A stretch of DNA of 64,000 bases from Salegentibacter lacus (GTDB taxonomy: Bacteria; Bacteroidota; Bacteroidia; Flavobacteriales; Flavobacteriaceae). Below, piece after piece: positions 1 through 64,000 of this stretch. The notes below the pieces were generated by a model. That model did not search any database. It saw nothing but the letters and a program-made list of their open reading frames with translations, and was not told the origin of the DNA. Position numbers and translations under genes: made by a program. The stretch spans positions 116,912-180,911 of the forward strand of contig NZ_JAIQZB010000009.1 of NCBI RefSeq assembly GCF_020164555.1, given 5' to 3'. Position 1 is the first letter of the stretch, and the number at the start of each line of letters is the position of its first letter.

Positions 1-2082
1 TACTAAAGCCACAAAGTAGGCAAAGAGTGTCATCACCACTAATTGTAAAACCGGCCATTTCCAGGTGTTGGTTTCCCTTTTTACAATGGCCAACGTACTC
101 ATACATTGCATGGCAAAAGCATAAAATAACAAAAGGCTTACTCCGCTTGCAAATGTAAATAAGGGTCCGCCCAGAATGGGATTTATCTCTGCAGCCATCC
201 TGTTTTTAATGGTTTCTTCTTCATCGCTGCCAACACTATAAATTGTGGCCAGAGTTCCTACAAAAACTTCCCGGGCAGCAAAAGAACTTATTATGGCGAT
301 CCCGATTTTCCAGTCATAACCCAAAGGTGCTACAACAGGTTCAATACCTCTGCCCATAATTCCGATATAGGAATTCCTAAGTTTAAAGGAGGCGATTTCT
401 TCTTCTAATTCTACTTCAGAAATTTGAGTATTTTGTGAATATTCTGAAGTAACTATTTCTTCAGCTTTGTTGAAATTGTCTCCAGGACCGTAGCTTGCCA
501 AAACCCAGAGAATAATTGAAATAGCAAGAATAATTTTTCCGGCGCCAAAAACAAACGATTTGGTTTTTTCTACCACATTAATGGCAATATTTTTTCCCAT
601 CGGCATTTTGTAATTGGGCATTTCAATCACAAAATGACTTCGGTTTTTGATATTCAGAATTGCGTTTAAGATCCAGGCAGAACCAATGGCTACACCAAAT
701 CCTAAAAGATAAAGCAACATTAGCGTAAGTCCCTGTAGATTAAAACCCCAAAAGGCACGGTCTGGTATTACCAATGCGATTATTATTAAATAAACCGGCA
801 AACGTGCGGAACAGGTAGTGAACGGAACCACTAAAATCGTGATTAAACGCTCTTTCCAACTTTCGATATTCCTGGTGGCCATTACAGCGGGAATCGCGCA
901 GGCAGTTCCTGAAACCAATGGCACCACACTTTTACCGCTAAGTCCGAATTTTCGCATTATTCGGTCCATTAAAAATACTACCCGGCTCATATAGCCGGTT
1001 TCTTCAAGGATGGAAATAAAGAAAAACAGGAAAGCGATTTGCGGAATAAATATAACGATCCCTCCAAGCCCGGGAATAATACCTTCAGCAATAAGATTGG
1101 TAAAAGCTCCAGCCGGCAAAGTAGTTTTTGTCCATTCGCTTAAAAAAGCAAAAGTTTCGTCTATAAGATCCATTGGGTAGCTAGACCAGCTATAAATTGC
1201 CTGAAATATCAATAAAAGAATACCAAAAAATATCGCGTAACCCCAAATTTTGTGGGTGAGCACACGATCTAAACGAGAGCGCAGATCCTTAGCAGAACTC
1301 GCGTCTACCTTCATCGTTTCCTTTAAAACCCCATTTATAAACTGGTATCTTAAAATGGTTTCTTTATGCTGAAGTTGCTTTAATTCAGTATGTGATTTGG
1401 TGTCGAAAAGATCAGAACTACTGATCTCATTTCTGTTAATATTGCCGAAGTTTACATCCTGAGTAATTACCAGCCAAAGTTTATAAAGGGATTGTTTTGG
1501 AAATGCTTTCCGAAGACGATCAAAATATTCAGGAGCAATAATAGAAGCATTCACACAAGGTTCATCTGAAATATGACGATAATTGATTATAGCTTTCTTA
1601 AGCTCATCAATTCCGGTATTTTTACGGGCACTTACTAAAGTCACTTTTGTTTTTAAACGCTCTTCAAGTAAATCTACATCTAGAGAAATGCCTTTACGTT
1701 CCATCCTGTCGGCCATATTTATAACCAGGATTGTTGGAATTCCAAGATCTTTAATTTGGGTGAAAAGGAGTAGATTTCGTTTTAGATTTTCTACATCGCT
1801 AACCACAACGGCAACATCGGGATAATCTTTATCGCTTTTATTAAGCAATAATTCTATCACTACGTTTTCATCTAAAGAAGATGCGTTAAGGCTGTAAGTT
1901 CCCGGAAGGTCTAAAATATGGGCTTTAAGTCCGCGGGGAAGTTTACAGATTCCTTCTTTTTTCTCAACCGTAATGCCGGGATAATTTCCCACTTTTTGGT
2001 TAAGCCCCGTGAGCTGATTAAAAACAGAAGTTTTACCAGTATTGGGGTTCCCTATTAAGGCGACATTTATTTGTTTAGCCAT
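1..2082 (-). CDS. feoB: Ferrous iron transporter FeoB (partial, C-terminus cut by window edge)
   Basis: FeoB imports Fe(II) across the inner membrane using an N-terminal G-protein domain coupled to a membrane permease. The reading frame stays open from the ATG at 2082 to the window edge, 694 codons, so only a short C-terminal tail is missing. The G1 motif GNPNTGKTS is at residues 11-19 and a DLPGTYSL G3 region follows. The permease half shows the conserved segment KSVVPLVSGTACAIPAVMA and several hydrophobic helices. The start lies 1 base beyond the feoA stop, as expected for the feoAB operon. Family assignment is direct from these motifs; Fe(II) specificity is known of the family, not shown here. 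Confidence 0.97.
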   Translation of the reverse strand, partial: MAKQINVALIGNPNTGKTSVFNQLTGLNQKVGNYPGITVEKKEGICKLPRGLKAHILDLPGTYSLNASSLDENVVIELLLNKSDKDYPDVAVVVSDVENLKRNLLLFTQIKDLGIPTILVINMADRMERKGISLDVDLLEERLKTKVTLVSARKNTGIDELKKAIINYRHISDEPCVNASIIAPEYFDRLRKAFPKQSLYKLWLVITQDVNFGNINRNEISSSDLFDTKSHTELKQLQHKETILRYQFINGVLKETMKVDASSAKDLRSRLDRVLTHKIWGYAIFFGILLLIFQAIYSWSSYPMDLIDETFAFLSEWTKTTLPAGAFTNLIAEGIIPGLGGIVIFIPQIAFLFFFISILEETGYMSRVVFLMDRIMRKFGLSGKSVVPLVSGTACAIPAVMATRNIESWKERLITILVVPFTTCSARLPVYLIIIALVIPDRAFWGFNLQGLTLMLLYLLGFGVAIGSAWILNAILNIKNRSHFVIEMPNYKMPMGKNIAINVVEKTKSFVFGAGKIILAISIILWVLASYGPGDNFNKAEEIVTSEYSQNTQISEVELEEEIASFKLRNSYIGIMGRGIEPVVAPLGYDWKIGIAIISSFAAREVFVGTLATIYSVGSDEEETIKNRMAAEINPILGGPLFTFASGVSLLLFYAFAMQCMSTLAIVKRETNTWKWPVLQLVVMTLFAYFVALV

Positions 2083-2083
2083 G

Positions 2084-2314
2084 TTAGCTTATAAGGTCAA
2101 TTTCTATAAGTAAAGCAATCTCTTTTCTAATGGCCAGGTGGCTACCGTTTATGTTAAGATACATTGGATCTCTAAAAGGAGCCATTTGCAACATTTGAAC
2201 TTCATTGCCCGGCAAACAACCCATTTCGAGCAATTTTAGTGGAATATTTTCGGCAGAAAAATCTTTGATAATTCCGCGTTCACCACGCTTTAAGTCGGCC
2301 AGGGTTAGTCTCAC
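2084..2314 (-). CDS. feoA: FeoA-family protein
   Basis: This 76-residue protein is a FeoA-type small SH3-like domain (core phrase LLEMGCLPGNEVQMLQMAPF). It is thought to bind the cytoplasmic part of FeoB and modulate Fe(II) uptake. It begins at ATG 2314 and ends one base before the feoB start, so the two are almost certainly cotranscribed and translationally coupled. Length is normal for the family. No Fur-type operator was recognised in the 136 bases upstream, so regulation is not shown. Confidence 0.93.
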   Translation of the reverse strand: MRLTLADLKRGERGIIKDFSAENIPLKLLEMGCLPGNEVQMLQMAPFRDPMYLNINGSHLAIRKEIALLIEIDLIS

Positions 2315-2450
2315 TTTTATTTAGATTGATTTTAAACAAGACAAAAGTAAGGTAAAATTTCAGCAGGAAAAAATTTCAATGAAAAAAGTCGGTGTGCTCG
2401 TTAGATGTGACTTAAAGCTCTGATTGGTGAGTTGAAGGTTTTAGAATTAT

Positions 2451-3122
2451 TTATTTATATTCTCCTTTAAGCACTTTAATATCGTGCATTAGGTCCTTTA
2501 TGGCCTCTGCATCGGTACCATCGTAAAATCCGCGAATACGTTTTTCTTTATCTACCAGTACAAAGTTTTCGGTATGAATCATATCATAAGGCCCGCCATC
2601 GCCATTACTTTTTGAAGCGAGATAAGACTTTCTTGCCAATTCGTAAATATGTTTTTTATCGCCCGTAACCAAATTCCATTTTTCATCAATCACCCCTTTT
2701 TCTTCAGCATATTTCTTTAAAACCGGCACTGAATCGGTTTTTGGGAAAACAGTATGGGAGAGTAATAAAACTTCAGGATCATCCTTAATTTCCTGCTGTA
2801 TTTCTATCATATGATCGGTCATTACCGGGCAAATGGTGAGGCAGGTGGTAAAAAAGAAATCGGCTACATAAATTTTATCCTCGTAAAAATCCTGGGTTAT
2901 GGTATCACCATTTTGGTTGATAAGCTCAAAATCTTTAACGGTATGGTATTTACGAACGTGCTGCACTGTAGAATCTACCAATTCGGCATTTACCATATCT
3001 GGTTGAAAAACAGGCAAACGTTCTTCTGGGGTTAAGAGCGTATAAATACTATAAATTATAATTACCGAAAGTATAAACAGGACAATGGCAAATTTTTTGA
3101 GCCAGGAAAAAAGATCACGCAT
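2451..3122 (-). CDS. SCO1/SenC/PrrC-family copper chaperone
   Basis: SCO proteins are membrane-anchored thioredoxin-fold proteins that deliver copper to the CuA site of cytochrome c oxidase. The protein has an N-terminal membrane anchor (FAIVLFILSVIIIYSIYTLL), the copper-binding C-x3-C motif in FTTCLTICPVM, and the distal conserved His in MIHTENFVL. The start is placed at ATG 3122 (MRDLFSW), just before the anchor; an upstream in-frame ATG at 3158 would add 12 atypical residues. It lies between feoA and rseP with its own intergenic spaces, and no cytochrome oxidase genes are in view. Confidence 0.9.
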   Translation of the reverse strand: MRDLFSWLKKFAIVLFILSVIIIYSIYTLLTPEERLPVFQPDMVNAELVDSTVQHVRKYHTVKDFELINQNGDTITQDFYEDKIYVADFFFTTCLTICPVMTDHMIEIQQEIKDDPEVLLLSHTVFPKTDSVPVLKKYAEEKGVIDEKWNLVTGDKKHIYELARKSYLASKSNGDGGPYDMIHTENFVLVDKEKRIRGFYDGTDAEAIKDLMHDIKVLKGEYK

Positions 3123-3277
3123 ACTTGGAAAATTTATTGCAAAATTAAGGGCTAACAATCAATTAGTCGCAGTTTAAAACTTAAAATTTCCGCTTCCTAA
3201 AACAGGAGGGCTTTTAAACTTTTTTAGGAGATTATAAAAGTTTACTTTTGTGCGATTTAAAATTTGAAGCATTACGC

Positions 3278-4594
3278 ATGGATCCATTTATAGTTAAAGC
3301 CATACAGTTACTGTTAAGCTTGTCTTTACTTATAGTTTTACACGAACTTGGGCATTTTATTCCCGCCAAAATATTTAAAACCAGGGTAGAAAAATTCTTT
3401 CTCTTTTTTGATGTGAAATTCGCGCTTTTCAAGAAGAAGATCGGCGGAACCGAATATGGTATTGGATGGCTGCCCCTGGGTGGTTATGTGAAAATATCGG
3501 GAATGATAGACGAAAGTATGGATAAGGAGCAAATGGCGAAACCACCGGAGCCCTGGGAATTTAGAAGTAAACCGGCCTGGCAGCGACTTATTATTATGTT
3601 GGGTGGAGTTACCGTAAACCTGGTACTTGGGTTTCTTATTTATATGATGATTATGTTTGTTTGGGGTAAAAATTATGTTGGCCCCGATGAAATGCCCGAA
3701 GGTTTTGCAATTGCTGAAGAATTTAAACAATATGGTTTTGAAGATGGCGACCGTGTATTACAACTTAACGGCGAAGACTTGCAAAACAGTACCGATGTAA
3801 ACAGGCATTTATTTATGCGTGATGTAAATACTATTACGGTATTACATCAAGACGGCGAAAAGGAGACTATTGAGGTGCCTGAAGATATTGGAGAGCGAAT
3901 GTGGGAAGAGGGCGTTATGTTACCTTTTATTCCTATTCAAAATCCGGTTATAGAAAAAGTTGCCGCCGATAAAGCTGCAGAGATTGCTGGTCTGCAAAAA
4001 GGTGATAGTATTATTTCTGTGAACGAACAGGAGATTGGTTATTGGCATGAGATAGGTAAGATTACCAAGGAAAATAAGGAAAAAGAATTGGAGTTGGTCT
4101 TTATGCGAGACAATGATATTAAAAGCATTATGATCACACCAGACGAAGAGGGAATGTTAGGGTTTAGTATAAAATCTAACTATGAAATAAAACAGCAAAA
4201 ATATGGTTTCGTTGAAAGTATAAAACAAGGTTTTGATTATGGTTACTGGACACTACACGATTATGTAGCACAATTTAAATATGTTTTTACACAAAAGGGC
4301 GCTACACAATTAGGCGGATTTGGCGCTATTGGAGATATGTTTCCCGATACCTGGAACTGGAAAGGATTCTGGCATACGACAGCCTTGATTTCTATAATTC
4401 TGGCATTTATGAACATTTTACCAATCCCGGCCCTAGATGGTGGACACGTAATGTTTCTTTTATATGAAATGATAACCGGAAGAACTCCTAACGATAAATT
4501 TATGGAAGTTGCCCAAATGGTTGGCTTTTTTATCTTAATTGCATTGGTGCTTTATGCCAATGGAAATGATGTATATCGCTGGTTATTTGAATGA
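3278..4594 (+). CDS. rseP: Site-2 membrane metalloprotease RseP (M50)
   Basis: RseP/MmpA is an intramembrane zinc protease that releases sigma factors by cutting anti-sigma proteins. The zinc motif HELGH is in the first helix (LIVLHELGHFIPAKIF) and the second metal ligand is in the C-terminal helix phrase NILPIPALDGGH. Two PDZ-like regions lie between (around residues 120-280) and the last helices close the protein. ATG 3278 (MDPFIVK) is chosen because it directly precedes the first helix; an upstream in-frame start at 3248 adds ten residues with no family support. Length of 438 residues is normal. It is followed by tRNA-Asn with a separate promoter. Confidence 0.93.
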   Translation: MDPFIVKAIQLLLSLSLLIVLHELGHFIPAKIFKTRVEKFFLFFDVKFALFKKKIGGTEYGIGWLPLGGYVKISGMIDESMDKEQMAKPPEPWEFRSKPAWQRLIIMLGGVTVNLVLGFLIYMMIMFVWGKNYVGPDEMPEGFAIAEEFKQYGFEDGDRVLQLNGEDLQNSTDVNRHLFMRDVNTITVLHQDGEKETIEVPEDIGERMWEEGVMLPFIPIQNPVIEKVAADKAAEIAGLQKGDSIISVNEQEIGYWHEIGKITKENKEKELELVFMRDNDIKSIMITPDEEGMLGFSIKSNYEIKQQKYGFVESIKQGFDYGYWTLHDYVAQFKYVFTQKGATQLGGFGAIGDMFPDTWNWKGFWHTTALISIILAFMNILPIPALDGGHVMFLLYEMITGRTPNDKFMEVAQMVGFFILIALVLYANGNDVYRWLFE

Positions 4595-4649
4595 TAGAAT
4601 TGGATTGAATTTTTGAAACAAAAAAACCTAAAAAAAATTCAATTTTTGT

Positions 4650-4681
4650 TTTGCGGTGATTTAAAATTTGGTTTATATTTG
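4650..4681 (+). promoter_or_regulatory. Bacteroidota-type promoter of tRNA-Asn
   Basis: TTTG at 4650-4653 and TATATTTG at 4674-4681 match the Bacteroidota consensus TTTG - about 19-20 bases - TAnnTTTG. The predicted start of transcription, about seven bases further on, lies some 15 bases before the tRNA. Confidence 0.7.
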
Positions 4682-4703
4682 CAACCGCAAAAGAGCGAAA
4701 CAC

Positions 4704-4777
4704 TCCTCCTTAGCTCAGTTGGTTAGAGCATCTGACTGTTAATCAGAGGGTCCTTGGTTCGAGCCCAAGAGGGGGAG
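4704..4777 (+). tRNA. tRNA-Asn (GTT)
   Basis: A full cloverleaf can be drawn: acceptor TCCTCCT with AGGGGGA, D-arm GCTC/GAGC, anticodon stem TCTGA/TCAGA with loop CTGTTAA (anticodon GTT), T-arm CTTGG/CCAAG with loop TTCGAGC, and discriminator G. The CCA end is not encoded. The 3' half is the integration site of element 1. Confidence 0.96.
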
Positions 4778-4780
4778 CTT
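4736..4780 (+). repeat. attL of element 1 (45-bp direct repeat in tRNA-Asn)
   Basis: The 45 bases from the anticodon loop to just past the tRNA 3' end recur exactly at 46862-46906. This is the usual signature of tyrosine-recombinase integration into a tRNA 3' end, which leaves the tRNA intact on one side and a fragment on the other. The matching integrase lies just inside the right copy. Confidence 0.93.
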
Positions 4781-4789
4781 AGTAAAGAC

Positions 4790-4824
4790 AAGCCATTCAA
4801 GAAATTGAATGGCTTTGTTTTTTT
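4790..4824 (+). terminator. Rho-independent terminator after tRNA-Asn
   Basis: An 11-bp perfect stem AAGCCATTCAA / TTGAATGGCTT with a GAAA loop is followed by a run of T. It lies inside the left end of element 1, so the element supplies a terminator to the tRNA. Confidence 0.85.
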
Positions 4825-4826
4825 AC

Positions 4827-4848
4827 TGGGTACAACATAGGTACAACA
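4827..4848 (+). repeat. Left subterminal repeat of element 1 (possible integrase arm site)
   Basis: A 22-bp sequence containing two direct GTACAAC units (GTACAACATAG-GTACAAC) is found here and identically at 46725-46746, next to the integrase start. Placement just inside both element ends suggests arm-type binding sites for the integrase or excision factor; this is inference. Confidence 0.6.
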
Positions 4849-4875
4849 TTTTTGGATCAATCCCAATTGTTGTGT

Positions 4876-5200
4876 TTATGCAAAAATTGTAGTTAATCTG
4901 TACAGGAAGAATTCCACATTTTTCACTCCTCTGAACTGAGCCCTAAACCCTTTTATTTTTGCATTAAAGGATTCTGCTGATGCGTTTGTACTTCTGTTGA
5001 TAAAGTAATTGAGTATAGACCTGTAGTTTAGAGTTATGGTGTTGGCAATGGTATTAAAGGCCTTAAATCCTGTATCCTCCACATCCTTGTACCAATGGGT
5101 GAGTTTTGTATATGCCACTTCTTTTGATTTTGCTTTGTTGAATATATTTCTAAGTCTTTGTGTAAGCTTAACTCGAGTAAATAAAGAATAGCAGTTTACT
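4876..5200 (-). pseudogene. C-terminal remnant of ISL3-type transposase
   Basis: The reading frame encodes the C-terminal part of a DDE transposase of the ISL3 class (phrases TQRLRNIFNKAKSKEV, STNASAESFNAKIKGFRAQF and FFLYRL). Only about 105 codons remain, and the catalytic part is absent. The apparent GTG start at 5118 is internal to the similarity, which continues upstream to about 5200 and then fades. It is an inactive fragment at the left end of element 1 and shows this tRNA has been an insertion hot spot. Confidence 0.8.
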
Positions 5201-5410
5201 TACCGATTACAACCCTGTAAAATTATATTGGTTAATTGGGAAATTAATAGGAAGAAGATATATTAAGAAAACTCTAAAAAAGTCCTTAACCTTCAAATTA
5301 CACCGAAAGATTTATTATGATGTAGTTTTATTTTCCATCCAATTAATGCGAAGGACCTAAAACGTTTTATTATTTTTGTATAAATAGTAGTAAAAACTCA
5401 ATACCTACTG

Positions 5411-5432
5411 CTATTATTCTCAGAAATAATAG
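5411..5432 (+). promoter_or_regulatory. Inverted repeat just before the lacI-type gene
   Basis: CTATTATT and AATAATAG form a perfect 8-bp inverted repeat with a six-base loop, ending eight bases before the ATG of the LacI-type regulator. It could be an operator or an mRNA hairpin at the start site; the sequence alone does not decide. Confidence 0.4.
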
Positions 5433-5439
5433 TTTTATC

Positions 5440-6468
5440 ATGAAAAAAAAGCGCTACTCACTTAAAGATATTGCCAATAGTCTGAACGTTTCTGCAACCA
5501 CGGTTTCTTTCGTTTTAAGCGGTAAGGGAAAAGAAAAAGGAATTTCAGACGGCTTGATTCAAAAAATTACAGACTTTGCAAAAAAAATTGATTATAAGCC
5601 TAATCAGGTTGCTCGAAGTTTGCGAACGGGAAAATCTAAAATAATTGTTTGCATGGTAGAGGATATATCCAACGTTTTTTTTGCCAAAATAGCGCGTTTA
5701 ATTGAAGATATCGCATACGAAAAAGGTTACAAAGTATTGTTTTGTAGTAATGAGAATAAGGATGAAAAAGCCAAAGAACTGATCTCCTTGTTTAGTGATA
5801 GACAGGTAGATGGTTATATTATTACCCCCACCATTGGAATTAGAGATACTATAAAATCTCTAATGGATGAAGAGGTCCCGGTGGTTTTATTTGACAGGTA
5901 CTTTCCCGATTTGGAAACAAATTATGTGGTAGTTAATAACCAGGACTCTGCTTATAATGCAACTATCCACCTTATAAATAATCAATTTAAAAATATAGCG
6001 CTTGTAACCACTGACGTCGAGCAAACCTCTATTTCTCAACGAATTAAAGGGTATAAGGAAGCAATTAATGAATATGGATATAATCAATGTGTTTTATCAG
6101 TTTCATATGAAGAGAAATCACCGGAAAATAAGAAGAAGATTATAAGAAACTTTTTTTTAGAAAATCCGCAATTGGATGCCGTGCTATTTGCAACAAATCA
6201 TTTAACACAAGCGGGTTTGGAAGTTTTTAAGAAAGATTTCCCAGACCGAATGAAGAAACTCGGAATCTTAACATTTGATGATAATGTGTTTTTTAAGATT
6301 CATACCCCTTCTATTTCTGCAGTATCCCAACCACTCAAGCAAATGGCAGAAGAACTTATGAATATTGTGTTAAATTCAATGAAAAAGCCTAGTCGCTCTA
6401 TACCATTAAGACAAGTGGTATTCCTTACTGAGCTTAAGATAAGGGATTCTTCATTTGTGGTAGATTAA
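5440..6468 (+). CDS. LacI-family transcriptional regulator
   Basis: The first 60 residues hold the LacI headpiece: HTH YSLKDIANSLNVSATTVS, and the hinge region DYKPNQVARSLRTGKS. The rest is a periplasmic-binding-protein-like effector domain of normal length (342 residues total). It lies directly upstream of a susC/susD pair in the same direction and is most likely the local controller of the sugar locus, binding the operator at 6552-6565. In the family the ligand is usually a sugar or sugar derivative; here a uronate or inositol-linked sugar is possible but not shown. Most Bacteroidota polysaccharide loci use hybrid two-component or anti-sigma regulators, so a LacI type is a less common choice. 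Confidence 0.93.
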   Translation: MKKKRYSLKDIANSLNVSATTVSFVLSGKGKEKGISDGLIQKITDFAKKIDYKPNQVARSLRTGKSKIIVCMVEDISNVFFAKIARLIEDIAYEKGYKVLFCSNENKDEKAKELISLFSDRQVDGYIITPTIGIRDTIKSLMDEEVPVVLFDRYFPDLETNYVVVNNQDSAYNATIHLINNQFKNIALVTTDVEQTSISQRIKGYKEAINEYGYNQCVLSVSYEEKSPENKKKIIRNFFLENPQLDAVLFATNHLTQAGLEVFKKDFPDRMKKLGILTFDDNVFFKIHTPSISAVSQPLKQMAEELMNIVLNSMKKPSRSIPLRQVVFLTELKIRDSSFVVD

Positions 6469-6551
6469 TATAAGTTTAATGCAATTTTTCAACTCCATTT
6501 TTGCTGAATAATTATTTTTTTTCGCAAAAAAATTGTTTTTTGTTTTTAAAT

Positions 6552-6565
6552 CTAAATCGATTTAG
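6552..6565. promoter_or_regulatory. Candidate LacI-type operator upstream of susC
   Basis: CTAAATCGATTTAG is a perfect 14-bp palindrome with the central CG typical of LacI-family operators. It lies 41 bases before the susC ATG and 84 bases after the regulator gene, where a repressor would act. No second copy was seen in the other intergenic regions of the catabolic block. Confidence 0.65.
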
Positions 6566-6606
6566 TAGATTAGCAATTCTTAAATGAATCTTAAAAACTA
6601 ATCAAT

Positions 6607-9600
6607 ATGAAAAAACAATTATTTTTAGATCGATTTTCTTTTTTTCAGGCAAACCTCATTATGCTCGGTCTGGATAAAAGAAAATTCCTTCTTGTAACGT
6701 GTTTAATATTTTTTCTTTTTCAAGCGGAAAACACGTATTCTATTAATACCGAAATTGTTCTGCAAGAAACAGTATCTGGTACAGTGACTGATTCTAATGG
6801 TATGCCACTTCCAGGTGTATCAATAATTGAAAAGGGTACTAATAACGGGGTAGTAACTGATTTTGATGGAAACTTCGAAATAGAGGTTGGTCAGGAAAAT
6901 ACTGTTTTAGTGTTTTCCTTTATGGGATTTCAGACTTCTGAAGTCAATGTTAATGGTGGAGAGAGTCTAAGCATTCAGCTAGAAGAAGATACAGCTAGTC
7001 TTGATGAAATTGTAATTGTGGGATATGGTGAAACAAGACGCCGTGATCTTACTGGAGCCATCAGTTCTATGACTACCGAAACAATAGAAAGAGCAAATAA
7101 AGTCACGGCTTTCGAAGCTATACAAGGCCAGGTGGCAGGTGTAAATGTTCAAACGGCGGGTAACAAACCTGGCGAAGGTTTTAACGTCCGAATTCGTGGT
7201 GCTAATACAATAAATTCTGGAGAGACTATTGGTAATGCAGGTTACAATGCAGGGCAAAATCCATTGTTTGTGGTTGATGGAATGTTCGTTAATGATATTA
7301 ATTTTCTGAACCCTAATGATATCAAAAGGATGGATGTTCTAAAGGATGCCTCGGCTACAGCAATTTATGGGTCTCGAGGAAGTAATGGGGTGATTCTTAT
7401 TCAAACAAAAGATGGTGTGAAAGGTGAGTTGAAGGTAACCTATGATGGTTATATTGGAGTAAAACAACGTTATAACCTGCCTGATATTTACACGGGTGAA
7501 GATTTTGTGCAGCTTCAGAGAGATGCCGTAGTTGGTTTAAATTATGCTTCTGGTAATTTTGATTTTACTCCGGATGATGTAGACCTAACAAATTTTATGA
7601 GGCCTAATGAACTCCAAAATGTTGCCGATGGTAATTATACAGATTGGGTAGAATTAATTCGTAATGATGGATTTCAAACCAACCATTCAGTAGGTTTGAG
7701 TGGTGGGAGTGAAAAAACTGTTTACGGCGGTGGTATTTCTTATACAGAGGATGAAGGAACCTTCGAAGGGGAAATGTTTGAAAGAGTCAACGCTCGAGCA
7801 AATTTATCTTCTAAACTTTCTGACTATGTGACCCTTGGAATCAATAACTATGCAACCTATTCTAAGCGAGATGTAGGTAGTCTTGAAGGGTTTAGAAGCG
7901 CTTATAGACTCAGACCCACAGCTACTCCTTTTGACGAAAATGGAGAGCCTATCTTTTTTCCCTTGGAAGGGGAGACCTTTATAACTAATCCTTTGTTCGA
8001 ACCTGCCAATATGCTTAGGGAAGTAAGAACTTTAAACTACTTAGGTAATTTTTCGCTAAAAATTAGTCCATTTGAAAATTTAGATTTCACTACAAGTTTC
8101 GCGCCCAATATTGAATTTTACCGTTCTGGTGAGTATAGAGGACGTTATTCAAAATCTACTAGTGGACAAATTGGTAATACTCGCGCAGAGGTGATTAATG
8201 GTAACAGAATATCTTACACTTTTGACAATGTTGTAAATTACAGTTTTGAACTTAATGAAGATCATGCCTTTGAAGCGATGGGTGTTTATTCACGTTTTCT
8301 GGATAGGTATGAGAATAATCTAATGCAAAGACGAGGTTTTTCTACCGATGAATTTTTGTTTTATAATATCGATGCTGGTCCTGATGTTCGAAATGTAGAA
8401 GGAGATTTTTCTCAGCAGACATTGGAATCATTTGCAGGACGTCTCAATTACCGTTTTAAGGATAGATACTTGTTCACCATAACCGGGCGATATGATGGTG
8501 CATCTATTCTTTCCGATGAGAATAAATGGTCCTTTTTTCCTTCAGCGGCTTTTGCTTGGAGAGCAATCGAAGAGGATTTTATGCAGGAACAGGATTTGTT
8601 CAATGATCTTAAACTGCGCATTAGTTATGGGGAGACAGGAAATAATGGTTCGGGGGGTGGATTAGTTCCTCTAGGATCTCAATCTTTAATTCAGACCGGC
8701 TTTACGAATTTGGGGGATATTACTACTGAAACCGCTTCGGTAACAAATCTTCCCAATCCGAATCTGACTTGGGAGCGTACTGCGGAGTACAACTTTGGTC
8801 TTGATTTTGGTCTTCTACAAGGAAGAATAAATGGTTCAATTGACTTGTACAGTCGTGAAACTACAGGCATTATTTTTTACAGGCCTTTACCTCTAGTTAG
8901 TGGGTACCCTGGTATCTTCGATAATGTAGGAGCTGCTACAAACAAAGGTATTGAGGTGGGACTTAGTTCTGTTAATATTGAGTCTGAAGATTTTAATTGG
9001 ACTACCTCAATAAATTTTGCGAGAAACGTAAACGAAGTCACCGAGCTTTATGGTGGGTTAGACGAAATCCTTTTCCGAGCCAGGGATGCCAATCATATTC
9101 ATAGAGTGGGAGAGCCAATTGGTTCAGTTTATACTTATGTTTTTGATGGAATATGGCAGATGGACGAAGCAGAAGAGGCACAGAGCTATGGGCAGCAGCC
9201 TGGACAGGTCAGAGTGAGAGACCTTAATGGTGATGGTGTTATTGATGCTGAAAATGATCGAACAGTGGTTGGTGCAAACATGCCAGAATGGACTGCAGGA
9301 GTTACCAATACTTTCAATTATCGGAATTTGGATTTCTCCTTCTTTGTCTATGCAAATCAAGGAGCAACATCTCCCAGTTATTTCCATCAGCAATTTGGAG
9401 CGCCTGGGGGATCAGGTTCGTTCTTTAATGGATTAAAGACGGATTATTGGACTCCAAATGACCCATCCAACGAAGTCCCTCAACCGGGAAATGCGGGGCC
9501 TTTTGCTGAAGTTTTAAATTTTCAGGATGTTTCTTTTGTGAGAGTAGGTTTTGCTACTCTCGGGTATACGTTTTCTAAGTCAGTAGTGGATGCTCTAGGA

Positions 9601-9756
9601 ATTAAAGAAAATGGGTTAAGGATTTACGCCACTGCTCAGAATCCTTTTGTTTTTACCGACTATGAAGGTTGGGATCCGGAAAATGCAGCGAGGAACAGTT
9701 ATGGTTCTGCTTATCTAGCCAGAACTTTTCTTGCTGGATTAAATTTTAACTTTTAA
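6607..9756 (+). CDS. SusC/RagA-family TonB-linked outer-membrane transporter
   Basis: This 1049-residue protein imports oligosaccharides through the outer membrane with TonB energy. After an N-terminal signal region it has a carboxypeptidase-like CNA-B domain (VSGTVTDSNGMPLPGVSII, about residues 55-125), a plug domain (from about 130; DVLKDASATAIYGSRGSNGVI is the diagnostic phrase near 240), and a beta barrel ending LARTFLAGLNFNF, with the C-terminal Phe needed for barrel assembly. Length is normal. It is followed after 12 bases by susD, forming the usual lid-and-barrel pair. The substrate cannot be read from it; neighbours suggest a uronic-acid glycan. Confidence 0.97.
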   Translation: MKKQLFLDRFSFFQANLIMLGLDKRKFLLVTCLIFFLFQAENTYSINTEIVLQETVSGTVTDSNGMPLPGVSIIEKGTNNGVVTDFDGNFEIEVGQENTVLVFSFMGFQTSEVNVNGGESLSIQLEEDTASLDEIVIVGYGETRRRDLTGAISSMTTETIERANKVTAFEAIQGQVAGVNVQTAGNKPGEGFNVRIRGANTINSGETIGNAGYNAGQNPLFVVDGMFVNDINFLNPNDIKRMDVLKDASATAIYGSRGSNGVILIQTKDGVKGELKVTYDGYIGVKQRYNLPDIYTGEDFVQLQRDAVVGLNYASGNFDFTPDDVDLTNFMRPNELQNVADGNYTDWVELIRNDGFQTNHSVGLSGGSEKTVYGGGISYTEDEGTFEGEMFERVNARANLSSKLSDYVTLGINNYATYSKRDVGSLEGFRSAYRLRPTATPFDENGEPIFFPLEGETFITNPLFEPANMLREVRTLNYLGNFSLKISPFENLDFTTSFAPNIEFYRSGEYRGRYSKSTSGQIGNTRAEVINGNRISYTFDNVVNYSFELNEDHAFEAMGVYSRFLDRYENNLMQRRGFSTDEFLFYNIDAGPDVRNVEGDFSQQTLESFAGRLNYRFKDRYLFTITGRYDGASILSDENKWSFFPSAAFAWRAIEEDFMQEQDLFNDLKLRISYGETGNNGSGGGLVPLGSQSLIQTGFTNLGDITTETASVTNLPNPNLTWERTAEYNFGLDFGLLQGRINGSIDLYSRETTGIIFYRPLPLVSGYPGIFDNVGAATNKGIEVGLSSVNIESEDFNWTTSINFARNVNEVTELYGGLDEILFRARDANHIHRVGEPIGSVYTYVFDGIWQMDEAEEAQSYGQQPGQVRVRDLNGDGVIDAENDRTVVGANMPEWTAGVTNTFNYRNLDFSFFVYANQGATSPSYFHQQFGAPGGSGSFFNGLKTDYWTPNDPSNEVPQPGNAGPFAEVLNFQDVSFVRVGFATLGYTFSKSVVDALGIKENGLRIYATAQNPFVFTDYEGWDPENAARNSYGSAYLARTFLAGLNFNF

Positions 9757-9768
9757 AAAATTAAGAAA

Positions 9769-11418
9769 ATGAGAAAAAATATAATTTATTTTTGGATGAT
9801 TTGTGCGACTTCTCTATTCGCATTATCAGCTTGTCAGAAGGATTTTTTGGAGGAGGAAAACAGGAGTGCATTGGATTCCGAAACCATTTTTGCTGATCCT
9901 GAATCTTTTAATTTATTAGTTGCTAATGTCTATGAAGCTATGCGCCCTGCTACGGGTGCTTATGACCGAGGCCCTGAGAACATCGGTTTTCATGACCTTA
10001 ATTTTACGGGTACCGATATCTTTACAAGACAAACTGCTATATTGGGTACGGATGAATTAAATGATTATGTGAATTTAAATCCAGTTAACCCTGCTCTTGA
10101 ACAAAATTGGAAGAATTATTATGCAGTTATAGCAGCTGCCAATTCAGCGATAGACCGTTCTGAAGAAATCACAAACCTTTCAGAGGAAACAAGGAGTATT
10201 GGAATTGGGGAGGTTAAATTTATGAGAGCTTACGCTTACTTTCATCTTGTAGAACAATTTGGAGATGTACCTCTGGTTCTTAATGAGATTAGAGGTGCCC
10301 AAACAGACTTTTCCAGAGCGCCTGAAGTGGAGGTTTATATGCAAATCACTCAAGACTTGAACGATGCTTTAGCTGTTGTAGATGAAAACCCAGAACAATA
10401 TGGAAAAGTATCAAAGGATGCTGTTAGACATCTTAAAGCACTCGTTTTACTTACAAGAGGGTATAAAAGCTTTGCAGGGTCCGGGGACTTTGAGGAGGCC
10501 GCTTCCCTTGCTGAAGTTGTTATTGATAATCATTCTCTTGTTTCCGAATTTGAAAATCTGTTTGCGTTAGAAAATCAAAGAAATTCTGAAATTATTTGGT
10601 CCATACTGTATGGATCAAATCCAGTCACTCAAGGAATAGGAAATAATAGACATCAATTATTCAAATTTGCATATGATGTTTATCCGGGAATGACCAGGTC
10701 TACGAACCTGCACAGAGGAATCGGACCGGCCCCAACGCCTTTCTTCTATTCACTTTTCGAAGAGAACGATGAGCGGGACGAAGCTACATTTAGAAGAGTT
10801 ATTTATGCGGAATTAGATTATTTGGATGCCGAGGAAAACGTTGTTATTGCTGCGGGAGATACTGCAATCTATTTTCCTGAAAGACAATGGTCCGATGCTG
10901 AGAAAGAAGCAGTGCCTTATCAAGTAATAAATCCTGATGAGTATTTCGTAAATGATGGAATAACCCAGGTACATTTCCCCATGTTTAAAAAGTTTGATGA
11001 TCCTGGAGTTCCTTATACCACTGGGGGGCAAGCTTTTCTTGGCGAACGGGATGCTGTTATCTTCCGCTCTGGGGGAACCAGGTTGATAGCTGCCGAAGCC
11101 TATTTCATGGCTGGTAATCCTGACGAGGCGGCCAATCATCTTAATGCAATTAGATCCCGTGCTGGAATTACAACTTTACTGGAAGCAGGTGATGTTGATA
11201 TTGACCTTATTTTGAACGAAAGAGCTAAAGAACTGGCAGGGGAAACCAGTAGATGGATGACCCTTAAAAGAACAGAGAATTTAATAGAAAGAGTGCTGAC
11301 TTACAATCCTCATGCTGCCCTTAATAATGCCATTACAGAAAAGCACTTGGTAAGACCAATTCCACAAAGTGAAATACAAGTCACAGAGGGACAAATTGAG
11401 CAAAACCCGGGGTATTAA
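9769..11418 (+). CDS. SusD/RagB-family glycan-binding lipoprotein
   Basis: SusD-like proteins sit on the outer leaflet and form the substrate lid over SusC. The signal peptide ends in a lipobox (FALSACQK), so the mature protein is lipidated. Family hallmarks are present: a TPR-like N-terminal part (AAANSAIDRSEEI, EVKFMRAYAYFHLVEQFGDVPLV) and a C-terminal RagB part (INAIRSRAGI-like phrase NAIRSRAGITTLL, NERAKELAGETSRW). The 549-residue length is normal. The gene is coupled to susC (12-base gap) and followed by a terminator, so the pair may form a separately terminated unit. Confidence 0.96.
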   Translation: MRKNIIYFWMICATSLFALSACQKDFLEEENRSALDSETIFADPESFNLLVANVYEAMRPATGAYDRGPENIGFHDLNFTGTDIFTRQTAILGTDELNDYVNLNPVNPALEQNWKNYYAVIAAANSAIDRSEEITNLSEETRSIGIGEVKFMRAYAYFHLVEQFGDVPLVLNEIRGAQTDFSRAPEVEVYMQITQDLNDALAVVDENPEQYGKVSKDAVRHLKALVLLTRGYKSFAGSGDFEEAASLAEVVIDNHSLVSEFENLFALENQRNSEIIWSILYGSNPVTQGIGNNRHQLFKFAYDVYPGMTRSTNLHRGIGPAPTPFFYSLFEENDERDEATFRRVIYAELDYLDAEENVVIAAGDTAIYFPERQWSDAEKEAVPYQVINPDEYFVNDGITQVHFPMFKKFDDPGVPYTTGGQAFLGERDAVIFRSGGTRLIAAEAYFMAGNPDEAANHLNAIRSRAGITTLLEAGDVDIDLILNERAKELAGETSRWMTLKRTENLIERVLTYNPHAALNNAITEKHLVRPIPQSEIQVTEGQIEQNPGY

Positions 11419-11438
11419 AATTTAAGTTTGGTTAGCTA

Positions 11439-11470
11439 ACAAGACCCGGCAAAAGAAGACCGGGTTTTGT
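11439..11470 (+). terminator. Terminator after susD
   Basis: An 11-bp stem (ACAAGACCCGG with CCGGGTTTTGT, one G-T pair) is followed by T-rich sequence. It is a good Rho-independent terminator separating susCD from the enzyme genes. A perfect 10-bp palindrome GTTAGCTAAC lies just before it (11431-11440). Confidence 0.75.
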
Positions 11471-11564
11471 TTAACCAGAACAAGCAATTGAAGAGCAATT
11501 TTAAGCTTTTTCTCAGTAAAATAAGCTTCACGAAATATTTTTTCTTAATTACCAACAAAGTATC

Positions 11565-13355
11565 ATGAAAAAAATCTCCCGCAATACATTTTTAAAACAA
11601 ACTCTGGGGGCTAGTGCTCTAACCATGGTTTCTCCTTATGATCTGTTCGCCAGTATTGATAGGAATCCTGCTGTAGGCTTTTCTTCCAGTGATGAACTTT
11701 ACAATCAGTTAGTATCAGCAAACGACAGTAGTGTAAAGGAAATCAAGCATTCTCTTAGTGCAGATATAGAATTTCTTAGGAGAGATTTAGGTTATGATTT
11801 CGCTATTTTGTCTGCATCCTATAATGAGCCTAAATCTCAGTTTCATTTGGATGATGAATTGACACAAATAATGAATAAAATCATCGAATTTCTGCTGGAG
11901 GTACAATGGCCGGATGGAACTCTTGATTTTGGTAATCTTGGTTCGCCGCCTGATACTGCTTTTATTTTAGAACCCTTATGTGCGGGAACTTCGATCTTAT
12001 TGAAGAATGACAAATCCGAACTCAGAGAATTAAAAGCTAAGACCAAAGAATTTATCACCAAATCCGGAGATGCGCTCTCCGTTGGTGGAGTTCATACCCC
12101 TAACCATAGATGGGTGGTCTCGGCAGCACTAGCAAGGATTAATGCCCTTTATCCAGATGAGAAGTATACTAAACGAATAGAAGACTGGCTCGGGGAAGGA
12201 GTATTCATAGATAGTGACGGACATTACCAGGAGAGAAGCAGGAATTATTCGGAAGTCATCAACAGAGCTTTTATTACTATGTCGAGGCATCTCGAAATGC
12301 CAGAGCTATTAGAGCCGGTGAGGAAAAATCTTGAGATGACCTATTACTATTTAGAACCGAATGGGGATTTAGTAACAGTTGATTCTAGAAGGCAAGACCA
12401 ATTCTCCTCAAAAGACATCTTAGATTATTACCATCATTATCGTTATCTGGCCATAAAGGATAATAATGGAGAATTTGCCGCTATTACTAAGTATATAGAG
12501 AATTTAGTGGGGTTTGAAGATCGAATCTTAAATCATTCCTTATTTTATTTTATGGAAGAACCTTTATTGAGACAGGAACTTCCCAAACTGGATCCCCCTC
12601 CAATACATTATGAGAAATTTTTCGAGACTACCGATTTAGCCAGAATAAGACATGATGATACCACCGCCACTATCTTCGGTGGAGTAGACTGGCCATTAAT
12701 TATTGCATCGGGTAGATCAACTAGCCCTAATTTTTTCTCTTATAGAAAAGGGGAGGCAATTTTGAAATACATGAGGATGTCGGCCAACTTCTTTAGCACA
12801 GGATATTTCAGAAGTGAAGGATTGAGAAAGGAAGGTGATAATTACATCTTATCAAAAAAAATAGAGGTACCTTATTATCAACCTCTGCCGGAAGAAAAGA
12901 GGAGAGCTGACGGAGATTATGAGCTTTCCCGTAGTATTGATGGAAGATTTTGGAATAAAATGGACTTTGAGGACAGACCCCTTAGTAATGTAAAAACCTT
13001 GGAGTATGTGGTTACGGTGAAGAATAATGATGGAAAAGTAGATCTGCTATTTGAAGTAGGCGGGACAGATGATGTCAACGTTACCATCGAGCTTTGTTTT
13101 AAAGAAGGAGGAGAGCTTTCTGGTGTAACCAAAGCAAAGGATCAAACAGACAACAGTTTTCTTCAAAAAGGAATGGGTGAGTACCGGTATGGTAAGGATA
13201 TTATTGTTTTTGGTCCCGGTATAGTGGAACATGAAAGAGTTAATAACCTGGACGGAGAAATGTATACTTCTCACTTTGGGAGTTTAAGAACAGAGGGTGA
13301 ACATGTGTACCTTACCGGGAAAACTCCTTTCAGTCACAAAATAACACTTCAGTAA
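11565..13355 (+). CDS. Putative secreted lyase-like protein (alpha/alpha-toroid plus beta-sandwich type)
   Basis: I do not recognise a characterised family with certainty. The 596-residue protein starts with a Lys/Arg-containing signal region (KKISRNTFLKQTLGASALTM), so it is exported. Residues 60-330 are helix-rich with the conserved-looking phrase GGVHTPNHRWVVSAALA, then DGHYQERSRNYSEVINRA, which resembles the helical toroid of heparinase II/III-like and related polysaccharide lyases with a His/Asn-rich cleft. Residues 350-596 are strand-rich, as in the C-terminal sandwich of such lyases. The next gene overlaps by one base and a GH105 enzyme follows, which acts on the unsaturated uronates that lyases make. 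I infer an uronic-acid polysaccharide lyase or a close relative. Confidence 0.6.
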   Translation: MKKISRNTFLKQTLGASALTMVSPYDLFASIDRNPAVGFSSSDELYNQLVSANDSSVKEIKHSLSADIEFLRRDLGYDFAILSASYNEPKSQFHLDDELTQIMNKIIEFLLEVQWPDGTLDFGNLGSPPDTAFILEPLCAGTSILLKNDKSELRELKAKTKEFITKSGDALSVGGVHTPNHRWVVSAALARINALYPDEKYTKRIEDWLGEGVFIDSDGHYQERSRNYSEVINRAFITMSRHLEMPELLEPVRKNLEMTYYYLEPNGDLVTVDSRRQDQFSSKDILDYYHHYRYLAIKDNNGEFAAITKYIENLVGFEDRILNHSLFYFMEEPLLRQELPKLDPPPIHYEKFFETTDLARIRHDDTTATIFGGVDWPLIIASGRSTSPNFFSYRKGEAILKYMRMSANFFSTGYFRSEGLRKEGDNYILSKKIEVPYYQPLPEEKRRADGDYELSRSIDGRFWNKMDFEDRPLSNVKTLEYVVTVKNNDGKVDLLFEVGGTDDVNVTIELCFKEGGELSGVTKAKDQTDNSFLQKGMGEYRYGKDIIVFGPGIVEHERVNNLDGEMYTSHFGSLRTEGEHVYLTGKTPFSHKITLQ

Positions 13356-14704
13356 TGATTTTCTTGTACAAAAAGATGGCCTGGAACAAACCTATATATT
13401 CAGCACTTTTTAGTGCAATGCTTATTTCTGCTTCAACATTTTTTGTTTCCTGCCAATCGAGGCAGGGAAAATCAGAGGATGATGTCCAAAAGAAATTGGA
13501 AATCAGGTTGAAAAACTTGTCTCCCATTGCTTTGGAGGAAAAAGCGATAAGCATTCCACGTGATTCCCTACGTCAGATCGATAAGAGTAATGTCTATCCT
13601 TTGGTGCTTGGTGAGAAGGGAGATACGATTCCGGCACAACTGGATGATCTTGATGGGGATGGAGAATGGGATGAGTTGTTCTTCCTTTTAGACTTTGCTG
13701 CTAAAGAACAAACCAAAATATCTTTAGATTGGATCTCTGAGAAAATAGATTTTCAGAAGCGCACGAATATAAGATTTGGTGTTCGGGACTCTCTTGACAG
13801 CCAGGTGAAGCCTGCTAGCAGTGACACTTTCTATGCTGATGAACTTCCTGGCGTAATGGGCTATCAACCTTACCAAACAGATGGACCGTCCTGGGAAAAC
13901 GATAAGGTGGGTTTCCGGCACTATCTGGATGGAAGAAATTCTAAGGATGTTTTTGGAAAGAAAATATCTGCAATGTCACCTGATAGCGTTGGTATCAATA
14001 AAGAGGGTGTTACTGAGGATGACTACCATGTAATGGAAGATTGGGGAAGAGATATTCTCTCTGTTGGAAAATCCGTAGGAATAGGTGGTTTTGGATTAAA
14101 AATAGGAGATACACTTGCGAGAATAGGCGTAACTCAAGCCGATTCACTTAACAACGTGGACCAAACGAGATTTGAAATTTTATCTGACGGTCACATTAGA
14201 GCTTTGATGCAATACGAATATAAAAACTGGCAACCGGAAGCGTTTGAACGAAGTTACGAGGTAAATGAACTTTCATCGATCTGGCCCGGTATGTATGCTT
14301 TTAAAAATCAAGTAAGCTTTAACGGCTTAAAAGGAGATGAAATCGCTGTGGTGGGATTGGTGAATTCTAATACAGAAAAACCTTTGACCAGTCTTAAAGT
14401 AGGAGATTATACAGTGCTGTTCACTCATGATAAGCAGACGTATGATAAAGAATGGTATCTTGGACTGGCTTTACTTGTGCCCAATGAAATTTTTATCGGA
14501 TACTCGGAAGCTCCTAAAGAAGGCCGTTTTTCGCAGACTTATGTAGCCGAATTAGAATTGCAAGACACTAAACCTATCGAATATTTCGCGATAGCTGCCT
14601 GGGAGCTTTCTGATCCCGGTTTCGCAAAGGAATCATACTTCAAGGATTATCTTATTGGTTTAGCCAATCAACTAAGTGCTGAAATCGAATTCTCAGTTCA
14701 ATGA
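13355..14704 (+). CDS. DUF4861 family lipoprotein
   Basis: The protein (449 residues) fits the DUF4861 family seen in Bacteroidota polysaccharide loci, often beside GH105 or GH88 enzymes. A signal with lipobox (STFFVSCQS) indicates a lipoprotein. The early phrase DDLDGDGEWDELFFLLDF is typical of the family, and the strand-rich remainder suggests a beta-sandwich fold. The ATG overlaps the previous stop (TAATG), so it is translationally coupled to the lyase-like gene. Biochemical function is not established to my knowledge; a role in debranching or handling of uronate oligosaccharides is inference from context. Confidence 0.75.
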   Translation: MIFLYKKMAWNKPIYSALFSAMLISASTFFVSCQSRQGKSEDDVQKKLEIRLKNLSPIALEEKAISIPRDSLRQIDKSNVYPLVLGEKGDTIPAQLDDLDGDGEWDELFFLLDFAAKEQTKISLDWISEKIDFQKRTNIRFGVRDSLDSQVKPASSDTFYADELPGVMGYQPYQTDGPSWENDKVGFRHYLDGRNSKDVFGKKISAMSPDSVGINKEGVTEDDYHVMEDWGRDILSVGKSVGIGGFGLKIGDTLARIGVTQADSLNNVDQTRFEILSDGHIRALMQYEYKNWQPEAFERSYEVNELSSIWPGMYAFKNQVSFNGLKGDEIAVVGLVNSNTEKPLTSLKVGDYTVLFTHDKQTYDKEWYLGLALLVPNEIFIGYSEAPKEGRFSQTYVAELELQDTKPIEYFAIAAWELSDPGFAKESYFKDYLIGLANQLSAEIEFSVQ

Positions 14705-14739
14705 CCTTACTATAATCAACAACAATCTAATAACTGTAT

Positions 14740-16125
14740 ATGTTTTTTAATCAAAAAAGAAATACTTCAATTTTCCTTCTAGTAATGAAAGGAGTGGCCG
14801 TTCTGCTCTTGTGCATTTTCCCTGCGATGGCACCAGCGTACGGGCAGGAGAATGAAAAAATGACCGATTCCAACACTCCATTACACCTAATAAAACCAGG
14901 CTATCCAATTCCTTATGGAGAAGTTTCTAAAAGTTCTATTACCTCAGATCTGGAAAAAATTCATAGTTATCTGGATAGGGTGACTCCTTTTGAATTGAAA
15001 GACCAGAATGGACAGCTGGTTCGTGCAAAAAAAGCTGATGAAAATTCAGAATGGGAAAAAGGGGATTTTCGACTTTTTAGTTATGAATGGGGTGTCACTT
15101 ACGCAGGGATGTTATCTGCCTCAGAAGCAACAGGTGATCCAAAATTCAAGGAATATACCTTTAATAGATTAGCGGCCCTTGCTGAAGTTTCCCCCACATA
15201 TGCTAAGCAGTATAAAAAGGATCCTACAGCTAAAACACCTATTAAATCGGTTATACATCCGGAAGCGCTTGACGATGCCGGTTCCATTTCTTGGGCAATG
15301 ATTAAAGCTGATCATGCCGGATTGGATTCCTCTTTGGATGAGATGATTAATAACTTCAGCGAGTTTATTATGAAGGAGCAATATCGCCTTCAGGACGGAA
15401 CTTTTGCAAGGAAACGTCCTGTGCACAATACCGTTTGGCTAGACGATCTTTTTATGAGTGTGCCTGCACTTGCAAGAATGGGGAAAAAAACAGGTGACGA
15501 TCGGTATTTTGATGAAGCCGTGAAACAGGTCCTTCTTTTCGCAGAAAAAATGTATAATTCACAAAAAAATATTTTCATGCATGGATGGGTACAAGGTACG
15601 GAAACCTATCCTCAGTTCCATTGGGCAAGGGCCAATGGCTGGGCAATTATGGCTATAGTTGAATTATTAGACGTCCTGCCTAAAGATCATACAGGGAGAG
15701 CAGAGGTCCTGAAACTTTTTAAAGATCATTCAGTAGGTCTTGTGAAATATCAGTCAGGAAAGGGTTTTTGGCACCAGTTAGTTGATAAAAATGATTCTTA
15801 TTTAGAAACCTCGGCAACGGCCATTTTTACTTATGCTTTTGCTAAAGGAATTAACAAGGGATGGTTGGATCATAGGGTTTTTGGGCCCGTGACCCTTTTA
15901 GGTTGGTCAGCTGTGTCTACACAAATTAATGATACTGGACAAGTAGAGGGCACTTGTGTTGGTACGGGCATGGCTTTTGACCCTGCTTTTTACTACTACA
16001 GGCCTCAGAGCCCATACGCTGCTCATGGATATGGTCCCACCATTTTGGCAGGTGCAGAAGTAATAAAATTGCTCGATCATTATGAGTACGAAATAGAGGA
16101 AACTGCTGTTCAGTTTTTCGACTAG
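14740..16125 (+). CDS. GH105-family unsaturated glucuronyl/rhamnogalacturonyl hydrolase
   Basis: GH105 and GH88 enzymes remove the 4,5-unsaturated uronic acid left at the non-reducing end after lyase cleavage. The protein (461 residues) has a signal peptide ending near AYGQ, then an alpha/alpha toroid. HNTVWLDDLFMSVPALARMG carries the aspartate expected to be catalytic, and WARANGWAIMAIVELLDVLP and the C-terminal GTGMAFDPAFYYYRP are family signatures. It lies 35 bases after the DUF4861 gene in the same direction. GH105 is preferred over GH88 by overall pattern, but the sugar preference (rhamnogalacturonan, ulvan, other) cannot be decided. Confidence 0.9.
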   Translation: MFFNQKRNTSIFLLVMKGVAVLLLCIFPAMAPAYGQENEKMTDSNTPLHLIKPGYPIPYGEVSKSSITSDLEKIHSYLDRVTPFELKDQNGQLVRAKKADENSEWEKGDFRLFSYEWGVTYAGMLSASEATGDPKFKEYTFNRLAALAEVSPTYAKQYKKDPTAKTPIKSVIHPEALDDAGSISWAMIKADHAGLDSSLDEMINNFSEFIMKEQYRLQDGTFARKRPVHNTVWLDDLFMSVPALARMGKKTGDDRYFDEAVKQVLLFAEKMYNSQKNIFMHGWVQGTETYPQFHWARANGWAIMAIVELLDVLPKDHTGRAEVLKLFKDHSVGLVKYQSGKGFWHQLVDKNDSYLETSATAIFTYAFAKGINKGWLDHRVFGPVTLLGWSAVSTQINDTGQVEGTCVGTGMAFDPAFYYYRPQSPYAAHGYGPTILAGAEVIKLLDHYEYEIEETAVQFFD

Positions 16126-16222
16126 AAATTTGATTAATCTTTGATTTTGTTAATTACAATTAAATGAATAAAACGATAAAACTTTCAAATTTTGAGTTTT
16201 ATAAAACATAGAAATTTCTTTT

Positions 16223-18151
16223 ATGAAGTGCTTGCGATTTATATTTTTTACTGTTTTGATTTTCGCATTTGGATCGTGCGAAAAAAAGGTTCACGAAAAA
16301 GAACAAATCAGGTTTGCAGTGATGGCAGATATTCATTTTCAGGATGTTTATGGAGAGTTACAAGATATAGAATACAAAGGCATTGAAAATAAAGGAAATA
16401 AAAAGTCAGCAATTGTAAGGTCTATGGCTGCTCAATTACACTCCACGAGATTATTTAATGAAAATTATTTTGCTTTTCTGTCGGCTTTGGATGATGTAGT
16501 TGAAAAAGGTATTAAATATGTTATTCTACCAGGGGATTTTAGTGATGATGGACAACCATTTAACGTGAGGGGCCTTAAACAAATATTAGACAAGTATTCT
16601 GAAGAAAAAGAAATAAATTTTTTTCTAACTACCGGGAATCATGATCCTGTCGGTCCTTTTTCTCAAAAAGCTGGAAAGGCAGACTTTCTGGGAGAGGGAG
16701 GTATGAACCAACCCATAATGAGTGAAAATAACTTATACTCTTCGAATTCAGATTTTGAGCACGAACCGTTAATCTCTGAAGATATTCGAAAAATGGGGTA
16801 TAAAGGAATAACTACAACCCTAAGTGCCTACGGGTTTTCACCAAAAAGAGAGTATTTGTATTGGGAAACTCCCTTTTCCGAATATTCTTTGAACTCCTAC
16901 AGCTATAAAAAAGCAAAAAAAGCTGCTTCTTTAGATGAAAGAACTTATTCCATGCCGTCTGGGAGTTCGTTAATTCCCGATGTAAGTTATTTAGTAGAAC
17001 CTGTTGAAGGAGTTTGGTTATTGGCCATTGATGCAAATGTATATTTACCGAAAGCAAATAGAAATCGAAATAATAAAACTTCAGAAAATTACTCCGGATC
17101 CAGCATAGGATATAATAATGTTTTATCACACAAGAAACATCTCCTGCTGTGGGTAGGAAGAGTAACTCAAAGGGCCAAAAAGGAAAATAAAACTCTTATT
17201 GCTTTTAGTCACTATCCAATGGTGGATTTTAATAATAATGCTTCGCAAAAAATGGAAAGTTTTTTTGGTGAAGGAAAAATGCAGTTGCACCGGGTACCAA
17301 ATGAAGAAGTTGCTGAAGCCTTTGCAAATGCTGGGGTTAGGCTTCACATTGGAGGGCATATGCATATTAATAACACAGGAAAACGAACAACTAAAAAAGG
17401 AAACTCCATTGTGAATATTCAAACACCTTCTTTGGCAAGTTATATACCGGCCTATAAAATTCTTACTATTAAGGAAAATAAGGCTGTAGAAGTGGAAACG
17501 AAAATATTAGATTCAGTTCCTGGATTTAATGAGTTCTTCGAATTGTATAAACAGGAACATGATTTTTTGAAGGGGATTGGAACTGAAAATGTTTGGGATA
17601 AGGAAATCCTTTTATCTGATAGTTATATAACCTTTACAAAATGGCATTTGAAGGAGCTTACTAGATTAAGATTTATACCAGAAGATTGGCCTATAAAATT
17701 TCAAACTTTTTTTCCTGAACTTTCTGGCAAAGATTTATTGGTGTTTGCATTGATAAAGAGAAATATTTCTCTGAAGGAGTTTGTTGAGCTCAAAAAATTT
17801 TCCCAAACCTCTACTGAGCTTGAAAAAGCTACTAAAAAAGCAAAAGAAGAAATTAATCATATAGGTTTGGAATTTAAAGATCTGAACGAATGGAATGGCT
17901 TAGACTATATATATGATTTTTATCGGTTAAAAAATGCAGGCGAACTTGCGAAACAGGATATAGGAAGGGAAAGGATAATGCAATATAAACTTATTATTGA
18001 AGCATTTAAACAAAACAAGAATAAAAAGTCTGTTGATGATTTTGAGGCATTGGCATCTATTTTTGAAGCTTTTTTAGAAGGCTTACCTTCAGATCACTTT
18101 GAAGTGAATATAGAAACAGGAAGTATTAAAAATTTTAATTCACAAAATTAG
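16223..18151 (+). CDS. Calcineurin-like metallophosphoesterase lipoprotein
   Basis: A secreted lipoprotein (lipobox FAFGSCEK) with the complete metallophosphoesterase motif set in order: ADIHF, LPGDFSDDGQ, TTGNHDP, FSHYPM and GGHMHINNTGK. These bind the two catalytic metals, so phosphate-ester hydrolysis in the periplasm or at the surface is likely. The last 200 residues are helical and not assigned. At 642 residues it is longer than simple family members. It sits between GH105 and inositol oxygenase; with a PI-PLC-like gene nearby, an inositol-phosphate or sugar-phosphate substrate is a reasonable but unproven idea. Confidence 0.85.
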   Translation: MKCLRFIFFTVLIFAFGSCEKKVHEKEQIRFAVMADIHFQDVYGELQDIEYKGIENKGNKKSAIVRSMAAQLHSTRLFNENYFAFLSALDDVVEKGIKYVILPGDFSDDGQPFNVRGLKQILDKYSEEKEINFFLTTGNHDPVGPFSQKAGKADFLGEGGMNQPIMSENNLYSSNSDFEHEPLISEDIRKMGYKGITTTLSAYGFSPKREYLYWETPFSEYSLNSYSYKKAKKAASLDERTYSMPSGSSLIPDVSYLVEPVEGVWLLAIDANVYLPKANRNRNNKTSENYSGSSIGYNNVLSHKKHLLLWVGRVTQRAKKENKTLIAFSHYPMVDFNNNASQKMESFFGEGKMQLHRVPNEEVAEAFANAGVRLHIGGHMHINNTGKRTTKKGNSIVNIQTPSLASYIPAYKILTIKENKAVEVETKILDSVPGFNEFFELYKQEHDFLKGIGTENVWDKEILLSDSYITFTKWHLKELTRLRFIPEDWPIKFQTFFPELSGKDLLVFALIKRNISLKEFVELKKFSQTSTELEKATKKAKEEINHIGLEFKDLNEWNGLDYIYDFYRLKNAGELAKQDIGRERIMQYKLIIEAFKQNKNKKSVDDFEALASIFEAFLEGLPSDHFEVNIETGSIKNFNSQN

Positions 18152-18322
18152 ATATTTAATCATGAAAGTCTCTAATACGATGTTTTTAGTGTTTGAAAAA
18201 TAACCTTATAACACCCAATTGTAGTATATGAAATTTATAAACAATAAAGATAAGTCTAAAAATAACTACCGATTCGTCATCGAAGAATTGTTAAATTAAT
18301 TACTAATTAAAAATATATCATT

Positions 18323-19201
18323 ATGAAGTCTGAGTTTTCTAAAAAAGAAATTGCGCCCTTGAGAAGTATTGAAGATTGGGAAGATGATTTAATCGCCCGT
18401 TATCCAAATCCAAAATCAGCTACCAAAAAGAAAGAAGAATACCGAAACTATGAAGATTCCGAGAGAGTAAGTACGGTGAAAGAATTCTACCGGCTCAACC
18501 ACACTTACCAGACCTATGATTTTGTAGAAAGCAAAGAGAAAGAATTTTTGAAGTTTGATAAAAGGGAAATGTCTTTTTGGGATGCAATAGACTTTTTGAA
18601 TACCTTAGTTGATGATTCAGATCCTGACACCCATCTGGATCAGCTTCAACATCTATTACAGACCTCTGAAGCCATTAGAGCAGACGGACACCCCGATTGG
18701 TTTATTCTAACCGGTTTTATGCATGATTTAGGTAAGGTGTTGTGTTTATTTGGCGAACCGCAATGGGCTGTAGTAGGCGATACTTTTCCTGTGGGCTGTA
18801 GACATTCGGAAAAAATAGTTTATCCCGAATTTTTTGAAGCTAATCCCGACTCCAAAGATGAACGATTCAACAGTAAATACGGTGTGTATGAACCCAATTG
18901 TGGACTTGATAATGTAAAGATGTCCTGGGGTCATGATGAGTATCTTTACCACATGATGAAGGATTATCTTCCTGAACCCGCTCTCTACATGATTAGGTAT
19001 CACTCCTTTTATCCTCAACATAGAGATAATGCATATGATCATTTATTAAACGACCATGACCGTGAAATGTTTAAATGGGTTGATAAATTTAACCCCTACG
19101 ATCTCTATTCTAAAGTACCGGTACCACCAGATGCAAAAGCACTTCGCCCTTACTACGAAGATCTGGTTGCTAAATACCTGCCTGCTACTTTAAAATTTTG
19201 A
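18323..19201 (+). CDS. Inositol oxygenase (MIOX)
   Basis: MIOX is a di-iron oxygenase that converts myo-inositol to D-glucuronate. At 292 residues it has the normal length, and the family pattern is unmistakable: [23 protein letters not shown] N-terminus, [20 protein letters not shown] (HD-domain metal ligands), [48 protein letters not shown] and FNPYDLYSK. No signal peptide is present, so it acts in the cytoplasm on imported inositol. The next gene is an SSS symporter, a plausible importer. The enzyme is best known in eukaryotes and patchy in bacteria, consistent with horizontal spread; here it is inside a mobile element. Confidence 0.95.
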
Positions 19202-19320
19202 ATATTTTTCAGAAAAAGGAGTAGACTTACTTTATATTCACGTTTTTATAAAAACCCAAATTTATTTAATTTGAAAAAAATTATATTATATTTCGTTCCA
19301 TTCTATAGTTTTCTTCCAAG

Positions 19321-20901
19321 GTGCTAATTCTTTTTACTTTTATAGGTTTCACTGTTTTTGTAGCATTCTTTTCATGGTACAAATTACGTAAGGATAATAT
19401 AAGTACTAAAGATGGTTATTTCCTGGGAGGAAGAAGCTTAACAGGCCTGGTTATAGCTGGATCAATGATCATGACCAATATATCTACTGAACATCTTGTA
19501 GGTATGAATGGATCAGCCTATAAAAATGGTATGATAATTATAGGGTGGGAAGTAACATCGGCTATTGCTTTAGTTATTGCAGCGCTTTATTTTCTACCTA
19601 CTTATTTGAGAATGGGACTGACAACCATTCCAGAGTATATTGAAAACAGGTTTGATGGTTTCACTAAAACCGTAGTAGCCCTCCTCCTTATGGTTTCGTT
19701 TGTTGTAACCCTATTACCTATTGTTCTTTATACTGGAGCGATTAACCTTGAAAGTATTTTTAACGTTTCCGAAGTTTTGAACACTAGCAAAAAAGAGGGT
19801 ATCTGGATAACGGTTCTTGGAATCGGAGTCCTCGGATCTTTATATGCCATTTTGGGCGGTTTAAAGGCTGTAGCTTTTTCAGATTCCATTAATGCGGTTG
19901 GACTAATTGTAGCGGGATTAATGGTGCCGCTTTTTGCGCTATGGGAGATCGGTTCGGGAAACATACTGGGAGGTCTTTCTGAAGTTTATGAGGCAATTCC
20001 GAATAAATTTGCAGTTATTGGAGAGGAAACCTCTGTGTTGCCTTTTAGTACGCTTTTCACGGGATTGATGATTAATCAAATTTACTTTTGGGGAATGAAC
20101 CAGACAATTATTCAACGTGTATTTGGTGCAAAAAATATGGCAGAGGCACAAAAAGGCCTATTGTATGCCGGAGTTTTAAAGATCCTGGTACCTTTAATTA
20201 TTGTTCTACCGGGAATTATTGCATTTTACTATTTTGGAAATAAATTTTATGATCAACAAGATTTTATCTATCCGGAATTAGTGAAAAAAGTTTTTCCGAG
20301 GAGTTTGGTTGGCTTTTTTGCTGCAGTGGTTCTTGGAGCAATATTGAGCACATTTAATAGTGTATTAAATTCTTCTGCAACCATTTTTAGTTTAGACATA
20401 TATAAAAAGCTTATCAATAAAAATGCATCAGATACAAAATTGGTTTATATAGGAAAGATTAGTTCAATAATTCTGGCAATATCCTCCATTCTAATTGCAC
20501 CTATGGTAGGAGATGCACCCGAGGGCTTATATCAATTGATGCAACAACTTAATGGTATATTTTTTATTCCCATTGCCTCCATATTACTTGCTGGGTTGTT
20601 TATACCAAAAATTTCAGCAACTGGAGCAAAGGTGGGCTTAGTCACTGGTTTATTATTTTATCTGCTTACAACTTTCTTCCTTGAAATTGAAATCCACTTT
20701 ATTCATATTTGGGGAATAGAATTTATTTTAAATTTAGTGGTTATGTATTTAGTATCTTTAAAATATCCCAGAAAGAAGGATGAAAGACAAAATTCTTCAC
20801 CTCGTGTATATATGGATATGACCCCATGGAAATACGCAAAACCACTTTCATTCGTTCTATGTGCAGTTACAATTTTAGTCTATTATCTATTAGGAAGATA
20901 A
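19321..20901 (+). CDS. Sodium:solute symporter (SSS family)
   Basis: A 526-residue membrane protein with about 13-14 hydrophobic helices and the SSS pattern (SMIMTNISTEHLVGMNG, GGLKAVAFSDSINAVG, AAVVLGAILSTFNSVLNSSATIFSLDIYKK). Relatives use Na+ to import sugars, inositol or carboxylates. The start is GTG 19321, the first possible one because an in-frame TAG lies at 19306-19308. It is 119 bases after MIOX in the same direction, so myo-inositol or glucuronate are the leading substrate guesses; the sequence does not fix this. Confidence 0.92.
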   Translation: MLILFTFIGFTVFVAFFSWYKLRKDNISTKDGYFLGGRSLTGLVIAGSMIMTNISTEHLVGMNGSAYKNGMIIIGWEVTSAIALVIAALYFLPTYLRMGLTTIPEYIENRFDGFTKTVVALLLMVSFVVTLLPIVLYTGAINLESIFNVSEVLNTSKKEGIWITVLGIGVLGSLYAILGGLKAVAFSDSINAVGLIVAGLMVPLFALWEIGSGNILGGLSEVYEAIPNKFAVIGEETSVLPFSTLFTGLMINQIYFWGMNQTIIQRVFGAKNMAEAQKGLLYAGVLKILVPLIIVLPGIIAFYYFGNKFYDQQDFIYPELVKKVFPRSLVGFFAAVVLGAILSTFNSVLNSSATIFSLDIYKKLINKNASDTKLVYIGKISSIILAISSILIAPMVGDAPEGLYQLMQQLNGIFFIPIASILLAGLFIPKISATGAKVGLVTGLLFYLLTTFFLEIEIHFIHIWGIEFILNLVVMYLVSLKYPRKKDERQNSSPRVYMDMTPWKYAKPLSFVLCAVTILVYYLLGR

Positions 20902-21129
20902 TTAAAGAATTTAATGACGATTGAGGGATATACGTTCATATAGAATTTCTCTAACAAGCCTTCATGAAGTGCAGGTATTTCTGTTTTTTAATCACCTTGA
21001 TTAGTGAATTTAGTTAAACCCCATATTGCTTAATCAAAATCACCAACTATTTCTATTTTAGAACTGGAAAATATGGTTCCTGAATAACATAATTTTTTAT
21101 TTTGAAAAAGAGTAATAATTTAATAATTG

Positions 21130-22191
21130 CTACTCTGAGAAAAGTGGGTTCGGCCGAACATAAAGATTATTTTCAAATGAAACCCGATAAGACGAAATGA
21201 AAAAAGAGCTTTTTTGATAATAATCGGTAGTAATTATTTGTGCTCCGGAATTACAGGCCGCTTTAAAACGATCATAGTCATTGGCACGTGCTTCATTGGT
21301 ATTTGAGTCTGCACGAGTTCGAATAATGTACCCTCTCCTTACCAGTTTTGGTATTTCTGGGTCAAAAGGATCATTTCTAATTAGAGTGGCAGCTTCAGGA
21401 GTGCCGGGGTTGGCATTTACAAATAATACCCTACCCTTTAGGGAAGGAGTGTCTTTAATGTAAAGTTCTCTCTTGTCCTTAGTATCATCCAGAATAAAAA
21501 GAAATTTTCCCATAGCATCCTTTAGGGTCGGCCAATTACCATCTAGAATTGCTTTTTCGAGGGTCTCATAATTGCCCCTTACTAAATCTGGAGTAATTAT
21601 TTTCTTGACTCCTAATTCCCTTTTGATGACGCTATCTAATTTTTGAAAAAGTGCATAGGTGAATTTCTCTGGAACGATATTTAGCTTTAATAATTCCTTA
21701 TCCTTAGCCTCCAAAGTGATAAAGACGGGAGTATGTCCAGGGTCATCATCAGACCAGTTTTTAAGCTGCTGTAAACAACCTTGAAAGGTAAGGCAAGAAC
21801 TTCTAAAATCAATATCTGGAATGTGCAGAACTTTAAAACCCGGATGAGACATCAATCCATCTGGATCATAGGTCCCACGGGATTTCGAGGATGAACCCAA
21901 TGGTGATGCATATTTATTTCCTAATGTATCTGCATAAATATCAATTTCAAGGTTCCTTAACCCAAGAACTAATTGATCTGGAATACTAATATGCTCATAT
22001 TCCAGTGCCAACAGTGCCGTTGAATCTTTTTCCAGTAAATTTTTAAATAAATGGGCGTCTATAGCTTGTTTATAACTGTTATGAGAGCCTATAACTTGTA
22101 TTTTATTTATGGGTAGACTATCTTCTTGACCATAATTATTTAGAGATATGATAAGGAAGAATGTTAACAGGAAAAGCTTAGGAATTCTCAT
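21130..22191 (-). CDS. PI-PLC-like phosphodiesterase (calcium-dependent PI-PLC type)
   Basis: An exported protein (signal MRIPKLFLLTFFLIISLNNYG) of 353 residues with the PLC-like TIM-barrel pattern: catalytic-His region IQVIGSHNSYKQAI, acidic strand LGLRNLEIDIYAD, FITLEAKDK and the C-terminal GYIIRTRADSNTNEARAND. Families with this pattern cleave phosphatidylinositol or related phosphodiesters. Together with MIOX, the SSS symporter and a phosphoesterase it suggests release, uptake and oxidation of inositol. It is transcribed opposite to those genes and in line with the GH43 gene upstream (72-base gap). Confidence 0.82.
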   Translation of the reverse strand: MRIPKLFLLTFFLIISLNNYGQEDSLPINKIQVIGSHNSYKQAIDAHLFKNLLEKDSTALLALEYEHISIPDQLVLGLRNLEIDIYADTLGNKYASPLGSSSKSRGTYDPDGLMSHPGFKVLHIPDIDFRSSCLTFQGCLQQLKNWSDDDPGHTPVFITLEAKDKELLKLNIVPEKFTYALFQKLDSVIKRELGVKKIITPDLVRGNYETLEKAILDGNWPTLKDAMGKFLFILDDTKDKRELYIKDTPSLKGRVLFVNANPGTPEAATLIRNDPFDPEIPKLVRRGYIIRTRADSNTNEARANDYDRFKAACNSGAQIITTDYYQKSSFFISSYRVSFENNLYVRPNPLFSE

Positions 22192-22263
22192 GGTATAACT
22201 TTTATGGATACCGAAAACTAAAATAGTTTTTTTATTTTTTAATATTCAAAGATACCTCATCAT

Positions 22264-23262
22264 TTACAACGAAAGCGACTGATCGAAATTAATTTTTTCG
22301 ATTCCTGCGTTTTCATTGAAATTAAGACTGTCGATTCTTAGTTGTCTTAAAACATAATCTTTGTTTTGAGGAAATATCTGGTGGTATAGGATAAAATACT
22401 GCCCGTTTTCTTTGAATACAGTATGATGCCCAGGCCCAAAAACTCCTTTTTTCGAATCGCTTTTAGCTATTGGGCTTGTTTCTCCTTCTTCAAATGGCCC
22501 AAATGGAGAATCACCTACTGAATATCTGATTTTATAGGTGGAATCAATAGCTTTACCATCCGAGTACATAAGATAATATTTGTTTTTTCTTTTTAGCATG
22601 TGAGGAGCTTCAAAATAATTCGCAGGAGTAACATCTTTAATTTCTCCATTGAAACTTATCATATCTTTATTAAGTTTTACAGCAAAACACTTTCCATTTT
22701 TCCAATCAAATCCAGACCCCCAATATAAGTAAGCTTCCCCATTATCGTCTATAAAACACTGGGCATCAAACATGTGAAAATCTGGAAACAAGGTACTTTT
22801 AATTAAAGGACTCTTGTCAGCTTTTGCGTTCTCCCATGGACCTAGCGGAGATTTACTAACCCCCACCCAGATTTCACTTCCTACGGAAATATACATGTAA
22901 TATTTACCGTTCCTAGCTTTAATTAAACCTGGTGCCCAGACCATTGTGTCTATTGAAGTAGGGCTTGTACATTGCTCTTTGGTAGGCCAATTCAGCTTAT
23001 GAATATTGAAAGTTTGAAAATTTTTTGTCTCTAAAACCGCTAACTCCTCGCCGCCCCAAGGGTCTATAGTTGCATAAATGTAATAGGTGTCTCCTTCCTT
23101 AATTATAGAAGGATCTGCATAATACCCATCATGAATTGGATTGGTAATATTTTTTGAGCTAAGTTGTTTTTTAGATTCTGTTTTAGTTGAGGTATTCTTA
23201 CATCCAGAATGAAGGAAAAAAACTCCGAGAAGAATAGAAAATATCAAGAGTGTCCTTTTCAT
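22264..23262 (-). CDS. GH43-family glycoside hydrolase lipoprotein
   Basis: A lipoprotein (lipobox FFLHSGCKN) of 332 residues with the five-bladed propeller pattern of GH43. The catalytic carboxylates can be placed: Asp in GYYADPSIIKEGDTYY, Asp in HMFDAQCFIDDNGEAYLYWG and Glu in NYFEAPHMLKR. GH43 members act on arabinose, xylose or galactose side chains. It is the first gene of a leftward pair with the PI-PLC-like gene, suggesting that a side chain is trimmed along with phosphodiester cleavage. Exact subfamily cannot be read by eye. Confidence 0.9.
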   Translation of the reverse strand: MKRTLLIFSILLGVFFLHSGCKNTSTKTESKKQLSSKNITNPIHDGYYADPSIIKEGDTYYIYATIDPWGGEELAVLETKNFQTFNIHKLNWPTKEQCTSPTSIDTMVWAPGLIKARNGKYYMYISVGSEIWVGVSKSPLGPWENAKADKSPLIKSTLFPDFHMFDAQCFIDDNGEAYLYWGSGFDWKNGKCFAVKLNKDMISFNGEIKDVTPANYFEAPHMLKRKNKYYLMYSDGKAIDSTYKIRYSVGDSPFGPFEEGETSPIAKSDSKKGVFGPGHHTVFKENGQYFILYHQIFPQNKDYVLRQLRIDSLNFNENAGIEKINFDQSLSL

Positions 23263-23752
23263 AATATTAATGGTTGTTCAATTCCATTTCGAATGGGGGA
23301 TGATCACAAAGACAAATTAATAGAAATAAAAATATTTCCTAAGAGTCACTCAAAAATGGATTTTTTGTGAGTCTCGAGAAGATTCTTTTAATTCCTGAAA
23401 TATTAAATGAAGCCTTAGCCGAGCATACCAAATTTAATAAAAAAATAAAGTTGTTTTGGCTGAAAACATTAATACTCTCGCTTTTTTTTTAAATTTATCT
23501 GTTTTTCTAGATGATGCGAAGATTTTTATTTTATTTTATTTTCGATTTCAAGTTTACATCTTGTTTGACACGACAAATTATTAATTCAATTTTATAAAAA
23601 TTCATACACCAAGAATTGTACAGAGGTCATTTAAGGTAAAAAAATTACTTTAGGATTGATTTCATACTATTTTTGTTGAAATTTTTGCTCATTATATTTA
23701 AATAGAAAATGTAACAGGTTCCGGGAGAATCTTAAAAATAGGCAATTTCCTT
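23263..23752. other. Divergent intergenic region, no gene seen
   Basis: 490 AT-rich bases separate the leftward GH43 gene from the rightward MFS gene. It must hold promoters for both. I see no coding potential, no RNA fold and no copy of the LacI operator palindrome. Confidence 0.6.
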
Positions 23753-25084
23753 ATGAATATTAAATTACTTTATTATTCCATTGTGGTAGCAATGGCAGGT
23801 TTTCTTTTTGGTTTTGATACAGTGGTAATTTCCGGGGCAAATCTTCCGCTTAGGGAACTTTGGAATACCTCAGACTGGTTTCATGGTATATTTATTATGT
23901 CTATGGCTTTATGGGGGACAGTGGTTGGGGCCTTAATAGCTGGAATACCAACTAATAAGTTTGGAAGAAAGAATACTTTAATTGGAATAGGAATTCTTTA
24001 CCTGATATCTGCACTTGGATCAGCACTTGCTCAGGAGCCTTATTTTTTTTCTTTTTTTAGATTTATCGGTGGTTTGGGGGTTGGCATATCTTCTATTGCA
24101 GCCCCGGCTTATATTTCAGAGATTTCCTCAGCTAAAAACAGAGGTAAATTGGGGACTCTCTATCAATTTAATATTGTATTTGGTATTTTGGTTGCTTATA
24201 TTTCCAATTACTTTTTAACGGGATTTGGAGGAGAAAACGATTGGCGGTGGATGTTGGGGATTGAAAGTATACCTGCAATTTTGTATACTCTTTTGGTGTT
24301 AGGAATTCCAAAAAGTCCACGCTGGTTAGTAACTCATAAAAATAAGCCTCAAGAGGCACTAAAGATTCTGGAAAAAACAGCATCAAAGGAAGAAGCCAAA
24401 AAAACTTTAGAAAATATTACTATTGAAGATAACAGGAATAAAGCTAATGATGTAGCTGGTTTATTTTCCAAAAAGTATAGCAAACATCTATTATTAGCTT
24501 TTTTGATAGCATTCTTTAATCAACTTTCAGGAATAAATTTTATCCTTTACTATGCACCTGAGATTTTGGAGAAAGCTGGTTTTGCTACCTCTGCTTCTTT
24601 ACTCAGTTCTATTGTTATAGGATTAGTGAATTTGGTATTTACTTTTTTGGGAATGTTCCTTATTGACCGGGTAGGTAGAAAGCAGTTGATGTATATCGGA
24701 TCCGTAGGCTATATTATTAGCCTAAGTATGGTTGCTTATGGTTTTTATTCAAATGCTACGGCAATTTTTAAATTATTTTTTATTCTATTATTTATAGCAT
24801 CGCACGCCGTAGGTCAAGGAGCCGTTATTTGGGTATTTATCTCCGAAATTTTCCCTAATAAGATTCGTGCTTATGGACAAGCGTGGGGCAGTGGTACTCA
24901 TTGGGTTTTTGCAGCCCTGGTTACGCTTTTTGGTTCGGTTTTGATTAATACCTTTGAACCCTGGATGGTTTTCAGTTTTTTCAGTGCATTGATGGTACTT
25001 CAATTGCTATTTGTATACAGAATGATGCCGGAAACAAAAGGAAAATCTTTGGAAGAGTTGGAGGAAATGCTTTTAAAAAAATAA
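23753..25084 (+). CDS. MFS sugar porter (sugar/polyol:H+ symporter family)
   Basis: This 443-residue, 12-helix transporter is of the sugar-porter branch of the major facilitator family. Diagnostic phrases are GFLFGFDTVVISG in helix 1, KFGRKNTL in the 2-3 loop, GIPKSPRWLV after helix 6, FNQLSGINFILYYAPEI in helix 7, DRVGRKQL in the 8-9 loop and MPETKGKSLEELEE at the end. Such porters take up hexoses, xylose or inositol. It is the last gene of the catabolic block and stands alone with its own upstream region. It could be a second inositol or monosaccharide importer. Confidence 0.93.
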   Translation: MNIKLLYYSIVVAMAGFLFGFDTVVISGANLPLRELWNTSDWFHGIFIMSMALWGTVVGALIAGIPTNKFGRKNTLIGIGILYLISALGSALAQEPYFFSFFRFIGGLGVGISSIAAPAYISEISSAKNRGKLGTLYQFNIVFGILVAYISNYFLTGFGGENDWRWMLGIESIPAILYTLLVLGIPKSPRWLVTHKNKPQEALKILEKTASKEEAKKTLENITIEDNRNKANDVAGLFSKKYSKHLLLAFLIAFFNQLSGINFILYYAPEILEKAGFATSASLLSSIVIGLVNLVFTFLGMFLIDRVGRKQLMYIGSVGYIISLSMVAYGFYSNATAIFKLFFILLFIASHAVGQGAVIWVFISEIFPNKIRAYGQAWGSGTHWVFAALVTLFGSVLINTFEPWMVFSFFSALMVLQLLFVYRMMPETKGKSLEELEEMLLKK

Positions 25085-25292
25085 ATCTTCATTATTCCGG
25101 GATAACCGAAAACTAAACTCCTGAATTTTATAAATAACAGAATTATTATAGACGTGTCGCTTGCTTATCATTTAAGTGGTTTCCATTTTTGCTAAATATC
25201 GAAAATCTGAAAAATTAATTTGTCTATTTCTGAAATACTTTTCACTTTATTTTGCTTTTAACTATATTTAATAGCCTGAAGCGTTGGTATCT

Positions 25293-25967
25293 ATGGAAAA
25301 ATTTATTCTCGAATCTGGAAAAGCACTGGCTAGATTAAGATCTGGAATAAATGATTTCATTGAGGACAAAATAGAGGGAAATGTCACCAACCTAATTCTT
25401 TTTATCCTGTCTTTTTTTATTCTTTTCGTCACCAGCTTCAGTTTAATTTTTGGTGTCAAAACCATAATAGATGGTTATGTCTATTTTCTAATCCTTCTTA
25501 TAATACTGGCGGTAGTTTTGGTTTGGCTGGCCATATTCTATGAATCAGATAAACACCTGGAGACCGATCGGCATAATTTTAAGGTGGAACCCATTGATAA
25601 ATACCGGATAAGGTTTGAATACATCAACCTTGATAAAGACGCTAAAGAGCAGTTCTTTAGATTGCTTAAAGGCCGAAAGGTTCAGGAGAAGATCAATTTT
25701 ACCGTTGGGAATAAAAGTGGGGACTCCGCAAACCATCGTATCCTTTTTGTATTATTCGATGAATTGTTAGTTGGGGGCATCCAGGATTTTTCCGGAGAAC
25801 GGAAACGTGACTTTTTCCAATTGCTGATGAATTCCTTTTTGATGAACAATGAACCGCTTAAAGAAAATACATTGAAGACCAGTTTTTCCGCCTGGAAAAA
25901 CGACCAGGAAAAAATAAATTCCCGAAACCAGCGAAAATTCATCCGACAGATGCTTGCTAAAGAATAA
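25293..25967 (+). CDS. Hypothetical membrane protein at start of mobilisation module
   Basis: Unrecognised. The protein has two adjacent hydrophobic helices (about residues 33-85) followed by a charged cytoplasmic domain of about 135 residues. The start is ATG 25293 (MEKFILES); a TTG three codons upstream is possible but less likely. It precedes the HTH and helicase genes of element 1 by 124 bases and has no counterpart in element 2. A role in the element is a guess. Confidence 0.55.
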   Translation: MEKFILESGKALARLRSGINDFIEDKIEGNVTNLILFILSFFILFVTSFSLIFGVKTIIDGYVYFLILLIILAVVLVWLAIFYESDKHLETDRHNFKVEPIDKYRIRFEYINLDKDAKEQFFRLLKGRKVQEKINFTVGNKSGDSANHRILFVLFDELLVGGIQDFSGERKRDFFQLLMNSFLMNNEPLKENTLKTSFSAWKNDQEKINSRNQRKFIRQMLAKE

Positions 25968-26091
25968 TTATAGCATATTTCCCTTCTTATTTGAATTACT
26001 CTATTGATTTATAGGTATTTGCTTTCCTAAGTTTGTCCTGTACAAAATCGTAAAAGGCCTTTTACTCATTTCTAATTTTAACCATATAGTT

Positions 26092-26382
26092 ATGAATGAG
26101 CAGGAACAAGTAGTGGGTTTATTGGAGGATATTAAAGTACTTCTGTCCCACACCAAGAAAGTAATGAACGTGGAAGACCTGGCACAATATACGGGTCTCT
26201 CCAAAAGTAAGATCTATAAGCTTACCCATTTAAAGCTTATCCCAATGGGGAACAACCCGAACATCCGTCAGAAGTTTTTTGATAAGGAAAAAATCGATGC
26301 CTGGCTCCTGGGAGAACCGGACCTATCCGATGCCTTCCTGGAGGATCAGTTCAACAAGAACCTATTGAAGAACCGCAAGTAA
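26092..26382 (+). CDS. Helix-turn-helix protein (excisionase/MerR-like HTH_17)
   Basis: A 96-residue protein with a winged-helix excisionase-type DNA-binding domain: VEDLAQYTGLSKSKIYKLTH (HTH), then a wing ending FFDKEKIDAWLLG. Such proteins commonly precede replication and mobilisation genes in Bacteroidota integrative elements and act as excision factors or regulators. It lies 34 bases before the helicase gene, so the two are probably cotranscribed. Element 2 has lost this gene. Confidence 0.85.
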   Translation: MNEQEQVVGLLEDIKVLLSHTKKVMNVEDLAQYTGLSKSKIYKLTHLKLIPMGNNPNIRQKFFDKEKIDAWLLGEPDLSDAFLEDQFNKNLLKNRK

Positions 26383-26416
26383 TCACTTGCTATTTACTCA
26401 ACCTTAAAAAAACATT

Positions 26417-27622
26417 ATGATGAAAAATTCATCCTATATCCGTGTGGGTACGAGTTACTATAAAATAGTAGTAATGCCCACAATTGCCGGGAACTTCAAC
26501 GAAGTTTTGATTCCCTGGAATATCGAGACCTTACGACAGGACCACGGTAAAGGTTTTGTTGGAAGTATTAAAAAACATGAAGGCTTTACCTGTATTCCGA
26601 GCCACCTGGATTTTAAACAGGTGCATTACGGGTTTTATAATACTTACGCTCCCTTGTCCACTTTGCCCAATAGCGGTAAAGTGGATTTTTCACTGCAGTT
26701 CATCAAACACATTTTTGGCAACCAATTCGAATTAGGCCTTGATTACCTGCAACTCTTATATACAAAGCCCATTCAGATGTTACCTATACTATGCCTGGTT
26801 TCTAAAGAACGAGTTACCGGAAAAACTACTTTTCTAAAATGGCTCAAAGCTATTTTTGAAAATAACCTCACTTATTTAACCAATGATAGTTTCAGTAGTC
26901 AGTTTAATACTGATTGGACGCATAAACTCCTTATCTGTATTGACGAGGTTTTATTTAATAGGGAGGAACTCACCGAACGAATTAAATACCTCAGTACTAC
27001 CGACTTTAATAAACTGGAGGCTAAAGGTAAAGACAAGCGGGAAGTTGAGTTTTTCGGAAAGTTTATCCTCTGTAGTAATAATGAAGATAATTTCATTAAG
27101 ATCGATAGCGAAGAAACCCGCTTTTGGGTTTTGAAAGTTCCATCCCTACAAAAGGAGGAAACTCATTTTTTAGACCACCTGAAGGCAGAAATCCCCGCTT
27201 TTTTATATTACCTGCAGCAGCGGGAATTAGCTACAACTCATAAAACCAGGATGTGGTTTGCTCCAGAGCAGATAAGAACTGATGCACTGGAGAACCTGAT
27301 GCAAAATAATCGGAACCGGGTGGAAAAAGAATTAGCAAGTATGATCCTTGACGCAATGGAAACTTTTGATTTGGAGGAAGTTGATGTTTGTCCTTTGGAT
27401 GCATTGCAGGTTTTAAATCGAACCCGTGTTAAAACCGATTTAACCCAATTGCGGCAGATATTAAAGAAGGACTGGAAATTAAATAACCAGGATAATTCCC
27501 TAAAATATCGAAAGCTATATATGTGGCAGGAGGGTGGCCTCGGACTTATCGATGGTAAGGGACGCTATTACACGGTTAAAAAATCATTCTTATTACAGCA
27601 TTTCAGGGAAGATATAAAGTGA
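26417..27622 (+). CDS. SF3-like replication helicase / primase-helicase family protein (element 1)
   Basis: The 401-residue protein has a central AAA+/SF3-type ATPase core: Walker A in SKERVTGKTTFLKWL (about residue 136), Walker B in KLLICIDEVLF, and sensor FILCSNNEDNF. The C-terminal part is helix-rich and may bind DNA. Proteins of this kind replicate excised integrative elements together with the CHC2/toprim protein encoded next. It is a close paralogue of the protein at 59232-60437 in element 2, with long stretches nearly identical around Walker B. Start ATG 26417 is followed by a second ATG. Confidence 0.85.
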   Translation: MMKNSSYIRVGTSYYKIVVMPTIAGNFNEVLIPWNIETLRQDHGKGFVGSIKKHEGFTCIPSHLDFKQVHYGFYNTYAPLSTLPNSGKVDFSLQFIKHIFGNQFELGLDYLQLLYTKPIQMLPILCLVSKERVTGKTTFLKWLKAIFENNLTYLTNDSFSSQFNTDWTHKLLICIDEVLFNREELTERIKYLSTTDFNKLEAKGKDKREVEFFGKFILCSNNEDNFIKIDSEETRFWVLKVPSLQKEETHFLDHLKAEIPAFLYYLQQRELATTHKTRMWFAPEQIRTDALENLMQNNRNRVEKELASMILDAMETFDLEEVDVCPLDALQVLNRTRVKTDLTQLRQILKKDWKLNNQDNSLKYRKLYMWQEGGLGLIDGKGRYYTVKKSFLLQHFREDIK

Positions 27623-27840
27623 TGATTTGATGCGTAATTGATGACACTGAAAAGCTGCTAATTCAGAGGCTTTAGGAGTGATTAGCCCGGAATTTAGTGA
27701 TAACAGTAAACAAACCCTCTAGGAATATACTTTTATTATTTATTCTTTTTTTGATGAATGATGACAGATAGTAAAATAGCCCAGTGATAGCAATGGTTTT
27801 GCCCCGCATCGTTTTGTCATCACTTTGTCATCAAAAATAA
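27621..27840. repeat. Iteron-like TGATGACA repeats, candidate replication origin of element 1
   Basis: Between helicase and primase genes are several copies of TGATGACA or its complement TGTCATCA (near 27639, 27760, 27815 and 27826), plus the interrupted palindrome TTGATGAATGATGACA. The phrase TAGCCCAGTGATAGCAA in the middle is conserved at the same place in element 2. Clustering between replication genes is typical of an iteron origin; function is inference. Confidence 0.55.
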
Positions 27841-27896
27841 ATCGATGCTGAAATTTGAATGGATTTGATGGAATTTGAAACGAAAACAGCAAAAAA

Positions 27897-28799
27897 ATGG
27901 AAAACATAGAAACATCAAAAAGCTGGGAAAAAGCCCGTAATATTTGCATCGTAAAAACGCTTGCAAAATTAGGGCACTTTCCCAGCAGGAAAACGGAAAA
28001 AGAAGCTTGGTTTCTGAGTCCCCTGCGGTCAGAAACGCAAGCCTCGTTTAGCGTCTCTTTACATAAAAACCTGTGGTATGACTTCGGAATAGGAAAAGGT
28101 GGTTCCATCATTGACCTTATTATGGAAATGAAATCCTGCACCGTAAAAGAAGCGTTGGAATACTTAATTAATGATATGACTAAACTCTCCTTCAGACCGC
28201 CAAAAACTGAAGATCGGTTGAGACGAACAGAAATTCGAATCCTGGATGTTGAAGCTATCTACCTGCAGGGATTAATTGATTATCTAAAATCCCGTAATAT
28301 ACCTCTGGAGGTTGGCAATAATTACTGCAAACAGATTTGGTATCACTGTAAAGGGAAACGGTATTTTGCCATTGGAGTTCAAAATCATCTAGAAGGCTGG
28401 GAACTTCGAAATAAATATTTCAAAAACTCCAGCAGTCCTAAAACTTTTTCCCTGTTTGAAAATGATTCCAAACAGCTACTCATCACGGAAGGGATGTTTG
28501 ATTTTCTATCACTGGCTACCATAGATGAAGGCTTAGTACAAAGCTCAGATTGTATCATTTTAAATTCCCTGGCTTTTATAAAGCGGATCGAAACTTTAAT
28601 TCCAAAATATGAACGGGTTTTACTGTACCTGGATAATGATCCCGCTGGTAAAAAAGCAACTGCTTCGCTTTTAAACCAGTTCGATAATACGATTGATTGC
28701 AGTGATTTCTACTCCGGATATGTAGATCTCAATGAAAAATTGATCAATGAAGGAAGTTGGAAAAAAGGAGAAAATTTAAAAAGAAAGATAAGTGGGTAA
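27897..28799 (+). CDS. Primase-like protein (CHC2-like plus toprim domain, element 1)
   Basis: The 300-residue protein has an N-terminal CHC2-like primase domain (KLGHFPSRKTEKEAWFLSPL, WYDFGIGKGGSIIDLI) that appears to lack the zinc-binding cysteines, and a C-terminal toprim domain with the acidic motif LLITEGMFDFLSL and LYLDNDPAGKKA. It probably primes replication of the excised element. The same gene is found at 58068-58928 in element 2. It follows the iteron region and precedes the mobilisation genes. Confidence 0.85.
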   Translation: MENIETSKSWEKARNICIVKTLAKLGHFPSRKTEKEAWFLSPLRSETQASFSVSLHKNLWYDFGIGKGGSIIDLIMEMKSCTVKEALEYLINDMTKLSFRPPKTEDRLRRTEIRILDVEAIYLQGLIDYLKSRNIPLEVGNNYCKQIWYHCKGKRYFAIGVQNHLEGWELRNKYFKNSSSPKTFSLFENDSKQLLITEGMFDFLSLATIDEGLVQSSDCIILNSLAFIKRIETLIPKYERVLLYLDNDPAGKKATASLLNQFDNTIDCSDFYSGYVDLNEKLINEGSWKKGENLKRKISG

Positions 28800-28908
28800 A
28801 TAATAAATGCCTATCGGAAATTTCAGTTGAAAGGGAAAAGCAAGATGTGTCATTGTAATGACAATCTTGCTTTGCGCCCGGTGGTTGCAAAGGTTTTAAA
28901 AAGAAAAA

Positions 28909-29205
28909 ATGAAAAGGGAATACATCCAGGTTCGATGCTCGATCTACGAGAAGAAGCTGCTTCAAAGAAGAGCAGCCAGGGCAGGAATTTCCCTTTCAGA
29001 ATACATACGAGCTACCGCCTTTGATAAAAATATTGTAGAACGAATTACCCCAGAACAAGTGGAAACTTACCAGATGTTGGTACAGTACAAAAACAACTTT
29101 ACCCGCATCGGCAATATGTTTAGAAAACGGGATCCAAAGCTGGCTAAGGAAGTGGAAGATCTTGCAAGGGAGATCAGAACGCACTTAAAAAACTTTAAAA
29201 AATGA
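28909..29205 (+). CDS. MobC-like relaxosome accessory protein
   Basis: A 98-residue ribbon-helix-helix-type protein: YIQVRCSIYEKKLLQRRAAR, then GISLSEYIRATAFDK, then a helical tail with NFTRIGNMFRK. This matches MobC/MbeC-like proteins that bind the transfer origin and recruit the relaxase. The stop overlaps the relaxase start by four bases, so they are translationally coupled. Start ATG 28909 is preferred since the family begins near this point. Confidence 0.88.
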   Translation: MKREYIQVRCSIYEKKLLQRRAARAGISLSEYIRATAFDKNIVERITPEQVETYQMLVQYKNNFTRIGNMFRKRDPKLAKEVEDLAREIRTHLKNFKK

Positions 29206-30074
29206 TAGGCAAAGGACACGCCATTTCCGGCACCAGGGTATCGATATCCTATGGCTGGAACCAGGAGAAAGAAGCTGAAGTCGTGCTCAGAGAACACGTG
29301 GCCGGAGAAACCCCCGCGGAGATAGCCGAAGAGTTTAGGATTATCCAGTCGCAAAATGAACGCTGCATTAATAACACATTAAGCTTTATCGTAAGCCCCA
29401 CCATTGAAGACGGGAAGGATCTAAGCAAAAAAGACTTGGAAGATCTCGCTAAAAGGTTTTTGAAGGAGATGAATCTGCAAAACAATCAATCCATTGGTTT
29501 TGTACATCGGGATAAAGCACATACCCACGTTCATATCTATACCAACAGAATTGGCTTTGACAGTAAAGTCTATAATGACAGCTTTATCGGAAAACGAAGC
29601 CAAATAGCGGCTGATAATGTGGCCAGGGAATTAGGGTTTAAAAGGGTTCGGGAAGTACAGCAGGAAAGGCTTAATGAGTTAAAGGGTCTGCGACAGGAAA
29701 TCAAAAATATTCATGACCGCGTACTGCAATCGAGGCCAAAATCCCTGGATGAATATATAAACAAAATGAAAGCACAGAAGGTGGAAGTGATCCCAACAAT
29801 CAATAAAGCGAATCAACTGCAGGGCTTCCGGGTGGAATATAAAGGAGTAAACCTTAAAGCCAGTGAAGTGGACCGGTCGATGAGCGGGAATAGGCTAATT
29901 CCCCAGATCTCACAAAACAGGAGTTTTACCAGGCTAAAAGAAGTACCAAAAACCTTACAGGTATTGGATAAGACAGTGCAACTAAGCAGCAATCTTTCAA
30001 CCAAAATAGCTAAAGAGTTAATAAAAGGAACAATAAAAATAATAAGAGATACCGGAATAGGTATGGGATATTAA
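29202..30074 (+). CDS. Relaxase/mobilisation nuclease (MOB family)
   Basis: Relaxases nick the transfer origin and lead DNA into a recipient through a conjugation channel. The metal-binding HUH motif is clear in FVHRDKAHTHVHIYTNR (His about 102, 107, 109). A tyrosine in VSISYGW near the N-terminus is a candidate nucleophile. At 290 residues it is short compared with plasmid relaxases but similar to other Bacteroidota mobilisable elements. No coupling protein or type IV secretion genes are in the element, so transfer must use machinery from elsewhere. Confidence 0.9.
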   Translation: MIGKGHAISGTRVSISYGWNQEKEAEVVLREHVAGETPAEIAEEFRIIQSQNERCINNTLSFIVSPTIEDGKDLSKKDLEDLAKRFLKEMNLQNNQSIGFVHRDKAHTHVHIYTNRIGFDSKVYNDSFIGKRSQIAADNVARELGFKRVREVQQERLNELKGLRQEIKNIHDRVLQSRPKSLDEYINKMKAQKVEVIPTINKANQLQGFRVEYKGVNLKASEVDRSMSGNRLIPQISQNRSFTRLKEVPKTLQVLDKTVQLSSNLSTKIAKELIKGTIKIIRDTGIGMGY

Positions 30075-30085
30075 AATTTTAAGTG

Positions 30086-30544
30086 ATGAAAAAACTAGAC
30101 GAAATTATGGAACTAATGGCCGATGAAATGAAGGATTTTAAAACGGCAGTGCTGGAACTTCAAAAACTTTCGGAACAATTGGTTATGATGAGCATTCCTA
30201 TCAGCACGGAAGCTTTGGAAAAGAACCTAAGCATATTCTTACATAAGCAGAAAGCGGAAAAAGAAAGAACAGATGAGATTCTAAAGGAAATAGACCGGAA
30301 GTTAAAACACGCCAGGATCATACCCAATTATCTATTGATCCTTTTTGGAATACTCGGAATTCTGGCCCTGGGCTTGGTGGGGTACTTTGGATATTCCAAC
30401 AATAATAAACAGCAGGAAAACTTTGAGGTTTACAGGACAATTATGGAATCACAGAATAAGTCTTATGAAGATTATTTTGCAGCAAATCCCGAAATCCACC
30501 AGGCATACTGTGAGTGGATAGAGGCTGGATACCAGGATTTGTAA
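30086..30544 (+). CDS. Putative mobilisation accessory membrane protein
   Basis: A 152-residue protein with a coiled-coil-like N-terminus (residues 1-75), one membrane helix (YLLILFGILGILALGLVGYFG) and a short outer tail. Small proteins of this shape follow relaxase genes in Bacteroidota mobilisable elements. A GTG at 30083 precedes the ATG and is less likely to be the start. It is eight or so bases after the relaxase stop, in one operon. Exact role unknown. Confidence 0.7.
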   Translation: MKKLDEIMELMADEMKDFKTAVLELQKLSEQLVMMSIPISTEALEKNLSIFLHKQKAEKERTDEILKEIDRKLKHARIIPNYLLILFGILGILALGLVGYFGYSNNNKQQENFEVYRTIMESQNKSYEDYFAANPEIHQAYCEWIEAGYQDL

Positions 30545-30572
30545 TGACAAATGCTTTGCATGAAAAACCAGT

Positions 30573-30629
30573 AAATTTGCGTCAAATGGCCTGAAACTCC
30601 CAGTAAAACCGTTGAAATTTGCGGCAAAA
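30573..30629. repeat. Paired AATTTGCG motif with 42-bp spacing (element 1)
   Basis: AAATTTGCGTCAAATG (30573) and GAAATTTGCGGCAAAA (30614) are near-palindromic copies whose AATTTGCG cores start 42 bases apart. The same motif with the same 42-base spacing occurs in element 2 at 57437 and 57479. A transfer origin or other element-specific site is likely, since it lies directly after the mobilisation genes here. Confidence 0.6.
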
Positions 30630-30756
30630 TTTTAGTGAAAAATTAAAACAATTTTTTTAGATCAGTGGATAATGAGTGGATATTTCAGGAAATGGGCTCA
30701 AAGGCTCTGATAACAGGTTGAAATTTACTGGTTTTGTAAATATAAGTAGGTAGCGC

Positions 30757-30812
30757 CCTATGCTGTTTTTACTTTACGCTTAACTTCCCGTACACTATAA
30801 AAACAGCATAGG
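30757..30812. repeat. 15-bp perfect inverted repeat
   Basis: CCTATGCTGTTTTTA (30757-30771) and TAAAAACAGCATAGG (30798-30812) are exact complements around a 26-base loop. There is no T-run directly after it that would make a normal terminator. It may be part of a transfer origin, a recombination site or a transcript fold. Confidence 0.6.
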
Positions 30813-30885
30813 ATCCTGCGCAAAGTTATGGCAGATATGGGGCAGGATTAGGTTTAACCAACATTAAAGAGAACTATACTTCAAT

Positions 30886-31041
30886 TTAAAATCCCCAGGG
30901 ATTCTCTTCCCCTACAAATGGGCTTTCGTAGGTGAACCATTTAGTAGTGTTAGACGTTTCTCCATCAATATTCATTGGAGTAAACCTTACTTTATATTTT
31001 CCTGTTTTAGCATAAGTAAATGCTCCACTTGGGAAAGGCTA
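30886..31041 (-). pseudogene. C-terminal fragment of a surface/secreted protein
   Basis: About 51 codons without a start read on the minus strand as a beta-rich ending (PFPSGAFTYAKTGKYKVRF, then ESPFVGEENPWGF and a stop). It resembles the end of PKD- or DUF5017-like surface lipoproteins. The remainder is missing, so it is a leftover. The region 30545-31103 has no other gene. Confidence 0.5.
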
Positions 31042-31103
31042 AATGCTGATGATCGGTGCTAATCCTGTGACATTAATACCACCGGAATTCTTTCTCATTT
31101 TCT

Positions 31104-32099
31104 TCAGTGGCGAGATATAAGATTGACAATTACCTTGATCATCATTTCTTTATCGCCTGGGTGGCTTTCAGCAATTAATAAGGTCAATGCTACCAGGGCA
31201 TTGTCCGGGATTACTTTATTCCCGGTTTGGGTATAAAGTATCTGGTTTCGGTCCAGAAACCAGACAAATAAAAATGCAGCAATCCGTTTGTTCCCATCGG
31301 AAAATGAATGATTCTTGACCACAAAATATAGTAAGTGAGCTGCTTTTTCTTCGGTTGTGGGATAGAGGTCTTCCCCTCCAAAAGTTTGATATATATTTTC
31401 TAAAGAACCCTTAAATGAATCGTCCTTCTCCCGGCCAAAAAGTCCTTCGAATTTTGTTTGCCTTCCTAATTCATCTATTGCTTTTCGAGCTTCGCTGTAG
31501 GTGATTTGAAATACTTCTCGACTTCCTTCCTCAGGTACCTCCAGCCGCTGGTGGTCATAATCATCTAATAAATCCAGGGCGCGAGAATACTGTGCAATAA
31601 TTTTTATTAAACCTGCAGATTCATCAGTATTAAGCTCGTGTTCAGAAATAACTTTTTCCTGCAAGCGAACTACGTTTTTTAGTTCTTCGAGCTGCCGGGT
31701 TTTTTCTCGAAGTATTTTTTCATTGATGGAATATCCCTGTAGTAAGAATTCCTTTAGAACTTTATTAGCCCATTGTCTAAATAGAATACCGCGTTTAGAG
31801 TTAACCCGATAACCCACAGATATTACTACATCTAAATTATAGTGCATTCTATCTCTGGCTACTTCTCTCTTTCCTTCCCGTTGAACCGTTCGGAATTTCC
31901 GAACAGTTGAATTATCATCTAACTCACCAGATGAGAATATGTGCTTAATGTGTTCACTAATATTAGCCTTACTGGATTCAAATAATACGATCATTTGAGC
32001 TTGTGTAAGCCAAACCGTTTCTTCTTCAAGCCTAACATCAATTTGAGTTTGCCCGGCCTCTGTTTTATAAATTAGTATTTGATCCTGCTGCGATTCCAT
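31104..32099 (-). CDS. RhuM-Fic fusion protein
   Basis: The N-terminal 130 residues match the RhuM/virulence-protein domain (TEAGQTQIDVRLEEETVWLT, YNLDVVISVGYRVNSKRG). A coiled linker follows, and the C-terminal part is a Fic/Doc domain with the active-site motif HSFSDGNKRIAAF. Fic domains transfer AMP or phosphate to target proteins; the RhuM domain probably binds nucleic acid or the target. Such genes often lie in genomic islands near restriction and toxin genes. The motif is complete, so activity is plausible. No inhibitory antitoxin gene is adjacent. Confidence 0.88.
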   Translation of the reverse strand: MESQQDQILIYKTEAGQTQIDVRLEEETVWLTQAQMIVLFESSKANISEHIKHIFSSGELDDNSTVRKFRTVQREGKREVARDRMHYNLDVVISVGYRVNSKRGILFRQWANKVLKEFLLQGYSINEKILREKTRQLEELKNVVRLQEKVISEHELNTDESAGLIKIIAQYSRALDLLDDYDHQRLEVPEEGSREVFQITYSEARKAIDELGRQTKFEGLFGREKDDSFKGSLENIYQTFGGEDLYPTTEEKAAHLLYFVVKNHSFSDGNKRIAAFLFVWFLDRNQILYTQTGNKVIPDNALVALTLLIAESHPGDKEMMIKVIVNLISRH

Positions 32100-32356
32100 A
32101 ATCCTTTCAGAATATAAATTATTTGTATCTTTTTGATTTCGAAATGAATATAAACATTTTAATTATAAGCTTATTTAAGAGATAGTAACAGCTCGAGGCA
32201 AAATTTTCTTCATATAATACCACCCATTTGCTATGCAGGAATGTTTAATTTCCTTTCCAGGTTTTCCCATAAGTAGACCATTTTTATAATAACATTGAAT
32301 TCAGTTTAACGATTACCTTCATGCAATTACTGAAATAAAAAATCTGGACTACTATC
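32100..32356. other. Intergenic region between RhuM-Fic and the guide-RNA-like array
   Basis: 257 bases. A 31-codon open frame on the minus strand (32175-32270) is the only coding hint, and I cannot assign it. No promoter reading into the array is obvious. Confidence 0.4.
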
Positions 32357-32453
32357 AAAAAATAGGAGCCCACGCCGTTGTATATGCTTTGCGCATTTAG
32401 TGAGTGCAATTTTTTAACCTCACCTTATGGATGTACAAGCACCCTCTAAAATC
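32357..32453 (-). ncRNA. Candidate dCas12f guide RNA, copy B (77-nt scaffold plus 3' guide)
   Basis: The scaffold runs on the minus strand from 32453 to 32377 and is closely similar to copy A. It can fold into three hairpins: GGGT..ATCC, GTGAG..CTCAC and ATGC-GCAAA-GCAT. The first loop contains CTTGTA, which can pair with TACAA in the 3' ATACAAC, as in the pseudoknot of Cas12f/TnpB guide RNAs. The presumed guide (20 nt, 32376 to 32357) starts GGCGTGGGCTC and is T-rich after that. It lies 188 bases after the dCas12f stop on the same strand. Confidence 0.6.
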
Positions 32454-32454
32454 T

Positions 32455-32530
32455 TCAACCTATAATCTTACAATGCATATGATTAATACTATACCTGGTT
32501 TTAACCTGCCTCTCCTTACAAGCCCTGCTA
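32455..32530 (-). repeat. Degenerate copy of the guide-RNA-like repeat
   Basis: Between copies A and B, on the minus strand, GGGCTTGTAAGG, AGGTTAAAA and ATATGCATTGTAAG appear in the same order as in the scaffold but much altered. With it, the array has three units about 80-105 bases apart. Confidence 0.35.
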
Positions 32531-32543
32531 TTTGATTATGCTT

Positions 32544-32640
32544 TTAAAATAAGTGAGCCCACGGTTGTATATGCTCTACGCATTTAGTGAGTGTAATTTT
32601 CAACCTCACCTTACGGGTTTACAAGCACCCTCCTAAAATC
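32544..32640 (-). ncRNA. Candidate dCas12f guide RNA, copy A (77-nt scaffold plus 3' guide)
   Basis: The scaffold runs on the minus strand from 32640 to 32564 and begins one base after the dCas12f stop codon. Hairpins: GGGT..ACCC, GTGAG..CTCAC, ATGC-GTAGA-GCAT, then the 3' end ATACAAC. Loop CTTGTA can pair with TACAA next to the guide. The presumed guide (32563 to 32544) reads CGTGGGCTCACTTATTTTAA. Position at the 3' end of a TnpB/Cas12f gene on the same strand is where such RNAs are encoded. I found no good match to this guide elsewhere in the window. Confidence 0.65.
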
Positions 32641-32641
32641 G

Positions 32642-33739
32642 TCAGTCTGTGATAAGTTCAATGCCTGCCTTTTCAGCCTTGTATTTTATTTTGGCCATCA
32701 GTTCATAATAGCTCCAGTTTCTAAGCACAAATTCCTCCTCTTTGGCAATTCCAATCTTATTTTCTTGATTCACTAAAATTAGCGTACCCGCCTGATGTTT
32801 GATGCAAAAGTTGATTAATTTCCGACTGTAGAGATGCAGCCTATTAGTCACGTAATTCTTTTCCATCTCGTGGAACCTTTGTACTGCTTTGGTTTTTCGT
32901 TTTCGTCCTTTACCTGATCTTGCATAGGTAACCCCTTCCTGTGCCCTTTTCCGGGCGGCTTGTATGGCAAGCCTACGATATAGAAATTCTTCCCGGGAGC
33001 CAATGTTGAGTCTTGTCTTTCCGGTCTTTACTATAATCGGGTATTCCAGCGATAAAGAAGCTTCCGCGATCACATTAGGCTTTAAGCGATGTTTTTCTTT
33101 TTCAATTTCAAATGTGGCCAGCAAAAAGGTTTTGTCATTTTTTAATTGAATGTGGGAAGTACATAGCTTTGTCTCTCCTGCCACCACCCGCTCCAGTAGC
33201 TTTCGCTTATCAGAATAATCCCTTCCTAAATAGGTCTTTAGCGGAATGGAAAACAAACGAAAACAAAAGGCTTTTTTCTCTTCATCATAACATAATCCTT
33301 TAATGCCCTCCATATCAAATGGAAAAGCCATATCCCTTCTAAAGTTCATCAGCGAGCGTTCCCCCTTCCAGTATGCTACCTTATTTTTCTGGAACGTACC
33401 CATTAAATTATGGTTGATGTTACCTAAAATGTTGGTAGGAATTTCTCCTTTATAGCGATCGGATACTACCCGGTAGGTGGTATTGATGCGGGAGCGGTTC
33501 AGGATACCGGCTTCATCTTTCTTTTCATCGGCCAGTTTATACTTTATTCCGTCGGTTAAATAAAAGAATTCCTGGATCATTTCCTGAACGTAGAGATGAC
33601 TAATGATAAGATTGGCGGCCTTAAAGCTGCGGTTGCGCCACTGGTAGAGTTTATCTAGGGCCTCCTTTCTTTCAACTTTTGTAGGCAAATCGACAAGCAA
33701 CTGGATCTTTCGAGTGAGTTTTATTGTATCCTGTCCCAT
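32642..33739 (-). CDS. Nuclease-dead Cas12f/TnpB-family RNA-guided DNA-binding protein (dCas12f)
   Basis: The 365-residue protein aligns by eye with Bacteroidota Cas12f: NTTYRVVSDRYKGEIP (87-101), KGERSLMNFRRDMAFPF (125-141), FSIPLKTYLGRD (163-174), IGSREEFLYRRLAIQ (246-260), GKGRKRK (276-282) and LRNWSYYELMAKIKYKAEKA (339-358). All three RuvC carboxylates are gone. The RuvC-I segment reads ASLSLEYP where GVDLG is expected (Asp to Ser230). RuvC-II reads GTLILVNQ (Glu to Val323). The chain stops at residue 365, before the zinc finger and RuvC-III Asp. The start follows the sigma gene stop after two bases. Linked dCas12f and sigma factors are known in Bacteroidota to carry out RNA-guided transcription; I infer the same role here. 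Confidence 0.85.
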   Translation of the reverse strand: MGQDTIKLTRKIQLLVDLPTKVERKEALDKLYQWRNRSFKAANLIISHLYVQEMIQEFFYLTDGIKYKLADEKKDEAGILNRSRINTTYRVVSDRYKGEIPTNILGNINHNLMGTFQKNKVAYWKGERSLMNFRRDMAFPFDMEGIKGLCYDEEKKAFCFRLFSIPLKTYLGRDYSDKRKLLERVVAGETKLCTSHIQLKNDKTFLLATFEIEKEKHRLKPNVIAEASLSLEYPIIVKTGKTRLNIGSREEFLYRRLAIQAARKRAQEGVTYARSGKGRKRKTKAVQRFHEMEKNYVTNRLHLYSRKLINFCIKHQAGTLILVNQENKIGIAKEEEFVLRNWSYYELMAKIKYKAEKAGIELITD

Positions 33740-33741
33740 CG

Positions 33742-34524
33742 CTAAGCCGATTGCTGTTGTTGGTGTTTTTGCTGCATCAGCTTATAGGCGGCCATAAATT
33801 CCTGGTGGACCTCCTTTTGGGAAAGATTAAGCTCTTTCGCAATGGAAGCAAAGGAGTACTGCTTCTCATTACGCAACTGCAAGACCTTTTCCTGTTCCGC
33901 GGTCATTTTCCTTTGAATTTTTACCGCTACCAACGGCTTTGGTTTTGTTTCCAAATTGCTCCCCTGGTGGATAATGTTTTTAATATCCTCGATAGCCTTT
34001 TTTACTTCGTTGCTGGTATGGGTAATACTGCTACCCATTACCTGGCCAACAATTTTATAGCGAAAATCATACTTCAGACAGAGTTCTATAAGGCGCTTTC
34101 TTTCATTGCTGAGTAATGGAAAAACACGTCTTATCCTATCAAAGGCTTTCTGTTGCACTTCGTGGTTCAGTAGATGCACATCATCTTTCTCTGGATCAAA
34201 GCCGTACAAATATTCTTGGTAGTTCTCATAACTTTCCAAGGAATTGACGGTTCTGAAAAACTTATTTTTAGGACGAGTATAGTAGGTATAGCATTCCCTT
34301 TTCATTACCGTTCGTAGGAAATAGTAAATATGTTCAGGTCGTTCTATGCGATCTCTTTTCTCCCATAATATGAGGAAAGTATCCTGCGCCAATGTTTCCA
34401 CAGCAAAATCATCATCCAGAATTTGCCTACCAACCCAGAATATAGAGCGGTGGTACTTTGTGTAGATAAACTCCAAAGCATCGGGATGTCCTTGTTGTAA
34501 TAATTCAAAAATACGCTGTAACAT
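33742..34524 (-). CDS. ECF-like sigma factor paired with dCas12f
   Basis: The 260-residue protein has sigma region 2 (residues 1-90: FIYTKYHRSIFWVGRQILDD, AQDTFLILWEKRDRI, YFLRTVMKRECYTYY) and a region 4-like domain (128-185: RIRRVFPLLSNERKRLIEL, MGSSITHTSNEVKKAI). It then carries an extra predicted HTH (205-250: SFASIAKELNLSQKEVHQEF) and a Gln-rich tail, so it is longer than usual ECF factors. No anti-sigma gene is adjacent. Its stop is two bases before the dCas12f start, so both are made together. The likely job is to bring RNA polymerase to sites chosen by the dCas12f guide. Confidence 0.85.
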   Translation of the reverse strand: MLQRIFELLQQGHPDALEFIYTKYHRSIFWVGRQILDDDFAVETLAQDTFLILWEKRDRIERPEHIYYFLRTVMKRECYTYYTRPKNKFFRTVNSLESYENYQEYLYGFDPEKDDVHLLNHEVQQKAFDRIRRVFPLLSNERKRLIELCLKYDFRYKIVGQVMGSSITHTSNEVKKAIEDIKNIIHQGSNLETKPKPLVAVKIQRKMTAEQEKVLQLRNEKQYSFASIAKELNLSQKEVHQEFMAAYKLMQQKHQQQQSA

Positions 34525-34624
34525 AATGTGCCCTATTAATTTTATTAGTGATATAAATGAAGATTCTTCTATCCAAGTTTAGGTCTTCGCATAAAACCAA
34601 TTTTAAAATTCCTCGATAAATGAC

Positions 34625-34804
34625 TCATTTATCTGAATTTAATGCCTTTTCTACCTGCTCCAATTTTTGATTATATTCTGCTATTAATTCATCTGCGTAA
34701 ATTGGAGTCCTATCACCATTCAGACAATATCGTATGTAACGAGGGGTAACCTTATATTTGCAAGCAAGGGCGTTTACTACACCTGTGTTATAAGTTTTCT
34801 TCAT
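34625..34804 (-). CDS. Small HTH protein (Cro-like)
   Basis: This 59-residue frame begins at ATG 34804 and reads MKKTYNTGVVNALACKYKVT onward with a YADELIAEYNQKLEQ tail. It resembles small phage/plasmid HTH proteins (KYKVTPRYIRYCLNG as recognition region). It faces the CI-like gene across an operator region, the classic cro/cI layout. It lies 100 bases upstream of the sigma gene in the same direction, so it could be the first gene of that operon. Confidence is limited by its size. Confidence 0.6.
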   Translation of the reverse strand: MKKTYNTGVVNALACKYKVTPRYIRYCLNGDRTPIYADELIAEYNQKLEQVEKALNSDK

Positions 34805-34864
34805 AAATTACGTAAGTTTGCCTGTTCATTGGTTTGTTCCTTTTTTCGGAACAAAACCAAATAT

Positions 34865-34922
34865 ATAAACAAATTGTTTACAAAACAATTATTTAAATGC
34901 TTTTTATAAACATTTCGTTTAC
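34865..34922. promoter_or_regulatory. Two matching operators between Cro-like and CI-like genes
   Basis: Two 17-bp sites, 34865-34881 (ATAAACAAATTGTTTAC) and 34906-34922 (ATAAACATTTCGTTTAC), share ATAAAC and GTTTAC half-sites and lie 41 bases apart in the divergent promoter region. A further inverted repeat, TTGGTTTGTTCC / GGAACAAAACCAA, lies just to the left (about 34829-34857). They fit binding sites for the CI-like repressor. Confidence 0.6.
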
Positions 34923-34927
34923 TTTTT

Positions 34928-35317
34928 ATGGATAAATCAAAAATGCTTGATGAGATAAAGATGCATTATGGCTTTAAAAGAGATGCAGAATTAGCAGATT
35001 TTTTAGAAATAACTAGACAGACTTTATCGAACTGGAAATCAAGAAATTCTTTTGATGCAGAATTACTATATTCTAAATGCACGGAACTAAATCCCGCTTG
35101 GCTACTAACGGGTGATGGTCCTATGCTGCAAAAAGACTCCACTAATTCAATTATTAAAGAAACCGATCCAGAAGTTTTGCGAGATAAATTAGTTAATCTT
35201 CAAAATCAATTGGATGCCCTAGAAAAAGCGAATAATGCTTTAGAAGACGCCAATGAATCCTTAAAAGAGACTAAATCAATACTGCAGAAACGAATTACAG
35301 AGCTTGAAGGTAACTAA
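34928..35317 (+). CDS. CI-like HTH repressor
   Basis: A 129-residue protein with an N-terminal phage CI-repressor HTH (HYGFKRDAELADFLEITRQT, LSNWKSRNSFDAELLYSKC, ELNPAWLLTGDGPM) and a C-terminal coiled coil (residues 80-127). It is divergent from the Cro-like gene. It starts six bases after an operator-like site, so it probably represses itself and the leftward genes, which may include the sigma-dCas12f pair. It has no peptidase domain, so it is not a LexA-type self-cleaving repressor. Confidence 0.82.
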   Translation: MDKSKMLDEIKMHYGFKRDAELADFLEITRQTLSNWKSRNSFDAELLYSKCTELNPAWLLTGDGPMLQKDSTNSIIKETDPEVLRDKLVNLQNQLDALEKANNALEDANESLKETKSILQKRITELEGN

Positions 35318-35556
35318 AGCTTACTAGTGCCTTCAGAGGGTTATTTATTTTTTCTCTATAGGATTTAGAAAAGTAATTTTTCTATTACTACATTTTAACC
35401 CTACTACCACTCTTTATGGTTTTCCGTAACCTCCTTTTGTTTTAATGCTTTATCTTAGCAGGACTGTGTTAATCCGTGGGAATAGGATATTAACTTTATA
35501 AGTTGCTGGTTTTATGACTAGTAAGCTAAAGCATAAGAAACATAAAAAAATGAAAT

Positions 35557-36651
35557 ATGAATGGTAATAACATTGAGGAACTAGATGACCCCGTTATTGA
35601 TGTAGAAGATAACGAAGATTTATCCTCCCCTCAAATTTATGGGATTTCTAGTTATGGTGCAGATTATGATGTTGATGGCCTTGTCAAAAGGCTGAGAAGA
35701 GGAGATATTTTTATTCCACCTTTTCAAAGAGATTATGTATGGAATCAAGCTGAAGCTTCTAGACTTATTGAATCTTTATTACTTGGATTACCCGTGCCGG
35801 GTGTTTTTTTAGCGAAAGAAAGTGACTCAAATAAACTCTCAGTTATTGATGGACAACAAAGATTGAAATCATTACTATTTTTTTATGAAGGTTTTTTCAA
35901 CCCAAAGGAAGGTGATGCAAGAAAACGAGTGTTTAAACTTAAGAATGTACAAGATAAATTTGAAGGTAAGACGTATGAAGAATTAGAGGAAGACGATCGA
36001 ATTAATCTTGACGATTCAATTATTCACGCCACAATAATAAAACAAGAAACCCCGACGGATGATAATACTAGCATATATCATGTTTTTGAGAGGTTAAATA
36101 CGGGTGGACGAAAACTTACTCCTCAGGAAATAAGGTCAGCAATCTATATTGGCAAATTAAATGATTTAATCGCAGAGTTAAACGAATATCCCACTTGGCG
36201 AGAATTATTTGGAAAAAAAAATAATAGATTAAAAGATCAAGAAATGATTTTGCGATTTTTTGCCATATACACCTCACTTGATTCATACAGTAAACCCTTA
36301 AAGGAATTTCTAAATAAATTCAATGGAAGATACAGAAACCCTACGGATACAGAGTTAGATAGATTAAGAACAATTTTTAAGCGTACAACTGATATTATAT
36401 ATGAGAGAATTGGCAAGAATGCTTTTAGACCAGACAGAGTTTTTAATGCTGCTGCATTCGAGGTATTAATGGTAGGTATAGCTAATAGAATTGAAGGCAA
36501 TATAGACTTCGGAACATTTTCCGAGAATATAGATAGTCTATATAAAAATCAAGATTTTGTGGACTCCATAACAAGAGCAACTTCAGACGATAAGGTTGTT
36601 GAGGAGAGACACCGACTGTTTAATGAATATATAAATCAATATGTTCAATAA
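35557..36651 (+). CDS. DUF262 (GmrS/ParB-like) domain protein
   Basis: The 364-residue protein has the DUF262 fold: YDVDGLVKRLRRGDIFIPPF then QRDYVWNQAEASRLIESLLL, and the nucleotide-binding phrase SVIDGQQRLKSLLFF. DUF262 is related to ParB/Srx and is found in GmrSD-type modification-dependent defence enzymes, where it binds NTP. The GmrD nuclease half (DUF1524, HNH) is absent; instead the next gene, overlapping by 11 bases, is a HEPN protein. The pair is likely an antiphage or toxin-antitoxin-type unit. Confidence 0.85.
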   Translation: MNGNNIEELDDPVIDVEDNEDLSSPQIYGISSYGADYDVDGLVKRLRRGDIFIPPFQRDYVWNQAEASRLIESLLLGLPVPGVFLAKESDSNKLSVIDGQQRLKSLLFFYEGFFNPKEGDARKRVFKLKNVQDKFEGKTYEELEEDDRINLDDSIIHATIIKQETPTDDNTSIYHVFERLNTGGRKLTPQEIRSAIYIGKLNDLIAELNEYPTWRELFGKKNNRLKDQEMILRFFAIYTSLDSYSKPLKEFLNKFNGRYRNPTDTELDRLRTIFKRTTDIIYERIGKNAFRPDRVFNAAAFEVLMVGIANRIEGNIDFGTFSENIDSLYKNQDFVDSITRATSDDKVVEERHRLFNEYINQYVQ

Positions 36652-37129
36652 TGCCGAACTGACCACACAGTACAATCGAATTCATCAATTAATAATTAAA
36701 GCAAAGGAATTTGAGCCTGACGATGAATTAAGATCGCACATGACCAAGTATATATGTGTTCTATGTTCAGGGTTTATTGAAAATTCGGTCTTTCACGTAT
36801 TCAGCGATATAGCAGAAAATAGTTGCAGCCCTTCTGTTGTTTTGACATATACAAAGTCTCAACTTTATAAAATTCAAAATGCAAATAGTGAAAAAATACG
36901 AGCTTTAGCCAAATCTTTTAATCCTGATTGGCATGACCCGCTAAGAGATTATTTACAAGAAGAAAATAGGGGCGCAGCAATAAATTACATTCTTAAAGAT
37001 AGACATAATATAGCACATGGAAGGGATTCAGATATAACCATAATCAAATTGGAGAATTATCTGAATAAGACAGTTGAAGTCATTAAGTACATTGAAAACA
37101 AATTAAATAAAAAAGAATCCAGCACTTGA
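36641..37129 (+). CDS. HEPN-domain protein (likely RNase partner of DUF262)
   Basis: A 162-residue helical protein with the HEPN signature R-x4-H in KDRHNIAHGRDSD (near residue 124), which forms the RNase active site in the family. It fits the large HEPN groups found with defence genes (RiboL-PSP and MAE_28990 types). The start ATG overlaps the end of the DUF262 gene by 11 bases, so they are coupled. I infer an RNA-cleaving effector held or triggered by the DUF262 protein. Confidence 0.75.
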   Translation: MFNNAELTTQYNRIHQLIIKAKEFEPDDELRSHMTKYICVLCSGFIENSVFHVFSDIAENSCSPSVVLTYTKSQLYKIQNANSEKIRALAKSFNPDWHDPLRDYLQEENRGAAINYILKDRHNIAHGRDSDITIIKLENYLNKTVEVIKYIENKLNKKESST

Positions 37130-37136
37130 AATATTT

Positions 37137-37285
37137 ATAATGGATGACACTCATACAAACCGTCAATCGAAGGATCTTCAGAATTAAAATTAATTAGAAA
37201 CTCACAGGAATGTTTCAGTGTGAGAAAATACTCTTGATTACCACCAATAAAATCTGAATAACTTTTTGAAGTGAAACCGATTTTT
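37137..37285 (-). pseudogene. Fragment of an unknown protein
   Basis: About 48 codons on the minus strand (KIGFTSKSYSDFIGGNQEYF, then SEDPSIDGLYECHPL and stop) read like a real protein end but have no start, with an in-frame stop directly upstream. The rest of the 617-base gap to 37746 shows no gene. It is probably debris from an earlier cargo gene. Confidence 0.35.
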
Positions 37286-37746
37286 TAATCCCTCCTATAA
37301 AATTAAATTTTACCTTTGAGTGTATTTCGTGATATATTTTTTGTAGATCATAGGAAAGTTAAAAATAGGTGGAACAGTATTGATTCGAACACCTTTGAAT
37401 AGTTAATTGTTTTTTTAAAAAAATTATATTTGAGATTATGATACAGTCACCAAACCAATTCAAATAGGAAATAAAATTGCTTATATTAGGGACTGTTTGG
37501 TCTGAAATAAGTAGAAGAATAAATACCATCAGCCAATAGAATAATGTCTCATTTAGAACCGAGTGAAACTCTGAGTGTGGAAAACATACTTAATAAATAT
37601 TCTTTCACGATTTTTCAAAACTGTAATTGCATGCTAAATAATTTGCCTGAATAATTATACTATTTTTAAATATTCAATAGCCACCCAATTCATTTGATCT
37701 ATCTGGAAAAACTTCCTACTTATCAATTTTTTATTTTAACTCACAA

Positions 37747-39837
37747 ATGACAGATTTAAGCCAAAGAGAAAAAGATTTTTTAATAGAAAAGTTGCAAAAA
37801 GACGAGCAATTGCCTGATGATTTTAAGTATAAACTATTCCCCACTAAACATAAGGAATATGAATTGGTGTACGCTGGTAAAATGCGCAAAGAGGATATTC
37901 TTGCAGATGAGGATGGGGTAACAGCAGCACCCTTGCAGATTGAAAGGACTTATAATGGCAATCGTGAGTCTTTTGCTGATGGTTGGAAGAATATGATAGT
38001 CTTTGGTGACAATCTTCAGTTTCTTAAAACAATCTATAAGAATGAAGACCCACTAATCAAAAATAAGGTAAAAGATAGGGTTAAATTAATTTATATAGAC
38101 CCACCATTCGCAACGGAATCGGATTTTAATGGTTCAGAGGGACAAAAAGCCTATAGTGATAAAACTAAAGACTCTGAATTTGTTGAGTTCATTAGAAAAA
38201 GGTTAATTGTAGCTAAAGAAATTCTTCATAAAGAGGGTGTTATTATTATACATCTTGATTATAAAAAGGTTCATTATATAAAGACTGTTGCTGACGAAAT
38301 ATTTGGAGAGAATAATTTTAAAAATGAAATTATTTGGCAAAGGTCAGACCCACATAATGATGCTAAGAAAAAGTTTGGGAATATCCATGATACAATTTTA
38401 ATTTATTCAAAATCGGAATATTTCAAATATAATTGGGAAGATATAACGATTGATTTGAGTGATGCTGCAGTGAAGGAATATTCTTATATGAGTCACCATG
38501 GCGAAATAAAGAAAGCTATTAGTCCGTTACCTGAAGGTGCGCGATATGTAAAATTAGAAAGAGCTTCTTGGAAAGGCAATAATCCTGATAAGATTTTTGA
38601 ATGGCGTGGTGTCAAACTAAAACCTGGCTTACAATGGATGGGTACTTATGATGAAATGGAAAGCTGGCTTGATGATGGTACTCTTTTTCTTCCCAAATTC
38701 CCAAAAGGTGCTCAAAGATGTAAAGTTATGTTTTTAGATAAAAGACAAGATGAAGGTCAGGTAGTTCAAGATATATGGCAAGATGTGGGAAGGATGAAAG
38801 GTGGCAAAGGCCTTTATCCAACCCAGAAACCTGAAGGTTTATTAGAAAGATTTATTCTTGCTTTTACTGATGAAAATGATATTGTATTAGACTTCTTTAT
38901 GGGTAGCGGAACTACTTGCGCTGTTAGTGAAAAATTGAATAGAAAATGGATAGGCTGCGACATTGGTAAATATTCTTTTTTTACTGTTCAAAAAAGAATG
39001 CTGACCATTCAGGAGAGTAAAAATTTAAAAGGCAAAAATAAATTATATAAGAAGCCATCAAAAGCTTTTCATACAATAAATACTGGTATATATGATATTG
39101 AAAAACTTTTCAATCTTAAACATAATGAATATGAAAATTTTGTTCTTGATCTTTTTGAGGTAACCCCTAAATCAAAAAAAATATCGGGAATCGAATTTCA
39201 AGGCGAACGTAAAGATGGCTATGATGTATTAATTTGGAAATACTGGGAACACAAGGATGCAGCAGTAGATGAAGATTATTTGCTAATTCTACATAAAAAT
39301 ATCGGCAAAAAAGTGGGTGATAGAATTTATTTAATTGCTCCAGCAAATTCCGTTCAATTTATAGATGATTATTATGAGATAGGTAATGTAAGATACTATT
39401 TTTTAAAAGTGCCTTATCAAATTATACAGGAACTGCATAAAGAAAAATTCAAAAAATTTAGACAACCAAAAAGTTCTAATAATGTAAACTCACTAGAAAA
39501 TGCAGTAGGCTTTCATTTTATTAGACAGCCAGAAGTAAAATCCTTATTTAAGGATGGGGTAATTTTTATCGAGCAATTTAAGGCCTATTACCCTGATGAG
39601 GAAACCCTGGAAGATATTCCTGGCCTCGAAGCGCTTGCAATGGTTGTAGTGGATAAAAATTATAACGGCAATGAGTTTTTGATGTCAGATGTATTTTTTG
39701 CAACTGATATTATTGATGAAAAGGGCCAAGCTCATATTTCAATAGAAAATTATGGTGCCAAAGTAAGCGCAGTTTATATTGATATCTATGGCAATGAATT
39801 CCGAGAAGTATTCACTACCAAAAATGGAAAGGGATGA
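37747..39837 (+). CDS. Type III restriction-modification methyltransferase (Mod)
   Basis: Mod subunits methylate adenine N6 and provide sequence recognition. The beta-type order of motifs is seen: motif IV IYIDPPFA (about residue 118) comes before motif I VLDFFMGSGTTCAV (about 380). The N-terminal GDNLQFLKTIY phrase and the long variable middle (target recognition) fit type III Mod. The protein is 696 residues. The Res gene starts within the last four bases (ATGA overlap). Recognition sequence cannot be predicted. Confidence 0.93.
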   Translation: MTDLSQREKDFLIEKLQKDEQLPDDFKYKLFPTKHKEYELVYAGKMRKEDILADEDGVTAAPLQIERTYNGNRESFADGWKNMIVFGDNLQFLKTIYKNEDPLIKNKVKDRVKLIYIDPPFATESDFNGSEGQKAYSDKTKDSEFVEFIRKRLIVAKEILHKEGVIIIHLDYKKVHYIKTVADEIFGENNFKNEIIWQRSDPHNDAKKKFGNIHDTILIYSKSEYFKYNWEDITIDLSDAAVKEYSYMSHHGEIKKAISPLPEGARYVKLERASWKGNNPDKIFEWRGVKLKPGLQWMGTYDEMESWLDDGTLFLPKFPKGAQRCKVMFLDKRQDEGQVVQDIWQDVGRMKGGKGLYPTQKPEGLLERFILAFTDENDIVLDFFMGSGTTCAVSEKLNRKWIGCDIGKYSFFTVQKRMLTIQESKNLKGKNKLYKKPSKAFHTINTGIYDIEKLFNLKHNEYENFVLDLFEVTPKSKKISGIEFQGERKDGYDVLIWKYWEHKDAAVDEDYLLILHKNIGKKVGDRIYLIAPANSVQFIDDYYEIGNVRYYFLKVPYQIIQELHKEKFKKFRQPKSSNNVNSLENAVGFHFIRQPEVKSLFKDGVIFIEQFKAYYPDEETLEDIPGLEALAMVVVDKNYNGNEFLMSDVFFATDIIDEKGQAHISIENYGAKVSAVYIDIYGNEFREVFTTKNGKG

Positions 39838-42425
39838 TTCAAGAAAAAAAGCGATATGACACGAAAGATTTAGTTCTGAAGGTTAATAAATTTTACAATC
39901 AAAGCGAGTTAACACTTTCACATTGGGATAGATTTTTGGACGGACTCTGCGGCACTAGAGAATACCAAAAAGAAGCTATAAAAAATTCGGTCATCTATTT
40001 AGCTTCTAAAGAGTATTCAAACATTGAGGATTTAGTTACAAAAAACCACTATCAAAATCCTCAATTGAGGGAAAGATACCCTGAATTGACTGATTATCAT
40101 CGTAAAATTCAGTTACCTGGAAAATTATCTGCAACAATAGACCTTGCTACAGGTACAGGTAAGAGTTATGTGATGTACGGCATAGCTCAAATATTAATGG
40201 GTACAGGTTTGGTAAAAAGAGTGCTTGTTTTGTGTCCATCTACTACTATTGAAAAAGAATTGCATAAAAAATTTTTTGATTTAGCTGCAGACACAAAGCT
40301 GAAAGAAACAGTTCCTGAATTTGCAATAATAAAAAACCCCAGTATTGTTGACGGAAATGTTACAGTAGAGGAAGGAGCTATTTGTATTGAGAATGTCCAC
40401 TCTGTTTACGAAAGAACTGGCTCCTCAATTGAGAATAGTTTTGGTTTTAAACAAGGCTCGGACACGCTTGTTTTGAATGACGAAACCCATCACATTTACA
40501 ATAAAATTTCTGGAAATACCATGGAGGCAAAAGGCCTCAAAGTGTGGAAAAAATTTCTATTAGATGAAGGCTATGATTTTAAATATATGCTTGGGTTTAC
40601 CGGTACCGCCTACATAGGGAATGATTACTTTAATGATGTTATATACAGATATTCATTGCGAGAAGCAGTGGATGAAAAATTTGTGAAGAAGATTAATTAT
40701 GTTTCAGAAGATGACAGCATAAACGAAGACCAAAGATTTCAGAAAATCTATCAGAATCAAAATCAAAATAAGGTTACCTATAAAAATGTAAAACCTATTA
40801 CAATTCTGATAACCAATAATATTACAAATGCAAAGAGACTTGAAACACGCTTAGTAGAGTTTTTAATGCTTGAAGAAGGGGTAGAGGAACGTGAAATTCG
40901 TGACAAACTTGTCATGACTGTTACATCTGACAAAGCGCACAAACATAATCTTATACGCTTAGAGGATGTAGATATGCCTGAGTCTACAGTAGAATGGATT
41001 ATCTCAGTATCGATGCTAACAGAGGGATGGGATGTTAAAAATGTTTTTCAAATAGTCCCTATGGAGGAAAGAGCATTCAATTCGAAATTATTGATTTCTC
41101 AAGTTCTGGGCCGCGGATTAAGGGTGCCACCACAATACACTGGTAATGCAGAAGTCACAATTTTTAATCATTCTTCTTGGGGATCAAAAATTAAAGGATT
41201 GGTGGATGAAATTCTTGAATTAGAAATGCGCTTGGAAAGTTCTAATATTACGAAAGGCGATAGAAGTAAATTTCATTTTGAACTCTATAATATAGATTAC
41301 AACAAAATAGAAAAAGCAGTTGAGAATAATAGTAAGAAGAAAGAGTTTAATTACAAAGGTTTTATAACTCTTGAATCTTCGGTTGACCGAGTAAGTCAGG
41401 AGACCACATATACAAACCTTAGTAACGAATTTAAGGGGGTCGAGTATAAGATTAAAAATCGAATGACGCCTATAAAAGAAATTGTAGATAAAATATATTA
41501 CGAATTTCAGACCAGAGAATGGGAAGGAGTAACACTTAATCTGCAAGAAGGACAGTACACCAAGAATGACCTTCCACCTAAGAAAGAAATCACTAAATTG
41601 ATTCGCCGTTCAATGGATAAAGTTGGGCTTGAAGGTGACGAGTTAAACGAAAAGAATAAAAGAAATATTTTCTCATCTTTCAATACCCTGTTAAGGCGTA
41701 AGAATAAATCACTTGAATTAGTAAGAATAGCCAAAAAACCATTTATAATCTCCACTAAGGAACGAATTAAAGAAACTTTGTCCGTTGGTAATTTACGATA
41801 TAATTCTACTGTCATGTATTCCAATAATTACCTTGAAGAAGTTACTGATGCAGATGTCTTAAATTTTTTAAAGGACGTAATAGGTGATGAAACATTGCCT
41901 CGTACTGCAGTAAGACAGGCCAATAGCTATGATTTTAGAACACCAGTTGATTTAGTTTTTCTCAATGCGACCCCCGAAAGAAAATTTGCTGAAAAATTAA
42001 TTAAAAATGAAAATGCAAAGGTTATAAGTTCCTGGTTGAAATCAACAAACCAAAGTTTTTATACAATTGAATATTCATTATCAAGTAAATCAGGAAATCA
42101 TACTAAACAAGGAAAATTTAACCCCGATTTTTTTATTAAAACCTTTGAAAAAGGGATGGAATACATTACCGTTGTAGAAATAAAAGACGATCAGGATTAT
42201 TCTGATTTGAATAAGGCTAAATTTAAATGGGCAAATATTCATTTTCAGGAATTAAATAAACAATTAGAAGAAAATGGTATTGTTCAACGTTATAATTTCC
42301 ATTTTTTAAGTCCTGAAAATTATGATGATTTCTTTGAGTATTTGAGAAATGGAAAGTTAGTGCAGGGTTTATTTACTAGTAACCTAGATAAAGAACTGGC
42401 TAGTTCTGGTAAAAATGAATATTGA
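39834..42425 (+). CDS. Type III restriction enzyme (Res)
   Basis: Res is the helicase-nuclease subunit of type III restriction systems. Helicase motif I is in TIDLATGTGKSYVMYG (about residue 102), the DExH-type motif II in LVLNDETHHIYNK, motif VI-like SKLLISQVLGRGLRVPP. The C-terminal part holds the nuclease: NPDFFIKT and VVEIKDDQDYSD give the D...ExK pattern. The length is 863 residues. It overlaps mod by four bases and appears complete, so the system is probably active. Confidence 0.93.
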   Translation: MIQEKKRYDTKDLVLKVNKFYNQSELTLSHWDRFLDGLCGTREYQKEAIKNSVIYLASKEYSNIEDLVTKNHYQNPQLRERYPELTDYHRKIQLPGKLSATIDLATGTGKSYVMYGIAQILMGTGLVKRVLVLCPSTTIEKELHKKFFDLAADTKLKETVPEFAIIKNPSIVDGNVTVEEGAICIENVHSVYERTGSSIENSFGFKQGSDTLVLNDETHHIYNKISGNTMEAKGLKVWKKFLLDEGYDFKYMLGFTGTAYIGNDYFNDVIYRYSLREAVDEKFVKKINYVSEDDSINEDQRFQKIYQNQNQNKVTYKNVKPITILITNNITNAKRLETRLVEFLMLEEGVEEREIRDKLVMTVTSDKAHKHNLIRLEDVDMPESTVEWIISVSMLTEGWDVKNVFQIVPMEERAFNSKLLISQVLGRGLRVPPQYTGNAEVTIFNHSSWGSKIKGLVDEILELEMRLESSNITKGDRSKFHFELYNIDYNKIEKAVENNSKKKEFNYKGFITLESSVDRVSQETTYTNLSNEFKGVEYKIKNRMTPIKEIVDKIYYEFQTREWEGVTLNLQEGQYTKNDLPPKKEITKLIRRSMDKVGLEGDELNEKNKRNIFSSFNTLLRRKNKSLELVRIAKKPFIISTKERIKETLSVGNLRYNSTVMYSNNYLEEVTDADVLNFLKDVIGDETLPRTAVRQANSYDFRTPVDLVFLNATPERKFAEKLIKNENAKVISSWLKSTNQSFYTIEYSLSSKSGNHTKQGKFNPDFFIKTFEKGMEYITVVEIKDDQDYSDLNKAKFKWANIHFQELNKQLEENGIVQRYNFHFLSPENYDDFFEYLRNGKLVQGLFTSNLDKELASSGKNEY

Positions 42426-42580
42426 TCAAAATCAGTACCCGGCCTATAATCAACAAATTTGAGACCCAAGGGTATTGGTAAGGTTTAATAGATAAATTAA
42501 AAGATGGGTATTCTAGTAGCCCATTACGGTATTATCGTATGGAGAGCTATAAGGGGAATAAGTAATACTTTTGAAAGAAA

Positions 42581-42634
42581 TTAAAATTAACTTAAAAGTG
42601 AATAAAAGTTTTAAAATTAACTTATAAGTGAATA
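42581..42634 (+). promoter_or_regulatory. Direct repeats upstream of the toxin gene
   Basis: A 24-bp sequence (TTAAAATTAACTT then AAAGTGAATA) occurs at 42581-42604 and 42611-42634 with one difference. TATATTTG at 42633-42640 is a good -7 element. The repeats are likely operators for autoregulation of the following toxin-antitoxin operon. The -7 element overlaps the first candidate start codon of the toxin gene. Confidence 0.55.
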
Positions 42635-43152
42635 TATTTGCACGTATAAAACCTATAGCAAGATATAATAAGGTGAGTTATTATTCTCTTGTGATTAATG
42701 ATAATAATCTGTCTCTGTTTGAAGAATTTGTAGCCGTTCAAACGGAATCAAACAAGAGTAAGCTTAATCATATCCTTTCTTGGATTAAAATTATAGGAAT
42801 TAAATATGGTGCACAACCCCATCATTTTAGATCTGAAGCAGCAATTGCAGATACTTCTGCATTACCCCCTAAAGGAGTTAAACGGGAACCGGCATACATT
42901 GAAAAAGGAAAGAAGGCCAATAATATGCTTAGGTTGTACACCTTCAGACTTAATGAGAACGTTGTATTTTTATTTAGTGGGGACCTTAAAACCTCCCGTT
43001 ATGCTCAAAATTGCCCAAATGTATCATCCCACTTCAGTTTGGCAAATAAATTAACTGCCGCAATACAAGCAGCATTAGAAGAGAAAGAAATCCGTTGGAT
43101 TGAAGACTTCACACAAATTGAATTTGAACAAGACTTTAAACTAGAGCTTTGA
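42628..43152 (+). CDS. RelE/HigB-like toxin of a three-gene system
   Basis: The protein (up to 174 residues) ends in a pattern common to HigB/RelE-superfamily toxins of Bacteroidota: NNMLRLYTFRLNENVVFLFS then GDLKTSRYAQNCP. Such toxins are ribosome-dependent mRNA nucleases. The start is uncertain: GTG 42628 gives the full length, but a TATATTTG promoter element overlaps it; GTG 42673 is the alternative. The gene is followed by an HTH antitoxin and a SecB-like gene with overlapping ends. Toxin-first order is usual for HigBA. Confidence 0.7.
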   Translation: MNIFARIKPIARYNKVSYYSLVINDNNLSLFEEFVAVQTESNKSKLNHILSWIKIIGIKYGAQPHHFRSEAAIADTSALPPKGVKREPAYIEKGKKANNMLRLYTFRLNENVVFLFSGDLKTSRYAQNCPNVSSHFSLANKLTAAIQAALEEKEIRWIEDFTQIEFEQDFKLEL

Positions 43153-43154
43153 TT

Positions 43155-43532
43155 ATGAGTTTTCCTAAGAATAATATTATTGATAACTGGTTAGAAGAGA
43201 ATGGCGATCCGGAAATAGAAAAGTTGACAGAGCGCAATCTGGCAATTTCTAATAAAGTTCAAGCCATTTTAGACCAAAGGGATATTAAGCAAAAAGAGTT
43301 TGCTGAAATGCTAGGTAAAAAACCTTCCGAAGTCTCTAAGTGGTTAACGGGGTTACATAATCTTACATTAAAAAGTATTACCAAGATGGAGGTTGCTTTA
43401 GGTGTAGATCTAATAAGCATTGAACCGGTAACAGAATACAGATATGTGTATTTAGGATCTGTAAAGGGTGAAGGTTTGGAAGAAGATATCAATGATTATG
43501 AGGAAAACTCAGAATACCAAGAAGCAATATAA
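43155..43532 (+). CDS. XRE-family antitoxin (HigA-like)
   Basis: A 125-residue protein with a central HTH: QAILDQRDIKQKEFAEMLGK then KPSEVSKWLTGLHNLTLKSI. The start is taken at ATG 43155 (MSFPKNN), two bases after the toxin stop; TTG 43149 is possible. The C-terminal tail (residues 95-125) is acidic and possibly disordered. In chaperone-linked systems such a tail is the chaperone-addiction site. The next gene starts within its stop codon (TAATG). Confidence 0.85.
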   Translation: MSFPKNNIIDNWLEENGDPEIEKLTERNLAISNKVQAILDQRDIKQKEFAEMLGKKPSEVSKWLTGLHNLTLKSITKMEVALGVDLISIEPVTEYRYVYLGSVKGEGLEEDINDYEENSEYQEAI

Positions 43533-43981
43533 TGAGTAAAAACTCTCCTATAATTCCGGAGGAAATTGAGCTTTTCCATATAGAGATTTTAAATAGTAAG
43601 ATCAAAGAAGGGAAAAAACCTCAGAAACCATCGTACGATATTGATGTAGCTCATAAAACTGCTCATAACTTAAAAGATGAAAGGATTAGAATAAAACTAT
43701 TAATAAATTTATCTGATCAGCAAAAAAAAGAAGACGGAAATCAGTTGGACTTTGAGACAGATTTTCATTTCAAAATACAAAATTTGAAAAATTTCTATGA
43801 TATTAATGAGGATAATACTCCGCGTTTTTCTGGAAATTTAATCGCTACTTTATTGGGTATTAGTTTCTCCACGGCTAGAGGAATGCTTTATGAACGTTTG
43901 GCGAATACAAACTTTCAGGGTGTGATACTTCCAGTAATTTCACCAATAAAAATGTTAGGTACTAAGACTAAAGGCACATAA
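43532..43981 (+). CDS. SecB-like chaperone of a toxin-antitoxin-chaperone system
   Basis: The 149-residue protein is strand-rich in the middle (RIRIKLLINLSDQ, FETDFHFKIQNLKNF) and ends with a SecB-like signature: NLIATLLGISFSTARGMLYE followed by LPVISPIKML. In SecB this region contains the helix and the closing proline-rich strand. Genes of this kind follow higBA in TAC systems, where the chaperone protects the antitoxin. Assignment is from short motifs and position, so it is tentative. It overlaps the antitoxin stop by one base. Confidence 0.55.
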   Translation: MSKNSPIIPEEIELFHIEILNSKIKEGKKPQKPSYDIDVAHKTAHNLKDERIRIKLLINLSDQQKKEDGNQLDFETDFHFKIQNLKNFYDINEDNTPRFSGNLIATLLGISFSTARGMLYERLANTNFQGVILPVISPIKMLGTKTKGT

Positions 43982-44197
43982 TAGTAGAAAAATATCTTCA
44001 ATATTAACTAACGACTTCTTATCGTTCATTTTCTCAAATTAGTCTAATTCTGATTGCTACGGGCTGAAAAGGCTTTCCCATTCATTCACGTTTCAGAAAG
44101 AACCTTGCAGCATTATTCTCCAGATAGGACTAGGGATATTAATTCTTCCGAACAGTTGAAACAGAATGGGATTTGTATATTTGTTCATAAATTTACA

Positions 44198-44218
44198 CTG
44201 TTCACGAATCGTGAACAG
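44198..44218. promoter_or_regulatory. 21-bp palindrome upstream of AbiEi
   Basis: CTGTTCACGA-A-TCGTGAACAG is a perfect palindrome around a central A, 17 bases before the AbiEi start. Extra half-sites GTTCAT (44183) and GTGAAC (44228) flank it. AbiEi antitoxins are known to bind inverted repeats and repress their own operon, so this is the likely operator. Confidence 0.7.
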
Positions 44219-44235
44219 ATGAAAAACGTGAACAA

Positions 44236-45207
44236 ATGAAAGAAGAGCTCGTTTACAATGCTTTAAAGAACCTGGAAGAACCAAGTCATATCTATGCGAA
44301 ATATGGAACTTCACAAAATTTAGATGGGTACCTTATCTTTCATTTTCCGTTCAATAACGAGGCTTTGAAGATGGTGATTGAAATTAAGAAAGAATTACGT
44401 CAGCATCAAATTCCCCAGCTTTTGGAAAGAAAACGGGAGTATAAAAATTTTTTACTCGTAGTGGGAAGACTTCATCCGGCAATAAAAAAACGCTTGCAGG
44501 AAAAAGGAATAGCTTACCTGGAAGAGAATGGAAGCGCTTTTATAAATCACGCAAACAATTATGTTTTTATCGAATCTAAAAAGTCATTAAAAAATAAAAA
44601 ATATCATAACCACAAGGCTTTTACAAAAACAGGACTAAAACTGGTCTTTAGTCTTTTAATTCATCCTGAGTTAGTAAATGCCAGACAAAGAACCATAGCA
44701 GAAAAGAGTGGTGTGAGTCTGGGAACAGTGCCTAAAGTGATTAAAACTTTAAAAGATCAAGGCTTTTTAATCGTTCACAAAAATAACTATCTCTGGGAAG
44801 ATCGTAAAGGTTTATTAGATCGCTGGACTAACGATTATGACCAACATCTAAAACCTAAATTATTTCGGGCTCGTTATGAACTACGGAAAGATTGGCGAAA
44901 CCTCGAATTAACTCAGGGAGAAACCCAATGGGGAGGAGAGCCTGCAGGTGATTTATTGACCGGTTATTTGAGGCCGGAAGAATTCATATTGTATAGCAAC
45001 GAGTCTTCGGTAAACCTGATGAAAAATTACAACCTTAGACCTAATGCTGAAGGAGAATTATTCGTTTATGAAAAGTTCTGGAAAGGAGATTCAGGTCCTG
45101 TTGCACCACCTTACCTAGTTTATGCAGATCTATTTCTAAAAGAAGACAAACGCTGCCGGGAAACCGCACAAAAGATTTTTGATGAGTATATCCAAACAGA
45201 CCTATAA
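44236..45207 (+). CDS. Type IV AbiEi-family antitoxin (AbiEi_2 type)
   Basis: The 323-residue protein has an N-terminal nuclease-like fold (residues 1-115: LKMVIEIKKELRQHQIPQLL, FLLVVGRLHPAIKKRLQEKG) and a winged helix (RQRTIAEKSGVSLGTVPKVI, KTLKDQGFLIVHKNNYLW), followed by a larger C-terminal domain. This matches AbiEi-type antitoxins of the DUF2186 group. The partner gene starts inside its 3' end but is broken. The regulator and its palindrome are intact, so this is an orphan antitoxin. Confidence 0.78.
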   Translation: MKEELVYNALKNLEEPSHIYAKYGTSQNLDGYLIFHFPFNNEALKMVIEIKKELRQHQIPQLLERKREYKNFLLVVGRLHPAIKKRLQEKGIAYLEENGSAFINHANNYVFIESKKSLKNKKYHNHKAFTKTGLKLVFSLLIHPELVNARQRTIAEKSGVSLGTVPKVIKTLKDQGFLIVHKNNYLWEDRKGLLDRWTNDYDQHLKPKLFRARYELRKDWRNLELTQGETQWGGEPAGDLLTGYLRPEEFILYSNESSVNLMKNYNLRPNAEGELFVYEKFWKGDSGPVAPPYLVYADLFLKEDKRCRETAQKIFDEYIQTDL

Positions 45208-45379
45208 AGAACTTGCCATTCCTTATTTTAAAGAGGTTTTTGAAATTATCGATGACGTAAAAACATACCTCATTAGCCACCTCTTCCAATTTTTTAAAAA
45301 AATGGGCCAGCCAGGAAGATTGGGGTCTTGATTTGGCTCAGAAAATCCTTTTTGAATTTAAAAAAGGGATTAAAGAATG
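45182..45379 (+). pseudogene. AbiEii-like toxin gene with a large internal deletion
   Basis: The frame starts normally inside the end of abiEi (MSISKQTYKELAIPYFKEVF) and after about 35 codons jumps, via deletion and frame change, to what looks like the natural C-terminus (KWASQEDWGLDLAQKILFEF then KKGIKE and a stop). The nucleotidyltransferase core is missing. It is a dead toxin. Confidence 0.7.
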
Positions 45380-45504
45380 AAGTATCCAGGTGAATCAAAA
45401 ATGCTTAATTATAAAGTCATAAGGAATTTGCCTTACATAATAAGAAGTAATTAAAAAATATAAATTTGTACTTCCATTTTAAATGAGATCTGGATATAGA
45501 ACCA

Positions 45505-46713
45505 TTACAACAGTACTTCCAGAGCTTTATCCACTACCTGAGTATCTAATTCTTTTAAATATGCCTGGGTCACCGTTAGGTTTTGATGTCCTAAAGATTC
45601 GCTAATCACATCAGTAGCAACTCCTTTTTGTTTTAGGCAGTTTGCAAAACTATGGCGGGCCACATAACTGCTGACATTTTTTGTGATCTCACAAATTGTA
45701 GCTAGTTCCTTTAGATTTTTATTGTAGATCCCTAACATTTTATGTTTTCGATCTGCAAGTTGGGTAGGAGTGTAGTTTTCACGATACAGTAATGGAAATA
45801 CATATTTATTCCCATACCCATTAATTCGGTAATAGTCTAGAATTTCTCTTACCGGGGGCATTATGGCAATTGAGAAATTTCCTTTGGTTTTAGCCCTGGT
45901 GTAATAGATCACATTTTTTTCTACATCTTTCCATTCCAGACCCATCATGTCGGCAAAGTTCATCCCCCTGGTATAGAAACTAAAAACAAAGTAGTTTCTG
46001 GTATCAACTAAATGCGGATGATTACTCAAGTCCACATTGACAATGCGCATTATTTCATCAAAATCCAGGGCACGTTTAAAACCTTTGCCTCTTAAACCTG
46101 AAATTTTATATTTTTTAAAGGGATATAAACTTTCTTTCACAATGCCACGCTCTATGGCTTTGTTGAACAATGCCCTTATAGCTCTCATTTTTACGCCAAC
46201 ACCTCCGTCGGTTCCACCTCGGGATCTTAAGAAAGCATCATATTTGCTCAAAAAGGTAGAGTTCACTTCGCGAAAACTAAGTTTTTTGCTCTTATGAAAT
46301 ATTTGCACCGAGGTTTTGGTATCCTTATAAGACTTCGCATTTCCTACACGACCAGCATAGGTCATCTCGTCAACTATTTCATCAAAAAACGCAAAGACAT
46401 CATTTTTAACCGGGTTGAAGGTAATTCTATAAAGCTTATCAAAATCTTCAAGTGTATAATCAGGATTTTGAATTTCAATTTCCGATGCTACCTGGTATGC
46501 CCGATCCTTAATTTTTACCAGTAACCGGTTATACGGAAAATGATTTTTCATCTTTTTGTTAAAGGTCCCTGTTGAAGCTGACCATTCGGAAATCTCTGCA
46601 CTAAATGGGGTTTTATAATATTTAGTTTGCCGATCTTTGGTCACACGCAAGAAGATTGGGTACAACCCATCGGTTAATTTCTTTGTTCTCTGTACAATTT
46701 TTATAGTAATCAT
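45505..46713 (-). CDS. Tyrosine recombinase, integrase of element 1
   Basis: The integrase has an arm-binding N-terminus (KIVQRTKKLTDGLYPIFLRV), a SAM-like core domain and a catalytic domain. Catalytic residues: Arg in FYTRGMNFADMMGL, Lys in ARAKTKGN, Arg-His in SYVARHSFANCLK, and nucleophile Tyr in LTVTQAYLKEL. The start is set at ATG 46713 (MITIKIV); a longer frame to 46755 would translate the 22-bp terminal repeat and has no family support. It lies next to attR and reads inward. It is the enzyme that inserted element 1 in tRNA-Asn. Confidence 0.93.
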   Translation of the reverse strand: MITIKIVQRTKKLTDGLYPIFLRVTKDRQTKYYKTPFSAEISEWSASTGTFNKKMKNHFPYNRLLVKIKDRAYQVASEIEIQNPDYTLEDFDKLYRITFNPVKNDVFAFFDEIVDEMTYAGRVGNAKSYKDTKTSVQIFHKSKKLSFREVNSTFLSKYDAFLRSRGGTDGGVGVKMRAIRALFNKAIERGIVKESLYPFKKYKISGLRGKGFKRALDFDEIMRIVNVDLSNHPHLVDTRNYFVFSFYTRGMNFADMMGLEWKDVEKNVIYYTRAKTKGNFSIAIMPPVREILDYYRINGYGNKYVFPLLYRENYTPTQLADRKHKMLGIYNKNLKELATICEITKNVSSYVARHSFANCLKQKGVATDVISESLGHQNLTVTQAYLKELDTQVVDKALEVLL

Positions 46714-46724
46714 GCGGCTTAAAT

Positions 46725-46746
46725 TGGGTACAACATAGGTACAACA
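46725..46746 (+). repeat. Right subterminal repeat of element 1
   Basis: Identical 22-bp copy of 4827-4848 with two GTACAAC units, 11 bases upstream of the integrase ATG. It may also let the integrase regulate its own promoter. Confidence 0.6.
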
Positions 46747-46861
46747 AATGGGCAAATAAAGGTAAATATTGTAAAACTAAATGACAAGGAAAAAGTTGTA
46801 AAATATTGATTATCAATACATAAGAAGTTAAATGAAATTATCTGAAACACCAATTTCGCGG

Positions 46862-46906
46862 CTGTTAATCAGAGGGTCCTTGGTTCGAGCCCAAGAGGGG
46901 GAGCTT
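46862..46906 (+). repeat. attR of element 1 (tRNA-Asn 3' fragment)
   Basis: The 45-bp copy of the tRNA-Asn 3' part, from anticodon loop to GAGCTT. It lacks the 5' half and cannot be a working tRNA. It marks the right border of element 1. Confidence 0.93.
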
Positions 46907-47164
46907 TCTTTTTTTACTGGGGACAACACTTTATTTTTCTTTAAGTATGTAGTTGAGAATTTTCTTCAATATTTAAAAAAGAATCACACCTTATCTTCCT
47001 CTTCAACTAAAAAACAGATTTGTGCTATTTGCACTTTTATTTCAATTAAACAGAGCATTTTACGCACTATAATTAATAGTTTCTACACTGAATTTTCTTT
47101 TGTTTTAAAAAATTAATTTCTCTTTTGATATATATATATATAATAATTGTTATAATTTTATGTA

Positions 47165-47563
47165 ATGAATTTTATCATTTCCATAGGGCTCTCCTTTCTG
47201 TTTTTACTCCAGGGGTTTACTATTAGCCTCAAGGATTTTATACAGATTGGTGATATGGTAGAACACGTTGCCTTTCACGCCGACACTTATGGGGATAGTT
47301 TTGAAATTTTTCTGTCTAAACATTATGGTGAACTAAAAGAAGAACACACTACAGATAATCACGAGGAAGAAGAGGATCACGAAAAACTTCCGTTTAGTCA
47401 TCATTCCAATATTCAAAATTTTATCGTTTTTGTTATTTTGCTCAACGATTTTTCTTCTACTAAAGTAATTTCAGAGCCTGCTTCCTCATCTATCTTTTTT
47501 TATACAGAAACCTATTCTTCAATCAGAGAATCGAAAATTTTCCAGCCTCCTCGAGTAGCATAA
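47165..47563 (+). CDS. Small His/Glu-rich protein upstream of metal efflux genes
   Basis: A 132-residue protein with an N-terminal hydrophobic signal or anchor (FIISIGLSFLFLLQGFTI), a His/Asp/Glu-rich stretch (EEHTTDNHEEEEDHEK, about residues 60-78) and a second hydrophobic segment. Similar unnamed small genes precede CusA/CzcA pumps in Bacteroidota. The acidic and His-rich stretch could bind divalent metal in the periplasm. It is 69 bases before the pump gene in the same direction. Function is inferred from context only. Confidence 0.65.
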   Translation: MNFIISIGLSFLFLLQGFTISLKDFIQIGDMVEHVAFHADTYGDSFEIFLSKHYGELKEEHTTDNHEEEEDHEKLPFSHHSNIQNFIVFVILLNDFSSTKVISEPASSSIFFYTETYSSIRESKIFQPPRVA

Positions 47564-47632
47564 AACTTTGATTTTTAAAATTCTTATCTGCAAGAAAATC
47601 TCTTGTAGTTCATTTATTTTATATACAGGTTT

Positions 47633-50600
47633 ATGCTTTCAAAAATTATAAAATTCAGTTTAGAGAACAAGCTTATTGTTCTTCTGTTTACCCTGTTTAT
47701 TGCGGGTTATGGTATTTATTCGCTCACTCAAATCCCTATTGGTGCAGTGCCGGATATTACAAATAACCAGGTGCAGGTAATTACTACTTCACAAAATCTT
47801 TCTACGCAGGATATGGAGCAATTCATAACCTATCCAGTGGAACTTGAAATGGCAAATTTACCGGGTGTGAAAGAAATACGTTCGGTTTCTAAATTTGGAC
47901 TTTCGGTAGTCACCATTGTTTTTGAAGACGACATGGGAACTTATCTGCCCCGGCAGCTAATTGCCGAAAAAATTGAATCGGCTTCCCAGAATATCCCCGA
48001 AGGTTTTGGAACTCCCGAAATGGGTCCTATTACAACAGGCTTAGGGGAGATCTATCAATACATTCTTGATACAGAACCCGGTTACGAAAACCGCTATTCT
48101 GCTACCCAGCTCCGCACAATCCAGGATTGGATTGTAAAACGACAGCTTTCCGGAATTCCCGGTGTGGTAGAGGTGAACAGCTGGGGAGGAAAGCTTAAAC
48201 AATACGAGGTAGCCATAAACACAGGAAAACTAATGGCTATGAATATAAATACAGCCGATGTATTCACTGCCCTTGAGAAAAATAACAGCGTAGCAGGAGG
48301 TGGGTATATCGAAAAGGTTAACCAGGCTTATTTTATTCGTGGTGAAGGACTTGTTACCTCCCTGGAAGATATAGAGAACATTGTAGTGACCAAAATAGGA
48401 GCTAGTCCTGTTTATATTAAAGATATTGCTACCGTTGGTTTTGGGAATGCTACCCGGTATGGTGCGATCACGGGAAATGGAGAGGGCGAAAAAGTGCTGG
48501 GGCAGGTGATGATGCTTAAAGGCGAAAATTCCAACAAGGTGATTGAAGCCGTAAAGGAACGGGTAGAAACCATATCAGAAAATTTACCTGAAGGGGTTTA
48601 CATTAACGGTTTTCTAGATAGAAGTGTTCTTATTGGTAAAACCACTTTTACGATTGCCGAAAACCTAATACTAGGCTGTCTTATTGTAATATTTGTTGTG
48701 GTTCTGCTATTGGGAAATTTAAGATCTGGGCTGGTAGTAGCATCGGTCATTCCACTTTGTCTTCTATTTGCCCTTTCCCTAATGTATATTTTCGGCGTAG
48801 ATGCCAATTTAATGAGCCTGGGAGCTATAGATTTCGGTATTATTATAGATGGGGCCGTAATTATTGTAGAGTTTATAGCTTTTAAAATTACAGATAAAAA
48901 AGATGAACTTCAAAATCTCGAAACTGAAGAGAGAAGAATTGCCAAGGACAGGATTACTTTTTCGGGAGCATCAAAAATGATGAATTCAGCGGTATTTGGT
49001 CAACTAATTATACTTATTGTTTTTATTCCTATTCTTTCTTTGAGCGGAGTTGAAGGAAAGATGTTCAGGCCAATGGCACTCACCTTTAGTTTCGCTCTTA
49101 TAGGCGCGATGATCCTTTGCTTTACTTATGTGCCCGTGATGTCTTCTTTGTTTCTAAAGCCTTCTAATTTATCTGAAAAGAATATTTCTGTTCGTCTAAT
49201 GCGTTTTTTAACCCGGATATATGATCCCGCCATCCGTTTCGCGCTGAATGCTAAAAAACTGGTGCTGGGACTTGCTGTACTTATCCTCGCAATTTCTATA
49301 TACATTTTTAATAGTATGGGAGGGGAATTTGTTCCTACGCTAGATGAAGGAGATTTTGTGATTCAACCAGTTCTGAAGACGGGAACTTCTCTTAGTGAAA
49401 CCATTAAGTTGACTACCCAAATAGAGAATATACTTCTGGATAACTTTCCTGAAGTAGACCAGGTGGTAACAAGAATAGGTGCTGCAGAGGTGCCTACAGA
49501 TCCTATGTCTATGGAAGAAAGCGATGTAATTATCGCTTTAAAACCAAAAGGTGAATGGGTAAGTGCAGAAAGTAAGGATGAATTGGCGGGTAAATTTAAG
49601 GAGGCCCTTGCCGTAATTCCCGGAATGGACGTAGAATTTACACAGCCTATTGAAATGCGCTTCAATGAATTGATTACCGGGGTAAGAGCCGATATTGCTA
49701 TTAAAATTTTTGGAGAAGACCTTACCGTTTTAAGCAATAAAGCTAATGAGATAGAAAATCTGATTAGCGATGTGGAGGGAGCGGCTGATATAACAGTAGA
49801 AAAAGTAGAGGGGCTTCCCCAAATGAACGTAAAATACAACCGGTCGAAAATTGCACGATATGGGCTTAATATAGCCGATCTTAATGATCTAATAAGCATG
49901 GGGTTTTCCGGAAAGACCGTAGGAAATGTCTTTGAAGGAGAAAAAAGGTTTGACCTGGTAGTAAGATTAGATCAGGCCAACAGGAAGGATCTTGAAAGTC
50001 TTCAGAACTTGTATGTAGATACACCCACAGGAGATAAAATCCCGCTGCGGGAATTGGCTGAAATCTCATACCAAACCGGTGCTGCCAAAATTTCCAGAGA
50101 TGATACACGCCGAAGGATTGTAGTGGGTATAAACGTCCGTAATCGCGATTTGCAGTCGGTTGTAGATGACATTCAGATGCTTATTAATAATAATATTGAA
50201 TTACCGGTAGGGTATAGCATCTCCTACGGCGGACAGTTTGAAAATCTTGAAAGCGCGAGGAAAAGGCTACTTATAGCAGTGCCTATAGCGCTTGTTCTAA
50301 TTTTTATACTACTTTATTTCGCCTTTAAATCGGTTAAAGAAGCACTTATAATTTATTCCGCCATACCACTGGCTTCAGTTGGCGGGATTCTACTTCTATG
50401 GTTAAGGGATATGCCTTTTAGTATTTCAGCAGGGGTAGGTTTTATAGCCCTATTTGGTATTGCGGTGCTAAATGGAATTGTGCTTATCGAACATTTTAAA
50501 GAATTAAAAAAAGAAGGGATGACACATAATAATGATCTTATAATCTCAGGAGCTAAAGACAGGCTACGTGCGGTACTTTTAACAGCTTCGGCAGCTGCCC

Positions 50601-51967
50601 TGGGTTTCCTTCCTATGGCTGTTTCTTCCAATGTGGGAGCTGAAGTGCAAAGGCCTTTGGCTACGGTAGTGATAGGAGGATTGGTGTCTGCAACTTTACT
50701 AACCCTTATTGTGTTGCCTGTATTATATTCAATTTTCGGAAATACCACTCGGCCAAAATCAGGTGGGACTAAACTTTCCAGAGGTACGATGGTTTTGTTA
50801 TTATTAACTGCTATTCCTGGTTTCTCGCAGGAAAAAAATCTGAACCTGGAACAAATAAAACAACTGGCCTGGGAGAATAATGCTGGTTTAAAAGCATCGC
50901 AGCTTAGTACCAAAGAAGCTGAAGCCTTGATAAAAACAGCTTTTGATTTTAGTAATACTGAAGTTTATTACCATTACGATCAAAATAATCTGGCTGTAAA
51001 CAATGAACCTCTGGAGGTGTGGGGTGTACAACAGGATTTTTCCTTTCCTACAGTTTATACCTCAGCCAGGTCAAGAAATAAAGCAGAGTACAGACTTAAA
51101 GATCTGACTTATGAACTTACAGAAAAGGAGTTGGAAGGCGCAGTAGCTTCAGCATATTACCGATTGCAATATGAGATGGAGCGGGAGCAGGTGTATGCTT
51201 ATTTAGACAGCATTTACAGGCGTTTTTCCTATTCTGCAACAAGAAGGTTTGAACTGGGAGAAACCAATTACCTGGAGAAGATCACTGCTCAGGCAAAACA
51301 ACGGGAATTACAAACAAGTTATGGGCAGGTGGGTGAAGCGGTTAATATAGCCCGGCAACACTTGCAAAGATTGGTACAGGCAAATGAATCACTCCATATA
51401 GCTAAAATTGAACTGCCAAAACTGGAAATAGAAAATATGGGAGTAGAGGAGCACCTGTTACTGGATTACCATCAGGCTAGAGTTTCACTTTTTGAAGCTG
51501 AGGCTCGATATCAGAAACAAAAACTACTGCCCGATATAAGTTTGAATTATTTCACAGGAACCAATTCAGGGTTAAATAATTATTTATACGGATACCAGGT
51601 CGGACTTAAAATTCCGATTTTATTTACAGGAAAAGCTGCACGTATTAAAGCTGCGGGCTTTGCAGAGAAGCGAGCTTTACAAGAAGCTGAGGATGCAAAG
51701 GTCTTTCTGGAATCAAAATACCTGACCCTGAGTGCTGATCTTAGGAAATATAGACAGTCGCTTTCTTATTACGAAAATGAAGGGAATGAACTTTCAAAAG
51801 AGATTCTTAAAACTGCCAATTTAAGTTATCAAAATGGGGAAATTGATTTCCTACAATATATTCAAAGCCTGGAAAGTGCGAATGAAATTCTACTTTCCTA
51901 TCTGGAAAATCTCAATGCTTATAATCAAACCGTAATTGCCATTAATTATTTAATACCAAAGGAATGA
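47633..51967 (+). CDS. CzcA/CusA heavy-metal RND pump fused to a TolC-like channel
   Basis: This 1444-residue protein joins two parts. Residues 1 to about 1045 are a heavy-metal RND pump: QIPIGAVPDITNNQVQVIT at the start, the intramembrane acidic motif GAIDFGIIIDGAVIIVE near 400, and LRAVLLTASAAALGFLPMAV near 980. From about 1055 a second signal-like segment (LLLLTAIPGFSQE) starts a CzcC/TolC-type outer-membrane factor with long coiled helices to the end. Pump and channel in one chain is seen in other Bacteroidota. How the chain crosses the periplasm, or whether it is cleaved, is unclear. It likely exports Cu, Zn, Co or Cd. It overlaps the next gene by four bases. Confidence 0.92.
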   Translation: MLSKIIKFSLENKLIVLLFTLFIAGYGIYSLTQIPIGAVPDITNNQVQVITTSQNLSTQDMEQFITYPVELEMANLPGVKEIRSVSKFGLSVVTIVFEDDMGTYLPRQLIAEKIESASQNIPEGFGTPEMGPITTGLGEIYQYILDTEPGYENRYSATQLRTIQDWIVKRQLSGIPGVVEVNSWGGKLKQYEVAINTGKLMAMNINTADVFTALEKNNSVAGGGYIEKVNQAYFIRGEGLVTSLEDIENIVVTKIGASPVYIKDIATVGFGNATRYGAITGNGEGEKVLGQVMMLKGENSNKVIEAVKERVETISENLPEGVYINGFLDRSVLIGKTTFTIAENLILGCLIVIFVVVLLLGNLRSGLVVASVIPLCLLFALSLMYIFGVDANLMSLGAIDFGIIIDGAVIIVEFIAFKITDKKDELQNLETEERRIAKDRITFSGASKMMNSAVFGQLIILIVFIPILSLSGVEGKMFRPMALTFSFALIGAMILCFTYVPVMSSLFLKPSNLSEKNISVRLMRFLTRIYDPAIRFALNAKKLVLGLAVLILAISIYIFNSMGGEFVPTLDEGDFVIQPVLKTGTSLSETIKLTTQIENILLDNFPEVDQVVTRIGAAEVPTDPMSMEESDVIIALKPKGEWVSAESKDELAGKFKEALAVIPGMDVEFTQPIEMRFNELITGVRADIAIKIFGEDLTVLSNKANEIENLISDVEGAADITVEKVEGLPQMNVKYNRSKIARYGLNIADLNDLISMGFSGKTVGNVFEGEKRFDLVVRLDQANRKDLESLQNLYVDTPTGDKIPLRELAEISYQTGAAKISRDDTRRRIVVGINVRNRDLQSVVDDIQMLINNNIELPVGYSISYGGQFENLESARKRLLIAVPIALVLIFILLYFAFKSVKEALIIYSAIPLASVGGILLLWLRDMPFSISAGVGFIALFGIAVLNGIVLIEHFKELKKEGMTHNNDLIISGAKDRLRAVLLTASAAALGFLPMAVSSNVGAEVQRPLATVVIGGLVSATLLTLIVLPVLYSIFGNTTRPKSGGTKLSRGTMVLLLLTAIPGFSQEKNLNLEQIKQLAWENNAGLKASQLSTKEAEALIKTAFDFSNTEVYYHYDQNNLAVNNEPLEVWGVQQDFSFPTVYTSARSRNKAEYRLKDLTYELTEKELEGAVASAYYRLQYEMEREQVYAYLDSIYRRFSYSATRRFELGETNYLEKITAQAKQRELQTSYGQVGEAVNIARQHLQRLVQANESLHIAKIELPKLEIENMGVEEHLLLDYHQARVSLFEAEARYQKQKLLPDISLNYFTGTNSGLNNYLYGYQVGLKIPILFTGKAARIKAAGFAEKRALQEAEDAKVFLESKYLTLSADLRKYRQSLSYYENEGNELSKEILKTANLSYQNGEIDFLQYIQSLESANEILLSYLENLNAYNQTVIAINYLIPKE

Positions 51968-53094
51968 AAAATCTCAAATATATAGTATTCATCTTCTTAT
52001 TTCCAGTAATCATTAGCTGTAAGAATTCTGAGGAGAGTGAGGAACAGGTCTCAAAAGATAGTCCTGGAGAAATCGTGGTTTCCCAGGATCAATTTAGCAG
52101 CAGCGCGATGGAATTGGGGTTTCTTATAGAAAAAGATTTTCCGGAAGTTGTACAAACAACAGGAGAAATAGATGTGCCGCCGGAAAACCGGGTTGCAATC
52201 AGTGCTTTTACAGGCGGATATGTAAAACGTATACCGCTTCTGGTTGGAGATGAAGTCAAGAAGGGCCAGTCACTGGTTACATTGGAAAACCCAGAATATA
52301 TTGAAATACAGCAAGAGTATTTAGAAGTAGCAGAGCAACAGAATTATCTTAAAGCAGATTTTGAAAGACAGCAAACCCTACTGAAGGAAAAAGTAACTTC
52401 AGAAAAGAAATTTCTACAGGCAAAAAGTGATTATAAAAAAAACCTTGCTATGTATAACGGTTTAAGGCGGAAATTACAAATGCTTAATATTAATCCAGCC
52501 AGTGTGGAAGAGGGCAGGATAACTTCAGAAATTACAATCTATGCTCCAATTAAGGGAAGTGTAACTGCTTTAGATATAAGCAGAGGTATGTTTGTTTCCC
52601 CTATGGATCGTATTATGGAGATTATTGATAAAGAACATATGCACCTTGAGCTTATTGCATTTGAAAATGATATCATGAAAATTACCAAAGGGCAGGAAAT
52701 AATTTTCAGAATTCCGGAAGCGAAATCAGAGTCTTTTAATGCTGAAGTGTATTTGGTAGGCACATCAATTGACAGGGAAACGAGAACAGTAAAAGTACAT
52801 GGGCATTTACCCGATAGTTTAATCGATAAGTTTTCTGTGGGAATGTTTGTAGAAGCGGATATTTTAACTAATCAATCTACTCATTTCGCATTGCCTGAGG
52901 AAGCGGTGATAACTCAGGATGAAATCTCGTATGTACTAAAACTAGAAGAGGAAAATGAAGATGGATATATTTTTAAAAGGCAGCCTGTTCAGGTGATAGG
53001 AACTTCTAATGGTTTTATCGGGATTGAGAATCAGGCCGGGTTTACGCAGGATGATCGCTTTTTAATTAAGGGAGGTTTTAGACTCATTGAATAA
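51964..53094 (+). CDS. CzcB-like periplasmic adaptor (membrane fusion lipoprotein)
   Basis: The 376-residue protein links RND pump and outer channel. It has a lipobox (FPVIISCKN), a lipoyl/barrel-sandwich pair (AISAFTGGYVKRIPLLVGDE then VKKGQSLVTLENPEYIEIQQ), a helical hairpin (residues 100-170), the second lipoyl half (TIYAPIKGSVTALDISRGMF) and a beta-barrel region. The start overlaps the pump gene stop (ATGA), so it belongs to the same operon. No His-rich metal-binding tail typical of some CzcB forms is present. Confidence 0.92.
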   Translation: MKNLKYIVFIFLFPVIISCKNSEESEEQVSKDSPGEIVVSQDQFSSSAMELGFLIEKDFPEVVQTTGEIDVPPENRVAISAFTGGYVKRIPLLVGDEVKKGQSLVTLENPEYIEIQQEYLEVAEQQNYLKADFERQQTLLKEKVTSEKKFLQAKSDYKKNLAMYNGLRRKLQMLNINPASVEEGRITSEITIYAPIKGSVTALDISRGMFVSPMDRIMEIIDKEHMHLELIAFENDIMKITKGQEIIFRIPEAKSESFNAEVYLVGTSIDRETRTVKVHGHLPDSLIDKFSVGMFVEADILTNQSTHFALPEEAVITQDEISYVLKLEEENEDGYIFKRQPVQVIGTSNGFIGIENQAGFTQDDRFLIKGGFRLIE

Positions 53095-53261
53095 TAGGAT
53101 TCCGGAAAATATGGAATATAGATTAACTGCAAAACATACATTTTTCTTGCTTGGGAATTGAGATTCCTATTTTTGACAGAAGAATATGAAAAATCTGTTG
53201 TCCTTAAAATCTCAAAAAGGTTACCGATTAGGACACTTTTTATATCCGTTTAAATGATACA

Positions 53262-53353
53262 ATTTGATATTGTGAAAAAAGAAAAACCCCGTAAACAGTG
53301 AGTTTTACGGGGTTTTGTTGTTATTTGTAGGCTTAAAAGTGCTCGAGGCGGGA
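53262..53353 (+). repeat. Left att copy of element 2 (92-bp direct repeat)
   Basis: An exact 92-bp copy of 62134-62225, holding the last 14 bases of tRNA-Leu and its downstream terminator. It marks the left border of element 2. Weaker similarity extends about 11 bases further left (two differences). Confidence 0.93.
53283..53316. terminator. Duplicated tRNA-Leu terminator, left copy
   Basis: A perfect 13-bp stem AAAACCCCGTAAA / TTTACGGGGTTTT with an eight-base loop, T-rich on both strands, so it can act in both directions. It now also terminates the metal-efflux operon side. Confidence 0.8.
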
Positions 53354-53417
53354 GTGCTTTAATTCTCTCTCACCCCGTATTTACAAAGCCTTTCGGTTAG
53401 GGCATTTTAGAGTGCCC

Positions 53418-53434
53418 CCGAATTAGACACCTTT
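53418..53434 (+). repeat. Left inner end repeat of element 2
   Basis: CCGAATTAGACACCTTT occurs here and at 62096-62112, just inside both att copies. It may be an integrase or excision-factor binding site. Confidence 0.5.
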
Positions 53435-53454
53435 AACTTAAAATTAACTATAAT

Positions 53455-53597
53455 CTACTTCTTTTTAAGCTCAGTAGTCTTTCCTCCCTGTTCCAACATC
53501 ATTATATCAGTAGGGATAAAAGTAAGTTTAAGCATGATCTGATCGGCTTTAAAAATGTTTTCCCCTGCGGCATCCAGAGGAACCGGTGGTTGGCTAG
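53455..53597 (-). pseudogene. C-terminal fragment of an unknown protein
   Basis: About 46 codons with stop but no start (PPVPLDAAGENIFKADQIML, then FIPTDIMMLEQGGKTTELKK). It reads like a genuine protein end; I do not recognise the family. The remainder of 53095-53749 has no gene apart from the att repeat. Confidence 0.4.
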
Positions 53598-53749
53598 TTC
53601 CCTTTCATATTTTATTATCCCATTTATATAAGAATTCCCTACTAAATTTGAACTCAGTTTTTAAATTCCTAGAGAGAAAACACCATTCAAATACTTAAAT
53701 CTCTAAGAAATCGGTATTAGCGTCGGTATAATTTTAGGATAAAAATTTA

Positions 53750-54730
53750 TCATTTCACCTCTATATCCCATTTAATAATAAACAATCTATCCCTTAGATT
53801 ATTTAAAGTCAAAAACAGTTCCTTTTCTTCGGGAAGCTCTCCATAGACTAAGTTTTGAAATTCATCCAAGTATGCTTTTTTTAGCTCTGTCCGTAGCATA
53901 TTTGAATCACTAAATATGAGAGCTTTAGAAGGATGGGATGCTAGCCAAGCATTATCATTCTTATAACTTTTCACATCATCATTTGCAACCTTTATAATCA
54001 TATCCTCAAACTCCTTAGAATTAAAAAAATCTGCAAATTCTTTTTTGAGTAAGAGTTTATGCAAATCATAAAGATGCCTTATTTTTTTCTTTAAATCTTC
54101 AACGGGATTTTCACTATATGAAAAACGTACAAGGCTCATTATTTTTTCACAAATTGTTCTTGTAGGTTCCAGTACTAAGACTTCAAAAGGCAAAAGGCCA
54201 TACTCCTTTGCAATATCGACTTGATCATTATCAACCATCATTTCCCCGATAAATGAAGAGATTCTCTTTTTTGTATATGGCTCAAAATATCCCAACCAGG
54301 TAGCCTCCACTATAATGGCATCTCTAACCTGACCGTAATCACCATCAAACTCCTTAGAATATGAATGGGCAGTTTTACGGTTCATACCCATTTTTTGGGT
54401 TAGTCCTTCAATATTGATTTCCGGTAAAACCTCCTTAACTACTTTACTAATTTCTCTAATTTTTGTAGTTAGTTTATTATTGGATTCCCCCTCATTTCGT
54501 AGAACCACTAAGTCAATATCTTCAGAAAATCTTTCAATGATCTTATAACATTTTGACAAAGCTGTACCTCCTTTAAATATAGTATCCTTTCCTATCTTAT
54601 TATTATAAATTGTATAGAGTGCATAGGTTACCCAATAGTCTTTTTCAACATATATAGGCAGTATTTGCATCCGGTCAGAAGTAAATTGTATGGCTTGCTT
54701 AAACAGCTTCTTGTCCTGATGAAGTTTCAT
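53750..54730 (-). CDS. AbiEii-type nucleotidyltransferase toxin
   Basis: The 326-residue protein has the AbiEii/AbiGii nucleotidyltransferase motif: TIFKGGTALSKCYKIIERFS then EDIDLVVL, where the Gly-rich turn and D-x-D-type acid residues bind metal and NTP. Relatives transfer nucleotides to tRNA or other targets and stop growth on phage infection. The start overlaps the antitoxin stop by four bases. The gene looks complete. Confidence 0.9.
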   Translation of the reverse strand: MKLHQDKKLFKQAIQFTSDRMQILPIYVEKDYWVTYALYTIYNNKIGKDTIFKGGTALSKCYKIIERFSEDIDLVVLRNEGESNNKLTTKIREISKVVKEVLPEINIEGLTQKMGMNRKTAHSYSKEFDGDYGQVRDAIIVEATWLGYFEPYTKKRISSFIGEMMVDNDQVDIAKEYGLLPFEVLVLEPTRTICEKIMSLVRFSYSENPVEDLKKKIRHLYDLHKLLLKKEFADFFNSKEFEDMIIKVANDDVKSYKNDNAWLASHPSKALIFSDSNMLRTELKKAYLDEFQNLVYGELPEEKELFLTLNNLRDRLFIIKWDIEVK

Positions 54731-55512
54731 AAAATGTTCCAGGTATTTGTATTAGACAATACTTTAGAAGCCCCAGGAACTTTATACTTGGTAATTGGAT
54801 TCAACGATACTTTTAAAGGATTTGTAATAGATTCTTCCTTTACTTCTCCTAACATTGCACCTAGTAGAGCTCTTGTGGAGGGTGGATATTTTAAAGATAA
54901 TCTAACTAATTCTTTCTTATCATTACCGGGCAATTTCCCTACTATTTTTAATAGCCGTTCTAAAGATCCTTTTATAGAACTATCAGGTATTTTTTTGATG
55001 TACTTTATACTATCTAAAATTTGAAGTAAAGGAATGTTCTGCCTGGTAATTGTGTTCTTCTGCTTTATAAAAGAAATTGTGTAACGTTCTCTTTTTAGCT
55101 TCGGCCTTGTTTGATTTCTCCCAATCTGAATAGTATTACTTACTTGACTGGTCAAACCTAATTTATTATAAATACTATACCCCGTAAGATAACCTATAAG
55201 CTTTCCATCATCTTCCAATAGATCTTTAACTACCTGTTCCTGATCTGGCTGTACTTCACCAAATGGAGTTTTTTCCGCCTTATAATATTTTCCTTTTGAT
55301 AATTTAGAGATTTTACCCGCTTCCACCATCCGGTTTAAAGCTTTAATCACAGCTTCTTTTTTTTTCACCTCTATACTAAAATCCTCATAGGTGAAAACAT
55401 ATCCCTTAGGGAATCTATTGATCGTATTAGCTATATAATCAGTAGTTTTCAAGGATTTATGTTTTTTCAAAGATAATATTTTGTCCAGTTTATTAAATAA
55501 AAAACTGGACAT
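54727..55512 (-). CDS. AbiEi-type antitoxin (winged-helix regulator)
   Basis: A 261-residue protein with an N-terminal winged helix (FTYEDFSIEVKKKEAVIKAL, NRMVEAGKISKLSKGKYYK) followed by the AbiEi antitoxin part (YLTGYSIYNKLGLTSQVSNT, QIGRNQTRPKLKRERYTISF). In type IV systems it neutralises the toxin indirectly and represses the operon. It is the first gene of the pair and overlaps the toxin gene. It belongs to a different AbiEi subgroup from the orphan at 44236. Confidence 0.88.
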   Translation of the reverse strand: MSSFLFNKLDKILSLKKHKSLKTTDYIANTINRFPKGYVFTYEDFSIEVKKKEAVIKALNRMVEAGKISKLSKGKYYKAEKTPFGEVQPDQEQVVKDLLEDDGKLIGYLTGYSIYNKLGLTSQVSNTIQIGRNQTRPKLKRERYTISFIKQKNTITRQNIPLLQILDSIKYIKKIPDSSIKGSLERLLKIVGKLPGNDKKELVRLSLKYPPSTRALLGAMLGEVKEESITNPLKVSLNPITKYKVPGASKVLSNTNTWNIL

Positions 55513-55750
55513 TTTTCAAATAAATTTTGGAGATAAGTGTAGATGACTTTGGATTAAATGCCATCTATATGATTTTTATACTTTATTATATTCAACTTAC
55601 TGAGCCCTTATTCAATCGCTGAAACCTATTGATATCACTAGGGTTATACTCTTTTATATTTCTTCGACTCTTTTCAATGAGTCCTTATTGAGCCCATTAA
55701 AATATAGATTATGAGCCCTTTCAAAACATATACAGGACCTGCCCCTGTGG
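55513..55750. other. Region upstream of abiEi
   Basis: 238 bases with no gene. TGAGCCC is found three times (55601, 55689, 55712), twice in the longer phrases TGAGCCCTTATT and TTGAGCCCATTAA. A small hairpin ACAGG/CCTGT (55732-55747) leads into the guide-RNA-like copy C. Confidence 0.4.
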
Positions 55751-55839
55751 TTCAATACGAGGGTTCTTGTAACCCCGTGAGTTGAATTTCGCTCACTAAA
55801 TGTGATTAGCATATACAACGGCGTGGGCTCTATTATTTT
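55751..55839 (+). ncRNA. Guide-RNA-like structured repeat, copy C (in element 2)
   Basis: On the plus strand, 55751-55819 matches the scaffolds at 32377-32453 and 32564-32640. Hairpins are kept with changed bases: GGGTT..AACCC, GTGAG..CTCAC with a different loop, and ATGT-GATTA-GCAT using a U-G pair, then ATACAAC. The next 20 bases start GGCGTGGGCTC, the same 11 as in copy B. No dCas12f gene is near, so it may be used by the element 1 protein or be an independent repeat. It converges on the end of the histidine kinase gene. Confidence 0.5.
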
Positions 55840-55850
55840 TAGGATAAAAC

Positions 55851-56951
55851 TTAATTCCTAAAACATAAATAAAAAGTTGTTCCCGCATTTTTCTCGCTGC
55901 TTACTTTAATAGTACCTCCCAAGCTGGTCATGTAGCTTTTTACCAAATAAAGCCCAATACCTTTGCTATCTTGATGATCTGTAAACACCTGGTGCAATTC
56001 AAATAATTTATTTCCGTTTTCTTCCATATCTAACCCAATTCCATTATCTGAAAATTGAATTTCGATACCGGTCGCACTTCTTTTAGAAACAATGCTGATT
56101 TGCGGTGCAATCCCGGGTTTGGAATATTTTATTGAATTGGTGATTAAATTGAGAAATATGCTGTGCAAATAGAATTTATTGAACCGGAGGATTTCAATTT
56201 CAGAAAATTCAATCTCGAAGATGGTTCCCGTATTTTCAATTATAGATTCAAGGGAGTCGATAATATTATATACAATTTCTTTTATATTCACTGGTTCCAA
56301 ACCGAGTTTTAATAGTTGATTTTCCCTGAGGTGGTCAATCTGGTCGTTCAAGGTGGATTTTAATCTTAGAACCGATTTTCCTAACATGTCAAGATATAGT
56401 TGGGTCTCTTCATTCTCTATTTTTTTGAAATCTAGTAGTTCAATAAGAGATATTAAATTATTTACGGGTGCGCGTAAATCGTGAGCGGTAGTGTAACTTA
56501 ATTTAGTGAGTCCGGAATTTACTGAGGTAAGGTTTAATATCCTGTACTGGCGATCTTCTTCTAGCTTTTTGAGGTGTGTTATATTTTTTGAAATGGCATA
56601 GATTAATTTTTTTTCTGGTACGGGAACAGAGGTCCAGGTGAGCCATACAATTTTACCCGATTTAGTGATGTAGCGATTTTGAAAGTGCACTAAAGGAATT
56701 CCTTCTAAAATTTTTGCGCGGGTCTCTGCAGTTTTCACCTTATCCAGTGGGTGGACAAAATGTCTTATTGGATGGCTAAAAAGTTCTTCCTCCGTATAAC
56801 CCATTAGGTTTATAAATGCAGGGTTTATTTTCCTGAAGTAGCCATCAAAACCGGCAATACATAAGAAATCATGAGAAAGTGAAAAGAAAAGCTCAAGATC
56901 AAGGTCAGTTTTTTGGGTGTAATTATCAGTATCCATTGTAGGTATTGGCAA
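55851..56951 (-). CDS. PAS-domain sensor histidine kinase
   Basis: The 366-residue protein is a soluble sensor kinase. It has a PAS domain (residues 15-130: CIAGFDGYFRKINPAFINLM, GYTEEELFSHPIRHFVHPLD), a dimerisation region with the phospho-acceptor in TTAHDLRAPVNNLISL, and a GHKL ATPase domain with NLITNSIKYSKPG (N box), DNGIGLDME (G1) and KGIGLYLVKSY (G2). No response regulator is adjacent, so it is an orphan. No membrane helix is present, so it senses a cytoplasmic signal. It is cargo of element 2. Confidence 0.92.
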   Translation of the reverse strand: MPIPTMDTDNYTQKTDLDLELFFSLSHDFLCIAGFDGYFRKINPAFINLMGYTEEELFSHPIRHFVHPLDKVKTAETRAKILEGIPLVHFQNRYITKSGKIVWLTWTSVPVPEKKLIYAISKNITHLKKLEEDRQYRILNLTSVNSGLTKLSYTTAHDLRAPVNNLISLIELLDFKKIENEETQLYLDMLGKSVLRLKSTLNDQIDHLRENQLLKLGLEPVNIKEIVYNIIDSLESIIENTGTIFEIEFSEIEILRFNKFYLHSIFLNLITNSIKYSKPGIAPQISIVSKRSATGIEIQFSDNGIGLDMEENGNKLFELHQVFTDHQDSKGIGLYLVKSYMTSLGGTIKVSSEKNAGTTFYLCFRN

Positions 56952-57082
56952 GGGAAGTAAATGTAAGTAAAAAAATATACCTTATTATTTCGTGTTCATC
57001 TCCTCTATGGAATCAGAACCGATTTCTTTAATAAAACTTTGAAGTAAAGGTATTTTTGTAATTTTAGTAGTAGTGTTTTTAA
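56952..57082. other. Start of the 1.1-kb gene-poor stretch
   Basis: The stretch 56952-58067 has only one small open frame (57083-57262) and the paired AATTTGCG motif. The rest, including 57500-58067, shows no coding pattern or fold that I can support. Confidence 0.4.
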
Positions 57083-57262
57083 TCAGGTAATGGAGTGATT
57101 GGATTTGGGTTTAAGATTAGAAAATGTTCCGGAGCCTAAGATATTAAGCAATATCGATAGCCCAAAAACAATTAATGCCCAGATTGGATAAGCCTTGGCT
57201 TCTTCAAGTTTTGAACCAAGGTCTTTCATTTCCACTGAATGATCAGAAATACCTTTTTCCAT
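57083..57262 (-). CDS. Small membrane protein or remnant of a mobilisation accessory protein
   Basis: A 59-residue frame from ATG 57262 (MEKGISDHSVEMKDLGSKLE) with a short coiled segment, one membrane helix (PIWALIVFGLSILLNILGS) and a charged tail. The shape recalls the accessory protein after the relaxase in element 1 (30086-30544), which is longer. An in-frame stop lies nine codons upstream of the ATG. It may be what remains of a mobilisation gene. Confidence 0.4.
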   Translation of the reverse strand: MEKGISDHSVEMKDLGSKLEEAKAYPIWALIVFGLSILLNILGSGTFSNLKPKSNHSIT

Positions 57263-57436
57263 TTCCTGATGTTTTAAAAGCAGTTTTTAAAATTTATAAG
57301 TTTTAAAGCTAGCATTTTGCGATGTAAGAAGAGCAAAAATGAGTAGCAAGAGGGTAACGGGCAAAGCCGCGTTACATTTTTTTAAATCACTCATTTTTAA
57401 TTAGTTATAATTTTTTTGCGAATTGGGTTTTGTAGG

Positions 57437-57492
57437 AATTTGCGACAAATGACTTGGGAAGCCGCATAATTAGGCTTGAATTTGCGACAATT
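57437..57492. repeat. Paired AATTTGCG motif with 42-bp spacing (element 2)
   Basis: AATTTGCGACAAATG (57437) and AATTTGCGACAATT (57479) start 42 bases apart, as in element 1 (30574 and 30616). The spacer also keeps parts of its sequence next to the first copy (AAATGnCnTG). A shared transfer or replication site is likely. Confidence 0.6.
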
Positions 57493-58067
57493 CGTAAAAT
57501 GAGAAAGGATAAAGTAGATGAATTTTAAATAAATAAGAAAAATAAAGATGTTCCCGGTTTAATTAAAAACTTGTGCTTTAATAAACCTCTCACCACTTTT
57601 CCTTCCACTTCGCAAAAGCTCCATTACAGAAAAAGAGGTTCATTACAATTGTCTTGGACACGAGCCAAAAAGCTATAAAGTGTAAGCGGTAGATAAAATG
57701 ATTAGGATAAGCTTTTTGACTCAAGTCCGCCTGGCAGTAACTTAAATTCACCGATCAGGATTTCAACTTCTTTAAAATTCTTCTTACCACACCTTACCTT
57801 TTGATGCTAAAGAACAAGCTTTGAAATTAACCGGAGTGCATAAACCGCTGCACTATTTATAACTCCTCTTTAATTTTAAAGCTTGAAGATGAAGATCATC
57901 AAAAGGTAATGCGATGGCGCTGGAAGAAGTAAATGAAAATGACTTCACTTCTTATCCATCCTGAACTACAGTCGGTTTAATATTGGAATGCAAAAGGAAA
58001 ATGCTCCAGGTGAAAAAAGTAAATGATTTTAATAATTCTTTTTACTAACTGAGCCTTCTAAATATTT

Positions 58068-58928
58068 TTACTTTTCCAATTTCATTAATTTTTCATTTAG
58101 ATCTACATAGGCGCCATAGGAATCACTACAATCAGTGATATGGTCATAAAGGCTTAAAAGCGAACTTGCTGCTTTTTTCCCTGCAGGGTCATTATCCAGG
58201 TAAAGCAATACACGCTTATAGCCCGGAATTAGTATTTTCACCCGATCTAAAAAAGCCAGGGAATTTAAAATGATACAATCTGAATTTTGAACTAAGTCTG
58301 CATTTATAGTGGACAGGGAAAGAAAGTCAAAAATTCCTTCGGTAATTACCAACTGCTGGGAACTATTCCGGATAATTGAATAGGTTTTCGGACTACTGGA
58401 ATTTTTAAAGTACTTGTTTCGAAGTTCCCAGCCTTCCTTGTCATTTTTAAGACCAATGGCATAATATGACTTATCTTTTCGATGGTACCAGACCTGAGAA
58501 CAATAAAGCCTTGCTATTTCAACCGGAATTTTCCGTGATTTTAAATAGTGTAATAGGGCAGGATGATCCAGGGGTTCTGCCGTTATAATTTGAATTTTCC
58601 CCTTTTTTGGTTGCTGTTTCTTTGGGGGAGTGTGAAAAGGGGAGATAGTATCTTCCTGTAAAAATTGTAAAGCTTCTTTAACCTCGCAGTTTTTAATGAG
58701 ACATACCAGGTCAATTACATTTCCTCCTTTTCCTATTCCGAAATCATACCACCTGTTTATCACCCGGGAAACCTTAAATGAGGCCTTGGTTTCTGATCGC
58801 AGGGGACTTAAGAACCAGGCTTCTTTTTCTGTGGTCCTACTGGGAAAGTGTCCCAACTTTGCTAGGCTTTTGATGATACAAATGTTGCGGGCTTTTTCAC
58901 AGCTTAATCTTTCTTTTTTCATCAGCAT
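58068..58928 (-). CDS. Primase-like protein (CHC2-like plus toprim domain, element 2)
   Basis: Paralogue of 27897-28799: 286 residues with CHC2-like KLGHFPSRTTEKEAWFLSPL and WYDFGIGKGGNVIDLV, and toprim LVITEGIFDFLSL and LYLDNDPAGKKAA. The zinc cysteines are again missing. It probably primes replication of excised element 2. A second ATG two codons in (MKKERLS) is an equally good start. Confidence 0.85.
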   Translation of the reverse strand: MLMKKERLSCEKARNICIIKSLAKLGHFPSRTTEKEAWFLSPLRSETKASFKVSRVINRWYDFGIGKGGNVIDLVCLIKNCEVKEALQFLQEDTISPFHTPPKKQQPKKGKIQIITAEPLDHPALLHYLKSRKIPVEIARLYCSQVWYHRKDKSYYAIGLKNDKEGWELRNKYFKNSSSPKTYSIIRNSSQQLVITEGIFDFLSLSTINADLVQNSDCIILNSLAFLDRVKILIPGYKRVLLYLDNDPAGKKAASSLLSLYDHITDCSDSYGAYVDLNEKLMKLEK

Positions 58929-58985
58929 TTATTTTAGCGTGTTTTAGTCCTGTTTATAGTTTTGATTTTTAATTCTGTTTCCGGT

Positions 58986-59215
58986 CATCATTATTTTTTG
59001 ATGACAGTTTGATGACATTTTGATGACCACAGGAAGCCTTGCTATTACTGGGCTAATCTTATTTTGTCATCATTCATCAAAAAATAGAAGGGTTTAAAAC
59101 CTTTTTCTTTCAACAGCAGCTTCAATTTTGATGAGACGATGACAACGCACGGGAACCCCAGCAAAGACTGGCTATTCCGCGTCATCATTCGTTCATCAAT
59201 TCATCATTTTTTGCC
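58986..59215. repeat. Iteron-like TGATGACA repeats, candidate origin of element 2
   Basis: Between primase and helicase genes, TTTGATGACA-type units occur at least four times in a row near 58997-59025, with further ones at 59074, 59131 and 59181. The conserved phrase TTACTGGGCTAATCTTATTT (complement of the element 1 phrase) is also present. The layout equals that at 27621-27840. Confidence 0.6.
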
Positions 59216-59231
59216 GAAAACCTCAATTTAC

Positions 59232-60437
59232 CTAGGCTGATTGCTCTGGAAAATTTTCAGCCAGGAAACTTTTACTTATAGTAAAATAGCGTCCTTTGGC
59301 ATCTTTAAAAATGGTGGTTCCATCAGCCCAAATTGAAAACTTTTGGTACATATGGGAATTGGGCTGGCTCTCCAGCTTCCAGTCCTTTTTTAGAATTTTT
59401 CGTATTTGGGTAAGATCAGTGCGAAGCCGGGTTTTACCTATGGCATTTAAAGCATCTATCGGGCAAAAATTTATCTCTTCCATATCATTATCTTCCATAA
59501 CCATAAGCAGGATATTGGCCAGCTCTTTTTCAATTCTGTTTTTGTTGTGCTGTACCAGTTTCCGTAAAGCAGGGGTTTCAATTTGCCTGGCACTAAACCA
59601 CATTCGCGTCTGGTGGGGTGTGGATAGTTTTCTGTGTTGTAGATGATAAAGGAATGCAGGGATTTCTTCTTCCAGCTTTTCTAAATAAGCGGTCTGTTCT
59701 TTCTTAATGGTGGGAACCTTAATAACCCAGAACCGGGTTTCGTGTTGGTCAATCTTAATAAAGTTTTCTTCGTTATTGCTACATAGGACAAACTTGCCGA
59801 AAAATTCAACTTCCCGCTTATCTTTTCCCTTAGCTTCTAATTTGTTGATATTGGTTGTGCTTAGGTATTTAATTCTTTCGGTAAGTTCTTCTTTATTGAA
59901 TAATACTTCGTCAATACAGATTAGAAGTTTATTGGCCCAGTCGGAATTAAACTGGCTGGTAAAATTATCATTGGTGAGATAGGTAAGATTGTTTTCAAAG
60001 ATCTTCTTTAACCATTTTAAAAAGGTGCTCTTTCCGGTGGAACGTTCCCTGGAGACCAGGCAAAGAATAGGGAGGACCTGTGTAGGTTTAATAAATAAAA
60101 GCTGCAGGTAATCCAGGCCCAGTTCGTAGTGATCGCCAAAGATATGCCGGACGAATTCCAATGATACCGCGCAATTCCCTTCTTCTAATGTATGGCTAAG
60201 CGGGGCATAGGTATTATAGAAATTTGAATGTGAGTATTTAAAATTGAGATGATCGGGAATACAGGTGAAGCCATCATATTTGGGAATCCCGGCGAGGTAT
60301 GTTTTCCCGTGATCCTGTCTTATGGTCTCGATATTCCAGGAAACCAGAGATTCATTTACCTGACCGGAAATACTAGGTGTTTTTACCAATTTGTAATATT
60401 GAGTCCCCACTCTAATATATGAACCCTCCCGCTTCAT
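59232..60437 (-). CDS. SF3-like replication helicase / primase-helicase family protein (element 2)
   Basis: A 401-residue paralogue of 26417-27622, same length, with Walker A in SRERSTGKSTFLKWL, Walker B in KLLICIDEVLF and sensor FVLCSNNEENF. The middle is nearly the same as its paralogue while the ends differ more. It acts with the primase-like protein. The excisionase-type HTH gene found before it in element 1 is not present here. Confidence 0.85.
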   Translation of the reverse strand: MKREGSYIRVGTQYYKLVKTPSISGQVNESLVSWNIETIRQDHGKTYLAGIPKYDGFTCIPDHLNFKYSHSNFYNTYAPLSHTLEEGNCAVSLEFVRHIFGDHYELGLDYLQLLFIKPTQVLPILCLVSRERSTGKSTFLKWLKKIFENNLTYLTNDNFTSQFNSDWANKLLICIDEVLFNKEELTERIKYLSTTNINKLEAKGKDKREVEFFGKFVLCSNNEENFIKIDQHETRFWVIKVPTIKKEQTAYLEKLEEEIPAFLYHLQHRKLSTPHQTRMWFSARQIETPALRKLVQHNKNRIEKELANILLMVMEDNDMEEINFCPIDALNAIGKTRLRTDLTQIRKILKKDWKLESQPNSHMYQKFSIWADGTTIFKDAKGRYFTISKSFLAENFPEQSA

Positions 60438-60750
60438 TATTCAAATTTTAAACATTCATCTTATAAGTAAATATATCGTCAATTAAATTACAAAAACCTT
60501 GTAATAATATAATGAAAAAGAGCAATAATAAGTTTTGATTGAGAATAGTGTAATTTGATATTTGTAGTTTTTTGACCTAACGTCAAGACCTATCATTTAG
60601 CATTAAATATCATTTGAAAAGCTGAATCGTTCAAATAGAAATTTCAATAAAAATTATTGGAATATGGTGGATTAGAGCAGATTTCGGAAAATCAAGCCTA
60701 AAATTTAAACAAATCTTCCTAATGATCCGGGGAGTAAATAGAAGAACTAA
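60438..60750. other. Intergenic region between helicase and integrase of element 2
   Basis: 313 AT-rich bases with no gene, fold or repeat that I can support. It should hold the helicase promoter. Confidence 0.4.
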
Positions 60751-61971
60751 TTACCTTTTTTCATTAGCGGCCATCCGGCTTCTAAGGTTATTCATATCCT
60801 CGCTCAACTTTTCGTCTAAAATCTTTGCGTAATGTTGGGTGATTTTTATTGATTTATGCCCAAGCATTTTGCTAACACTTTCAATTGGGACACCATTGGA
60901 AAGGGTAACAGTGGTGGCAAATGTATGTCTGGCAACATGGAATGTTAGTTTCTTTTGAATCTCACATACATCGGCAATTTCTTTTAAATAACTATTGGTT
61001 TTTTGGTTTGATAACACTGGTAGCAAGGTGCCTTTAGGATTTTCCAAGTTTTTATATTTCTTGATAAGCTCTTCCGGAATTGTCAACAGGGGAATGCTAC
61101 TAAGAGATTTGGTTTTTGTTCTCTTATACTTTAACCATTGTGAGCCATCAATTCCTTTAATTAAATTTTGTGGAGTGAGCTTGGCAATATCAGAATAGGC
61201 ACATCCAGTATAGCACGAAAAGATAAATGCATCTCTTACTTGTTCCATCCGCTGAATAGTGAAGTTTTTTTCCATTATTCTAATAATTTCTTCTTTAGTT
61301 AAAAATTCCCGGTCAATAGCCTGGCGTTTTAGTTTTAAATTATAAAATGGATCTTTCTCTAACCATCCATTAGCAACAGCAATCCTCACAATTTTTTTTA
61401 AATATGCTAGATATTTTAAAGCTGAATTATGAGAGAGGTTGAGTTCTGTTTTGAGATAGTAAATAAAACTATTAATGAATTTGGTGTCAATATCTTTTAC
61501 CCGGAAATCTTCTGATTTATAATTCGATGAAATGAAATTTGTTAGATGTTTTTTGGTGGTATTATAACGCTGAAGTGTTCTAAAGGAATAATCTTTTCCA
61601 ACCAGTTTTTGCATTCTTAAATTATGTTCCTCGAACATCTTAAGAATTCTATGATCATCTATATTTTTACCCAGAAATTCATCTTTAATTCTTACTGATG
61701 TTATTTCTTCGTCATTTTCCAAAAATCTCTGATAAATGTCATAGATCCTCTTCTTAATGATTTCAAGATTTCTATTTACTTGCTTAGCTTCAGCAGAATA
61801 ACCATTCATTTTGCTAGCCTTGGCATTCCATTTTGAAAGTAGAACCTTCCTCATTGTGCTGGACTCTGCTCGCTTACCCTTATAGGTGATTCTAAGGTAA
61901 ACAGTGGCGTGAGTAGCATTTTTATCCTTGCTCTTTCTTACATAAAATAATATTGACAGTAAATCTTGCAT
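60751..61971 (-). CDS. Tyrosine recombinase, integrase of element 2 (CTnDOT-like)
   Basis: A 406-residue integrase with an arm-binding domain (ATVYLRITYKGKRAESSTMR), a core-binding domain and a catalytic domain. The region of the first catalytic Arg reads FIFSCYTGCAYSDIAKL, so that Arg is replaced, as in many Bacteroidota integrases of the CTnDOT group. LTFHVARHTFATTVTL supplies His-x-x-Arg, and ITQHYAKIL the nucleophile Tyr. It lies next to the tRNA-Leu end of element 2 and reads inward. It differs clearly from the element 1 integrase, which fits the different target tRNA. Confidence 0.93.
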   Translation of the reverse strand: MQDLLSILFYVRKSKDKNATHATVYLRITYKGKRAESSTMRKVLLSKWNAKASKMNGYSAEAKQVNRNLEIIKKRIYDIYQRFLENDEEITSVRIKDEFLGKNIDDHRILKMFEEHNLRMQKLVGKDYSFRTLQRYNTTKKHLTNFISSNYKSEDFRVKDIDTKFINSFIYYLKTELNLSHNSALKYLAYLKKIVRIAVANGWLEKDPFYNLKLKRQAIDREFLTKEEIIRIMEKNFTIQRMEQVRDAFIFSCYTGCAYSDIAKLTPQNLIKGIDGSQWLKYKRTKTKSLSSIPLLTIPEELIKKYKNLENPKGTLLPVLSNQKTNSYLKEIADVCEIQKKLTFHVARHTFATTVTLSNGVPIESVSKMLGHKSIKITQHYAKILDEKLSEDMNNLRSRMAANEKR

Positions 61972-62095
61972 CCTTTTTAGCTTTTAAATTGAATTAAATT
62001 TAGCTGAAATAAATATAGCATCAAAGACGTAAACACTTATTTAACAGGACTTTGTATGCAATTCGGGCGCACTTATTTTCATTCTCTAAGTGACA

Positions 62096-62112
62096 CCGAA
62101 TTAGACACCTTT
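62096..62112 (+). repeat. Right inner end repeat of element 2
   Basis: Exact 17-bp partner of 53418-53434, 21 bases inside the right att copy. Confidence 0.5.
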
Positions 62113-62133
62113 TAGATGTAATTAAATGATATT

Positions 62134-62225
62134 ATTTGATATTGTGAAAAAAGAAAAACCCCGTAAACAGTGAGTTTTACGGGGTTTTGTTGTTATTTGT
62201 AGGCTTAAAAGTGCTCGAGGCGGGA
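62134..62225 (+). repeat. Right att copy of element 2, at the 3' end of tRNA-Leu
   Basis: Exact 92-bp partner of 53262-53353. It includes the last 14 bases of tRNA-Leu plus the downstream terminator (13-bp stem, 62155-62188). Crossing-over within the repeat restores the tRNA in either state. Confidence 0.93.
62155..62188. terminator. tRNA-Leu terminator
   Basis: Perfect 13-bp stem with eight-base loop, 23 bases after the tRNA 3' end on the minus strand, with T-rich flank. Duplicated at 53283-53316. Confidence 0.85.
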
Positions 62226-62293
62226 ATCGAACCCGCACAACCGAAGTTACTGGATTTTGAATCCAGCGCGTCTACCAGTTCCGCCACTCGAGC
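62212..62293 (-). tRNA. tRNA-Leu (CAA)
   Basis: A class II tRNA of 82 nt: acceptor GCTCGAG/CTCGAGC, D-arm with GGTAGACGC, anticodon stem CTGGA/TCCAG with loop TTCAAAA (anticodon CAA), long variable arm, T-arm GCGGG/CCCGC with TTCGATT and discriminator A. CCA is not encoded. It is the target site of element 2. Confidence 0.96.
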
Positions 62294-62759
62294 AAGTGGA
62301 CGGCAAAAGTAAAAAATTTTTCCCATCCCCAAATGTTTTTTTCTATTTTTAAACCAACCGTATTCTAAATATTTTCGTGGTTTTTTATAAGCCATGCTTC
62401 TTGAATGAGAATATTTCTTTGATTGTAATTTTTCTCTGAATTTTTGTTTTGATGGCCTATCGAAAATTTATCATGAAATTTAAAGTGAAGACACCGTAAA
62501 ATTTTAGGCTGTTCGAGCCCGGCGTATTTTTCTTTCTAGTTGAATTAAAGTGGCGAGTTCCTAAAATTTAGGGGACGAACAATAAATTTAGATAAAGTTT
62601 CGTAAGCCTAGATTTTTTTGGTTCGTTTTTTCATCAATGGAAAAAATGAACAAATACTAATTTTAAAAGTCTGACTCAAAACTTATTCGTGAGGTGTAAA
62701 AGGAATTAATTTTTAAATTTGCAACACAACAAACAACATTCACACAAAAACAACACAAC
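62294..62759. other. Intergenic region with the prs promoter
   Basis: 466 bases with no gene that I can support. TAAATTTG at 62714-62721 is a good -7 element (TAnnTTTG) for prs, 38 bases before its ATG. The tRNA-Leu promoter must also lie here. Confidence 0.55.
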
Positions 62760-63701
62760 ATGCCCAACGTAATTCCCGAGGCCAAAATTTTTTCCTGTAC
62801 ACAGAGCAAAGCTTTAGCTGAAAAAATAGCAGCCGCTTACGGCACTAAATTAGGAAACGTAATTACCTCTACTTACAGTGATGGCGAATTTCAGCCTTCT
62901 TTTGAAGAATCTGTTCGCGGTTCACGAGTATTCATTATTGGGTCTACTCACCCAGGATCAGACCATTTGATGGAGATGCTTTTAATGCTTGATGCTGCTA
63001 AAAGAGCTTCGGCAAGACATATTACCGCCGTGCTTCCGTATTTCGGTTGGGCGCGCCAGGATAGAAAAGATAAACCCAGAGTGCCAATTGCGGCTAAAAT
63101 GATAGCCAGTATCCTGGAAACAGCAGGAGCTACCCGAATTATCACCATGGATTTGCACGCCGATCAAATTCAAGGGTTCTTCGAAAAACCTGTAGATCAT
63201 CTTTATGCTTCCACGGTTTTTCTTCCGTATTTGAAAAGTTTAAAATTAGATAATTTAACGGTTGCCTCACCAGACATGGGAGGTTCTAAACGAGCTTACG
63301 CTTATTCTAAAGCTTTAGAAAGTGATGTGGTAATTTGTTACAAGCAGCGTGCAAAAGCCAATGTGATTTCGCATATGGAGCTTATTGGTAATGTAGAAGG
63401 TAAAAATGTGGTTTTGGTAGACGATATGGTAGATACTGCGGGGACACTTACAAAAGCAGCCGATTTAATGATGGAGCGCGGTGCAAAAAGTGTACGGGCT
63501 ATTTGTACTCATCCGGTACTTTCTGGCGGAGCTTACGATAAGATTGAAAACTCTAAACTCATGGAGTTGATTGTGACTGATTCTATTCCGTTAAAACAAG
63601 AAAGTAAAAAAATTAAGGTAGTGAGTTGCGCCAATCTTTTTGCTGATGTAATGAATAGGGTGCACAACAATAAATCTATCAGTTCTAAATTTGTTATGTA
63701 G
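62760..63701 (+). CDS. prs: Ribose-phosphate pyrophosphokinase
   Basis: PRPP synthetase makes phosphoribosyl pyrophosphate from ribose 5-phosphate and ATP for nucleotide, His and Trp synthesis. At 313 residues it has the normal length, with SDGEFQPSFEESVRGSRVFI, the catalytic loop region GWARQDRKDKPRVPI, the metal site TMDLHADQIQGFFEKPVDHL and the PRPP loop VVLVDDMVDTAGTLTKAA. It is a housekeeping gene and anchors the right side of the window to the host chromosome. Confidence 0.97.
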   Translation: MPNVIPEAKIFSCTQSKALAEKIAAAYGTKLGNVITSTYSDGEFQPSFEESVRGSRVFIIGSTHPGSDHLMEMLLMLDAAKRASARHITAVLPYFGWARQDRKDKPRVPIAAKMIASILETAGATRIITMDLHADQIQGFFEKPVDHLYASTVFLPYLKSLKLDNLTVASPDMGGSKRAYAYSKALESDVVICYKQRAKANVISHMELIGNVEGKNVVLVDDMVDTAGTLTKAADLMMERGAKSVRAICTHPVLSGGAYDKIENSKLMELIVTDSIPLKQESKKIKVVSCANLFADVMNRVHNNKSISSKFVM

Positions 63702-63799
63702 ATTTTGTTGACTAAGTACAGTTAATTTACTTTCAGTTTCTTAGATAGATTTTTCAATAAGAATATCCTTTTTCAGTAGTGTCCGATAAAGATTTTTAA

Positions 63800-63831
63800 A
63801 AGCGGGATTTCCTAAAAAGGATTTCCCGCTT
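63800..63831 (+). terminator. Imperfect hairpin downstream of prs
   Basis: AAGCGGGA..TCCT pairs with AGGA..TCCCGCTT around a short A-rich loop, with two central mismatches, then T-rich sequence. It may end prs transcription or protect the IS from read-through. The IS boundary nearby is not defined. Confidence 0.5.
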
Positions 63832-63866
63832 ATTTTATATCTTGTTTTTACCACAAAACCAGATAT

Positions 63867-64000
63867 ATGAACGAAAGTAACAACTTTAGCGGACAGCCCA
63901 TTATTAAGCAGCTATTAAAATTGCTTTCCCCATCAATAATTACCCGGACAGTATCTGATCATAACAGTGACAGGTATTACAAGCGTTTTAAAACATACGA
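63867..64000 (+). mobile_element. IS4-family transposase, N-terminal part (cut by window edge)
   Basis: The first 44 residues, FSGQPIIKQLLKLLSPSIIT, then SDHNSDRYYKRFKTY, match the DUF4372 N-terminal domain of Bacteroidota IS4-type transposases. The gene runs off the window. AGTGTCCGATAAAG near 63777 is a possible IS end, but the partner repeat lies outside. Confidence 0.8.

What the first reader, a model, noticed from the sequence alone, without database searches (positions are those of the whole stretch)
32642..34524. Sigma factor coupled to a nuclease-dead Cas12f: an RNA-guided transcription locus inside a mobile element
Seen: a 365-residue TnpB/Cas12f-type protein with RuvC-I Asp replaced by Ser, RuvC-II Glu replaced by Val, and the zinc finger and RuvC-III deleted, encoded two bases after a sigma factor gene. 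Known: linked dCas12f and ECF-like sigma factors in Bacteroidota can direct RNA polymerase to guide-chosen sites without a promoter motif. Inferred: this pair does the same, here carried by an integrative mobilisable element next to phage-type CI/Cro regulators. Mobility and the strong C-terminal truncation make it an unusual member.
Basis: partly seen in the sequence, partly recalled or inferred. Interest (0 to 1): 0.95.

Follow-up and report, generated by a model that had tools for sequence, protein, structure and literature searches.

The report
RNA-guided switch for nutrient-import genes
An integrated DNA element in a bacterium, most likely of the genus Salegentibacter, carries a sigma factor gene joined to a gene for a Cas12f without its DNA-cutting residues and two guide-RNA genes, a known kind of RNA-guided gene activator, and sequence matches suggest that it would turn on a nutrient-import operon elsewhere in the genome by starting transcription past a predicted RNA stop signal.

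Summary
The 365-aa protein is a Cas12f without RuvC catalysis (D to S228, E to V323, no zinc ribbon or RuvC-III), 2 bp behind a sigma factor gene. It is 74% identical to dCas12f of PDB 9n9c, the sigma 55% to RpoE of 9n9q; both solved proteins are encoded by one Flagellimonas taeanensis locus. So this is a new member of a known system. The claimed oddities fail: 365 aa is the family length, and the solved system also sits beside an integrase and tRNAs. New here: (1) two tandem guide-RNA genes follow dcas12f, and an orphan third lies in a second integrated element. (2) Guides match a conserved structured RNA leader, without Rfam match, upstream of susC import operons and of many sigma-dcas12f operons: 27 of 59 guides in Salegentibacter (shuffled mean 1.2) and 17 of 28 in other genera (shuffled 0.4), on the sense strand, 16 of those 17 behind a G. 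(3) In 149 family genomes all 10 with guide RNAs are among the 33 with the leader (p = 8e-8). (4) The leader's target strand is also the 5' arm of a predicted terminator. Best reading: RNA-guided initiation inside the leader bypasses attenuation. Untested at the bench.

The parts
32642..33739 (-). dCas12f gene, 365 aa, RuvC catalytic residues lost
   Evidence: 74% identical over 363 aa to PDB 9n9c_A; S228 and V323 at the catalytic positions
33742..34524 (-). sigma factor gene (sigmaE/RpoE-like), 260 aa, 2 bp upstream of dcas12f
   Evidence: PF04542, PF04545; 9n9q_C RpoE E = 4.3e-91
32564..32632 (-). guide-RNA scaffold 1, directly behind the dcas12f stop
   Evidence: R1 covariance model hit, 92 bits; alignment A1, helices and pseudoknot counted
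32547..32563 (-). guide 1 (first 17 nt), CGTGGGCTCACTTATTT
   Evidence: 14 of 17 to the susC leader site at C52, preceded by G
32377..32446 (-). guide-RNA scaffold 2, tandem copy 187 bp away
   Evidence: R1 hit, 85.9 bits; repeats D1/D2
32360..32376 (-). guide 2 (first 17 nt), GGCGTGGGCTCCTATTT
   Evidence: 13 of 17 to the susC leader site, perfect over the first 11 nt
55759..55819 (+). orphan guide-RNA scaffold 3, in a second integrated element
   Evidence: R1 hit, 56.9 bits, E = 7.5e-11
55820..55836 (+). guide 3 (first 17 nt), GGCGTGGGCTCTATTAT
   Evidence: 16 of 17 to the susC leader site
34625..34804 (-). Cro-position small ORF, 59 aa, upstream of sigma
   Evidence: 88-95% identical ORFs in 5 relatives; no Pfam match
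34832..34855 (.). operator-like palindrome GTTTGTTCC-N7-GGAACAAA between the CI and Cro-position genes
   Evidence: exact; none in 100 shuffles
34928..35317 (+). divergent CI-type repressor gene
   Evidence: PF07022 Phage_CI_repr, E = 1.3e-12
28909..30074 (+). mobilisation genes: MbpA (28909-29205) and MbpB-like relaxase (29202-30074)
   Evidence: NF041418 over its cut-off; PF03432 over its cut-off, NF041420 (MbpB) below its cut-off
45505..46755 (-). tyrosine integrase of element 1
   Evidence: PF00589, PF13102, PF17293
4736..46906 (.). element 1 (42 kb) between perfect 45-bp repeats 4736-4780 and 46862-46906; the left copy overlaps tRNA-Asn 4704-4778
53223..62225 (.). element 2 (9 kb) carrying the orphan guide RNA; 92% direct repeat 53223-53353 / 62095-62225, integrase 60751-61971(-), tRNA-Leu 62211-62293(-)

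Best explanation
The window holds a sigma factor and a Cas12f without its catalytic residues (74% identical to the solved dCas12f of PDB 9n9c) with two adjacent guide-RNA genes, and the pair is predicted to switch on a SusC-SusD import operon elsewhere in the genome by starting transcription inside that operon's RNA leader. Shown by sequence: the lost RuvC sites; the guide-RNA scaffold with three hairpins and a pseudoknot; tandem and orphan guide RNAs; a conserved structured leader upstream of susC and of many sigma-dcas12f operons; guide-to-leader matches on the sense strand; two mutually exclusive leader folds, one of them a terminator-like hairpin with a T-run. Inferred: dCas12f with its guide RNA forms an R-loop at the leader strand that is the 5' arm of the terminator; the linked sigma recruits RNA polymerase, which starts downstream of the R-loop, so the new transcript cannot contain that arm, cannot form the terminator, and reads into susC whatever the leader senses. 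Where the sigma-dcas12f operon bears the same leader (in this genome the second copy, on contig C1) the circuit would feed back on itself. In the window copy a CI/Cro-type switch stands in the leader's place, so expression probably follows the state of the mobile element.
For: Homology to the solved complex. Scaffold R1: 97.0% of pair cells standard, 16 cells changed on both sides, 0/500 shuffles each; 4 copies in the own genome. Leader R2: 55 distinct rows, 99.3% paired, 21 of 38 pairs changed on both sides, 0/500; no Rfam match. Alternative pivot-terminator helix: 95.7% paired, 23 cells changed on both sides, 0/500 each. Leader contexts by tblastn: in the genus 13 of 30 before sigma and 16 of 30 before susC; in other genera 14 and 10 of 30. 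Guides against leaders of the same genome: 27 of 59 distinct guides reach 13/17 sense, 5 antisense, shuffled mean 1.17, max 4. Replicate in 15 genomes of other genera: 17 of 28 sense, 0 antisense, shuffled mean 0.41, max 3; 16 of the 17 sites follow a G. Co-occurrence: 10 of 10 guide-RNA genomes within 33 leader genomes of 149, p = 8e-8, and 2e-6 without the own genus; 12 of 15 Salegentibacter genomes have both, 3 neither. The F. taeanensis guide hits a site behind G upstream of a susC gene with a leader. Own susC leader: the 3' half folds as a hairpin, -27.9 kcal/mol, z -3.08, with a T-run after it. Own target operon: susC, susD, M16 peptidase.
Against: In this genome guides 1 and 2 reach only 14/17 and 13/17 at the susC leader, which by my estimate is not significant for one guide over a 4-Mb genome; guides 3 and 4 reach 16/17, but in their register the base before the site is A, not G. 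In Salegentibacter G precedes 14 of 27 sites. 32 of 59 guides and 11 of 28 do not reach 13/17. Two guide-RNA genomes (G002, G009) showed a leader only at the sigma operon. The full leader's minimum-energy fold is the non-terminator fold (-50 kcal/mol), so the default state is not known. Single scaffolds do not fold better than shuffles (z -0.62 and -0.99), and further pair types are reached by 90 of 500 shuffles. 23 of 33 leader genomes have no such guide RNA, so the leader has a function of its own. Nothing was measured.
Confidence: 0.6

Rival explanations
1. dCas12f with its guide RNA binds the susC leader but acts mainly as a roadblock that stops leader transcription, a TldR-like repressor, and the sigma factor works elsewhere.
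For: The target lies inside the leader, downstream of a sigmaA-like -7 box (45 of 55 leaders), where a bound R-loop would block elongation. Dead TnpB proteins (TldR) repress (PMC13418256, abstract and passages seen).
Against: The tight gene pair with sigma; the published activity of the solved relatives is activation (recalled, not held here); sites are nearly all on the sense strand (17 to 0, 27 to 5), the orientation expected if transcription leaves the R-loop towards susC, which a roadblock does not need.
Confidence: 0.15
2. The guide-leader similarity is not DNA targeting: guides share ancestry with the leader strand, or act at RNA level by pairing with the terminator arm of the leader RNA.
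For: The guide copies the leader strand that pairs with the terminator 3' arm, so the guide RNA could pair with that arm. Many guides share the GGCGTGGGCT start.
Against: Guides of different sequence hit different places of the same kind of leader (about +80, +317 to +343, +580 to +622); rare leader variants are met by matching guides in the same genome (GGCGTGTCATCC in G006, 16/17; TTGTGGGATAC in three of four Allomuricauda genomes); G precedes 16 of 17 sites in other genera.
Confidence: 0.12
3. The main target is the leader of sigma-dcas12f operons themselves: a self-amplifying, element-serving circuit, with susC leaders hit only because they share the leader.
For: Leader upstream of sigma in 21 of 37 related loci (L021-L057), one more weakly, plus the own C1 locus; guides match it.
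Against: In F. taeanensis and two relatives the guide matches a site at +343 of a leader that is not the sigma one (susC follows in L196 and L191, L192 could not be typed), and no such match was found in their sigma-dcas12f loci; the window operon has no leader yet carries matching guides; in the own genome all four guides match the susC leader better than the sigma leader.
Confidence: 0.1

Closest known systems
dCas12f-sigmaE of Flagellimonas (Allomuricauda) taeanensis, PDB 9n9c/9n9m/9n9o/9n9q
   Same: Same protein pair (74% and 55% identity), same dCas12f length, same gene order, the same type of guide-RNA scaffold behind dcas12f, also beside an integrase gene and tRNAs.
   Different: The window copy has two tandem guide RNAs and a CI/Cro-type switch in place of the leader RNA; its guides match the +80 site of the susC leader instead of the +343 site.
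TldR (TnpB-like nuclease-dead repressors), e.g. of Enterobacter prophages
   Same: RuvC-dead TnpB/Cas12-type protein, RNA-guided, carried by mobile DNA, target in a host surface-protein gene (PMC13418256, abstract and passages seen).
   Different: TldR represses and has no linked sigma (recalled); the present protein scores 60.1 bits against the TnpB family model with a cut-off of 100 and is nearest to Cas12f.
CRISPR-Cas12f nucleases (Cas14, UnCas12f1)
   Same: Homologous over residues 85-362 (9nzo, E = 1.7e-43); pseudoknotted scaffold RNA (recalled for them, for this one).
   Different: Catalytic residues and C-terminus lost; the only direct repeats found next to the gene are two whole scaffold-plus-guide copies, no repeat-spacer array (32100-32660).
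Transcription attenuators/riboswitch-like leaders
   Same: Structured 5' leader, two exclusive folds, terminator-like hairpin with T-run.
   Different: No Rfam family matches; the switching strand is at the same time the guide-RNA match.

Membership tests
dCas12f-sigmaE RNA-guided transcription systems | Cas12f homologous to 9n9c with lost catalytic residues | tested here: met
   E = 4.4e-186, 74% identity over 363 aa, S and V at the catalytic positions
dCas12f-sigmaE RNA-guided transcription systems | Directly linked cognate sigma factor | tested here: met
   2 bp gap; 9n9q_C RpoE, E = 4.3e-91
dCas12f-sigmaE RNA-guided transcription systems | Guide RNA encoded at the locus | tested here: met
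   Two R1 scaffolds behind dcas12f
dCas12f-sigmaE RNA-guided transcription systems | Genomic target with 5'-G motif (motif recalled from the preprint abstract) | tested here: inconclusive
   16 of 17 sites in other genera follow G; 14 of 27 in Salegentibacter; in the own genome G for guide 1, A for guides 2, 3 and 4 at the susC leader
dCas12f-sigmaE RNA-guided transcription systems | RNA binding, sigma and RNA polymerase recruitment, guide-set start site | not testable with these tools
   needs RIP-seq, ChIP-seq, 5'-end mapping
TldR repressors | TnpB-derived, no sigma partner | tested here: not met
   sigma linked; TnpB model 60.1 bits against cut-off 100; best relatives are Cas12f
CRISPR-Cas12f nuclease | Intact RuvC D/E/D | tested here: not met
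   S228, V323, C-terminus absent
Known Rfam RNA family (leader) | Match to a curated model | tested here: not met
   cmscan: no hit on the leaders of L016, L036, L028, L071 at E <= 1, nor on those of L114, L120, L196, L124 at E <= 10 (the 4 listed hits lie outside the leaders)

The most novel reading that the evidence does not exclude
The natural job of dCas12f-sigma systems is RNA-guided bypass of attenuation: they start transcription between the two arms of a terminator in a structured leader RNA, not in Rfam, that guards SusCD import operons, and they use the same leader for feedback on themselves. Mobile elements carry the switch, and spare guide RNAs on further elements, to take over host nutrient import.
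Probability: 0.5. Interest if true: 0.87.

Novelty: new variant of a known kind. Interest (0 to 1): 0.72.

Why it matters
RNA-guided transcription by dCas12f and sigma is known from reconstituted systems (recalled). What it naturally controls, and why its site lies where it does, would become directly testable: one leader RNA, one target strand, one predicted start interval, in bacteria of which named strains exist. It would join RNA-guided initiation with transcription attenuation at one sequence, explain why guides are so alike across genera, and give a structured RNA of Flavobacteriaceae without an Rfam family to study.

Tried and rejected
Rejected: protein outside Cas12f (PDB and family hits say otherwise). 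Rejected: unusual truncation and unusual mobility. Rejected: the shared GGCGTGGGCT as part of the scaffold; guides of quite different start follow the same scaffold end and matching ends near nt 17 (positions 1-17 were used for selection, 18-30 were not). Tried without yield: near matches of guides 1 and 2 over 18-21 nt in the own genome, up to 3 mismatches (no leader site among them); targets for guides such as AACGTAGAAATCAC or ATTGCGGGTAC; the reports of the solved systems were not in the paper library. A first tblastn with the Cro-position ORF was one base out of frame and was repeated in frame. A regex for scaffolds failed at first and was replaced.

Rows left out: two scaffold-like hits without the GAGGG start were not aligned, but one of them (L043, 6846) was still counted as a guide, where it is the one of 17 without G; 10 of the 68 remaining distinct scaffolds were left out of A1; 30 of 32 genus leaders were used; 27 of the 48 leaders found were used, and the guide loci of G104, G113 and G114 were left out for want of a usable leader; L173, L185 and L187 were not given; L134 (weak leader, other genes) stayed in the counts. 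In one search a paper search for a known susC attenuator leader gave no such title among the 20 listed of 85; I read passages of one of them.
Full report
OBSERVATION. Aligned to active Cas12f 9nzo, the RuvC-I Asp is S228 and the RuvC-II Glu is V323, and the chain ends before the zinc ribbon and RuvC-III. The dCas12f and sigma of locus L028 (Allomuricauda taeanensis JCM 17757) are identical to 9n9c_A and 9n9q_C, so L028 is the locus of the solved system; the window proteins are 74% (363 aa) and 55% (261 aa) identical to them. All 120 listed of 1302 homologues are 360-374 aa. L028 too has a tyrosine integrase and tRNAs nearby, and a DUF5712 protein with a relaxase match below the cut-off.

SETTING. 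The window belongs most likely to a Salegentibacter genome; this is inferred from its same-genus relatives, whose contigs agree in length and match position with named Salegentibacter records. Element 1 is bounded by a perfect 45-bp direct repeat, 4736-4780 and 46862-46906, the left copy overlapping tRNA-Asn. It holds MbpA, a relaxase, a tyrosine integrase, a type III restriction-modification pair and the sigma-dcas12f operon. Element 2, with its own integrase and a 92% direct repeat at tRNA-Leu, lies at 53223-62225. The genome has a second full-length dCas12f, 82% identical, on contig C1.

GUIDE RNAs. Behind dcas12f stand two tandem copies of a 69-70-nt scaffold, spaced 187 bp. The same scaffold follows dcas12f in relatives. 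58 of 68 distinct scaffolds were aligned (A1). The structure I named has three hairpins and a pseudoknot between the first loop (TTGTA) and the scaffold end (TACAA): 97.0% of pair cells are standard, 6 pairs and 16 cells changed on both sides, each reached by 0 of 500 shuffles; further pair types are reached by 90 of 500. Folded singly, the two window copies are no better than shuffles. The model R1 finds 4 copies in the own genome: two behind the window dcas12f, one behind the C1 dcas12f, and an orphan at window 55759-55819 in element 2. 12 of 15 Salegentibacter genomes have copies.

THE LEADER. A guide-like string turned up about 200 bp upstream of sigma in relatives, inside a longer conserved element. 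Its model R2 (built from 24 sequences) finds 32 places in 12 of 15 Salegentibacter genomes, the same 12 that have guide RNAs (Fisher p = 0.002; one of the three without either is only 61% complete). Loci were returned for 30 of these 32: by tblastn 13 stand before a sigma gene, 16 before susC and 1 (L134, a weak hit) before neither; a small divergent ORF, helix-turn-helix-like where I could judge, precedes most (by eye; HTH_3 for the own one). Of 30 loci from other dCas12f-bearing genera 14 stand before sigma, 10 before susC, 6 before neither within the stretch held. On 57 matches (A4; 55 distinct) the fold has 99.3% standard pairs and 21 of 38 pairs changed on both sides, 0/500 shuffles (the alignment is fitted to that structure). 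Rfam has no match. 45 of 55 distinct leaders have TANNTTTGC at -29 to -34 of the model start, against 4 of 1941 control windows; TAnnTTTG is the flavobacterial sigmaA -7 box (PMC9723704, passages seen).

TWO FOLDS. The strand GGCGTGGGCT..CTTAT (the pivot) pairs upstream in the first fold. It can instead pair with ATAAG..CCACGCC, which a T-run follows in the own susC leader and many others. This second helix is 95.7% paired with 23 cells changed on both sides (0/500 shuffles for cells, paired percentage and score; 13/500 for pairs; 14/500 for types), well above slid versions. In the own susC leader the 3' half folds at -27.9 kcal/mol (z -3.08) and the whole at -50 (z -4.0) in the first fold. 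So it looks like an attenuator; which state is the default is not known.

GUIDES MATCH LEADERS. I read the sequence after each of the 62 R1 hits in the genus and compared the first 17 nt of the 59 distinct guides with the leader regions of the same genome (30 of 32 leaders; up to susC, or 290 nt for sigma operons). 27 of 59 reach 13 of 17 on the sense strand, 5 of 59 on the antisense strand; 100 rounds of shuffled guides give a mean of 1.17 and a maximum of 4. In the 27, matching falls to background after position 17; positions 1-17 were used for selection, 18-30 were not; the base before the site is G in 14, A in 8, C in 4, T in 1. A replicate on other genera, 28 guides and 27 of 48 leaders in 15 genomes: 17 sense, 0 antisense, shuffled mean 0.41, maximum 3, and 16 of the 17 sites follow a G. 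Different guides hit different places of the leaders: the pivot (about +80), +317 to +343, and +580 to +622. The F. taeanensis guide hits G-TTGTGGGATACCCGTTA at +343, upstream of susC. Sequences are related, and shuffles do not remove relatedness; the numbers are strong but not probabilities of independent events.

CO-OCCURRENCE. In 149 genomes of the family (at least 90% complete asked for, 148 genera) the leader is in 33 and the guide RNA in 10, and all 10 lie within the 33 (p = 8e-8; 2e-6 without the own genus; both searches used stricter filters that lose weak matches). 23 genomes have the leader alone; of 20 leaders fetched from 17 such genomes 15 have susC downstream (two of these more than 2.3 kb away, behind another sigma-type gene) and 5 do not within the stretch. 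So the leader is a wider regulatory element that the dCas12f system would exploit.

THE OWN GENOME. Two leaders: C52:130026-130175(-), 502 bp from pivot to the ATG of susC (998 aa), followed by susD and an M16 peptidase gene, and C1:309945-310095, before the second sigma-dcas12f. Guides 3 and 4 match the susC pivot 16/17, guide 1 14/17, guide 2 13/17; all four match the C1 leader less well. A degenerate pattern for guides 3 and 4 hits exactly only those two guide RNAs and the susC pivot; with up to 2 mismatches there are 5 hits against 7 for the reversed pattern, so only the exact hit is telling.

CONTROL OF THE WINDOW OPERON. The window operon has no leader (window among 39 sources; 22 strong matches and one weak, L032). 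In its place stand a 59-aa ORF, a palindromic operator and a divergent CI-type gene. Both genes are found again in 5 of 38 other loci (L022, L025, L049, L055, L056), none of which has the leader. So two control modules seem to replace each other; 10 of the 38 loci have neither (L057 is a fragment) and one has only the weak leader match.

MECHANISM. Known for relatives (recalled from the preprint abstracts; the papers are not held): dCas12f with guide RNA recruits sigma and RNA polymerase, and the start site is set by the distance to the R-loop. In the susC leader the R-loop would cover the pivot, which is the 5' arm of the terminator; the 3' arm begins 60 nt downstream and the T-run ends at 73. 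Any start downstream of the R-loop yields RNA without the 5' arm, hence no such terminator, whatever the exact spacing. This is inference. The rivals are a roadblock, common ancestry or RNA-level pairing, and a purely self-serving loop.

VERDICT. The pair is a new member of a known system. The likely natural target, the leader RNA and the predicted attenuator bypass are what I could not find described. I cannot say whether the reports of the solved system already describe the targets; paper searches did not find those reports.

Noticed in passing
window 31104-32099 (-): RhuM-type domain fused to a Fic/DOC domain (PF13310 and PF02661), directly downstream of the guide-RNA pair.
   Followed up: no
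window 35557-42425 (+): GmrSD_N-type gene at 35557-36651 and a type III restriction-modification pair (N6_N4_Mtase and ResIII) inside element 1.
   Followed up: no
L006 2612-2858, L007 2612-3213, L046 9107-9524: Guide-RNA arrays in relatives repeat a unit that includes about the last 27 codons of dcas12f, so the arrays seem to grow by duplication of the gene's 3' end.
   Followed up: partly
L012, L013/L057: dcas12f fragments with stops beside well-kept guide-RNA scaffolds: guide RNAs may outlive their protein gene and work with a copy elsewhere.
   Followed up: no
L202, L204, L208: Leader RNA upstream of a small family of about 110-120 aa proteins in genomes without this guide RNA.
   Followed up: no
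L214, L219: Leader RNA upstream of another sigma-type gene, with susC more than 2.3 kb downstream, in genomes without this guide RNA.
   Followed up: no
window 58068-60437 and 26417-28799: Element 2 at tRNA-Leu carries DnaG-like and DUF5906 genes inverted relative to those of element 1, in 76-79% identical blocks.
   Followed up: partly
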